This document shows, piece after piece, positions 1 through 39,881 of a stretch of 39,881 nt of DNA. The notes below the pieces were generated by a model. It was not told where the DNA came from. It saw only the letters and a program-made list of their open reading frames with translations, and did no database searches. Source of the stretch: Burkholderiales bacterium (GTDB lineage Bacteria > Pseudomonadota > Gammaproteobacteria > Burkholderiales > Burkholderiaceae_C); the NCBI GenBank assembly GCA_017302655.1, contig JAFLDE010000031.1, forward strand, positions 1 to 39,881. Direction: 5' to 3'. Every line of letters starts with the position of its first letter. Within the stretch, counting starts at the first letter, position 1. The position numbers were made by a program, and so were the translations under genes.

Positions 1-673
1 GCAGCAGCCGCCGCTCGGCCAGGGGGCCGGGCAGCGGCGTGCTGGCCTGGCCGTCGCTGTAGAGCACCAGATGGTCGGGGCGCGAACCGGGCAGCGGCGG
101 ATGCTCGCGGTCCTGGCGCAGCGGGCCGGCCGGCAACAGCCAGCCGTTGCCCAGGCCGCGTCGATCGAAGACCCAAAGCGCCAGGTCGCGGGCCAAACCG
201 TGGTGTTGAAGGCCGTCATCGCTCACGATCATCTGAAGCGCTGGGTGCGCGGCCAGCAAGGCGCGCGCGGCCTCGCCTCGACGCTCGGCCACCGCCAGCG
301 GAGCTTGGCTGCGGCGGGCAATCAGCAAGGGCTCGTCGCCGATGTCCGCGGCTGTGATTCCAGGGCTTGCCAGCACCAGTCCGCGTGTGCGCCTGCCATG
401 GCCGCGCGACACGACGCCCACCTTCAGGCCCCAGCCCTGCAGCAGTTCCAGCACCGCGAGCAAGGTCGGGGTCTTGCCGGCGCCACCCGCGATCCAATTG
501 CCGACCACGAGCACGGGAACTGCCGGCCGCTCGATGGGCGCCAGACCCACGCGGTGGCGCCAACGATCGAAGGCGCTGAGCAAGCGATAGACCCAGGCCA
601 GCGGCCGCAAGGCCCAGGCAAGCAGCCCGCGCGAGCGCCAGGCCTCCTGCACCCACCCGCTGGCCGGGCTCAC
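1..673 (-). CDS. lpxK: Tetraacyldisaccharide 4'-kinase LpxK (C-terminus cut by window edge)
   Basis: LpxK phosphorylates the 4' position of the lipid A disaccharide at the cytoplasmic face of the inner membrane. The minus-strand frame is open from a GTG at 673 to the window edge, giving about 224 residues of a family that is usually near 330. The P-loop region reads VVGNWIAGGAGKTPT, followed by VVSRGHGRR, then GDEPLLIARR and SDDGLQHH, which are typical LpxK signatures in the expected order. The GTG start lies one base after the exbD stop, so the gene is translationally tied to exbD. ATG at 678 is in another frame. The exbB-exbD-lpxK order is a common betaproteobacterial arrangement. The family call is firm; the exact start is probable. 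Confidence 0.93.
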   Translation of the reverse strand, partial: MSPASGWVQEAWRSRGLLAWALRPLAWVYRLLSAFDRWRHRVGLAPIERPAVPVLVVGNWIAGGAGKTPTLLAVLELLQGWGLKVGVVSRGHGRRTRGLVLASPGITAADIGDEPLLIARRSQAPLAVAERRGEAARALLAAHPALQMIVSDDGLQHHGLARDLALWVFDRRGLGNGWLLPAGPLRQDREHPPLPGSRPDHLVLYSDGQASTPLPGPLAERRLL

Positions 674-674
674 G

Positions 675-1097
675 TCATGGCGCCGGCGTCTGCTGCGCCG
701 CGAAGGCGACGCGCGCGAGCCCGGCGGCGCGTGCGGCATCCAGCACGTTCATCACCCGCTGGTGCGCGGCCAGGGCATCGGCAGCCACCACCACCTGCAC
801 TTCCTGTCGGCCGCGCGAAGCCTCGCGTAGCGCCCGCTCCAGCGCCGCCACATCCACCGTACCGGTCAAGGGCGCGCCGCCCACGGCGTAGCGGCCGTCG
901 CTGCCCACCGCCACCACCACTTCCAGCGGAAACTCCTTGGGCGGTGCGCCGCCGGCCTGCGGCAGGTTGATCTGCAATGCGGTGTGCCGGGCGAAGGTGG
1001 TGGAGAGCATGAGAAAGATCAGCACCACGAGCAGCACGTCGATGAAGGGGATCAGATTGATCTCCGGCTCATCGGGGTGACGGTGGCGGAACTTCAT
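675..1097 (-). CDS. exbD: ExbD/TolR family biopolymer transport protein
   Basis: This is the small subunit of the proton-driven ExbB-ExbD motor that energises TonB-dependent uptake (or TolR-like function). The 140-residue protein has a short cytoplasmic N-terminus, one membrane segment (about residues 15-36, INLIPFIDVLLVVLIFLML) containing the conserved Asp of the FIDVLLVL motif that carries protons, and a periplasmic domain to the end. The length is normal. The start overlaps the end of exbB by four bases (ATGA), and lpxK follows immediately. ExbD is preferred to TolR because of the lpxK neighbour and the absence of tolA/tolB. No tonB or TonB-dependent receptor is visible in the window. Confidence 0.95.
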   Translation of the reverse strand: MKFRHRHPDEPEINLIPFIDVLLVVLIFLMLSTTFARHTALQINLPQAGGAPPKEFPLEVVVAVGSDGRYAVGGAPLTGTVDVAALERALREASRGRQEVQVVVAADALAAHQRVMNVLDAARAAGLARVAFAAQQTPAP

Positions 1098-1783
1098 TGC
1101 TGCGACGGCGAGAAGCCCGAATGCGCGGCCGCGTTGGCCGCATGCATGCGCGCTGCACGCATGGCGGTGTGCGTGTGGCGGGTCAGCAAGCTGTAGAAGC
1201 GCTCGGTGGCGTTCTCCAACTGCAGCTCGAAGCCATCGACCAGGCGGCGGAAATGCCGATGGCAGATCAGCGCCGGAATGGCCACGATGAGGCCGAAGGC
1301 GGTGTTGTAGAGCGCGATGGAAATGCCATGCGCGAGCTGCTCCGGGCTCCCGCTGCCTGGCGTCTGGCTGGCGAAGATCTCGATCATCCCGACCACCGTA
1401 CCCAACAGGCCGAGCAACGGCGCGGCGGTGGCGATGGTGCCGAGCAAGGTCAGGTAGCGCTCCAGTTGGTGCACGGCGCCGCGTCCGGCCACTTCGAAGA
1501 CCTGGCGCAAGCGCACGTCGTTGATCAGCGGGTCGGCCAGCACGCTGCGCAGGCCAGAAGCCAGCACCTCGCCCAGCAGGGAGTGCTCGGCCAGTTTGTC
1601 AGCGGTGTCGGCCCCGGGCAGGGCTTTGCCCTCCAGCTGTTCGATGTCGGCCAGCAGCGCGGGCGGCACCACCTTGTTGGCGCGCAGGCTCCAGAAGCGC
1701 TCGATGATCAGCGCCAACGCCAGCACGGAGCAGGCCAGCAGCGGCCAGATCGGCCAACCAGCGGCCTGTACGATGGCAAACAA
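1094..1783 (-). CDS. exbB: ExbB/MotA/TolQ family proton channel protein
   Basis: ExbB forms the pentameric inner-membrane channel around ExbD. The 229-residue product has an N-terminal membrane segment (IWPLLACSVLALALIIERF), a long cytoplasmic loop, and two closing membrane segments including the conserved LGLLGTVVGMIEIF stretch and ISIALYNTAFGLIVAIPAL. The TTG at 1783 is chosen as start because GAGGAG lies eight bases upstream and the protein then begins MFAIVQAAGWPIWPLL, the usual start context of this family. The open frame continues far upstream only as a shadow of xseA. It is the first gene of the exbB-exbD-lpxK operon and is divergent from xseA, with 60 bases between them. Confidence 0.93.
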   Translation of the reverse strand: MFAIVQAAGWPIWPLLACSVLALALIIERFWSLRANKVVPPALLADIEQLEGKALPGADTADKLAEHSLLGEVLASGLRSVLADPLINDVRLRQVFEVAGRGAVHQLERYLTLLGTIATAAPLLGLLGTVVGMIEIFASQTPGSGSPEQLAHGISIALYNTAFGLIVAIPALICHRHFRRLVDGFELQLENATERFYSLLTRHTHTAMRAARMHAANAAAHSGFSPSQQ

Positions 1784-1843
1784 GATCCCGTCTCCTCGAA
1801 AGTCGGCCGCGATTATGGCCAGCCGATCCGAGCCCCTCCCTCC

Positions 1844-3142
1844 TTGTTTGTCTCCACCCGTTCCAGCGGCGCGCTGAGCGTCGCCGCGCTGCTGCAGCAG
1901 CTGTCCCAGCAACTGGGCACGCGCTTCGCCGACGTCACGGTGGAGGGCGAGCTGGCGGGCTTCACCCGCGCCGCCAGCGGCCACTACTATTTCAGCCTGA
2001 AGGACGCCGACGGCGCCCCGGCGCTGATCCGTTCGGCTCTGTTCCGGCGCAGCGCCGCACAGTTGCGTTTCGCGCCGCAGGACGGCCAGCGGGTGCGCTG
2101 CCGTGGCCGCATCGCCCTTTACGAGCCGCGGGGAGACTTGCAGTTCGTCGCCGAGCTCATGGAGCCGGCGGGCCAGGGCGCGCTCTATGAGCAGTTCCTG
2201 CGCCTCAAGGCCCAGCTGGAGGCCGAGGGCGTGTTCGATACCGCCCGCAAGCGGCCGCTGCCCGCGTTTCCCAAGCGCATTGCCATCGTCACCTCGCTCG
2301 GGGCTGCCGCGCTGCACGATGTCGTGACGGCTCTGGCGAGGCGCGCGCCGCAGCTGCAAGCCATCGTGGTGCCCAGCCTCGTGCAGGGCGCCGAGGCGCC
2401 GGCGCAGCTGTGCGCGGCGCTGGCACAGGCGCAGCGACTGGACGGGGTGGAGGTCATCCTGCTCGTGCGTGGTGGCGGTTCGCTGGAAGACCTCTGGGCC
2501 TTCAATGACCCACTCTTGGTGCGTGCCGTGGCCGGCAGCCGGCTGCCCGTGGTATGCGGCGTGGGCCATGAAACCGACGTGACACTCTGCGACCTCGCTG
2601 CCGATCTGCGCGCCCCCACCCCGACAGCCGCCGCTGAGCTGGTGGCACCGGCGCGCGAGGAACTGCTCGCCGGCCTGCAGCACCTGCGCCAGCGTCTTCG
2701 TCAAGGCTTGATGCGCCGCCTGGATCAGCAGGGCCAGCGCCTGGACCGCGCGGCCTTGCGCCTGGCGCGGCCCGCGCAAGCCCTGACGCGCGAGCGTCGC
2801 CGCGTACAGCTGCTGCAGGAACGTCTCCAAGGCGCTGCGCAGCGGCGACTGCTGCTCGAGCCCCAGCGCCTGCTGCGCTGGCAAGAACGTCTGCCAGCAC
2901 GCGTGCATGAGCGATTGGCCGCCGAGCACCAGCGCTTGGCGCGACTGGCCGCCCAACTGCAGGCGTTGGCCCCGCAGCGCGTGCTGGCCCGAGGCTTCGC
3001 CTGGCTGGACGATGGCGCTGGTCGTGCGCTCACCCAGGCGGCGCAGCTGAAGCCCGGCCAGCGTGTGCGTGCCCAGTTGCAAGATGGCCATGCCTTGCTC
3101 GATGTGGCCTCGGTCGAGCAAGGCCAAGGCCGGCCTTCCTAG
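1844..3142 (+). CDS. xseA: Exodeoxyribonuclease VII large subunit
   Basis: XseA is the catalytic subunit of exonuclease VII, which degrades single-stranded DNA from both ends together with XseB. The product is about 432 residues. It has an N-terminal OB-fold ([20 protein letters not shown]), a catalytic domain with [16 protein letters not shown], the [17 protein letters not shown] motif and [16 protein letters not shown], then a long Arg/Gln/Leu-rich coiled-coil tail and a small C-terminal domain. The only in-frame start upstream of the conserved region is TTG at 1844; no clear ribosome-binding site precedes it, so the start is less certain than the gene. The small subunit gene xseB is not adjacent. 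Confidence 0.94.
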
Positions 3143-3192
3143 AATCTGCGTCCTCTCCCGCAGATCCCTGCCCCCATTCACCGGAGCCCACC

Positions 3193-3774
3193 ATGGAACA
3201 CACCCTCCCCCCGCTGCCCTACGCCAAGGACGCCCTCGCCCCGCACTACAGCGCCGAGACCCTGGAGTTCCACCATGGCAAGCACCACAACGCCTATGTC
3301 GTGAACCTGAACAACCTGCAAAAGGGCACGGAGTTCGAGGCCATGACGCTCGAAGAGATCGTCAAGAAGAGCAGCGGCGGCGTCTACAACAACGCCGCGC
3401 AGATCTGGAACCACACCTTCTTCTGGAACTGCATGAAGCCTGCCGGCGGTGGTGAGCCCGGCGGCGCACTGGCTGCAGCCATCAACGCCAAGTGGGGCAG
3501 CTACGCGGCCTTCAAGGAAGCCTTCGTGAAGAGCGCGGTGGGCAACTTCGGCTCGGGCTGGACCTGGCTGGTGAAGAAGGCCGACGGCAGCGTCGATATC
3601 GTCAACACCGGTGCCGCCGGCACGCCGCTGACCACGGCCGACACCGCGCTGCTGACCGTCGATGTGTGGGAGCATGCCTACTACATCGACTACCGCAACC
3701 TGCGCCAGAAGTTCGTCGAGACCTTCTTCAGCAACCTGGTGAACTGGGAGTTCGCGGATAAGAACTTCGGCTGA
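3193..3774 (+). CDS. sodB: Iron superoxide dismutase
   Basis: The enzyme dismutates superoxide to peroxide and oxygen in the cytoplasm. The 193-residue protein is the normal Fe-SOD length. Metal ligands are visible: His27 in LEFHHGKHH, His74 in WNHTFFWN, and Asp/His in [13 protein letters not shown] near residue 158. The Fe/Mn signature DVWEHAYY is complete. Residues around [11 protein letters not shown] fit the Fe-type branch, although Fe versus Mn cannot be proven from sequence alone. CGGAGC lies upstream of the ATG. The gene follows xseA by about 50 bases and ends in a strong terminator at 3800, so it closes this transcription unit. Confidence 0.96.
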
Positions 3775-3799
3775 TCCGCCTTGCGAATCGCATGATGAG

Positions 3800-3825
3800 C
3801 GGCGCCTGAGGGCGCCGTTTTTCTT
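3800..3825 (+). terminator. Rho-independent terminator after sodB
   Basis: A perfect stem CGGCGCC / GGCGCCG with a TGAG loop is followed directly by TTTTTCTT. It lies 25 bases after the sodB stop codon and is oriented to end transcription from sodB. Confidence 0.9.
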
Positions 3826-3857
3826 GGGGTTCACAGGATTCACGGTCTTCGCCATCC

Positions 3858-4676
3858 ATGCTCGCGCGCGCACTTCGCCGCATCTGGCTGCTGGCCGCTC
3901 TGGCGGTGGGCTTGCCGCTGCCCGCCGCACGTGTGGAGGGTGCTTCTTGCGAACACAGTGGACGCGATGCACCGCATCTGCTGGTCTTCGGCGGCTGGAC
4001 GGTGCGCACCGAATGGGTCTGGCACTGGCTGCAGGCCTTGCATCGAGATGGCTTCAGCGGGAAGGCGATGGGCAGCCTGTGCGCGGTGCGGGGCCCGCAA
4101 TTGGCGAGCTTCGAGCCGCCAGATATCGACGTGGAGGGCCTGGCGGCCGAACTGCGCACCCGACTGGATGAGCCTGGCGCCAGCGCGCCGCTGCACCTCA
4201 TTGCTCATTCCAGCGGCAGCTTCGTGGCGCAGCGCCTGTTGCAGGCGCTGCGGGCGCAGGGTGCCGAGTCGCTTTTGGCCCGTGTGCACTACGTGAATCT
4301 GGATGGCGATGGCGGCAGCGGTGCCCGCGAGTTGGACGCCGACTTGGTGGCGCGGCTTGCCGACGTACGCGCCGTGTTCGCCCGCGACGCGCAGAGCGGC
4401 AGCGAGTCGGCCAACGCTGGCGCCATGCGCGCGCTGGCGGCGCGTCATCCGGGCAAGGTTCGCTTGGTGGTGCTCGACGCCAGCCGTTCGGGCTGCCAGC
4501 CGCTTGCACGCTGGTGCCTGCACATGGTGCCCATCACCGTGCGCCCGCACGACCCGGCACGCTTTGACCTGGCGCGCGACTACGGCAGCCTGGGGGCCGA
4601 ACGGCCGGTGCAAACCGGCTACCTCAGCAGCCCCAGCGGGCGCGCTGCGGACTCCCTTGTGCCATCAGCCCGCTGA
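3858..4676 (+). CDS. Secreted alpha/beta-hydrolase-like protein
   Basis: The 272-residue protein starts with a signal peptide (MLARALRRIWLLAALAVGLP, cleavage likely after the following Ala-rich stretch). It contains a lipase-like nucleophile elbow, LHLIAHSSGSFVAQRLL, with Ser118 as the candidate nucleophile. The elbow is A-H-S-S-G rather than the usual G-x-S-x-G. Asp residues in YVNLDGDGG and LDASRSGC could supply the acid, and a His in CLHMVP or RPHDP the base. It sits between the sodB terminator and a convergent puuD-like gene whose stop is only a few bases away. The fold is a reasonable call; the substrate is unknown. Confidence 0.6.
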   Translation: MLARALRRIWLLAALAVGLPLPAARVEGASCEHSGRDAPHLLVFGGWTVRTEWVWHWLQALHRDGFSGKAMGSLCAVRGPQLASFEPPDIDVEGLAAELRTRLDEPGASAPLHLIAHSSGSFVAQRLLQALRAQGAESLLARVHYVNLDGDGGSGARELDADLVARLADVRAVFARDAQSGSESANAGAMRALAARHPGKVRLVVLDASRSGCQPLARWCLHMVPITVRPHDPARFDLARDYGSLGAERPVQTGYLSSPSGRAADSLVPSAR

Positions 4677-4679
4677 GCT

Positions 4680-5426
4680 TCAGCAGTGGGTCGATCGATA
4701 GGCGCGGCAGGCCGCGGCGAATGCATCGAATAGAGCAGCCGAGGCCGGGTGCCGGCGAGACTCCCACTCGGGGTGCCATTGCACGCCGAAGTTGAAGCCA
4801 GGCGACGCCGGGTGGCAGAAGGCTTCGATGAGGCCGTCGGGCGCGCGCGCCTCGATCTGCAGGCCCGGTGCCAGGCGGTCCACGCCCTGGCCGTGCACCG
4901 AGTTCACGGCGATGGTGGTCTGGCCCAACAGGGCCGAGAGGCGTCCGCCGGGCGTCAGGTGCACCGGGTGCGCGGGCGCAAAGCTGGGGTAGGGCTGCTG
5001 CAAGTCCCGGTGATCGGTCAGTCCAGGCTGCTCGTGAACCTGCTGGTGCAGGCTGCCGCCCAGCGCCACGTTCATTTCCTGACAGCCGCGGCAAATCGCC
5101 AACAAGGGCATGCCGGCGGCCAGCACCTGGGGCACCAATTGGAGCGTGGCGGCGTCACGCGCCGGGTCTTGCGGCAATTCCGGAGTCCGCAGTGCTTGGC
5201 CGTAGTGGTGCGGCTCCACATTGGAAGGCGAGCCGGTCAGCAACACGCCCTGTGCGAGCGGTAGCAGCCGCGCCCAATCCACGGGCAGCGAGGTCGGCAC
5301 AATGAGTGGCGCCAAGCCCGCAGCGTGCAGCGCATCCAGGTACTGCTGCCGCACCGTTTGCAGGGGTTGGGTGTCGAGCCATCGCTGGCAGGCCGGCAGC
5401 AGCACCACGGGTGGATTTCCAGACAT
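4680..5426 (-). CDS. Class I glutamine amidotransferase-like gamma-glutamyl hydrolase (peptidase C26, PuuD type)
   Basis: Members of this family cleave gamma-glutamyl bonds, for example gamma-glutamyl-GABA in putrescine breakdown. The 248-residue product begins MSGNPPVVLLPACQRW. It has the GVLLTGSPSNVEPHHYG oxyanion region, the nucleophile motif LLAICRGCQEMNVALGGSLHQ and the catalytic His-Glu pair in FGVQWHPEW, so the triad is complete. Length is normal for PuuD-like enzymes. The ATG at 5426 is chosen because the family begins there; the frame stays open further upstream only as a shadow of the neighbouring gene. No other putrescine-pathway gene is nearby, so the substrate is an inference. 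Confidence 0.85.
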   Translation of the reverse strand: MSGNPPVVLLPACQRWLDTQPLQTVRQQYLDALHAAGLAPLIVPTSLPVDWARLLPLAQGVLLTGSPSNVEPHHYGQALRTPELPQDPARDAATLQLVPQVLAAGMPLLAICRGCQEMNVALGGSLHQQVHEQPGLTDHRDLQQPYPSFAPAHPVHLTPGGRLSALLGQTTIAVNSVHGQGVDRLAPGLQIEARAPDGLIEAFCHPASPGFNFGVQWHPEWESRRHPASAALFDAFAAACRAYRSTHC

Positions 5427-5464
5427 GGGCTCTTGGCAACGAGGCGCGGGCTGAGTCAGCTGAC

Positions 5465-5926
5465 TCAGCGGAAGACCGGACCGCTGAGCTTGCTGCCCGG
5501 TTTCAGCCCGCGTTTGGCGAACCAGGTGGCGTTCATTTCCAGCGCGAAGCGCACCGGCTTGGCGGAGCAGTGGTTGCTGCGGTCGTCCAGGGCCTGCATT
5601 TCTTCGACATTGACGATCTCGCCTTCGTCGGTCAAGAACGCGATGGACAGGGGTATCAGGGTGTTGCGCATCCAGAAGCATTGCGTGCCCGGCTGCTCGA
5701 ATACGAACAGCATGCCTTCGTGCTGCGGCATTTCCTTCACGTGCATGAGGCCGATCGCGCGCTGCTGCTCGGTGCGCGCCAACTGAGCCTGGATGCGGTG
5801 CATGCCGGCGCGCAACTCGACGGTGGGCAAGCGCTGCGCCGACTGCGCCAGAGTGGCGGAGGCAAAGAGGGTGGCAGCCAGGCATGCCAGGAGTGCAAAG
5901 AGTGCATGAGGCTTGACGGTCATCAT
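5465..5926 (-). CDS. Secreted DUF192 family protein
   Basis: The 153-residue protein has a clear signal peptide (MMTVKPHALFALLACLAATL, cleavage likely after ATLAQ) followed by one DUF192 domain. The hallmark stretches are present: RAIGLMHVKEMPQHEGMLFVF, FWMRNTLIPLSIAFL, IVNVEEM, and FALEMNATWFAKRGLKPG. The domain is widespread in Proteobacteria and its biochemical role is not established; the product is presumably periplasmic. It is divergent from ccoI with only 34 bases between start codons, and it lies upstream of the puuD-like gene on the same strand. Confidence 0.85.
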   Translation of the reverse strand: MMTVKPHALFALLACLAATLFASATLAQSAQRLPTVELRAGMHRIQAQLARTEQQRAIGLMHVKEMPQHEGMLFVFEQPGTQCFWMRNTLIPLSIAFLTDEGEIVNVEEMQALDDRSNHCSAKPVRFALEMNATWFAKRGLKPGSKLSGPVFR

Positions 5927-5960
5927 GTCGCGTGAAGGCAGGTGACGGGAGAATTTCCAG

Positions 5961-8129
5961 ATGCCGGTTCACGACTCCCAGGCCGCCGGCGCGGTCATTA
6001 TCGGAAGCGCCGAAGCGCCCTCGATGGCGCAGGAGCGCGCTTGGGCGGTGGCCGGGCTTCACTGTGCCGCTTGCGCCGGGCAACTGCGCGAACGTCTGAT
6101 GGCGGTTCCTGGGGTGCAGGCAGCTGAAGTGGGCTATGGCGCGGCGCTGGCGGTGGTGCGCGCGCCAGCCGCCCTTCAGGACGAGCTGCCGCAGCGCTTG
6201 CGTGGCAGTGGCTACCGGCTGGCACCGATGGAAGCCGCGTCGGCCGCGGAGTTGCGTCGCCAGGAGTCCCGCCAGCTGCTATGGCGCCTCTTCGTGGCTG
6301 GCTTTTGCATGATGCAGGTCATGATGCTGGCGGCGCCCACCTACTTTGCGGAAGGGGCGGCCATGCCGGCGGACCTGCGCCGCTTGCTCCACTGGGGCGG
6401 TTGGGTGCTGAGTTGGCCGGTGATGCTCTTCAGCAGCCAGCCCTTCCTGGTCGGTGCCTGGCGCTCGCTTCGGCAGCGCCGCCTGGGCATGGATGTGCCG
6501 GTGGCGCTGGGCGCGCTGGTCACCTTCGGCGTCAGCACCCTGGCGCTGTTCGACCCCGCAGGGCCATGGGGCGCCGAGATTTATTTCGACTCGCTGACCA
6601 TGTTCATCAGCTTCCTGCTGGCTGCGCGCTGGTTCGAGTTGCGTGCGCGCCATGCGGCGGCGGCCGAGTTGTCCGAATTGGTCGCCGACCAGCAGGCGCC
6701 GGTGCAGCGCGAGGCGGCCGATGGCCGTGTGGAAGCGGTGGCCTTGTCGACCGTTCGCGCGGGCGATGTGCTGCGCGTCGGTCTGGGTGAGGTGGTGCCG
6801 GTCGATGCGCTCCTGCTGGAGGGCGAAACGCAGGTGGACGAGGCCCTGCTCAGTGGGGAGTCGCATCCCCTGCGCCGTGTCAGCGGCGAGACCTTGGTGG
6901 GCGGTAGCCTGAACCTGGGTCGCCCGGTGCGTGTGCGTGCGCTGATGGGGGCTGGCGAGGGTCGCGCCGCGCAACTGGCTCAGCAGCTGCAGCATGCACT
7001 GACGGCACGGCCCCAGGCCGAGTCCCTGGCCGACCGCTGGGCGCAGCCCTTCCTGGCGGGCGTGCTGCTGCTGGCCTTGCTGGCGGCGGTGGGTTGGGCT
7101 TGGTGGGTGTCGCCGCAGCAGGCCGTGGCGGTGGCTTGCGCGGTGCTCATCGTCACCTGCCCCTGCGCCTTTGCGCTGGCACAGCCGGCCGCCCGCGTGG
7201 CCAGCCACCGCACCTTGGCACGCCAGGGGCTGCTGCTGCAGCGCCTGGAGGCGCTCGAGAACCTGGCGCGGGTGGATCGCGTCTGGCTGGACAAGACCGG
7301 CACGCTGACCCGCCCGCAGCTGCGACCGCGCGAGTTGCAGAGCGGTGCCCTCCAATGGCTGGGCCGCGCGGTGGTGCTGGCGAGCTGGTCACGACACCCG
7401 ATGGCGCAAGCCGTGGCGCGCTGCGCCGCTGGCGAGCCCGGTTGGCGCTGGCAGGACGTGGAGGAGCAAGCCGGCGTGGGCTTGCGTGCGCGTGACGGCC
7501 AGGGGCGCTGGTGGCGCCTGGGCCGCGATGCCCAAGGGGGCAGCGGCGAGCTCGTCTTCGGCCTCGAGGGTGAACCGGCTTCCCTGGTGTTCGAAGCCGA
7601 CGAGCAAGTGCAGCCCTTCGTGCCCGGCATGTTGGCCGAGTTGCGCGAGTTGGGCATGCGCGTTGGCCTGCTGTCAGGCGATCAAGCTGCACGCGTGCAG
7701 CGTCTGGCCGGCGATCTGGGCCTCGCGGCTGGCGTGGATGCGCTGGGCGCCTGCTCGCCCGAGGCCAAGCGCGAGCGTGTGCGCCAAGACCAAGCCGAGG
7801 GTCACCGCGTGCTGATGGTGGGCGACGGTGTGAACGACGCCCCGGTGCTCGCGCAGGCCGATGCCTCGCTGGCGGTGACCGGCGCCAGCAGCCTGGCCAA
7901 CCGAGCGGCGGATGTGCTGCTGCTCCGCGGCGATCTCTCCCAGCTGCCCTTGCTCATCCGCCAAGCCAGACGCACGCAGGCCATCACACGTCAGAACCTG
8001 GTGTGGGCGCTGCTTTACAACGGCGTGGCCATCCCGATGGCGTTGGCTGGCTGGCTGCCCCCCTGGGCGGCGGGCTTGGGCATGGCGCTGTCTTCTCTGC
8101 TGGTGGTTGGTAACTCGCTGCGCCTTTGA
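5961..8129 (+). CDS. ccoI: Copper-translocating P-type ATPase for cbb3 oxidase assembly (CcoI/FixI type)
   Basis: CcoI exports Cu(I) across the inner membrane to supply the CuB site of cbb3 oxidase. The 722-residue protein has an N-terminal heavy-metal domain with CAAC at residues 35-38, membrane helices, a transmembrane CPC motif at 400-402, the phosphorylation motif DKTGTLT (Asp444) and the hinge GDGVNDAPVL near 621. The HMA domain, PB1 layout and length are normal. Direct linkage to ccoS and ccoNOQP decides CcoI over a general CopA. It is divergent from the DUF192 gene, and a short GGGAG lies upstream of the ATG. Confidence 0.95.
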   Translation: MPVHDSQAAGAVIIGSAEAPSMAQERAWAVAGLHCAACAGQLRERLMAVPGVQAAEVGYGAALAVVRAPAALQDELPQRLRGSGYRLAPMEAASAAELRRQESRQLLWRLFVAGFCMMQVMMLAAPTYFAEGAAMPADLRRLLHWGGWVLSWPVMLFSSQPFLVGAWRSLRQRRLGMDVPVALGALVTFGVSTLALFDPAGPWGAEIYFDSLTMFISFLLAARWFELRARHAAAAELSELVADQQAPVQREAADGRVEAVALSTVRAGDVLRVGLGEVVPVDALLLEGETQVDEALLSGESHPLRRVSGETLVGGSLNLGRPVRVRALMGAGEGRAAQLAQQLQHALTARPQAESLADRWAQPFLAGVLLLALLAAVGWAWWVSPQQAVAVACAVLIVTCPCAFALAQPAARVASHRTLARQGLLLQRLEALENLARVDRVWLDKTGTLTRPQLRPRELQSGALQWLGRAVVLASWSRHPMAQAVARCAAGEPGWRWQDVEEQAGVGLRARDGQGRWWRLGRDAQGGSGELVFGLEGEPASLVFEADEQVQPFVPGMLAELRELGMRVGLLSGDQAARVQRLAGDLGLAAGVDALGACSPEAKRERVRQDQAEGHRVLMVGDGVNDAPVLAQADASLAVTGASSLANRAADVLLLRGDLSQLPLLIRQARRTQAITRQNLVWALLYNGVAIPMALAGWLPPWAAGLGMALSSLLVVGNSLRL

Positions 8130-8138
8130 AAGCCTGAA

Positions 8139-8312
8139 TTGGAAATCCTTTACCTGCTCGTCCCTGTGTCCGTGGTGTTGGCGCTGCTGGTGCTCATCGT
8201 GTTTGCGTGGGCGCTCAAGGGCGGCCAGTTCGAGCGCCTGGATGCAGAAGGTGAACGGATCCTGTTTGACGAAGATCAAACCGGAAAAAAGACACCCCCG
8301 GAGAGCCCTTGA
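8139..8312 (+). CDS. ccoS: cbb3 oxidase maturation protein CcoS
   Basis: This 57-residue protein starts at a TTG and reads MEILYLLVPVSVVLALLVLI, one membrane helix, then FAWALKGGQFERLDAEGERI and an acidic FDEDQ tail. The W-x-x-K-x-GQFE.LD..G.RIL.D pattern is the hallmark of CcoS, which is needed for cofactor incorporation into cbb3 oxidase. It begins nine bases after the ccoI stop, so the two are co-transcribed. The stop codon lies inside the FNR box that precedes ccoN. The TTG start is supported by the conserved first residues and the tight spacing. Confidence 0.93.
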   Translation: MEILYLLVPVSVVLALLVLIVFAWALKGGQFERLDAEGERILFDEDQTGKKTPPESP

Positions 8313-8322
8313 TACCGGTCAA
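8309..8322. promoter_or_regulatory. FNR/Anr box upstream of ccoN
   Basis: TTGATACCGGTCAA matches the FNR consensus TTGAT-N4-ATCAA at nine of ten defined positions. It lies 53 bases upstream of the ccoN ATG and overlaps the ccoS stop codon. This is the standard place for low-oxygen activation of the ccoNOQP operon by the Fnr protein encoded at 13206-13955. Confidence 0.88.
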
Positions 8323-8375
8323 GCCGACCCCTGGCCGGCCGCCGAACAATGCCACTTGTTAATAGGAGGACATCC

Positions 8376-9812
8376 ATGTCTCGGTCCCAGACAGGCGCGG
8401 CACCCGCCGCATACCTAGACGGCCCCACCCGCGCGTTTGCGGTGATGGCCGTCATTTACGGGGTGGTGGGCATGCTGGTTGGCGTCATCATTGCCGCCCA
8501 GCTGGCTTGGCCCGAACTGCTCAATGGCATTTCCTGGTTGAGCTACGGCCGCTTGCGCCCCTTGCACACCAACGCAGTGATCTTCGCTTTCGGCGGCTGC
8601 GTGCTCATTGCTACCAGTTATCACGTGGTGCAGCGCACCTGCCAGGTGACCCTGTTCCTGCCCAAGCTGGCCTGGTTCACATTCCTGGGCTGGAACCTGA
8701 TCATCCTGTCGGCAGTGGTGACGCTGCCGCTGGGCATCACCTCTGGCAAGGAGTACGCCGAGCTGGAGTGGCCGATTGACCTGCTGATTGCGGTGGTCTG
8801 GGTCGCCTACGCCATCGTCTTCTTCGGAACCATCGGCACACGCAAGGTGCGTCACATCTACGTGGCGAACTGGTTCTTCGGGGCCTTCATCATCACCGTG
8901 GCACTGCTGCACATCGTCAACAGCGCCGCCATGCCGGTGAGCCTGTGGAAGAGCTACAGCGCCTACGCCGGTGTGCAGGACGCGATGGTGCAGTGGTGGT
9001 ACGGCCATAACGCGGTGGGCTTCTTCCTCACCGCCGGCTTCCTCGGGATCATGTATTACTTCATCCCGAAGCAGGCCGAGCGCCCGGTGTACAGCTACCG
9101 CCTGTCCATCGTGCACTTCTGGGCACTGATCTTCACCTACATGTGGGCGGGCCCGCACCACCTTCACTACACCGCGCTGCCCGACTGGGCGCAGAGTCTG
9201 GGCATGGTGTTCAGCCTGGTGCTGCTGGCGCCAAGCTGGGGCGGCATGATCAACGGCATCATGACCTTGTCGGGCGCTTGGCACAAGCTGCGCGACGACC
9301 CGGTGCTGAAGTTCCTCATCGTGTCCCTGTCGTTCTACGGCATGAGCACCTTCGAGGGTCCGATGATGTCCATCAAGACCGTCAACGCGCTCAGCCACTA
9401 CACCGACTGGACGGTGGGCCACGTGCACTCCGGCGCCTTGGGCTGGGTCGGCCTAGTTTCCATGGGCGCGCTGTATCACCTGATCCCCGTGCTCTGGGGC
9501 CGCAAGCAGATGTACAGCAAGCGCGCCATCGAGATCCACTTCTGGGTTGCGACCATCGGCATCGTGCTCTACATCGCCGCCATGTGGATTGCCGGCGTGA
9601 TGCAGGGCCTGATGTGGCGTGCCACCAACCCCGACGGCACCCTGGTCTACAGCTTCGTTGAGAGCGTGAAGGCGACCTATCCGTACTACGTGGTGCGTTG
9701 GCTGGGTGGTGTCCTGTACCTGGGCGGCATGCTCATCATGCTGTGGAACGTGGTCATGACGATCAAGAGCGGCGAGGTCAAGCAAGTGGCCCCGAAGCTG
9801 GCGACCGCTTGA
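8376..9812 (+). CDS. ccoN: cbb3-type cytochrome c oxidase subunit I
   Basis: CcoN is the catalytic core of the high-affinity terminal oxidase and holds low-spin heme b and the heme b3-CuB centre. The 478-residue protein has about 12 membrane helices and the family His motifs: [38 protein letters not shown], and [17 protein letters not shown]. The ATG at 8376 is chosen because AGGAGGA lies five bases upstream; an in-frame ATG at 8349 has no ribosome-binding site. It heads ccoNOQP behind an FNR box, so low-oxygen induction is expected. Confidence 0.98.
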
Positions 9813-9830
9813 GCGAGCAAGGAGAACAAC

Positions 9831-10490
9831 ATGGCTGACACCCATCACAAGCCCTCGGGTCACGAGCGCATCGAGACCAGCAACTTCCTGATGATCGTGC
9901 TGATCGTCGTGGCCGTCGCCTTCGGCGGCCTGGTCGAAATCGTGCCGCTGTTCTTCCAGCGCAGCACGACGCAGGCGGCCGAGGGGCTCAAGCCCTACAC
10001 GGCGCTGCAACTGGCCGGGCGGGACGTGTACATCCGCGAGGGTTGCTACAACTGCCACTCGCAGATGATCCGTCCCTTCCGCGCCGAGACCCTGCGCTAC
10101 GGCGACTACAGCAAGGCCGGCGAGTTTGTCTACGACCACCCCTTCCAGTGGGGCAGCAAGCGCACTGGCCCTGACCTGCATCGCGTCGGCGGTCGCTACT
10201 CGGACGAATGGCACCGCGTGCACCTGATGAACCCGCGCGACGTGGTGCCCGAGTCCAACATGCCGTCGTATCCCTGGTTGGCGACGGCTCAAGTGGACCC
10301 GGCCGGCATGGCGCCAAAAATGACGGCCTTGCGCCGCCTGGGCGTGCCCTACAGCGATGCCGAGGTCGCCGGTGCGGCCGAGGCCGTCAAGGGCAAGACG
10401 GAACTGGACGCACTGATCGCCTACCTGCAAGGCATGGGGGTCAAGGCCCAGCCGGCTGCGCAAGCCGCCGCCACTGGAGCTGCGCAATGA
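9831..10490 (+). CDS. ccoO: cbb3-type cytochrome c oxidase subunit II (mono-heme)
   Basis: CcoO is a membrane-anchored mono-heme cytochrome c passing electrons to CcoN. The 219-residue protein has an N-terminal anchor ([20 protein letters not shown]), then a periplasmic domain with the heme-binding CYNCH at residues 72-76, followed by SQMIRPF and the [16 protein letters not shown] region. The axial Met is likely in [10 protein letters not shown]. It starts 18 bases after ccoN behind AAGGAGAA. Its TGA overlaps the ccoQ ATG (ATGA), so the two are translationally coupled. Confidence 0.98.
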
Positions 10491-10654
10491 CCGGCATTGA
10501 CATCAACACCCTGCGCTCCGCAGCCACCTTGCTCGGCTTCGTCGCCTTCATGCTGCTGGTGTGGCGTGTCTGGCGCCGTGAGGCCCAGCCCCAACACGAC
10601 AGCGCCGCTGCGCTGCCGTTCATTCAAGACAATGAAGGAGGTCCCCGTGAGTGA
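10487..10654 (+). CDS. ccoQ: cbb3 oxidase small subunit CcoQ/FixQ
   Basis: The 55-residue single-helix protein reads [20 protein letters not shown], then a Trp/Arg-rich [10 protein letters not shown] stretch and an acidic tail ending [13 protein letters not shown]. The short length, one helix, basic post-helix stretch and position between ccoO and ccoP identify it as CcoQ, which stabilises the complex. It overlaps ccoO by four bases and ccoP by eight. Confidence 0.93.
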
Positions 10655-11555
10655 CTTCGTTTCCAGCGGCTGGTCGTGGTTCGTCATCGCGATCACGGTC
10701 GGCGGCCTGGTCTTTTGCATCTGGCTGCTGCTGGCTGCCAGCAAGACCGCCAAGATGAGCGACGACGGCACCACCGGCCATGTGTGGGATGAGGATCTGC
10801 GTGAAATGAACAACCCGCTACCGCGCTGGTGGCTGTGGTTGTTCGTCATCACCGTGGTCTTCGCAGCGCTCTACCTCTACCTTTATCCGGGCTTGGGCAC
10901 GAACCAAGGTTCGCTGAAGTGGAGCCAGGAAGGGCAGTTGGCCGCCGAACAAGATGCGGCGAAGGCCAAGTTGCAGCCCTTGTTCGCGAAGTATGTGGCC
11001 ATGGATGCGGACGCCTTGGCCAAAGACAGCGAAGCCATGGGCATGGGCCAGCGCTTGTTCATCAACAACTGCGCGCAATGCCACGGTTCCGACGGTCGTG
11101 GCAGCAAGGGCTTCCCCAACTTGGCCGACGGCGACTGGCTGTGGGGCGGCGAGTTCGACGCCATCAAGACCACCATCACGCAAGGTCGGCAGGGCGTGAT
11201 GCCCCCGATGGCTGCGGCTGTGGGATCTGCCGAAGACCAGCGCAATCTGGCTCACTACGTGCTGAGCTTGTCCGGCAGCGCGCACAACAGCATCAAGGCG
11301 CAGTTGGGCAAGGAGAAGTTCGGGGCCTGTGCGGCCTGCCATGGCCCGCAGGGCAAGGGCAATACCGCACTGGGCGCGCCGAACCTCACCGACAAGGTAT
11401 GGCTGCACGGCTGGGGCGAGGATGCCATCATGGCGATGATCAGCAACGGCAAGCACAACATCATGCCGCCGCAGGACAAGCTGCTCACCCCCGAGCAAAT
11501 TCACGTCCTGGCTGCTTATGTGAAGCAACTCGGCGCCGGCGCCAAGACCCAGTGA
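10647..11555 (+). CDS. ccoP: cbb3-type cytochrome c oxidase subunit III (di-heme)
   Basis: CcoP is the di-heme cytochrome c that takes electrons from the soluble or bc1 donor. The 302-residue protein has two N-terminal membrane helices (the first around VIAITVGGLVFCIWLLLA, the second around WLWLFVITVVFAALYLYLYP), the linking HVWDEDLREMNNPLPRWW stretch typical of CcoP, then two c-type heme motifs, CAQCH at residue 142 and CAACH at residue 228. The GTG at 10647 is chosen because GGAGGT lies four bases upstream and the conserved N-terminus starts there; the frame is open further upstream only as a shadow. It overlaps the ccoQ end by eight bases. Confidence 0.97.
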   Translation: MSDFVSSGWSWFVIAITVGGLVFCIWLLLAASKTAKMSDDGTTGHVWDEDLREMNNPLPRWWLWLFVITVVFAALYLYLYPGLGTNQGSLKWSQEGQLAAEQDAAKAKLQPLFAKYVAMDADALAKDSEAMGMGQRLFINNCAQCHGSDGRGSKGFPNLADGDWLWGGEFDAIKTTITQGRQGVMPPMAAAVGSAEDQRNLAHYVLSLSGSAHNSIKAQLGKEKFGACAACHGPQGKGNTALGAPNLTDKVWLHGWGEDAIMAMISNGKHNIMPPQDKLLTPEQIHVLAAYVKQLGAGAKTQ

Positions 11556-11562
11556 GCCCCGA

Positions 11563-12981
11563 TTGAGCGATTCAGCCACCGTCAGCCTGTACAAGAAGCG
11601 TGAGCGCATCCATCCCCGCGAGGTGCGGGGGGGATTCCAGAACTGGCGGTGGCTGTTCGTCTTCCTGACCCAGGCTGTCTTTTACGGCCTGCCTTGGTTG
11701 CAGTGGGCGACTGAAGCGGGCGCGCGCCAGGCCGTGTTGTTCGACCTGGAGGCCCGACGCTTCTACCTGTTCGGGTTGGTGCTGTACCCGCAGGACTTCA
11801 TCTACCTCGCGGCGCTGCTCATCGTCTGCGCCTACGCGCTGTTCCTGTTCACGGCGGTCGCTGGCCGACTCTGGTGTGGCTATGCCTGCCCGCAGACGGT
11901 CTACACCTCCATGTTCCTGTGGATCGAGCAGCGCTTCGGCGGCAGCCGAGCGCAGCGCGTGAAGCTCGAGAAGGCACCTTGGGGGTGGGACAAGCTGTGG
12001 CGTGTGGGCGGCATGCACATCGCCTGGATCCTGCTGGCCTTGTTCACCGGCTTCAGCTTCGTGGGCTACTTCACGCCCATCCGTGATCTGGCGCCGTTGG
12101 TGCTGGCGGGTCAACTCGGACCCTGGCAGACCTTCTGGATCCTGTTCTACAGCTTTGCCACCTGGGGCAATGCCGGCTTCCTGCGCGAACAGGTCTGCAA
12201 TTACATGTGCCCGTACGCGCGCTTTCAAAGCGCGATGTTCGACCGCGACACGCTGATCATTGGGTATGACGTCGAGCGCGGCGAGCCGCGCGGCAAGAAA
12301 AAGCGTGGCCAGACCGGCGTGGGCGACTGCATCGATTGCGGCCTGTGCGTGGAGGTCTGCCCGACCGGCATCGACATCCGCAAGGGCTTGCAGTACGAGT
12401 GCATTGGCTGCGCGGCCTGCATCGACGTGTGCAACGGCGTGATGGACAAGATGGGCACGCCGCGCGGACTGATTCGCTACGACACCGAGAACGGCATCGA
12501 GCAGCACCTGAGTCGCTCACAGGAATGGCGGCGGGTGCTGCGGCCGCGCGTCTGGGTTTACTCCGGCGTCATGTTGCTGATTGTCCTTGCGGTGGCTGCA
12601 AGCTTGTTCATGCGGGCGCCGTTCCGCTACGACGTGGTTCGCGACCGGGCATCGCTGGGGCGCTGGAATGAACAAGGGCAACTCGAGAATGTCTACCGGC
12701 TCCAGATCATGAACGTGTTGGAAAGCTCGCAGCGCTACCGCGTTCGTGTAGAGGGCGATGGTCAGGTGCTGCCCGGCCTGCAAGTGGCCAGAAGCGTGCA
12801 GGAAGTGACGCTCGGGCCCATCGAGGCGCGTTGGGTTCCCGTGGCGGTGCATCTCCCAGAGGGGACGCTACCTTCCAAGACCGGCGCGCACTCGATACGC
12901 TTCGTGGTCGAGCGCATCGCCCAGGGCGATGACGCAAGTTACGAGATCGCTGAAAAGACAACCTTCATGGTGCCCCGATGA
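11563..12981 (+). CDS. ccoG: cbb3 oxidase assembly iron-sulfur protein CcoG (RdxA/FixG)
   Basis: CcoG is a membrane polyferredoxin that reduces copper during cbb3 assembly. The 472-residue protein has about five membrane helices, the cysteine motifs CGYACPQTVY and CNYMCPYARFQ, and a 2x[4Fe-4S] ferredoxin segment with CIDCGLCVEVCPTGIDI and CIGCAACIDVC. A C-terminal Ig-like periplasmic domain follows the last helix. The start is TTG at 11563, eight bases after ccoP. Its TGA overlaps the fixH ATG by four bases. Length and domain order are normal. Confidence 0.96.
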   Translation: MSDSATVSLYKKRERIHPREVRGGFQNWRWLFVFLTQAVFYGLPWLQWATEAGARQAVLFDLEARRFYLFGLVLYPQDFIYLAALLIVCAYALFLFTAVAGRLWCGYACPQTVYTSMFLWIEQRFGGSRAQRVKLEKAPWGWDKLWRVGGMHIAWILLALFTGFSFVGYFTPIRDLAPLVLAGQLGPWQTFWILFYSFATWGNAGFLREQVCNYMCPYARFQSAMFDRDTLIIGYDVERGEPRGKKKRGQTGVGDCIDCGLCVEVCPTGIDIRKGLQYECIGCAACIDVCNGVMDKMGTPRGLIRYDTENGIEQHLSRSQEWRRVLRPRVWVYSGVMLLIVLAVAASLFMRAPFRYDVVRDRASLGRWNEQGQLENVYRLQIMNVLESSQRYRVRVEGDGQVLPGLQVARSVQEVTLGPIEARWVPVAVHLPEGTLPSKTGAHSIRFVVERIAQGDDASYEIAEKTTFMVPR

Positions 12982-13220
12982 GCCCCAGTCCGAATCCCAC
13001 TCAGCCTTGGTATCGCCAACGCATCACCTGGCTGGTGGTGGGGCTGCCCTTGATCGCCGTGGCGGCCAGCTTCACCACGCTGTTCATCGCCATCGGCCAT
13101 CCGGACCCAGTCATCAAATCGACCGCCGCTGCAGCTGAGGAGCGCCCGGCAGTCGAAGGGCGCAATCACGCCCAGACCGGGGGTAGACCCCAGGCTGCAG
13201 AAGGTTCAGCAGGCCGCTGA
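12978..13220 (+). CDS. Short FixH/CcoH-like membrane protein
   Basis: The 80-residue protein has one membrane helix (ITWLVVGLPLIAVAASFTTLFI) followed by AIGHPDPVIKSTAAA and a short tail with EGRNHAQTGG. It sits directly after ccoG with an ATGA overlap, the place of fixH in cco clusters, and the helix plus H-PDPV motif fit the N-terminal part of FixH. Rhizobial FixH is about twice as long. Short versions occur in betaproteobacteria, so this is probably the local form rather than a broken gene. Its 3' end overlaps the convergent fnr gene by 15 bases. Confidence 0.75.
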   Translation: MSPSPNPTQPWYRQRITWLVVGLPLIAVAASFTTLFIAIGHPDPVIKSTAAAAEERPAVEGRNHAQTGGRPQAAEGSAGR

Positions 13221-13955
13221 AGACACCAGGCGCTGCAAGGCGTCCAGGTCGAGGACGGTGATCTGGCGCTGTTTGACTTCCAGGATGCCCTCGTCCTGGA
13301 ACTTGGAGAAGGTGCGGCTCACCGTTTCCAGCTTCAGGCCGAGGTAGGAGCCGATTTCCTCTCGCGTCATGCGCAGCACGAGCTCGGTGGCCGAATACCC
13401 ACGCGCGCGAAGACGCTGGGTCAAGTTGAGCAGGAAGGCCGCCACGCGCTCTTCGGCGCGCATGCTGCCTAGCAGCATCATCACGCCGTGATCGCGCACG
13501 ATTTCCCGGCTCATGATGCGATGCAACTGGGTCTGCAAAGCGCCGAAATCGCGTGCCAGATGCTCGAGATCGTGGTACGGCAGCACGCAGACCGAAGAGT
13601 CTTCCAGCGCCTCCGCATCCACCGAGTGGTGGCCGCTGGCGATGCCATCAAGGCCGAGCAATTCGCCGGCCATCTGGAAGCCCGTGACTTGCACACGGCC
13701 GTCTTCGCTGGTCAGGCAGGTCTTGAAGAAGCCGGTGCGCACAGCGTAAAGCGCGTGGAAAGGCTCGGTGGCGCGGAACAGGGACTCACCGCGCGGCACC
13801 ACCTTGCGCTGACTCATGAGGCCATCCAGCTTCTCCATGTCGACCGGGTTCAGGCCGACGGGCAAGCACAGTTCGCGCAGATTGCAGTCGGAGCATGCGG
13901 TGCGCAGCGGCTCCAGGCGGACGGGTGGAAGCGTGGTGGGCATGACGCAGATCAT
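13206..13955 (-). CDS. fnr: FNR/CRP family oxygen-responsive transcription regulator
   Basis: This is a global anaerobic/microaerobic activator sensing oxygen through a [4Fe-4S] cluster. The 249-residue protein has the three N-terminal cluster cysteines (C21, C24, C30 in CSDCNLRELC) and the central one (C123 in SVCVLPY), a cyclic-nucleotide-binding fold, and a helix-turn-helix reading EEIGSYLGLKLETVSRTFSK, where E..SR is the FNR-type contact set for TTGAT half-sites. The ATG at 13955 is chosen because AGGAG lies nine bases upstream; ATG at 13943 is an alternative. The likely targets are the boxes at 8309 and 13990. The 3' end overlaps fixH convergently. Confidence 0.95.
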   Translation of the reverse strand: MICVMPTTLPPVRLEPLRTACSDCNLRELCLPVGLNPVDMEKLDGLMSQRKVVPRGESLFRATEPFHALYAVRTGFFKTCLTSEDGRVQVTGFQMAGELLGLDGIASGHHSVDAEALEDSSVCVLPYHDLEHLARDFGALQTQLHRIMSREIVRDHGVMMLLGSMRAEERVAAFLLNLTQRLRARGYSATELVLRMTREEIGSYLGLKLETVSRTFSKFQDEGILEVKQRQITVLDLDALQRLVSSAAC

Positions 13956-13989
13956 AAGGACATGCTCCTGAAGCCAGTCTGACCAGGGC

Positions 13990-14003
13990 TTGCGGCATGT
14001 CAA
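13990..14003. promoter_or_regulatory. Weak FNR-like box between fnr and hemN
   Basis: TTGCGGCATGTCAA matches eight of ten defined FNR positions; the right half GTCAA is good and the left half TTGCG is poor. It lies 34 bases upstream of the fnr start and 36 bases upstream of hemN, in the 84-base region between the divergent starts. It could serve both genes, but the match is imperfect. Confidence 0.5.
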
Positions 14004-14039
14004 AGCAGTCGGATCGGCGAACCGGCAGCATCGCTCACC

Positions 14040-15458
14040 ATGTCAGCCATCTCACCCATGACGCAGCGGGAGCCAGTCTTCCAAGTGCTGCCGCCCAACT
14101 TGCTCGATCGTTTGGGTGCCGCGGGGCCTCGCTACACGAGTTATCCGACTGCGGATCGCTTCGTGGAGGCGCATGGCCCGGAGCAGCATCAACAAGCGCT
14201 CGCGCAACGCGCGCAGGGACCGGGCAGGGCGGCACCGCTGTCGGTCTATGTGCATGTGCCGTTTTGTGAGTCGCTCTGCTACTACTGTGCCTGCAACAAG
14301 ATCGTCACCAAACACCATGAACGGGCCAAAGACTATCTGCGCCTCTTGGACCTCGAAATTGATCTGTGGGGACGCCATTTGGGTGGCCGACCGGCGGTCA
14401 GCCAGTTGCACCTGGGCGGCGGTACGCCGACCTTCCTTTCCGACGAGGAGATGGAGAAACTCGTCGGCCGCTTGCGTGAGGCCTATGAATGGATGCCGGG
14501 CATTGAGGCTTCGATTGAGATCGACCCGCGCACGGTCACCCGCGCCCGCCTGCAGCACCTGAAGGCGCTCGGCTTCAATCGCATCAGCTACGGCGTGCAG
14601 GACTTCGATGCCCGCGTGCAGCAGGCCGTGCATCGCGTGCAGCCCTATGAGCAAGTCGCGCAACTGATGCAGGACGCGCGCGACATTGGCTTTGCCTCCA
14701 TCAATGTCGACCTCATCTGCGGGCTGCCGCTGCAGACCAAGGCCAGCTTTGCGCGCACGCTAGAGCAGGTCGCCGGTCTTCGCCCGGACCGCATCGCGCT
14801 CTACGCCTACGCTCACCTGCCACAGCGCTTCAAGGCTCAGCGGCGCATCCACACCGCCGAAATTCCCAGCGCCGATGTGCGCCTGCAGTTGCATGCCGAC
14901 GCCATCGCCGCCTTCCTGGCCGCTGGCTACGAGCACATCGGTATGGACCATTTCGCGCTGCCCGGTGACGCGCTGACCCAGGCCAAGCGGCAGGGAAGAC
15001 TGCATCGCAATTTCCAGGGCTACACCGTGCAGCCCGATGGGGACCTCATTGGTCTGGGCGTCTCCTCCATCAGCCGCGTCGGTGCCAGCTATGCACAGAA
15101 TGCCAAGACCATCGAGGAGTACGCCGACGCGCTGAACCAGGGCCAGTGGCCCGTGCAGCGCGGCATCGCATTGACCCGCGATGACTTGGTGCGTCGCAGC
15201 GCCATCATGGCGCTGATGTGTCAAGGTCGGCTCGATTTCGAAGGGCTCGCCAGCGCACATTTGATCGACCCACGCCAGTACTTCGCGCAGGAGTTGGAAA
15301 CCCTGGCCTCGCAGCAGGCTGAAGGCCTGGTGAAGGTCACTGAGCAAGCGGTCGAGGTGACACCGCTGGGCTGGTTCTTCGTGCGCTCCGTGGCCGCAGT
15401 GTTCGACCGCCATCTTCAACAGGACCGAGCCCGCGAGCGCTACAGCAAAATCATCTGA
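14040..15458 (+). CDS. hemN: Oxygen-independent coproporphyrinogen III dehydrogenase
   Basis: HemN is a radical-SAM enzyme that decarboxylates coproporphyrinogen III to protoporphyrinogen IX without oxygen, making heme when oxygen is low. The 472-residue protein has the cluster motif CESLCYYCAC from residue 76 (CxxxCxxC plus the extra Cys of true HemN), GGGTPTFLS, IEIDPRTVT, GVQDFD and the conserved C-terminal domain. The length and motif distinguish it from shorter HemW. It is divergent from fnr across an FNR-like site and next to the cbb3 cluster, which fits a shared low-oxygen regulon. The ATG at 14040 is the first of two; MTQREPVF, seven codons in, is an alternative. Confidence 0.95.
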   Translation: MSAISPMTQREPVFQVLPPNLLDRLGAAGPRYTSYPTADRFVEAHGPEQHQQALAQRAQGPGRAAPLSVYVHVPFCESLCYYCACNKIVTKHHERAKDYLRLLDLEIDLWGRHLGGRPAVSQLHLGGGTPTFLSDEEMEKLVGRLREAYEWMPGIEASIEIDPRTVTRARLQHLKALGFNRISYGVQDFDARVQQAVHRVQPYEQVAQLMQDARDIGFASINVDLICGLPLQTKASFARTLEQVAGLRPDRIALYAYAHLPQRFKAQRRIHTAEIPSADVRLQLHADAIAAFLAAGYEHIGMDHFALPGDALTQAKRQGRLHRNFQGYTVQPDGDLIGLGVSSISRVGASYAQNAKTIEEYADALNQGQWPVQRGIALTRDDLVRRSAIMALMCQGRLDFEGLASAHLIDPRQYFAQELETLASQQAEGLVKVTEQAVEVTPLGWFFVRSVAAVFDRHLQQDRARERYSKII

Positions 15459-16135
15459 TGTTGCTGGACACTGCGCTGGTGGGCACCCTGGGCCTGATGG
15501 GATTGGCCTCGGTGCCCCATTGCGCTTTGATGTGCGGCGCTCCGTGCACCGCTGTCACCAGAGGCTCGCAGGCATTGCCGGTGCAAGCCGGGTTCCAGTT
15601 GGGCCGGGTCGTCGGCTATGCCGCGGTCGGCGCGGTGGCTGCGGCGGCCATGGGCCTGCTGCGCGACGCCTCGGTGGCCAACGCATTGCTCCGCCACCTA
15701 TGGACGCTGCTGCACAGCGCGCTGTTCGCGTTCGGCCTCTTCTTGATGATCGCCGGACGCTGGCCGAGTTGGGCGGGCCACTTGGGCCCGGGGGGTGGAC
15801 AGGCAGGGGCCACGTCCAACAGTGTCGTGCGCTGGCAGCGGGCAGCGGGCAGCGGACTGCTTTGGTTCGCCTGGCCCTGCGGGGTGCTGCAGGGGGCGCT
15901 CATCGTCGCCGCGCTGGCCAACACGCCGGCCGGCGGAGCCGCTGGGATGGCCGTGTTTGCGCTGGCGTCCAGCCCAGGGCTCATTGCGGCTCCCTTGCTC
16001 CTGCGCAAGCTGCTCGCAAGCTCAGGCCGCGAGACTTGGGCCCCTCGTCTCGCCGGCTTGATGTTGGCGGGTGCCAGCGCGTGGGCGCTGGGCCACGGCC
16101 TCTGGGCGCGCGTGGCCGAGTTCTGCGGTCTCTAG
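15458..16135 (+). CDS. TauE/SafE (UreH-like) family membrane protein linked to the cco cluster
   Basis: The 225-residue protein has about six hydrophobic segments and begins with an [10 protein letters not shown] motif near residue 22, the HCxxMCG signature of the UreH/DsbD-like membrane family found beside cbb3 and metal-handling genes. The start ATG shares one base with the hemN stop (TGATG), so it is co-translated with hemN. A role in copper handling or cytochrome maturation is a guess from the Cys/His motif and neighbours. The annotation name 'sulfite exporter' given to many relatives is not supported by anything visible here. Confidence 0.75.
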
Positions 16136-16187
16136 AATCCCCCGCCACTTTCCCTTTACCCACCCACCGCACAGCGGAGCCTCACCC

Positions 16188-17441
16188 ATGTATCAACACA
16201 TCAAGGTGCCCGAAGGCGGCGCGAAGATCACGGTCAACGCCGACTTCTCGCTGAACGTCCCGAACAACCCCATCATTCCGTACATCGAGGGCGACGGCAC
16301 GGGCTTTGACATCACGCCGGTGATGATCAAGGTGGTCGACGCTGCGGTGGCCAAGGCCTACGGTGGTGCGAAGAAGATCCACTGGATGGAGATCTACGCC
16401 GGCGAGAAGTCGACCAAGGTCTACGGCCCCGACGTCTGGTTGCCCGATGAGACCCTGACCGTGCTGCGTGACTACGTGGTGTCGATCAAGGGCCCCTTGA
16501 CCACGCCGGTCGGTGGTGGCATCCGTTCGCTCAACGTGGCCCTGCGTCAAGAGCTCGATCTGTACGTCTGCCTGCGTCCGGTGCAGTACTTCACCGGTGT
16601 GCCCAGCCCGGTCAAGGAGCCGCACAAGGTGGACATGGTGATCTTCCGTGAGAACTCGGAGGACATCTACGCCGGCATCGAGTACGAGGCGCAGACCGAC
16701 AAGGCGAAGAAGGTCATCAAGTTCCTGCAAGAGGAAATGGGCGTCAAGAAGATCCGCTTCCCCGAGACCTCCGGCATCGGCATCAAGCCCGTCTCGAAGG
16801 AGGGCACCGAGCGCCTGGTGCGCAAGGCCATCCAGTACGCGATCGACAACGACAAGCCCAGCGTGACCCTGGTTCACAAGGGCAACATCATGAAGTTCAC
16901 CGAAGGGGGCTTCCGTGACTGGGGATACGCGCTGGCGCAGCGCGAGTTCGGCGCCCAGCTGATCGACGGCGGCCCGTGGTGCCAATTCAAGAACCCGAAG
17001 ACCGGCAAGGACATCGTCATCAAGGACTCGATCGCGGATGCCTTCCTGCAGCAGATCATCCTGCGTCCGGCCGAGTACAGCGTGATCGCCACCCTGAACC
17101 TGAACGGCGACTACATCTCCGACGCGCTGGCCGCGCAGGTCGGTGGCATCGGCATCGCCCCAGGCGCCAACCTCAGCGATTCGGTGGCCATGTTCGAAGC
17201 CACGCACGGGACCGCGCCGAAGTACGCCGGCAAGGACTACGTGAACCCGGGCTCGGAGATCCTCTCGGCAGAGATGATGCTGCGCCACATGGGCTGGACC
17301 GAGGCCGCCGACCTGATCATCAGCGCCACGGGCAAGGCGATCCTGAGCAAGAAGGTCACTTACGACTTCGCGCGCCTGATGGACGGGGCGACGCAAGTCA
17401 GCTGCTCGGGCTTCGGCCAGGTGATGATCGACTGCATGTAA
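16188..17441 (+). CDS. icd: NADP-dependent isocitrate dehydrogenase
   Basis: This enzyme oxidatively decarboxylates isocitrate to 2-oxoglutarate in the TCA cycle. The 417-residue product is nearly the E. coli length. It shows PYIEGDGTG near the N-terminus, the substrate loop [20 protein letters not shown] with the phosphorylatable Ser, [13 protein letters not shown], the Lys of [18 protein letters not shown], and the NADP-binding [13 protein letters not shown]. The ATG at 16188 follows GCGGAG and gives the standard N-terminus; earlier in-frame starts fall inside the preceding gene. A strong hairpin follows at 17449. Confidence 0.97.
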
Positions 17442-17448
17442 TGGAAGA

Positions 17449-17478
17449 GCCGCGACCCGCAGGACTGCGGGTCGCGGC
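17449..17478. terminator. Perfect 13-bp hairpin after icd
   Basis: Arms 17449-17461 and 17466-17478 pair perfectly (13 bp, mostly G/C) around a GGAC loop, eight bases after the icd stop. There is no T-run, so it may act as a Rho-dependent or RNA-stabilising 3' end rather than a classic intrinsic terminator. Confidence 0.6.
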
Positions 17479-17948
17479 AAGCAGCGGGAGCGATGACGGC
17501 TGGAACATCGCGCTTCATCGCAGCGAAGATGGGATCAGGCACCCTGGAGCGAGTGCTCGCCTTGATGGGTGCCTCGACGGCGTTGGTGCCGTGAATCCTC
17601 GTCGGCGGTGCAGCCGCCGGCGAGGCAATGGGCGCCGGGGTGCATGGGGCCAATAGCAAGCAGGCGCTTGTGTCCGCCCCCTTTCGTGCCTGGGTGCGCT
17701 GGGGGCATCCGATGAGCAGGCCGCTCCAGCTTGGTCGTTGTCGCATCGGGCCGGCGTGCATCATCCTGGCGGCGAGCTGAGACCGTTGGGAGAGCAAGCC
17801 ATGCTGCACAAGCCGTTCAGGTGCGCCGACCGTTGGTCTGCCCACCCGCGGTCTGGAGTAGCGCGAAGCAAGCGCATGCTGGCTTAGCTGCACAGGACGG
17901 CAGGGCATTTGAAGGGGCTCGGTTGAAGAGCTCCGCAACAACCCTTGG
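17479..17948. other. Intergenic stretch with no recognisable gene
   Basis: Together with its flanks this is the only long gene-free interval (17442-18030). No reading frame here looks like a known protein. The longest minus-strand frame runs through the icd 3' end and the hairpin and is Ser/Pro/Arg-rich, as expected of a shadow. A short inverted repeat CGGCGG/CCGCCG occurs near 17600. No tRNA or transposon end was seen. It separates the core block from the glucan locus and could be a decayed remnant. Confidence 0.5.
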
Positions 17949-17978
17949 TTGACAGGCAAGCGGCCCGCGCGGCACACT
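17949..17978 (+). promoter_or_regulatory. Candidate promoter of the GH1-GH16-GH17 unit
   Basis: A perfect -35 TTGACA (17949-17954) is followed by an 18-base spacer and CACACT (17973-17978), a weak -10. The hexamer is one base from the operator at 17980. The same layout (TTGAC-N8+10-hexamer-G-operator) is seen with a good -10 at the porin promoter, which supports this assignment. Confidence 0.6.
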
Positions 17979-17979
17979 G

Positions 17980-17993
17980 TGAAAGCGCTTTCA
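17980..17993. promoter_or_regulatory. LacI-family operator upstream of GH1
   Basis: TGAAAGCGCTTTCA is a perfect 14-bp palindrome with the central CG typical of LacI-family operators. It lies 37 bases upstream of the GH1 start, where it would cover the transcription start. Two further identical copies lie at 33130 and 33280, each in front of other glucan genes. Confidence 0.85.
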
Positions 17994-18030
17994 AGGACCG
18001 ATCCGGTTCGATCCTTGCGCTCTTACTGCC

Positions 18031-19398
18031 ATGAATGCTTCGCTGCCGTTGCACCCACGCTCCCATTTCCCGCCCGACTTTGTTTGGGGCGTCGCGACCA
18101 GCGCCTTTCAAATTGAGGGCGCTGCAACATGGCAAGGGAAGGGCGAGTCCATTTGGGACCGCTTCTGCCGCCAGCCCGGGGCGATCGCCGACGGAAGTCA
18201 TGGCGATGTGGCATGCGACCATCTGAATCGCTTGGATTCCGATCTGGACCTGATCGAACGCCTCGGTGTCGATGCCTACCGCTTCTCGATCAGTTGGCCG
18301 CGCGTGCAGCCTGACGGGCGAGGTGCGTTCAACCCTCAGGGCATGGCCTTTTACGAGCGTTTGGTTGACGGCTTGCTTCAACGCGGAATCCGGCCCTACC
18401 TCACGCTGAACCATTGGGACCTTCCGCAGAGCCTTCAGGACAGTGGGGGTTGGGCGCACCGAGACACCTGCTACCGCTTCGTGCAATACGCGCGCCACAT
18501 GGCCCAAGCGCTGGGGGACCGTGTCGCGGCCATCACAACCCACAACGAGCCATGGGTCATGGCCGTGCTCGGCCATGAGTCCGGCGTATTCGCCCCCGGC
18601 GTGCGCAACCGTGGCACGGCCATGCAGGTGGCTCATCACCTGCTTGTCAGCCATGGTCTTGCCCTCCAGGAACTGAGGGCCGATGGCTGCAAGAGCCGCC
18701 TGGGTATTGTGCTCAACCTGTCCCCCATCGTGCCGGCTACGGCGAGTGAAGCGGACGCCGCTGCTGCTCGCCTGGAGGACGGACGCAGCGTGCGCTGGTA
18801 TCTGGACCCTCTGTTGCGTGGTGAGTATCCGGAGGACGTTTGGCACCACCTTGGCACTGATGCGCCGTGCGTCGAACACGGTGACATGGAACTGATCGCC
18901 ACTCCGATGGACTTCCTGGGGGTCAACTACTACACGCGGAGCGTGGTCAGTGCGAATGGAAGTTGGAATGCGAAGGAGCACGGAGGGCCGCTGACCGACA
19001 TGGGCTGGGAGATCGTGCCCCAGGGCCTCACTCAGTTGCTGCGACGGCTTCAGCGTGATTGGTCCCTTCCGCCGCTCTACGTGATGGAGAACGGCGCCGC
19101 ATTTCGCGATTCCCTGCAGGACGGACGCGTGCACGACGGCAATCGCGTCGAGTACCTGTCGAGCCATATCGACGCGGTTGGCCGGGCCATTGCTCAAGGC
19201 GTTCCTGTGGCCGGCTACATGGTCTGGAGCCTGCTGGACAACTTCGAGTGGGCGAGTGGTTATGCCAAGCGCTTCGGTCTCGTGCATGTTGACTACGACA
19301 GCTTGGCGAGGACGCCGAAGGACAGCTTTCACTGGTACCGAGGCTTCCTGGATGGACAAAAGGCGCAGCGCAAACTGCATGTAGGAGCCATGGCGTGA
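18031..19398 (+). CDS. GH1 beta-glucosidase, cytoplasmic
   Basis: The enzyme hydrolyses terminal beta-glucosyl residues from short oligosaccharides. The 455-residue protein is the usual bacterial GH1 length. It shows the N-terminal FVWGVATSAFQIEGA, the acid/base motif THNEPW (Glu173) and the nucleophile motif YVMENGA (Glu353), then WSLLDNFEWASGYAKRFGL, the aglycone/substrate-binding stretch. There is no signal peptide, so it should act in the cytoplasm. It is the first gene of the unit controlled by the operator at 17980, and its TGA overlaps the GH16 GTG by three bases (GTGA). In this context the likely substrates are laminari-oligosaccharides. Confidence 0.95.
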   Translation: MNASLPLHPRSHFPPDFVWGVATSAFQIEGAATWQGKGESIWDRFCRQPGAIADGSHGDVACDHLNRLDSDLDLIERLGVDAYRFSISWPRVQPDGRGAFNPQGMAFYERLVDGLLQRGIRPYLTLNHWDLPQSLQDSGGWAHRDTCYRFVQYARHMAQALGDRVAAITTHNEPWVMAVLGHESGVFAPGVRNRGTAMQVAHHLLVSHGLALQELRADGCKSRLGIVLNLSPIVPATASEADAAAARLEDGRSVRWYLDPLLRGEYPEDVWHHLGTDAPCVEHGDMELIATPMDFLGVNYYTRSVVSANGSWNAKEHGGPLTDMGWEIVPQGLTQLLRRLQRDWSLPPLYVMENGAAFRDSLQDGRVHDGNRVEYLSSHIDAVGRAIAQGVPVAGYMVWSLLDNFEWASGYAKRFGLVHVDYDSLARTPKDSFHWYRGFLDGQKAQRKLHVGAMA

Positions 19399-20309
19399 GC
19401 ACACCGATTCCCGCAGGCTGGAGCCTTGTCTGGCACGACGAGTTCGATGGCGACGCCATCGATCGAAGCAAATGGGACTTCGACCTCGGCAATGGCTTCT
19501 ATGACTACCGCGTGCACCAATGGGTGCCCGGCTGGGGCAACGAGGAACTTCAGTACTACACCGGGGACGCGGAGAACGTGCAGGTGCGTGACAGTTGTGT
19601 GTTCATCCGCGCGGTGAAGGCACCGATGCATGGTTGTGGCTACACCTCTGCACGGCTGAAGACCAAGGCTCGCGATGGACGGGTTCTCTTCGCCAAGCGG
19701 TACGGGCGCATCGCCATTCGAGCCCGCGTGCCGTGGGGCAAGGGGCTGTGGCCTGCGCTGTGGATGCTGCCCGTTGAGGACAAGTATGGGGGCTGGGCGG
19801 CGAGTGGCGAGATCGACCTCATGGAGATCGTGGGTGAGCAACCGCATGAGGTGCTGAACAGCTTGCACTTCGGATCCAGCTTCCCACGCCGTTCTCTCAT
19901 CACCACGACGCACAAACTGGGCGAAAGCAGCGTGGCGGACTGGCACGAATACGCGGTGGAGTGGGAGCCTGGGGAGATCCGCTTCTACGTTGACGAGGTG
20001 CATACCTGCACCTATCGCCACTGGTGGAGCTGCAGCCGGCTGACTGAAGGACAAGGCCACGAGGCCACCTCCGAGGCCGACCTCAACCCGTGGCCCGCCC
20101 CATTCGATCAACCCTTTTATCTCTTGATGAATGTGGCCGTGGGCGGCAACTTCCCCGGCCACCCGAACGAGCACACGGTGTTCCCTGCCGAACTGGTGGT
20201 GGACTGGGTGCGGGTGTACGACAAGGTCGGCGGCTATGGCTCGCCGAAGCCGCGGGGCGAGGGCGTCATGCCCTGGCAGGCCGGCCATGTGGCCGAGCGC
20301 CGCCTGTGA
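19395..20309 (+). CDS. GH16 beta-glucanase (laminarinase-like) without signal peptide
   Basis: GH16 enzymes of this type endo-hydrolyse beta-1,3-glucans. The 304-residue protein is a single GH16 jelly roll: WHDEFDGDAIDRSKWDFDLG at the start, NEELQYYT, GLWPALWMLP, and the catalytic GEIDLMEIVG with Glu139, Asp141 and Glu144. The GTG at 19395 overlaps the GH1 stop, and the catalytic domain begins within five residues of it, so there is no room for a signal peptide. Most laminarinases of this family are secreted; a cytoplasmic location here is an inference from the missing signal. It is the second gene of the unit. Confidence 0.93.
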   Translation: MSTPIPAGWSLVWHDEFDGDAIDRSKWDFDLGNGFYDYRVHQWVPGWGNEELQYYTGDAENVQVRDSCVFIRAVKAPMHGCGYTSARLKTKARDGRVLFAKRYGRIAIRARVPWGKGLWPALWMLPVEDKYGGWAASGEIDLMEIVGEQPHEVLNSLHFGSSFPRRSLITTTHKLGESSVADWHEYAVEWEPGEIRFYVDEVHTCTYRHWWSCSRLTEGQGHEATSEADLNPWPAPFDQPFYLLMNVAVGGNFPGHPNEHTVFPAELVVDWVRVYDKVGGYGSPKPRGEGVMPWQAGHVAERRL

Positions 20310-20334
20310 TCCAGTCTCCTCTCAAGGTCCCTCG

Positions 20335-21270
20335 ATGAGCGAACCCAAGCGCAGCCCTTCCCAAGCCTCCGCAGCCCTCACCGGCAGCGGCTTCGCGGCC
20401 ACCGTGCCCACGGTGCAAGTGCCACCGCTCCCACCCGCTAAGCGTGCCCGCCTGGACGCCGCCTTCCGTGCGACGCTGGCGCGCGGCATCCATGGACTTT
20501 GCTTCAGCCCCTACCTGGAGGGGCAGCAACCCGGCGACCAGATTGGCGAGGCGCAGATTCGCGAGCGCCTGGGCGTGGTCCGGCCTCACACCCGCTGGGT
20601 TCGCAGCTTCTCCTGCACCGACGGTCACGAACAGACCCCCCGCCTCGCCAAGGAGCTTGGCCTGCAGACCTTGGTGGGCGCCTGGCTTGGCACCGATGCC
20701 GAGATCAACGAACGGGAGTTGGAAGGCGTGATTGCCGTGGCCCGCGCCGGGCATGCCGACATCGTCGCGGTCGGCAACGAAGTGCTGCTGCGTGAAGACC
20801 TGAGCGAGGACGAACTCATTGCCGCGATCGAGCGCGTCAAGCACGCGCTGCCTGGCGTGCCGGTCGGCTACGTCGATGCTTACTTTCTGTTCGAGAAGCA
20901 CCCTCGCGTCACGGCCGCCTGCGATGTGGTGATGACCAACTGCTACCCCTTCTGGGAGGGCTGTCCGCGCGAGCAAGCCTTGGCCTACATGCAGACCATG
21001 TTCGCCCGCACCCGTGCGGCGGCGGCCGGCAAGCGGGTGCTCATCAGCGAAACCGGCTGGCCCGATCAGGGCAGCGCCTTCCAGGGCGCCGTGCCCTCGA
21101 AGGAGGGGGCGATGCAGCACTTCGTCGACACCGCCGCATGGGCCGAGGCCGAGGGCATCGAGTGGTTCCACTTTGCCGCCTTCGACGAAGCCTGGAAGGT
21201 CGGGGCCGAAGGCGACGTCGGCGCCTTCTGGGGTTTGTGGGACACCCACGGCCAAGCGAAGTTCGTCTGA
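20335..21270 (+). CDS. GH17 family glucanase, signal-less
   Basis: The 311-residue protein has a proline-rich N-terminal stretch of about 45 residues with no signal peptide, then a GH17 barrel starting GIHGLCFSPYLEGQQPGD. The acid/base Glu149 is in VAVGNEVLL and the nucleophile Glu239 in ISETGWPDQG. A C-terminal FAAFDEAWK and FWGLWDTHGQAKF complete the barrel. It is a close paralogue of the GH17 domain fused to the transporter at 26258-28609 (shared WVRSFSCT.GHE, NCYPFWEG, VGAW). GH17 members act on beta-1,3-glucan chains or transfer them; which is unknown here. It starts 25 bases after GH16. Confidence 0.92.
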   Translation: MSEPKRSPSQASAALTGSGFAATVPTVQVPPLPPAKRARLDAAFRATLARGIHGLCFSPYLEGQQPGDQIGEAQIRERLGVVRPHTRWVRSFSCTDGHEQTPRLAKELGLQTLVGAWLGTDAEINERELEGVIAVARAGHADIVAVGNEVLLREDLSEDELIAAIERVKHALPGVPVGYVDAYFLFEKHPRVTAACDVVMTNCYPFWEGCPREQALAYMQTMFARTRAAAAGKRVLISETGWPDQGSAFQGAVPSKEGAMQHFVDTAAWAEAEGIEWFHFAAFDEAWKVGAEGDVGAFWGLWDTHGQAKFV

Positions 21271-21290
21271 ACTCTCCCCGGATTCCACCC

Positions 21291-22241
21291 ATGCATGCAC
21301 CGCTCAGGCTGCCGAAAGGCCAGGCCATCTGCTACTCCGGCTACCGCGAGGGCCAGAGCCCGGATCAGCGGATCTTTCCGTCGCTGGACCAGATCCGCGA
21401 AGACCTCCACCTGCTGGCCCGCCATTGGCAGCTGCTGCGCCTGTACGACTGCAGCCCGCATGCCGAGCGCGTGCTGCAGGTGATCCGTGAAGACCGACTG
21501 CCGCTTCGCGTGATGCTGGGCGCCTACCTGGCGGCCGAGGTGAACAACTTCGGCTGTCCATGGGGAGGCAGTCACGCCGAGGAGCAGCTGGTAGCCAACC
21601 GGCGCGAAAACCAGGCCGAACTCGAGCGGCTCGTGTCCCTGGCCCGCGCGAACGAAGACATCGTGTTCTCGGTGGCCGTGGGCAACGAATGCACGGTGGA
21701 CTGGACCGACCATCTCGTGACCGTGCCCCAGATGGTGCAGTACGTGCGCTGGGTGAAGGCCCGGCTGTCCCAGCCGGTGACCTTCTGCGAGAACTACGTG
21801 CCCTGGCAGCTCAAGCTGGGGGAACTGGTGCCCGAGCTGGACTTCATCTCGCTGCACACCTATCCGGTGTGGGAGTACAAGCACATTCACGAGGCGCTCG
21901 ACTACACCAAGGCCAATGTGGCCAGCGTGGCCTCGCTCTATCCCGACAAGCCGGTCGTCATCACCGAGGCAGGCTGGTGCACCAACAGCAACGGCCGGGG
22001 CATGCATGCCGAACACGCGGTGCAAGAACTGCAGGCCATCTACTACCAGGACCTGATGGACTGGACCCGCGCGGAAGGGCTGCTCTGCTTCGTCTTCGAG
22101 GCGTTTGACGAGCCCTGGAAGGGATCCGCCGATCCGCTGGAGCCGGAGAAGCACTGGGGCCTCTTCACCGTGGATCGCCGGCCGAAGCTCGTCATGGAAG
22201 CCCTGTTTCCTGATCGCGTGTCCCTCCAGGCTGCGGCCTGA
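21291..22241 (+). CDS. GH17 family glucanase, second type, signal-less
   Basis: The 316-residue protein is almost only a GH17 barrel: ICYSGYREGQSPDQ at the start, LLRLYDCSPHAERVLQVI, the acid/base Glu133 in VAVGNECTVDWT, SLHTYPVWEYKHIHEALDYT, and the nucleophile Glu226 in VITEAGWC. It differs from its upstream neighbour and is closer to the GH17 lipoprotein at 29991-31742, sharing LQVI..LR/DL, NQAEL, VGNE..V.W and the YP motif. There is no signal peptide. ATG at 21291 lies 20 bases after the preceding stop, within the same unit. Confidence 0.92.
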   Translation: MHAPLRLPKGQAICYSGYREGQSPDQRIFPSLDQIREDLHLLARHWQLLRLYDCSPHAERVLQVIREDRLPLRVMLGAYLAAEVNNFGCPWGGSHAEEQLVANRRENQAELERLVSLARANEDIVFSVAVGNECTVDWTDHLVTVPQMVQYVRWVKARLSQPVTFCENYVPWQLKLGELVPELDFISLHTYPVWEYKHIHEALDYTKANVASVASLYPDKPVVITEAGWCTNSNGRGMHAEHAVQELQAIYYQDLMDWTRAEGLLCFVFEAFDEPWKGSADPLEPEKHWGLFTVDRRPKLVMEALFPDRVSLQAAA

Positions 22242-22274
22242 CACGCCTCCATGCGGGGAGGCTCTTTCGAGACC

Positions 22275-22688
22275 ATGCAAACCCATCGCACACCCGATGT
22301 GGCGCTGTGGGATCAGTACCGCGCCCTGCGCGAGCAATGGACGCACGAAGACATGCTGGTGGGGCAGCGCATCACATGGCTCATCCTGGCCGAGGGGCTG
22401 CTCTTCAACGCCTACATGGCGCTGGGCAGCAAAGCGATGGGGGTGCTCACCCTGGCATTTCCCTTCTTCGGCATCGTGGTCGCTGCGCTGATCGGTGTGG
22501 GCGTGTTCACGGCACTGCGCGCATCCGAGCAAGTGCGTCTCGAATATGCGCGCAGCGGTTTGGCCGACCTCTGCCCCTTGGCGCCCGAGGTGCATTTGGC
22601 GCGCCGCGGTCGCTGGGCACCCAAGGCCTTGCCCTTCGTGTTCGGCGCCTTGTGGGCGTTGGCGCTTCTTGCGCAGCTCGGGTCATAG
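22275..22688 (+). CDS. Small membrane protein of unknown function at the end of the glucan unit
   Basis: The protein has 137 residues from the ATG at 22275 (145 if the in-frame ATG at 22251 is used). The later start is preferred because GGGGAGG precedes it, though at a longish 13-base distance. A polar N-terminus (WDQYRALREQWTHEDMLVGQ) leads into two adjacent membrane segments (about residues 35-72 of the shorter form). An Arg-rich cytoplasmic-type loop and one last hydrophobic stretch to the C-terminus follow. I do not recognise the family. It is on the same strand, 33 bases after the GH17 stop, and convergent with the phosphorylase-like gene. Confidence 0.7.
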   Translation: MQTHRTPDVALWDQYRALREQWTHEDMLVGQRITWLILAEGLLFNAYMALGSKAMGVLTLAFPFFGIVVAALIGVGVFTALRASEQVRLEYARSGLADLCPLAPEVHLARRGRWAPKALPFVFGALWALALLAQLGS

Positions 22689-22751
22689 GCAGCCCAAACA
22701 CCGGCCGAGCCTGAAGCGCGCGGGTCAGACGGCGCCCGGTAGCCCTGGGTT

Positions 22752-25700
22752 TCAGCGTGACTTGAAGGCGATGTCGACCTCGACGGCCAACACGCCGCTT
22801 GGGTCGAAGTCGCGCTCGGTGCAGTCAACCCAACCAGCCTCGGTACGAACCCGCACCCGGGTGACGGGTCCGCGCCGGTAGGTGTAAGGCACGTGTGCCC
22901 AGGTGAATCGCAACTCGCCCCCTTCGGGCAATTCGGCTTCGTCCAGCAGCACCGGGTCGATGTGGACCATGCCCTTGCGCTTGCGCAGACCCAGTTCGCC
23001 CCACCGCGTGAGGATCTCCTCCTTGACCTGCCCGGTCATGCCGGGTTGCTGGGCGCCGCCTTCGCCGGGCGTGTGGCTGTAGGGGTCGGCCGGGAAGGCA
23101 CCGTACTCGGCAACCGTCTTGCGGTAGCCCAGGCCGTCGCGCACGCGCCGGTAATGCGCCACCAGAGCTGCGAGCTCGGGAGCACCGCTGTCGAAGGCCT
23201 CGAACACGCGCTCCTGCACCGCCAGCAGCAGCTTGGCCACCATGTGCCAGTAGATGCAACCCAGGCCTTCGTAGGCGAACATGGTGCCCGAGCGCCCGGT
23301 GAACTCGTGATGGCGGAGCACGCGCTCGTAGGCCTCGGCCAAGGGCTTCAGGGCCTCGCCCAGGTCTTGGCCGGCGGCCTCCAGGTCGGCCCGGTTGGAC
23401 AGCTTGGGCGCGAAGCGCACCGTGCCATCGCTCTGACGTTGCAAGAGGTCGCTGCGCCCCTGGGTCAGCAGCTGCTGCACCACTGGCAGCGCCAGCGCCT
23501 GGGCATCGAGCCGGTTGCGTTCGAAGAACCCCGGCAGTTGGCGATCGGGGTAGAGCATGAAGCTGCGCCGCACCGGGCAGTAGATCGGGCTGGCGAACAG
23601 CGAATCGAGCAAGCTCACTGCCTCGGCCAGAGACAGCAGTCCGCAGGACAGCAGAGCCACCTGCCCCTCCAGCATCGGGTACAGGCGGCTCAGTTCGGCT
23701 CCATCCTTGCTGAAAGCGATGAGCGTGTAGCTGTCGTACAGCCCATCGTCGCGACGGCAACGGCGCAGGCTGGCGTCGACCAGCGGCAGCAGCGAGCGCG
23801 CCAGAGTCACGAGCAGGCCCGGTGCCGCCTGCGACACCCGCCGCGCGGCCGCGCCGCGGTAGGCGCTGGCGCGCCAGCGGTCGAGGATGTCGCCAGCCGC
23901 ATCGAGAAATTGGCGCCGCGAGCAGGCGTTGTCGCACGCCGCGATGGCGGTGCCAGCCAACAATTCGCCGAACTGCTGCAGGGCGCTCAGGGTCGCCTCG
24001 CTGACCGCGAAGCTTTCGCGCGCGGCCGGCAAGGCCAGCAGGAAGCCGAGGAGCCGTCGCAGGTGCGCCAGCGTGACCGCCGACAGGCCGTTGCCGACCA
24101 GCGCGTTGTTGGCGTCGTTCCATTCGGGCCTCTGGGTGTGCAACCACAGCCCACCCCCAGGCAGCAGGGAGCCGGCCTTGGCCAGCAGGATCACCGCCAG
24201 TTTCTCGCCCAGGGTGGCCAGCAGCGGCTCGCCGGCGTCGTCGCAGACCAGCAGGCCGTCCGCTCCGATCTGCGCCCGGCGTTCATGGGCGCGCTCGTGC
24301 GCGCGCTCGTCGAAATCGATGGTGTGCTTGGGGCTGGCCATCTGCTCGGCGTGGGGCTTCAGGCGGTAGGGGATGTCGGCAAAGCTGAACAGCGAGCGGT
24401 TCCACAGATCGGCCAGCAGCGTGGGGTCGTGGGCCTCGGCCGCCTCCATCAGGCGCAGCAAATAGATGATCTGGTGATCGCCCCAGTAGCCGATGTGACT
24501 CCAGGGGTCGTGGGCGTCGACGACCTCCCAGTCGATGCCCTCGCGGCCGATGCGGTAAGGGTTGTAGCCGTCGGCCGACATCGCGCCGAGGAACGCGGTG
24601 ATCATCGAGCCCAGGTAGGCGGGCTCGCTGGCCGCCAGCGCTTCCCAGTTTTGGAAGATGTCGCGCCAGTTGCCCTGGTAGTTCACGACGCGCTGACCCT
24701 GTGCATCGCGCACCCGGATCGAGAAACGGTTCCAAGGCCGGCTCGGATCGCCATGGCGGCGGCTGAAGGTCAGTGGCAGGTACTCCATGACCAGCCGCTC
24801 CAACTGCCGCTGGCCGCTCGCGCGCACCACCTCGAGCACCAAGCTGCGTTCGACCTGCGAGGGAAGCGGTGCGAGGAGGGCAGCGAGGTCGTCACCCAGC
24901 GCATGGTGGCGCTGGCGCGCAAACGCCAGCAGGTCCTCGCGCTGCAGGCAGGTGCCGTTGACGAACGCGCCGCCACGCATGATGTTGAACAGCACATTGG
25001 CACGGTGGTGCGCGGCAGCCATGGGGTCGCCCGACTGCTGGAACCCGTCGGCCGCGGCGAGCAACTCGTTCACCCCCGCGGTGTTGCGAGCGCGCGCTGT
25101 CAGGAGCTCGGCCACACTGCCGCCGCCTTGTGCCAAGTGCTGGGCCAGCTCGAAGGCCTCGGTCTGGGAGCGCGGGCCATCGACCACCAGATGCCAGGCG
25201 CAGCCCTCACGGTCGAGCTCGGTGTCGAACTGAACCAGGAAGGCGCCGCGGCGGCCGCGCGTCAGGGTCTCGGACTCGACATGGCCGCTGCGGCAGAAAG
25301 CCTCGACCTGGTGGGCCGACAGCAGGGTGCGCGCGGTGGCGGGCAGGCCTGCGTGCCAGGCCACCAGGGCTTCGAAGGACTCCTTGGGTTCCGCCCGATC
25401 CCAAATCTGCGCATACAGCGTGAAGAGCCCCAGCCGTCCGCCGGCTGCGGTCTCGTTCCACTTGTAGGCGTCGGTGAGGTTGCTCATGGTCGCCGCCGTT
25501 CGCGCGCCGATGCCCGGCGGCAGCAGGTTCAGCAAGCCGTCCAGCACCGATACACGCAAGGGAATGGCTTTGCCGGCGTCAGCCTGCCGGCTCAGCCGTG
25601 CGCTGCGCACCAGTCCGAAGGGTTCGGCGGCGAACCACTCGTACTCGAAACAAAGATCACCCCCAGCATGCAACTCGCGAAAGCGGATGCGCGTGCCCGA

Positions 25701-26108
25701 CAAGTTCTTCCACAACGAACGAAGGTGGCGCGTACCGGCTGCGGACCGAGCGAAGGGCTCCCAAAGCTCGGGGCTGCCAGCTCCTTCCACGCGAATCCAG
25801 GTGCGCGGCCCGGTGTGCTCCCAGCGGTTGTGAATCTTGTCGACGGTCTCGTAAGGCAGGAAGGCGCCGTCTTCGTCGCGGCGGCCAGCGCTCAGCGAGC
25901 CCGCCGAAGAGATGAAAGCCCACAGGTCGCTGTCGCCAGCCAGGCTCATGAAGAAAGGGGGCAGGTGATCGACGCCATCGATGCGGTACCAGCTCTCACC
26001 GTCATCCAGCACGAACCTGCCGAGCACCTCGGCTTGGTCAGGGTTGGATGTCGCAGAGCGAGGGTTGAACGGACTCGGGGGCGTCGGGGCTCGGTGGGCG
26101 CGGCTCAT
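22752..26108 (-). CDS. GH94-clan beta-glucan phosphorylase-like protein (GH149/GH161 type)
   Basis: The product has about 1,118 residues and no signal peptide. It opens with ESWYRIDGVDHLPPFFMSLA and SAGSLSAGRRDEDGAFLPYE, has a long N-terminal beta region, a helical linker with FNIMRGGAF, then an (alpha/alpha)6-type core with NYQGNWRDIFQNWEAL and DPWSHIGYWGDHQIIYLLRL. The candidate catalytic Asp665 lies in RPEWNDANNALVGNGLS. Size and motifs fit the large relatives of GH94 known to phosphorolyse beta-1,3-oligoglucans to glucose-1-phosphate (GH149, GH161). I cannot tell which of the two from memory. The start is unclear: ATG at 26108 is used, 26120 is as good, and neither has a clear ribosome-binding site. 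It is the last gene of the minus-strand unit, 149 bases after the transporter fusion. Confidence 0.8.
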   Translation of the reverse strand: MSRAHRAPTPPSPFNPRSATSNPDQAEVLGRFVLDDGESWYRIDGVDHLPPFFMSLAGDSDLWAFISSAGSLSAGRRDEDGAFLPYETVDKIHNRWEHTGPRTWIRVEGAGSPELWEPFARSAAGTRHLRSLWKNLSGTRIRFRELHAGGDLCFEYEWFAAEPFGLVRSARLSRQADAGKAIPLRVSVLDGLLNLLPPGIGARTAATMSNLTDAYKWNETAAGGRLGLFTLYAQIWDRAEPKESFEALVAWHAGLPATARTLLSAHQVEAFCRSGHVESETLTRGRRGAFLVQFDTELDREGCAWHLVVDGPRSQTEAFELAQHLAQGGGSVAELLTARARNTAGVNELLAAADGFQQSGDPMAAAHHRANVLFNIMRGGAFVNGTCLQREDLLAFARQRHHALGDDLAALLAPLPSQVERSLVLEVVRASGQRQLERLVMEYLPLTFSRRHGDPSRPWNRFSIRVRDAQGQRVVNYQGNWRDIFQNWEALAASEPAYLGSMITAFLGAMSADGYNPYRIGREGIDWEVVDAHDPWSHIGYWGDHQIIYLLRLMEAAEAHDPTLLADLWNRSLFSFADIPYRLKPHAEQMASPKHTIDFDERAHERAHERRAQIGADGLLVCDDAGEPLLATLGEKLAVILLAKAGSLLPGGGLWLHTQRPEWNDANNALVGNGLSAVTLAHLRRLLGFLLALPAARESFAVSEATLSALQQFGELLAGTAIAACDNACSRRQFLDAAGDILDRWRASAYRGAAARRVSQAAPGLLVTLARSLLPLVDASLRRCRRDDGLYDSYTLIAFSKDGAELSRLYPMLEGQVALLSCGLLSLAEAVSLLDSLFASPIYCPVRRSFMLYPDRQLPGFFERNRLDAQALALPVVQQLLTQGRSDLLQRQSDGTVRFAPKLSNRADLEAAGQDLGEALKPLAEAYERVLRHHEFTGRSGTMFAYEGLGCIYWHMVAKLLLAVQERVFEAFDSGAPELAALVAHYRRVRDGLGYRKTVAEYGAFPADPYSHTPGEGGAQQPGMTGQVKEEILTRWGELGLRKRKGMVHIDPVLLDEAELPEGGELRFTWAHVPYTYRRGPVTRVRVRTEAGWVDCTERDFDPSGVLAVEVDIAFKSR

Positions 26109-26257
26109 CACGGCTTGCATGGATCGATCGGCATGGCGCTTGGCCAGGCGGGGGAGGTCGAGGCGTCGAGGCGGGTGGGCTGGAGTCGGCCGAAACAGGG
26201 AGACCGGCTTGGGTGGTGCGTCCAGAGCGGCGGACTCATGGGCTTGGTTCGGCCTGG

Positions 26258-28609
26258 CTAGGGCAGGTACTTGGCGCGTTCGCCAGCGTCCCAAAGGCCC
26301 CATTGCGTCCCCACCTCGCCCTCCTGATGGCGCTTCCAGGGCTCATCAAAGGACGAGAAATAAAAGAGCTTCACGCCCTCGCGGCGTCCCCAATGCTGGA
26401 CGTCAATGAAGTAGCGCATGGCGTTGTCGGCAGAGGGCACCGCCTCGCCCACGGGCTGGCCGCCGCTGGGCCAACCGGTCTCGGTGACGACGACCCGCTG
26501 GCCCTCCCGGGCCACGGCCTTCACCAGCGCATGCATGCGTTGGAGATAGGCGGCGGCCTGGTCGATGGCGATGCCTTCCCAGAAGGGGTAGCAGTTGGGC
26601 AGCAGCACATCGCAGGCCGCGACCAGCTGGGGGCGCTCCAGGAACTGGTAGTAGGCATCGACGCAGCCGACCTCGACGTGCTCGGGAACCGCGGCCTTCA
26701 CACGGGCGATCAGGGCGAGCAACTCGGCTTCGGGCAGGTCGCCGCGCAGCAGCACCTCGTTGCCGACAACGGCGATGTCGACGGCGCCGCCGCGGGCGAG
26801 TTGGATGAGGCTTTCGATTTCGCGCTCGTTGCGCGCGCGGTCGCTGCTCACCCAGGCACCGACCATGGTCTTCAAGCCCTTCTCGCGCGCCAGGCGCGGC
26901 GTCCACTCATGGCCCTCGGTGCAGGAGAAGGAGCGCACCCAGCGCACGTGCAGGGCGATGAGGTCCAGGCGTCGGTGGATCTGCGTCTCGCTGACCGCAT
27001 CGCCAGCCTTCTGCCCTTGCGTGTAGGCGCTGAAGCACAGGCCGTAGAGGCCGGCCTTCAAGGTCTCCGCGTGCAGTGTTCGCAGTTCGGCGCCATGCGT
27101 GTCCATCAAGGGCGTGCGTTCGACACTGGGCAGCAGCAGGGCATGCTCCGACAGCCAGGGCCGTGCCGTGGCCGAGCCCGGTGCTGCCACGGAGGCTGTT
27201 TGCTTGCGGCGCTCCAACTCCTTGTGCACCTCCACGGCGCGGGCCTCGTCGAGGTCGTAGCTGCGCATGATCCACATCGCCAGCAGGGTGCCGAAGATGG
27301 GGACACCGGAGTAGAAAAGGCGCAGGCCGTCCACCGCGCCCGCCGGTTGCGTGGCGGCGCCCGGGGTGAAGGCCACCAGGCTCATGATGGCGCCGCTGAG
27401 CAGGCCGGCGATGGCGAAGCCGAACTTCACCATCCACCAGTAGATGGCGCCGAAGATGCCCTCGCGGCGCTTGCCGGTGGCGAGCTCGTCGAGGTCGCAG
27501 ACGTCGGCGGTCATCGACATCATCAGCGTGAACAAACCGCCGATGCCGAACGAGAAGAAGGGCAGGGCGAACAGGAACATCCAGGGCTTGCCCGGCACCA
27601 TCAGCAGCCACAGCAGGATGTAGCCGAGGATGGAAATGCCCTGCGACAGCATGAAGGCGTTCTTCTTGCCCATGTGACGCGACATCCAGGCCACGGTGGG
27701 GATGACCGCAAAGGTGGTGATGAGCGCACCGACGCTGCCGAACAGGGTGGGCCAGATCCAGGCAGCGCCGGTGTCTCCGTTGAACAGGTGGTAGACGACG
27801 ATGAAGAAGGAGAACGCCGCCACCGTGTTGAAGGCGTTGAAGATGAGGAAGGTGGCGAAGCACAGCTTGCGGAAGGGTCGCGAGCTGAAGGCGTCCTTGA
27901 AGCCGGCAAGGATCTCGCGCATGCCGCCGCCGAAGTTCGCCCAGGTCAGCGGCACCAGTTGTTGATCGTTCAGGCTGGAGCGACGGGGCAAGAACAGCGC
28001 CGGCACCATGGCCAGGAGCATGCAGATCACGCCCACCCAGACCGACAGGGTGCGGGTGGCGGTGTCGGCGTTCTCGAACCAGCTCTTGTCGTACATCACC
28101 ACCCAGAACCAGGGCGCGATCACCCACGCCCACTGGCCGATCCACTGCGCCACGGCCATGATGCTGGTGCGCTCGTGGAAGTCGTCGCTCATCTCGTAGC
28201 CCATGGCCACGTAGGGAATGCTGAAGAGCGTGAGGCCTGTGTAGAACACCAGGCTCCAGAGCAGGAAGTAGACGAAGTTGTAGGGGATGCCATCGGCCCG
28301 ATCCAACTGCCACATGGCGACGAAGGACAGCCCCATCACCACGGCCCCGATGAACACATAGTGCGCGCGCCGGCCCCAGCGCGAGCGGGTGTTGTCGGAG
28401 ATGAAACCCATGATCGGGTCGGTCACCGAATCGAACACGCGCGGCAGGAAGAAAAGGATGCCCCACATCCAGGCCGGAAAGCCAAGGTCCTGCACCAGCA
28501 CCACCATGAAGATGCCGAGGGCGGCGGGGAACATCTGGTTGGCGAGCATGCCCAGGCCGAAGGCGACCTTGTGGCGGAAAGGGACCTTGTGGGCTGGTGC
28601 TGTGGACAT
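26258..28609 (-). CDS. GPH-type sugar transporter fused in frame to a GH17 glucanase domain
   Basis: One 783-residue frame encodes two whole proteins. Residues about 1-470 are a glycoside-pentoside-hexuronide:cation symporter of the MelB/MFS type with some 12 helices, including the signature DPIMGFISDNTRSRWGRR and ending in the typical YDLDEARAVEVHKELERRKQ. A Pro/Ala-rich linker (about 470-500) leads to a GH17 domain starting GLYGLCFSAYTQGQKAGD, with acid/base Glu618 (VVGNEVLLRG) and nucleophile Glu710 (TETGWPSGG). Met502 could start the GH17 part, but no Shine-Dalgarno-like sequence precedes it. GPH carriers have cytoplasmic C-termini, so the glucanase should face the cytoplasm. It follows GH30 by 20 bases. 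Confidence 0.9.
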   Translation of the reverse strand: MSTAPAHKVPFRHKVAFGLGMLANQMFPAALGIFMVVLVQDLGFPAWMWGILFFLPRVFDSVTDPIMGFISDNTRSRWGRRAHYVFIGAVVMGLSFVAMWQLDRADGIPYNFVYFLLWSLVFYTGLTLFSIPYVAMGYEMSDDFHERTSIMAVAQWIGQWAWVIAPWFWVVMYDKSWFENADTATRTLSVWVGVICMLLAMVPALFLPRRSSLNDQQLVPLTWANFGGGMREILAGFKDAFSSRPFRKLCFATFLIFNAFNTVAAFSFFIVVYHLFNGDTGAAWIWPTLFGSVGALITTFAVIPTVAWMSRHMGKKNAFMLSQGISILGYILLWLLMVPGKPWMFLFALPFFSFGIGGLFTLMMSMTADVCDLDELATGKRREGIFGAIYWWMVKFGFAIAGLLSGAIMSLVAFTPGAATQPAGAVDGLRLFYSGVPIFGTLLAMWIMRSYDLDEARAVEVHKELERRKQTASVAAPGSATARPWLSEHALLLPSVERTPLMDTHGAELRTLHAETLKAGLYGLCFSAYTQGQKAGDAVSETQIHRRLDLIALHVRWVRSFSCTEGHEWTPRLAREKGLKTMVGAWVSSDRARNEREIESLIQLARGGAVDIAVVGNEVLLRGDLPEAELLALIARVKAAVPEHVEVGCVDAYYQFLERPQLVAACDVLLPNCYPFWEGIAIDQAAAYLQRMHALVKAVAREGQRVVVTETGWPSGGQPVGEAVPSADNAMRYFIDVQHWGRREGVKLFYFSSFDEPWKRHQEGEVGTQWGLWDAGERAKYLP

Positions 28610-28629
28610 AACGTTCTTCTTTTTGGGTC

Positions 28630-29991
28630 TCAGCGCCAGTAGGTGGCGATGGAGTGAGCGGGGAGGTCGGCGGCGTGCGGCGCACCGTCGATGGCGAGCG
28701 AGAACGCGATGTCGTGGTCACTGCGGTTCAGCACCACCACGGCCACGCGCCCGTCAGGGTTCACGAAGGCGGTGCACTCCAGCGCCTCGCGCGTGGCGGC
28801 GGCCAGCACGCGCTGGGCGCCGGGCTGGATGAAGCGCGCGAAGTGGCCGAGCGCGGCGAAGGAACTTTGCGCATGCAGGCCGTCCTCGTCGGGCACGGCC
28901 AGGAAGGGCGCGCTGCAGAAATTGCCGACATGGTTCGGACCGCCCTGTTCGTCAAGCAGCAGGTTCCAGTCGATCCAGCCCACCGTCCAGCGGTTCAGGT
29001 CGTTGAGGATCGAGCGGGCATAGCGCTCGGCCAGTTCCCAGCGGCCCCAGTGCGGCCCGCCTTCCTGGCAGCCTTCCGTGAAGAGCAGTTGCTTGTCGGG
29101 CCAGGCGTCGTGCACCAGCTGCACATGCTCGAAGTGGTCCTCGAGGTACCAGTGGAAGCCCGTTCCCCAAACGTACTTCGCAGCCTCCGGGTCGCCGTAC
29201 ATCACGCTGGCGCGCTCGACCATGGCGTCGCGGTTGTGATCCCAGACAACGATCCGAACGCGCGCCAGGCCGGCGGCATGCAAGGCCGGCCCCAGGTGGT
29301 CGCGCACGAAGTTGCGCTCTTCCTCGGCGGAGTAGAGGCAGGAGTCCCAGCGCTGCCGGGCCTCGGGCTCGTTCTGCACCGACACGCCCCAGACCGGCAC
29401 ACCCTCCGCCTCATAGGCCTGGATGAACTTCACGTAGCACTGCGCCCAGGCGGCCGCGCACTCGGGCTTCAAGCGACCGCCGTCGTTCATGCGGCCGCTG
29501 TCCTTCATCCAGGCGGGCGGGCTCCAAGGGGAGACGAGCAGCTTGAGCGCTCGCCCGGCAACCGTTTGCGCCGCCTTGATCATCGGAAGCAAGGCCTCGC
29601 GGTCGCGGTCGATGCTGAAGCTGGCGAGATCGATGTCCCCTGGTTCGTCCGCGTGAGCGTAGTTCCCCAGGGCGAAGTCGCAGCTGTTCATATGCACGCG
29701 GCACATCAGGTAGCCGTGGCCCTCGACCGGGTCGAAGTACTCGCGCAGCAGGCGCTGCTGCTGGGCATCGGACAGCTTCAACCAAGTGGTCGCTGCGGCC
29801 TCGGTGAAGGCGCCCCCGAAGCCTTCCAGGCGCTGGAACCTGCGTGTCGTGTCCACCCACAGGCGGATGGGTGCGACGCCGTGGGCGCCCCTCTCTGGGT
29901 TGGGAGGGAGGGGCGATTGCGGCGTCAGTCGCAGTTCCTGTCCGTGCCGGGCGTCCCTTGCGCTGAGCACCCAGTTCAAGACCTCGCTCAT
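28630..29991 (-). CDS. GH30 family beta-glucosidase/beta-1,6-glucanase, signal-less
   Basis: The 453-residue protein has an N-terminal strand region, then FQRLEGFGGAFTEAAA, LLVSPWSPPAWMKDSG, the acid/base Glu208 in VSVQNEPE and the nucleophile Glu306 in LLFTEGCQ, with a C-terminal beta domain ending SIATYWR. This is the GH30_1/GH30_3 pattern; in marine laminarin degraders GH30 enzymes remove beta-1,6 side branches. No signal peptide is visible. The ATG shares one base with the stop of the upstream GH17 lipoprotein gene (TGATG), so a signal cannot be hidden upstream. Subfamily and linkage preference are inferred. Confidence 0.92.
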   Translation of the reverse strand: MSEVLNWVLSARDARHGQELRLTPQSPLPPNPERGAHGVAPIRLWVDTTRRFQRLEGFGGAFTEAAATTWLKLSDAQQQRLLREYFDPVEGHGYLMCRVHMNSCDFALGNYAHADEPGDIDLASFSIDRDREALLPMIKAAQTVAGRALKLLVSPWSPPAWMKDSGRMNDGGRLKPECAAAWAQCYVKFIQAYEAEGVPVWGVSVQNEPEARQRWDSCLYSAEEERNFVRDHLGPALHAAGLARVRIVVWDHNRDAMVERASVMYGDPEAAKYVWGTGFHWYLEDHFEHVQLVHDAWPDKQLLFTEGCQEGGPHWGRWELAERYARSILNDLNRWTVGWIDWNLLLDEQGGPNHVGNFCSAPFLAVPDEDGLHAQSSFAALGHFARFIQPGAQRVLAAATREALECTAFVNPDGRVAVVVLNRSDHDIAFSLAIDGAPHAADLPAHSIATYWR

Positions 29992-31742
29992 CAGCGCGAC
30001 CAATGCAGCCCGTCGATGCGAATCGCGGGCAGACCCGTTTGGTTCAGGGGCTTGCCGGTGAAGCTGAACCGATCCGCCACGATGAAGCGAAAGTTCACGT
30101 AGCGGAGGTCCAGCTTCGGATTGGCTGCGGTGAAGGCCGAGATGGGAATGGACACCTCGCACCAGCCGTTGTTGTTGCAGTAGCCGTAGTCTCCGGGGCC
30201 GATCTGCAGGAAGGCCTCCTGGATGTCGCGGTCCTCCGTGTCGGTGCTGATGCCAACCTCGATCTTGCCCGGGTAGCCATCGCTGCGCACTTGGAAATTC
30301 AGCCGGCCGCCGCTGAAGTTGGACAGGTTGTCGAGCACGCCGCTGCCCGAGTAATGGAACAGGCCCCACCCGAAGTCCACCGGGTTCGGGCTGATCTCGA
30401 AGTGCACGCCGCCGTCGGGGGAGTTGACGCCCAGGGTCTCGCGGTATCCGGTCAGCGCGAAGGGATCCCAGCGCAGGCCGGTGGCGCGCTGCTCGCCGGA
30501 CACGGCCGTGTTGGCGAACAGGGTGTAGCGCGCTGCGGTGATGGCCGGATTCAAGGTCGGTGGAACCCATTTCACAGCGTCGGCCAAGGTGTAGTTGCCG
30601 GCTTCGCAGGCCCAGGTGACGCCGCAGGTGCCCAGGGCCTGAACGACGTAGCGGGCTTCCCGCCTTGCGTTGAACAAGCCCCAGCCATCGTCGCCTTGCT
30701 TCCAAGGTTCGTCGAAAGCCTGGAAGTAGAAGATCGCCTTCGGGCCTTGCACGTCCTTGCGGCCATCCTGCACCCAGGTTTGCAGACCCTCGAAGAACAT
30801 GCGCTGGTTCACGGGGTGGGCGCGGAAGGCCAGGGTGGGGCCGCCGGCCGTGTCCACGGCCGCCCAGCCGGTCTCGCCGATGACCATGGGCAGATGTCCG
30901 AGGTTCAGCTTCACCAAGCCGGCGCGCGCGTCTTCGAACTGCTTTTTCGCCTCGGTCAGGGTGGCGTCGATCATGGCCTTGGCGCGGCCGGATTCGGGAG
31001 CGTTCTTCTGCCGCCAGTCGTACTTGGTGCTGTTGTAGAAGGTGTCGAGGAAGGGGTAGACATGCACGGCGGCGTAGTCCACCGTCGCGGCCACTTCCTT
31101 GTTGACGTTGGCCCACATCAACCAGTTGTCGTTGGTGGTGACCGGCTGCGAGATGGCGGCGCGTACCTTGCGCAGGTAGCCGGCCATCACGAGCGGATCG
31201 ACCTTGTGCGTGGACCACTCCACCATGGTTTCGTTGCCCACGCTCACCGCGAGCACGATGTCCTTGTAGGCATTGGCCAGGCGGATGCAGGCGTCCAGTT
31301 CCGCTTGGTTGTCGGCTTCGGCCGCTGCGTTCGGCACCGGATTGGGATAGGCGCCCAATTGCACCTTGAGATCGAGCCTGTTGTCCTTGATCACCTGCAG
31401 CACGGTCTCGGCGAAGGCGCGGCTCGAGAACAGGCGGATGGTGCCGATGCCCGTGGCCTGGATGAGGCGCAGGTCCTCCAGCACGTTGGCCGGGGTGATG
31501 ACTTCGCGGCTCAGTTCGGACTCGTTGCGTGAGGTGCGGTAGGGCGAGTAGTTGACGGAGGCGCGGGTGATGAAGGCCTGGGGCAATTCGCGGCGGTCGC
31601 TTTGCGACACCGCGCTGGGCGTGTAGCCGCCGGCACCGCCACCGCCACATCCGGCCAGAGGGGTGGCCAGGATGGCCGCGATGGCCAGGCAGAGCGGACG
31701 CTTGATCGCGTACAGGGATGCAAAGGGCGAGGTGGAGTTCAT
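29991..31742 (-). CDS. GH17 lipoprotein with a C-terminal binding-type domain
   Basis: The 583-residue protein has a lipoprotein signal ending LATPLAGC with Cys32, followed by a Gly-rich tether. The GH17 barrel spans about 55-375: ASVNYSPYRTSR, IRLFSSRAFAETVLQVI, acid/base Glu171 in VSVGNETMVEW and nucleophile Glu290 in VIGETGWAAVD, closing with FYFQAFDEPWK and GWGLFN. Residues about 380-583 form a separate beta-rich domain with FEISPNPVDFGWGLFHYSGS and LDLRYVNFRFIV, resembling a carbohydrate-binding module; the family is not recognised. The residue after the lipobox Cys is Gly, so outer-membrane sorting is likely. It is the second gene after the porin, 15 bases downstream. Confidence 0.92.
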   Translation of the reverse strand: MNSTSPFASLYAIKRPLCLAIAAILATPLAGCGGGGAGGYTPSAVSQSDRRELPQAFITRASVNYSPYRTSRNESELSREVITPANVLEDLRLIQATGIGTIRLFSSRAFAETVLQVIKDNRLDLKVQLGAYPNPVPNAAAEADNQAELDACIRLANAYKDIVLAVSVGNETMVEWSTHKVDPLVMAGYLRKVRAAISQPVTTNDNWLMWANVNKEVAATVDYAAVHVYPFLDTFYNSTKYDWRQKNAPESGRAKAMIDATLTEAKKQFEDARAGLVKLNLGHLPMVIGETGWAAVDTAGGPTLAFRAHPVNQRMFFEGLQTWVQDGRKDVQGPKAIFYFQAFDEPWKQGDDGWGLFNARREARYVVQALGTCGVTWACEAGNYTLADAVKWVPPTLNPAITAARYTLFANTAVSGEQRATGLRWDPFALTGYRETLGVNSPDGGVHFEISPNPVDFGWGLFHYSGSGVLDNLSNFSGGRLNFQVRSDGYPGKIEVGISTDTEDRDIQEAFLQIGPGDYGYCNNNGWCEVSIPISAFTAANPKLDLRYVNFRFIVADRFSFTGKPLNQTGLPAIRIDGLHWSR

Positions 31743-31757
31743 GGGCAGACCTCGGAC

Positions 31758-33101
31758 TCAGAACTTGTAGTTGGCTTCGAACGACACCCAGTGGCCTTTC
31801 CTGGCCACGCGGGAGTCGATGTTCGAGAAGGCGTCATGCGCCGGCATGCTCAGCGGCGCGAGACCTTTGCGGCCGTAGTGGACGGCATTGAGCGCTGCAG
31901 AGGCCGTCAGGCCATTGCCGAAGTCATAGCGTGCGCCCAAGCTTCCGAACAGGGCCGTGTTGCTCTGTCCCCGTTCGCGCGGGTTGGCGGTGCTTGCTTC
32001 GCCCAGGTAGGTCACGCCCGCATAGGCCTGCCACTCGCGGTTGATGTACTTGCGCAGGCCCAGCATGAGGTCCGTGCTTCGGGCCGAGTAGCCGGGGTTG
32101 GCCACGCCCTTGGCGTCGACGGCGCCCCAGTTGACGTTGAAGGGGTTGTTCCACTCGGCTTGTGCGCCTTGGGTGAGGGCTACGGCGTAGGCACCGCTCC
32201 AGCGGTTCACGCGCAGGCCGGCCGACACCTCGTACTCGCTGCCGATCTGGTACTTCGTCAGCAGCATGAAGATGCCTTGGCTGTTGCCATTCAGCAGCGC
32301 GTCGTCGCGGTCGGGGAAGTAGGTCAGGCCTTTGAAGGCCGTCTTCGCAAAGGCGGCCGGTGCGCTGTTCTTGCCCGACTGCGCGACTGCCTCGATGACC
32401 CAGGGACCCTGGCCCCACAGCGCCCAGAGCTCAAAGAACTCGGGCTTGTTGCGCTTCCAGCGGGTGTCTCCTTGCGCATAGGTGCCCTCCAGCACCAGGT
32501 TGCCATCCATCACGTAGAGCTCACGGGACGTGTAGCGCAGCGCGTGGGTGAGGATCCCGTAGGCCGCGCCGGAGTCGCTGAAGACGGTCTGGCCGACGTC
32601 CGAGGCATAGGGCGAATCCGGTCGGTTCCAACCGCGCGAGACGAAATTGCCGATCACCAAGGAGCCGTAGTACTCATGCTTCAGCGTTGCGCTGCGTTCA
32701 TAGACGACGCCTGGCAGGTCCGGGTCGCCATCGCGCCAGCGCTGAGCGAACGCCGCGCTGAACTTGAAGCCTTGTGGCAAGTCGAAGTTGGCAGCCAAGG
32801 TGGGCTGCACCTGGATGCCACGCTGGGTCTTGCTACCAAATTCCTTGCCGAACACGATGTCATCGGCCCAGATGAACTGACGCGCGGCGTCTGGATCGCG
32901 TTGGCAGCGCTCGCAGTGGTTGCTGACGCGTGATGCATAGGCCTTGACGAACCCCGTCAGGCTGAAGGGGCCGTACTCAAACGCCTGGGTTTCCGACGCG
33001 AGGCCAAGCAGCGCCGTGGCCATCGCGATGGGCATGAGTCGACCCCTGGGACCTGAGAAGAAGTCAGCGGCGCGAGCGCGTGGAAGAACTACTTTCGACA
33101 T
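31758..33101 (-). CDS. Outer-membrane porin-like beta-barrel protein
   Basis: The 447-residue protein has a signal peptide whose core is MPIAMATALLGLASETQAFE, placed behind a 22-residue basic extension; a start at the second Met is possible. The mature part is a run of alternating strands (YAGVTYLG, FGSLGARYDF, WVSFEANYKF) ending in Phe, the outer-membrane sorting residue. It contains NHCERCQRD near the mature N-terminus. I do not recognise a named family; layout resembles carbohydrate-selective or DUF-type porins. As first gene of the minus-strand unit it is controlled by the promoter and operator at 33129-33174. It is the only outer-membrane channel in the locus, so it is the likely entry route for glucan oligosaccharides. 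Confidence 0.82.
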   Translation of the reverse strand: MSKVVLPRARAADFFSGPRGRLMPIAMATALLGLASETQAFEYGPFSLTGFVKAYASRVSNHCERCQRDPDAARQFIWADDIVFGKEFGSKTQRGIQVQPTLAANFDLPQGFKFSAAFAQRWRDGDPDLPGVVYERSATLKHEYYGSLVIGNFVSRGWNRPDSPYASDVGQTVFSDSGAAYGILTHALRYTSRELYVMDGNLVLEGTYAQGDTRWKRNKPEFFELWALWGQGPWVIEAVAQSGKNSAPAAFAKTAFKGLTYFPDRDDALLNGNSQGIFMLLTKYQIGSEYEVSAGLRVNRWSGAYAVALTQGAQAEWNNPFNVNWGAVDAKGVANPGYSARSTDLMLGLRKYINREWQAYAGVTYLGEASTANPRERGQSNTALFGSLGARYDFGNGLTASAALNAVHYGRKGLAPLSMPAHDAFSNIDSRVARKGHWVSFEANYKF

Positions 33102-33128
33102 GGATCGAGCACCCTTGGCGTGGAGAAG

Positions 33129-33144
33129 GTGAAAGCGCTTTCAC
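33129..33144. promoter_or_regulatory. LacI-family operator of the porin unit
   Basis: GTGAAAGCGCTTTCAC is a perfect 16-bp palindrome containing the same 14-bp core as the other two sites. It directly abuts the -10 hexamer of the porin promoter on its downstream side and so covers the transcription start. It lies 28 bases upstream of the porin start. Confidence 0.88.
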
Positions 33145-33174
33145 AGAATAGTGGGCGATAGGCCTGCCAGTCAA
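33145..33174 (-). promoter_or_regulatory. Sigma-70 promoter of the porin unit
   Basis: On the minus strand, -35 TTGACT (33174-33169) and -10 TATTCT (33150-33145) are separated by 18 bases. The -10 runs straight into the operator palindrome, a classic repressible layout. Confidence 0.8.
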
Positions 33175-33189
33175 CGTTTTGGCGCCCGT

Positions 33190-33267
33190 GTTTACCCTCG
33201 CGCACCTCTCGCATCTGCGAGCCGACTTGTGCGGTCCACCTGCGGCATTGCCATCACTAGGGTAAAC
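33190..33267. repeat. Inverted repeat GTTTACCCT ... AGGGTAAAC between the two operators
   Basis: GTTTACCCT at 33190-33198 and its exact reverse complement AGGGTAAAC at 33259-33267 lie 60 bases apart inside the divergent porin/GH81 control region. The arms are too far apart for an ordinary hairpin and too specific to dismiss. They could be two sites for a second regulator. Confidence 0.5.
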
Positions 33268-33279
33268 GCCAGAACACGC

Positions 33280-33293
33280 TGAAAGCGCTTTCA
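33280..33293. promoter_or_regulatory. LacI-family operator upstream of GH81
   Basis: TGAAAGCGCTTTCA is identical to the sites at 17980 and 33130. It lies 44 bases upstream of the GH81 start. A -35-like TTGCCA occurs at 33248-33253, but the hexamer next to the operator (AACACG) is a poor -10, so this promoter may be weak or need help. Its centre is 150 bases from the porin operator. Confidence 0.82.
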
Positions 33294-33337
33294 TCAACAA
33301 TGGTCTGGCAGGTCAAGACTGCGCACTGGGGACATCG

Positions 33338-35650
33338 ATGACGGCGACGAGCACCCGCGGTTGGAGGACATGGAGGCCTTGGTTGGCCGCTGCCATCCTG
33401 GTCATGCCTGTCTTGGCGAGCGCCCAATCGGTGAAGCTGGGCGCCGGCGGCTATCACCTGACTCCCAAGGGTGCAGACAAGCCGGTTCCCCAGGCGCCAT
33501 TCCGTACCGAGGCGATGCTCAAGCGCGCGGCGCCCACCAGCCAGTGGTACTCCACGCTGGCCTTCAACGCCAAGCCTGAAGCGATCTTCGTGCAGCCGAT
33601 CACTGTGAAGGCGGTGCCTTCCGGGCTGGAGTTCGCGCTTCCTTCCAAAGAGGCGGTGGAGACGCACCGCCAGGATGTCGAGATCCGCTACCCCCACCGC
33701 GATCCGATCCTCATCTCGCCGATGGCCTTCCAGCCGGGCAAGGCCAAGTTGGCGAATGTCGACGACTGGTCGATCGACATTTCGATGGCCAACGGCGCCG
33801 ACGACCTGCTGGTCACGGTGGCGCGCGGCAACCCGTATGCCTCGTTGCGCGTGACGCGCGGCGACCTTCGCCTTCGCTTGCCAGCGGCAGCTGAGCGACT
33901 GCACGCCGGCGCCGACCCGCGTGCGCTGACCCTGAAGATGGGCGGCAAGACCTACGCGGCCTTCGGGCCGACAGGGGTCCAGTGGGAGGCGGTCTCGCCC
34001 TCCGAATGGATCGCGCGATTGCCCGAAGGCAAGGGCTATCTGGCGATGGCCGCGATGCCCGACGACAAGGCTGAGACCCTGGCCCTTTTCGCCCGACACG
34101 CCTACGCCTTCATCAAGCAAACCCGTGTGGCCTGGCGGTACGACGAGGCGGCCAGCCGGGTCGAAACCAGCTTCACGGCCAGCACGCAGGTGATGGAGGG
34201 GCCGGACCATGGGCCGCTTCTCGGTCTCTATCCCCATCACTGGTTCCGCAATCCCTCGGTGGAAGGGGCGTTGGGGCCGAGTTTTGACACGGTGCGGGGC
34301 AAGCTCCGCTTGCTCGCCGCGCCCTCCTTCAAGACCAACTATCCGTTCAAGGGCTTCGTGCCCCAGTGGCCGGCCGTGGTCGGGTCGCCGCGGGCTGCGG
34401 AGCTGAAGGACGTGCTGGACAAGGACCTTGCGACGGCAGGGCGCGATTTGCACCGCCAGGGCCGCAGCGCCTACTGGGCGGGCAAGGGTTTGCTGCGCAC
34501 CATGAAGCTGGCCGAAGTGGCGGAGCAGCAAGGCGATGCCGGCAGCCGCGACCGACTGCATGACATGGTCAAGAAGCGCGCCGAGGAATGGCTGGGAGGC
34601 AACAGCAGCCGCGGCTATGTGCAGCGCGAGGAGTCGATGGGCGTGGTGTCCATCTATCCCGACGAGTTCTACGCGGTGGCCGAGATCAACGATCACCACT
34701 TCTGGTACGGCTACTTCATTCGCACAGCGGCCGAGATTGCCTTGCGAGATCCCAGCTGGATCGCCACGGGGAACTGGGGCGGGATGATCGAGCTCTTGAT
34801 CGCCGACATCGCCACCACCGAGCGTGGCCGGGCCGATGCCCCGTTCCTGCGCAATTGGGATGCCTACGAGGGGCACACCTGGGCCAATGGCATCGGCTTG
34901 GGCGAATTCGGCAACAACAACGAGTCGTCCTCGGAGTCCATCAACGCCTGGGTGGGTCTCATCCTCTGGGGAGAAGTGACCGGCAACAAGGCCCTGCGTG
35001 ACCTGGGCGCTTACCTCTACGCCAACGAAATCCAGGCCATCAACCACTACTGGTTCAACATCCACGGGCAGGTGTTCGCGCCTGAGTACCGGAACGCGGA
35101 GGTCAGCCTGGTGTTTGGCGGCATGTACCGCCATGACACCTGGTGGATCGACGATCCGCGGCAGATCAAGGGCATCAACCTGCTGCCGGTGACCACGGCA
35201 CACACCTACCTGGCCACGGATCCGGCCTTCATCCAGCGAAGCCTGGCCACCTTGCCGGCCGAGACCGCGCTGTGGAATCGCATCGCCAAGAAGCCCAGCC
35301 CCCCGCCGCCGAAGGACATCTGGCAGGACATCTTTGCCAAGTACCTGGCCTTGGCCGATCCCGCGGCTGCGCTGAAAACCTGGGAACGCTGGGGTTCGGT
35401 GGAACTCGGGTCCTCACGCAGCTACACCCTGAACTTCATGCTGCAACTGGAGGCCATGGGGACGCCGGACTTCAGCATCAGCGCCGACACCCCCTTGCAT
35501 GCCGTCTTCAAACGGGGTGATGGTTCGCGCACCTACCTCGCTTTCAATGCCCGCCGCGCGCCGCTGGACGTGAGGTTCAGCGACGGCATCCGGATGACTG
35601 TGCCTCCCGGACAACTGGCCCGGATGGTCAGCACGCCGAGCGGGCGTTGA
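33338..35650 (+). CDS. GH81 endo-beta-1,3-glucanase, secreted
   Basis: GH81 enzymes cut long beta-1,3-glucan chains internally. The 770-residue protein has a signal peptide (WRPWLAAAILVMPVLASAQS, cleavage after the final Ala-rich part) and a full GH81 body: TSQWYSTLAFN near the N-terminus, AYWAGKGLLRTMKLAE, Asp452 in INDHHFWYGYFIR, the Glu pair Glu529/Glu533 in GNNNESSSESINAW, and YHRDT-like GGMYRHDTWW. The length is normal. GGGGA precedes the ATG. The gene is divergent from the porin unit and first in its own unit, followed by the repeat lipoprotein. It is likely the first enzyme to meet the polymer. Confidence 0.95.
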   Translation: MTATSTRGWRTWRPWLAAAILVMPVLASAQSVKLGAGGYHLTPKGADKPVPQAPFRTEAMLKRAAPTSQWYSTLAFNAKPEAIFVQPITVKAVPSGLEFALPSKEAVETHRQDVEIRYPHRDPILISPMAFQPGKAKLANVDDWSIDISMANGADDLLVTVARGNPYASLRVTRGDLRLRLPAAAERLHAGADPRALTLKMGGKTYAAFGPTGVQWEAVSPSEWIARLPEGKGYLAMAAMPDDKAETLALFARHAYAFIKQTRVAWRYDEAASRVETSFTASTQVMEGPDHGPLLGLYPHHWFRNPSVEGALGPSFDTVRGKLRLLAAPSFKTNYPFKGFVPQWPAVVGSPRAAELKDVLDKDLATAGRDLHRQGRSAYWAGKGLLRTMKLAEVAEQQGDAGSRDRLHDMVKKRAEEWLGGNSSRGYVQREESMGVVSIYPDEFYAVAEINDHHFWYGYFIRTAAEIALRDPSWIATGNWGGMIELLIADIATTERGRADAPFLRNWDAYEGHTWANGIGLGEFGNNNESSSESINAWVGLILWGEVTGNKALRDLGAYLYANEIQAINHYWFNIHGQVFAPEYRNAEVSLVFGGMYRHDTWWIDDPRQIKGINLLPVTTAHTYLATDPAFIQRSLATLPAETALWNRIAKKPSPPPPKDIWQDIFAKYLALADPAAALKTWERWGSVELGSSRSYTLNFMLQLEAMGTPDFSISADTPLHAVFKRGDGSRTYLAFNARRAPLDVRFSDGIRMTVPPGQLARMVSTPSGR

Positions 35651-35660
35651 GGAGCAAGCC

Positions 35661-35714
35661 ATGCGCACGCCATCCACCCTCCAGGCCTTTCGCAGCACCC
35701 GCTGCCGACGGTGA
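35661..35714 (+). other. Possible 17-codon leader ORF between GH81 and the repeat lipoprotein
   Basis: An ATG at 35661, preceded by GAGGAGC nine bases upstream, opens a 17-codon frame (MRTPSTLQAFRSTRCRR) ending in TGA. The ribosome-binding site is better than that of the downstream lipoprotein gene, 63 bases further. It may be a leader, a gene remnant, or chance. Confidence 0.3.
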
Positions 35715-35777
35715 ACGCACGTTCTTGACCCTTCGACCTTGCCCTTCCGGTTGACCCGACTTTCAGGACACCCCGCC

Positions 35778-38453
35778 ATGCCCTCCCGCCAACACCCCAC
35801 GCACCTTTCCCTTACGGTTCTGGCCGTCCTTGCAGCGACGCTTTCCGGTTGCGGTGGCGGCAGCGGCGAAGCGCCTCCGCAGAGTGCCGGCAGCGTGGTC
35901 ACGGCGGCTGCGCCGGTGGTGACGATCACCAACGACGTCAGCGCGGAAGTCGCGACGGGCGCCATCACCTTCAGCTTCACCTTCAATCGCGATGTGGGCA
36001 CAAGCTTCACCACCGAGGACGTGACGGTCACGGGTGGCAGCAAGGGCGCATTCAGCCGTGTCTCGGGCACGCAGGCCACGTTGGTGGTGACCCCCACCGC
36101 CAACGAGACCGGCACCGTGCAGCTCAGCGTACCGGCGGGCGCCGTCACCGATGCGGTGGGCACACCCAATGCCGCCACCACCGCCAGCAAGGCCTTCAAC
36201 ACCGTGGTGCGCACGGCCTTGGTGAATTTCCAGGAAACCCCTGCGCCAACGCTCGTGGGCTTCGGAGGCGCGGAGGACGCGACGGTCGTCACCGACCCCA
36301 CCGATGGGTCAAACAAGGTCGCTCGCATCGTGAAGGGCGCCAGCGCGGAGCTCTGGGCGGGCACCACGGTAGCCGTCTGCCCGAAGGACGCGGTCGCGCG
36401 CATCCCCTTCAGCGCTCAGCTCACCAAGCTCTCGGCCCGTGTGTGGTCGCCCGCTGCAGGCATTCCGGTGCGCATGAAGGTGGAGAACGCGGCCGACGGC
36501 ACCCAGTCGGTGGAAGCCGAGGCCACGGTCACCGTCGCCAGCGGCTGGCAGACCTTGACCTTCGACTTCTCCAAGCAAGTGCCGGGGACGGCGGCGCTGA
36601 ACCCGGCCCTCACATACGACAAGGTGTCGGTCTTCTTCAACTTCGGCACCCCCGGAAGCTCCACCGGAGCACGCACCTATTTCCTGGATGACCTCTCCTT
36701 CGTGGGCAGCAGCTTCACCCCGGCTTGCCCAGCCACCGGTGGCGGTGGGGGCGGGGTCAACACCATCACCATGGACGAGAGCCCGGCGCCCACCTTCACC
36801 GGCTTCGGTGGTGCTGAGGATGCCAGCATCGCCAACGACCCGGCAGGCGGCACCAACAAGGTGGCCCGCGTGGTGAAGAGCGCTTCGGCCGAGTTGTGGG
36901 CCGGCACCACCTTCTCCACGCTGCCCGGCGACAAGATCGCTCCGATCGCGTTCAGCGCAAGCGACAAGACCATCACCGTCCGCGTCTGGTCGCCGGTGGC
37001 CAATGTGCCGGTGCGCTTGAAGGTGGAGAACGCGGCGAACGGGGCGCAGTCCGTCGAGACCGAGGCCACGGTGACGGCGGCCAACACCTGGCAGACCCTG
37101 AGCTTCAACTTCGCCAACGCAGCGCCCGGCACCGCACCGCTCAACCTGACCTACACCTACGACCGCGCCTCGATCTTCTTCAACTTCGGCACCCCGGGTG
37201 CCAGCACCGGAGCGCGCACCTACTTCTTCGAGGAGGTCAAGTATCCGAAGGCCGGCGGCGGCGCAGCGGCCAACAAGACCATCGACTTCGAAGGCACGGC
37301 CCCGACGCTGGCGGGCTTCGGCGGAGCCGAGGACGCGAGCGTGGTGACAGACCCGACCAATGCCGCCAACAAGGTCGCGCGCATCGTCAAGAGCGCGAGC
37401 AGCGAGGTCTGGGCTGGCACGACGGTGTCCACCGGCGCCGGCAACACCATCGAGCGCATCGCCTTCGCCAACGGCAGCACCACCATCACCGCCCGTGTGT
37501 GGTCGCCGGCCGCCGGCATTCCGGTGCGCATGAAGGTGGAGAACGCGGCCGACGGCAGCAAGTCGGTTGAAACGGAAGCCACCGTGACCACCGCGAGCGG
37601 TTGGCAGACGCTCAGCTTTGATTTCTCCAAGCAGGCCGCAGGCACGGCCGCGCTGGACCTGGCCGCCACCTACAACCGCCTGTCGGTCTTCTTCAACTTC
37701 GGCACCGGCGGCGCGGCCACGGGCGCCCGCACCTACTTCCTCGACGACATCGTCTACCCGATCGCCGGTGGCACGGATGGCGGTGCCTCGGGTCCGGTGC
37801 TCTTTGCCAGCGGCTACCGAGCCGGTGGCAAGACCGCGCAGGGCGGTGACTGGGGCTACTTCAGCGGCGACTTCGCGAACTACAAGGACACCTTCACCGG
37901 CGGCGGCTTTGCCGACTCGACGCCCCCGGTGCCGGATGACGCCCAGTACTTCTTCATCGCCGTTACCACGTCGGCCCCCACGGCGCAGACCGGCAATCCG
38001 CCCAGCAGCGGCGGCTACCTTGGCATGTATGTCACGCACCCTGGTTTGAAGCTCAACGGCCAGACCCAGTTGGCGGTCAACCTGGGCATGGACGCCAACT
38101 TCTTCAAGCAAGCCGGCAACAAGGCCATCGACGTCTTCGTCGTGGGCGCGACCGAGTACGACAACGGCAGCGGCGGCAAGTGCAAGGTCACGCTGAAGGG
38201 CAACGTGGCCCCGACCACCGACGCCATGATCACCTACACCGTGAACCTGGCTTCGATGGCCCTGGTGCAGCCCTGCAATGGCGGTGGCTTCAACTCCGGT
38301 GTGAGCACCGTGGCCCAGGCGCTCGCCCAGCCGATCGGGGCGGTGAACACCCAGTTCACCTTCCCCAATGTGAACACCACGGTGAACTCGGGAACTGCGG
38401 GCGCGCCCATCTACGCCACCGGCATCACGCGCGGCAAGACCGAGTTCCGCTGA
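35778..38453 (+). CDS. Lipoprotein with Ig-like domain and three tandem carbohydrate-binding-like repeats
   Basis: The 891-residue protein has a lipoprotein signal ending ATLSGC with Cys25 and a Gly/Ser tether. Residues about 40-145 form a bacterial Ig-like domain (ITFSFTFNRDVGTSFTTEDV). Three repeats of about 160 residues (149-310, 330-490, 502-661) each carry PTxxGFGGAEDA, NKVAR.VK.AS.E.WAGTT, VRVWSP and VFFNFGTPG. A different domain of about 230 residues (YRAGGKTAQGGDWGYFSGDF onward) closes the protein. No catalytic motif is visible, so glycan capture at the cell surface is the likely role. The ATG at 35778 is chosen for the signal peptide; an in-frame ATG at 35739 is also open. Confidence 0.85.
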   Translation: MPSRQHPTHLSLTVLAVLAATLSGCGGGSGEAPPQSAGSVVTAAAPVVTITNDVSAEVATGAITFSFTFNRDVGTSFTTEDVTVTGGSKGAFSRVSGTQATLVVTPTANETGTVQLSVPAGAVTDAVGTPNAATTASKAFNTVVRTALVNFQETPAPTLVGFGGAEDATVVTDPTDGSNKVARIVKGASAELWAGTTVAVCPKDAVARIPFSAQLTKLSARVWSPAAGIPVRMKVENAADGTQSVEAEATVTVASGWQTLTFDFSKQVPGTAALNPALTYDKVSVFFNFGTPGSSTGARTYFLDDLSFVGSSFTPACPATGGGGGGVNTITMDESPAPTFTGFGGAEDASIANDPAGGTNKVARVVKSASAELWAGTTFSTLPGDKIAPIAFSASDKTITVRVWSPVANVPVRLKVENAANGAQSVETEATVTAANTWQTLSFNFANAAPGTAPLNLTYTYDRASIFFNFGTPGASTGARTYFFEEVKYPKAGGGAAANKTIDFEGTAPTLAGFGGAEDASVVTDPTNAANKVARIVKSASSEVWAGTTVSTGAGNTIERIAFANGSTTITARVWSPAAGIPVRMKVENAADGSKSVETEATVTTASGWQTLSFDFSKQAAGTAALDLAATYNRLSVFFNFGTGGAATGARTYFLDDIVYPIAGGTDGGASGPVLFASGYRAGGKTAQGGDWGYFSGDFANYKDTFTGGGFADSTPPVPDDAQYFFIAVTTSAPTAQTGNPPSSGGYLGMYVTHPGLKLNGQTQLAVNLGMDANFFKQAGNKAIDVFVVGATEYDNGSGGKCKVTLKGNVAPTTDAMITYTVNLASMALVQPCNGGGFNSGVSTVAQALAQPIGAVNTQFTFPNVNTTVNSGTAGAPIYATGITRGKTEFR
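36222..37760 (+). repeat. Three tandem ~480-bp coding repeats
   Basis: Units lie at about 36222-36705, 36765-37248 and 37281-37760. At the protein level each starts PTxxGFGGAEDA and ends YFxxD/E. Short linkers separate them, a Gly-rich one between units 1 and 2. Units 1 and 3 share long stretches (IPVRMKVENAADG), suggesting recent duplication or gene conversion. Confidence 0.9.
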
Positions 38454-38464
38454 TCGCAGCAGGC

Positions 38465-38492
38465 CGGCTGGGTTCAGAACAGAACCCAGCCG
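38465..38492. terminator. Hairpin between convergent lipoprotein and chrA genes
   Basis: An 11-bp perfect stem CGGCTGGGTTC / GAACCCAGCCG with loop AGAACA lies 11 bases after the lipoprotein stop and includes the last codons of chrA. There is no T-run; it could act in both directions as a 3'-end element. Confidence 0.55.
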
Positions 38493-39691
38493 ACCGATGC
38501 CGACAGCAGCACCACGCGCAGGGGCGACCAGCGAGCCGCCACCAGCAGAGCGAATGCGGCGAGCGCCAGCGCCAGGTCGGTGCCCGAGTGGATGGCGCTG
38601 CGCGCCACCGGCTGCCACAAGGCCGCAGCGAGTACGCCCACCACCGCCGCGTTCACACCAGCCAGCGCCTGCTGAGCCCCAGCGCGTTGGCGCAGCGCCT
38701 CCCAGAAGGGCAGGGCGCCGGCCACCAGCAGAAAGGCTGGCAGAAAGATCGCCAGCAGCATCAGCAGCCCTCCACCCCAACCGTCCCAAGGCGCAGGGAG
38801 TGAGGCGCCCAGGAAGGCTGCGAACGTGAAGAGCGGGCCCGGCACCGCCTGCGCCGCGCCATAGCCGGCCAGAAAGACCTCTTGGCTCACCCAGCCCGGG
38901 GGCACCACACCGGCTTGCAGCAGCGGCAGCACCACATGGTCCCCGCCAAACACAAGTGAACCGGCCTGGAAGAAGGCCGTGAACGCCTGCAGCGGGAGCG
39001 AGGGCCAGAGCGCCGCCGCCAGCGGCAGCAGCAACAGCAGCGCGAAGAAGGCGCCCAGCAAGCGAGCGCCCGTGCGCCGCTCGATCACAGGGGGAACGAC
39101 AACCGCACCGCTGACCGGAGCCTGTAGCAGCCGATGGCCGAGCAGGCCTCCGAGCAGGATCGCTCCGATCTGCACGGCGCTGCCAGGCCAGGCCAGCGCC
39201 AACAGCGCCGCCGCGCAGGCGATCGCCGCTCGCCTGCGTTCCGAGCAGAAGGATCGCCCCATGGCCCAGACTGCCTGCGCCACCACGGCCACCGCCACCA
39301 GCTTCAGGCCCCGCACCGCCCCAGACTCAGCCAGGGCCGACCATTCCGCCACGCCATAGGCGAACAGCACCAGCGCGAGGGCCGAAGGCAGGGTGAAGCC
39401 CAGCCAGGCGGCCAAGGCCCCTGCCCAGCCGGCTCGCTGCAGGCCCAGAGCCATGCCCACCTGGCTGCTCGCCGGGCCGGGCAGGAACTGGCACAGCGCC
39501 ACCAAATCGGCGTAGCGCCGCTCGTCCAGCCAGGCGCGGCGCTCCACGAACTCGGTGCGAAAGTAGCCAAGGTGCGCCACCGGCCCGCCAAAGGCGGTCA
39601 GGCCAAGCTTGAGGAAGGCGAGCAACACCTCGCGAGTCGTGCCGGGTGGAGCGCTGGCTGAGGGCGGGGCATTGGTGGGCGAGGACGGCAT
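38474..39691 (-). CDS. chrA: Chromate transporter ChrA (CHR family, two-domain form)
   Basis: ChrA exports chromate across the inner membrane in an ion-driven way. The 405-residue protein is the usual two-domain length: the first half begins LKLGLTAFGGPVAHLGYFR and has QFLPGPASSQVGMALG, the second half repeats the motif as FQAGSLVFGGDHVVLPLL and QAVPGPLFTFAAFLGA. About ten to twelve hydrophobic segments are present. No chrB regulator is seen next to it. It is convergent with the lipoprotein gene. Chromate specificity follows from family membership, not from direct evidence. Confidence 0.93.
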   Translation of the reverse strand: MPSSPTNAPPSASAPPGTTREVLLAFLKLGLTAFGGPVAHLGYFRTEFVERRAWLDERRYADLVALCQFLPGPASSQVGMALGLQRAGWAGALAAWLGFTLPSALALVLFAYGVAEWSALAESGAVRGLKLVAVAVVAQAVWAMGRSFCSERRRAAIACAAALLALAWPGSAVQIGAILLGGLLGHRLLQAPVSGAVVVPPVIERRTGARLLGAFFALLLLLPLAAALWPSLPLQAFTAFFQAGSLVFGGDHVVLPLLQAGVVPPGWVSQEVFLAGYGAAQAVPGPLFTFAAFLGASLPAPWDGWGGGLLMLLAIFLPAFLLVAGALPFWEALRQRAGAQQALAGVNAAVVGVLAAALWQPVARSAIHSGTDLALALAAFALLVAARWSPLRVVLLSASVGWVLF

Positions 39692-39770
39692 GGCGGGCGG
39701 CGAAGAGCGGCTGCCATTCTTTCAGTCGCACCATGACAAATCGCCCGCAGGCGATGGTCCCCTCGCCTTC

Positions 39771-39881
39771 CTAGCGCCCTACCTCTGGGGGCATGCCAGC
39801 ACGGCTGGGGGAGACCTGTCGCGCTGCCTTGGTGCATGCCTGTTCCGCATCGGCTGCGCGGGTCAGCGCGGCGTGCAGCGA
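39771..39881 (-). CDS. Possible C-terminal end of a gene entering from the right edge
   Basis: A minus-strand frame is open from the window edge to a TAG at 39771 and would encode 36 residues beginning SLHAALTRAADAEQACTKAA, an Ala-rich helix-like stretch. It is too short to assign, and a plus-strand frame from ATG 39793 to the edge is also open. Nothing else is recognised in 39692-39881. Confidence 0.25.
   Translation of the reverse strand, partial: SLHAALTRAADAEQACTKAARQVSPSRAGMPPEVGR

Follow-up and report, generated by a model that had tools for sequence, protein, structure and literature searches.

A Burkholderiales counterpart of the Formosa carrier-GH17 fusion FbGH17b in a beta-1,3-glucan locus

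The joining of a sugar carrier to a family GH17 enzyme is known from the laminarin locus of Formosa, where Unfried et al. 2018 (PMC6246565) described FbGH17b as an MFS-GH17 fusion, a protein taken up again in PMC11005184 and PMC13188888. FbGH17b is FORMB_24740 (AOR29491.1) of Formosa sp. Hel1_33_131 and begins with a 12-helix MFS carrier; the Formosa tags 24720, 24730 and 24740 correspond to FbGH17A, FbGH30 and FbGH17B (PMC6246565). Only debranched laminarin was hydrolysed by FbGH17B, which also converted oligosaccharides to glucose (PMC6246565), and in the parts of this account accessible to us no test of an intact carrier-GH17 fusion was found. MlGH17B of Muricauda lutaonensis, a stand-alone transglycosylase 53% identical to FbGH17B (PMC11005184), is predicted to be cytoplasmic (PMC13188888). 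The roles of the catalytic glutamate pair of GH17 have been described, together with a Trp, a Glu and a Tyr (Tyr136 of MlGH17B) tied to transglycosylation (PMC11005184). Among solved structures, the nearest to the two halves considered here are the fungal GH17 transferase RmBgt17A (4wtp, 4wtr), a single-domain enzyme, and MelB (4m64, 7l16), which carries no attached enzyme.

We analysed a stretch of 39,881 nucleotides from a Burkholderiales bacterium (contig JAFLDE010000031.1), hereafter the window. It encodes, within a beta-1,3-glucan locus, an MFS carrier and a GH17 domain in one chain, which is the Burkholderiales counterpart of FbGH17b. The initial annotation had supposed that this architecture was undescribed, which is wrong given the report of Unfried et al. 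2018 (PMC6246565); what is new is that the carrier-GH17 fusion extends to Burkholderiales, where our literature search, in sources partly accessible, found no description of one. The features of the locus are the following.

18031-19398 (+): GH1 gene
19395-20309 (+): GH16 gene
20335-21270 (+): S-type (stand-alone) GH17 gene, from an old lineage that is sister to the fused domain
21291-22241 (+): third GH17 gene, approximate start (Pfam GH17 30 bits)
22752-26303 (-), listed frame: GH149 beta-1,3-glucan phosphorylase (NF058639 1177 bits, cut-off 1150), with in-frame ATGs at 26120 and 26108 as alternative starts
26258-28609 (-): fusion gene, with a GPH/MFS_2 carrier (residues 1-470), a tether (about 471-505) and a GH17 domain (506-783)
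26261-27094 (-): GH17 half, with catalytic E618 and E710 and aglycone-site W677-E678
27200-28609 (-): carrier half, 12 predicted transmembrane helices followed by a C-terminal helix (455-473, its end lying outside these coordinates), from MFS_2, model helices and charge bias
28630-29991 (-): GH30 gene just upstream of the fusion (Pfam GH30 256 bits), start chosen by inspection
29991-31742 (-): endo-type GH17 with a lipoprotein-like start (LAGC, by eye), counterpart of Formosa FbGH17A
31758-33101 (-): possible outer-membrane beta-barrel protein (OMP_b-brl 21.7 bits, below the cut-off of 28.7)
33338-35650 (+): GH81 gene with a signal-like start (by eye)

On the minus strand the order is thus possible outer-membrane barrel, endo-GH17, GH30, fusion and GH149, and on the plus strand GH1, GH16, stand-alone GH17, third GH17 and GH81. 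The likeness to Formosa concerns both the protein (a 12-helix MFS carrier with a C-terminal GH17) and its surroundings, since the order endo-GH17, GH30, fusion is the same and GH149 occurs among the Formosa laminarin loci as it does near the window fusion (PMC6246565). The endo-type GH17 falls under the Pfam GH17 cut-off, and its sole PDB match is 6fcg (FbGH17A), with an E of 4.9e-24. The two systems differ in that one is found in Formosa and the other in Burkholderiales, where neither SusC nor SusD was named by Pfam among 28 scanned window frames. The stand-alone GH17 reported earlier at 20335-21270 is present and is 51% identical to the fused domain; the window holds four GH17 proteins, however, and not two as the pair of fusion and paralogue implied, and these four differ clearly in kind and are packed into about 11 kb (20335-22241, 26258-28609 and 29991-31742). 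Judged by eye, endo-GH17 and GH81 start with export signals, while none is apparent in GH1, GH16, GH30 and the stand-alone GH17, in line with the earlier proposal that enzymes of the locus could take over imported oligosaccharides. Of the best 80 of 387 loci, 55 extend beyond the fusion by more than 9 kb at each end; in these, GH30 relatives occur nearby in 20/23 Pseudomonadota and 23/32 Bacteroidota loci, and GH149 relatives within the flanks in 5/23 and 31/32, respectively. Two further observations concern the surroundings. The frame 35739-38453 (+), 904 residues long, starts like a lipoprotein, has weak macroglobulin and CBM35 matches only and possibly encodes a glucan-binding lipoprotein, and the glucan genes are preceded by a cbb3-oxidase-type gene group (5961-16135, +) containing P-type ATPase, COX1, FixO, FixP, FixG-like, HemN-like and DsbD-like genes.

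The product of 26258-28609 is a genuine single-chain fusion: the translation runs uninterrupted through 783 residues with zero stops and contains both folds, as had been read from the frame. The junction is not an artefact of assembly: in independent genomes, used here in place of read coverage, carrier and GH17 share one open reading frame in 80/80 loci kept as the best 80 of 387 candidates (one of them, L063, is cut by its contig end); the loci were selected by match to the whole query, so that this sample favours fusions. Met502, which the initial annotation considered as a possible start of a separate soluble protein, is not credible in that role. In alignment A2 (69 rows, the window plus 68 of the best 80 of 387 loci) the column aligned with it holds Met in 1/69 rows, and Met occurs anywhere in columns 475-510 in 16/69; inspection by eye found no Shine-Dalgarno-like sequence before Met502, while AGAAGAA immediately precedes the fusion-gene start at 28609. 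A scan for promoters and terminators gave sites no more numerous than in shuffles. An AlphaFold model built on the 69 rows of A2 had a mean pLDDT of 84.9 and a pTM of 0.59, so that the relative placement of carrier and GH17 domains is not predicted. Residues 470-482 have a pLDDT under 50 and the linker sequence is variable among the relatives in A2, which fits a flexible tether; neither this part of the model nor the linker variation gives any sign of a sealed exit channel between carrier and enzyme.

Of 299 genomes in the window's family, 6, the window genome included, have a full-length, stop-free fusion of the main type, as do 12 of 395 Bacteroidota (E to 1e-150); a draw from one Bacteroidota family contained it in at least 13 of 249 (rows of at least 59% identity). 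Among 398 Pseudomonadota it was present in the window's own genome only, six others giving unfused matches (E to 1e-60). We also counted the two types of GH17 in 159 sequences, taking distinct domains of at least 250 bits and at least 200 model positions and using type models trained on the groups of a quick GH17 tree, so that the split into types is not independent of that tree. All 93 fused-type domains (93/93) lie in an open reading frame with a carrier, compared with 3/112 of the stand-alone type. These three, L014, L015 and L016, are L147, L148 and L149, respectively, with shorter flanks, and for the first two the type models are near ties (317 vs 316 and 323 vs 314 bits).

For the history of the carrier half, a careful tree was built from 56 of 65 carriers (left out were 5 outgroup rows, L134 and L147-L149). 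The main carrier lineage has 43 members, 30 fused and 13 unfused, with support 100/100, and fused and unfused carriers are interleaved in it: a tree in which all fused members form one clade is rejected (p-AU 1.6e-6), and the fused/unfused label needs 10 changes on the tree, 7 of them forced by starred branches. Since the fused-type GH17 is of one origin (see below), we read this pattern as repeated loss of the enzyme half, although the counts alone are also compatible with regain by exchange. In the window's family, L151-L153 have unfused carriers 83-87% identical to that of the window, which end shortly past the C-terminal helix, and no fused GH17. With 13 of the 43 same-lineage carriers of this chosen sample lacking the GH17 half, the tether is not essential. 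The 13 Burkholderiales carrier rows (100/99) lie inside a 16-row set (100/97) whose Bacteroidota members are L068, L069 and L071; this nesting points to transfer, and Burkholderiales probably gained the fusion from Bacteroidota.

Carrier and GH17 have also been joined outside the main lineage. L135 (812-3388, +) has a fused-type GH17 on a second carrier lineage, whose carrier contains an insert, and placing this carrier in the main lineage is rejected (p-AU 0.0004). L149 (4783-7266, -) combines a stand-alone-type GH17 with a different GPH carrier, whose identity is 25% with the window's and 72% with those of L147/L148, through a Pro/Ser/Thr-rich linker of about 110 residues; the test rejects its GH17 as a member of the main fused type (p-AU 9e-5). 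A stand-alone-type GH17 on a divergent carrier makes L149 a separate fusion, in one Burkholderiales genome. The GH17 domains of L147/L148 (G158/G240) may be grouped with the main fused type (p-AU 0.46) or with L149 (p-AU 0.15). The quick carrier tree attaches the carriers of L147-L149, 72-87% identical to one another, by a branch of length 10, so that their place in it means little beyond this mutual identity. Some candidates were discarded: the 754-residue frame of L150 has a Pfam GH17 only, its first part reading like a shadow frame, and was retained in the trees as a GH17 row, and open frames of 1025-1045 residues (e.g. G354, G436) proved to be separate carrier and GH17 frames (L137, L138).

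These data bear on whether the fusion is neutral, that is, whether a stop was lost between adjoining genes and the tether brings no benefit. Simple fusion would suit the layout of L131 and L138, where a GH17 gene comes immediately after an unfused carrier, and both the interleaving of the carriers and the variable linker agree with it. However, the fusion has been kept in two phyla, the fused-type GH17 was never seen unattached, and the joining occurs again on a second carrier lineage in L135 and independently with another carrier in L149, so that we regard neutrality as unlikely. That GH17 tethering to the cytoplasmic end of GPH carriers has been selected more than once (in the main fusion crossing from Bacteroidota to Burkholderiales, in L135 and in L149) is a suggestion that we put forward tentatively, leaning slightly against it.

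Concerning the enzyme half, Pfam Glyco_hydro_17 recognizes the C-terminal part only (residues 689-781, 42.7 bits, cut-off 28.2), while the remainder of the barrel is visible from about residue 506 in the AlphaFold model, and Foldseek matches this half to the solved enzyme 4wtr (target-normalised TM 0.88). E618 and E710 occur without exception across A2 (69 rows) and both align with Glu of 4wtp, so that the complete GH17 domain with this pair, as first described, holds. RmBgt17A shares the barrel, the catalytic pair and the aglycone-site Trp and Glu, but is 27% identical to the fused half in the Foldseek alignment. By analogy with FbGH17B, the GH17 half would be active on beta-1,3-glucans. It might instead act mainly as a transglycosylase rebuilding imported oligosaccharides, like MlGH17B and RmBgt17A; the best solved sequence match is indeed the transferase 4wtp, and of the transfer-linked residues Trp and Glu are kept (W677, E678), the WE motif being present in 93/93 fused-type domains. 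Yet Tyr is replaced by Leu621, a position that is Leu in 66/93 and Tyr in 7/93 fused-type domains. FbGH17B, which by its published description differs from the window fusion in having Met there, released glucose (PMC11005184, PMC6246565). This objection is weak, since the window's stand-alone copy also has Leu. We consider a mainly synthetic role rather improbable. The Tyr136 position was also tried as a divider of fused and stand-alone types, and fails in Burkholderiales. MlGH17B itself, with its printed motif SWKVGSEGDVG (PMC11005184), fits the stand-alone type (WK[VI]GxEGDVG occurs in 83/112 S-type vs 4/93 fused-type domains) and, judged by this motif, is probably the counterpart of 20335-21270.

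The carrier half matches Pfam MFS_2 (PF13347) at residues 17-455 with 217 bits (cut-off 27). The NCBIfam GPH model TIGR00792 matches over its whole length with 179 bits, under its cut-off of 231, and we therefore speak of an MFS_2 carrier of the GPH kind and not of a certified GPH member. Foldseek groups this half with MFSD2A and MelB. Common to MelB and the carrier are the fold and an aligned pair of cation-site Asp, whereas Asp19 and Asp124 of MelB, which we take to be its sugar site, are Gln25 and Ser130 in the fusion carrier, so that the sugar is not readable from MelB. D60 and D64, invariant in 69 rows, align with MelB Asp55 and Asp59, which structure titles present as a cation-site residue (D55) and a mutated residue (D59); cation-coupled sugar transport would be expected of this carrier. 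Its helices in the AlphaFold model fit 12 membrane spans, and with spans taken from the model Lys and Arg number 27 in even loops and ends vs 4 in odd loops, a positive-inside bias with the same direction in 69/69 rows. Both carrier ends are hence predicted to be cytoplasmic, as had been assumed for the C-terminus, and a cytoplasmic GH17 enzyme is well supported by this predicted topology. A periplasmic GH17 half, feeding short products into the carrier, would be allowed by the published FbGH17b account, which in its accessible parts leaves the side of the domain unstated (PMC6246565). It is very unlikely, however, given the predicted topology, the stand-alone sister without an apparent signal peptide (the window copy begins MSEPKRSPSQ) and the predicted cytoplasmic MlGH17B (PMC13188888).

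Fused and stand-alone GH17 represent two distinct ancient lineages, both common to Burkholderiales and Bacteroidota. In the quick tree (96 chosen domains, a far outgroup included) fused domains stand apart from stand-alone ones and fall into two groups whose fork is unresolved. The careful tree used 82 of these 96, leaving out 4 outgroup rows and 10 others including the long-branched fusion L134; in it, 31 fused domains plus L135, from both phyla, lie on one side of a branch (100/99), and those of Burkholderiales form one group (100/99.5). A separate clade of Bacteroidota fused domains, the alternative to nesting of the Burkholderiales group among them, falls just short of rejection (p-AU 0.051). 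Common descent with the fusions of Flavobacteriia is supported at 100/99 for the GH17 halves and 100/100 for the carriers, in trees whose rows comprise other Flavobacteriaceae fusions, FbGH17b being absent. The initial annotation took the fusion to have probably arisen locally, from a duplicate of the neighbouring stand-alone GH17 that became joined to the carrier. Although the two copies do share a locus and 51% identity, such an origin has practically no chance against this branch, against the cost of forcing the two window copies together (159 log units, p-AU 0.000188) or all Burkholderiales copies together (p-AU 3e-53), and against the sharing of both lineages with Bacteroidota. An ancient duplication preceding the fusion is likely.

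Our explanation is therefore one of import and cutting at the inner membrane, by a counterpart of FbGH17b whose tethered GH17 is cytoplasmic, and we hold it with good confidence. Exported GH81 and endo-GH17 would cut beta-1,3-glucan to oligosaccharides, which the MelB-like GPH carrier would import with a cation; a flexible linker would tie the GH17 beta-1,3-glucanase to the cytoplasmic C-terminus of this carrier, and the tethered enzyme, with GH30, GH16, GH1 and GH149, presumably cytoplasmic as judged by eye, would complete the breakdown to glucose and glucose-1-phosphate. That beta-1,3-glucan oligosaccharides are the substrate is suggested by FbGH17b and by the locus, and the tether may bring a kinetic gain, as in the earlier proposal that cleavage would pull uptake forward. 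If tethering has indeed been selected more than once, these carriers would be modular import-and-cut units clearing the product at their exit. Whether uptake becomes faster when transport and metabolism are joined could be studied naturally in a symporter that carries a hydrolase of its own at the exit, with natural controls in near relatives that have or lack the enzyme half and in the independent fusion on another carrier.
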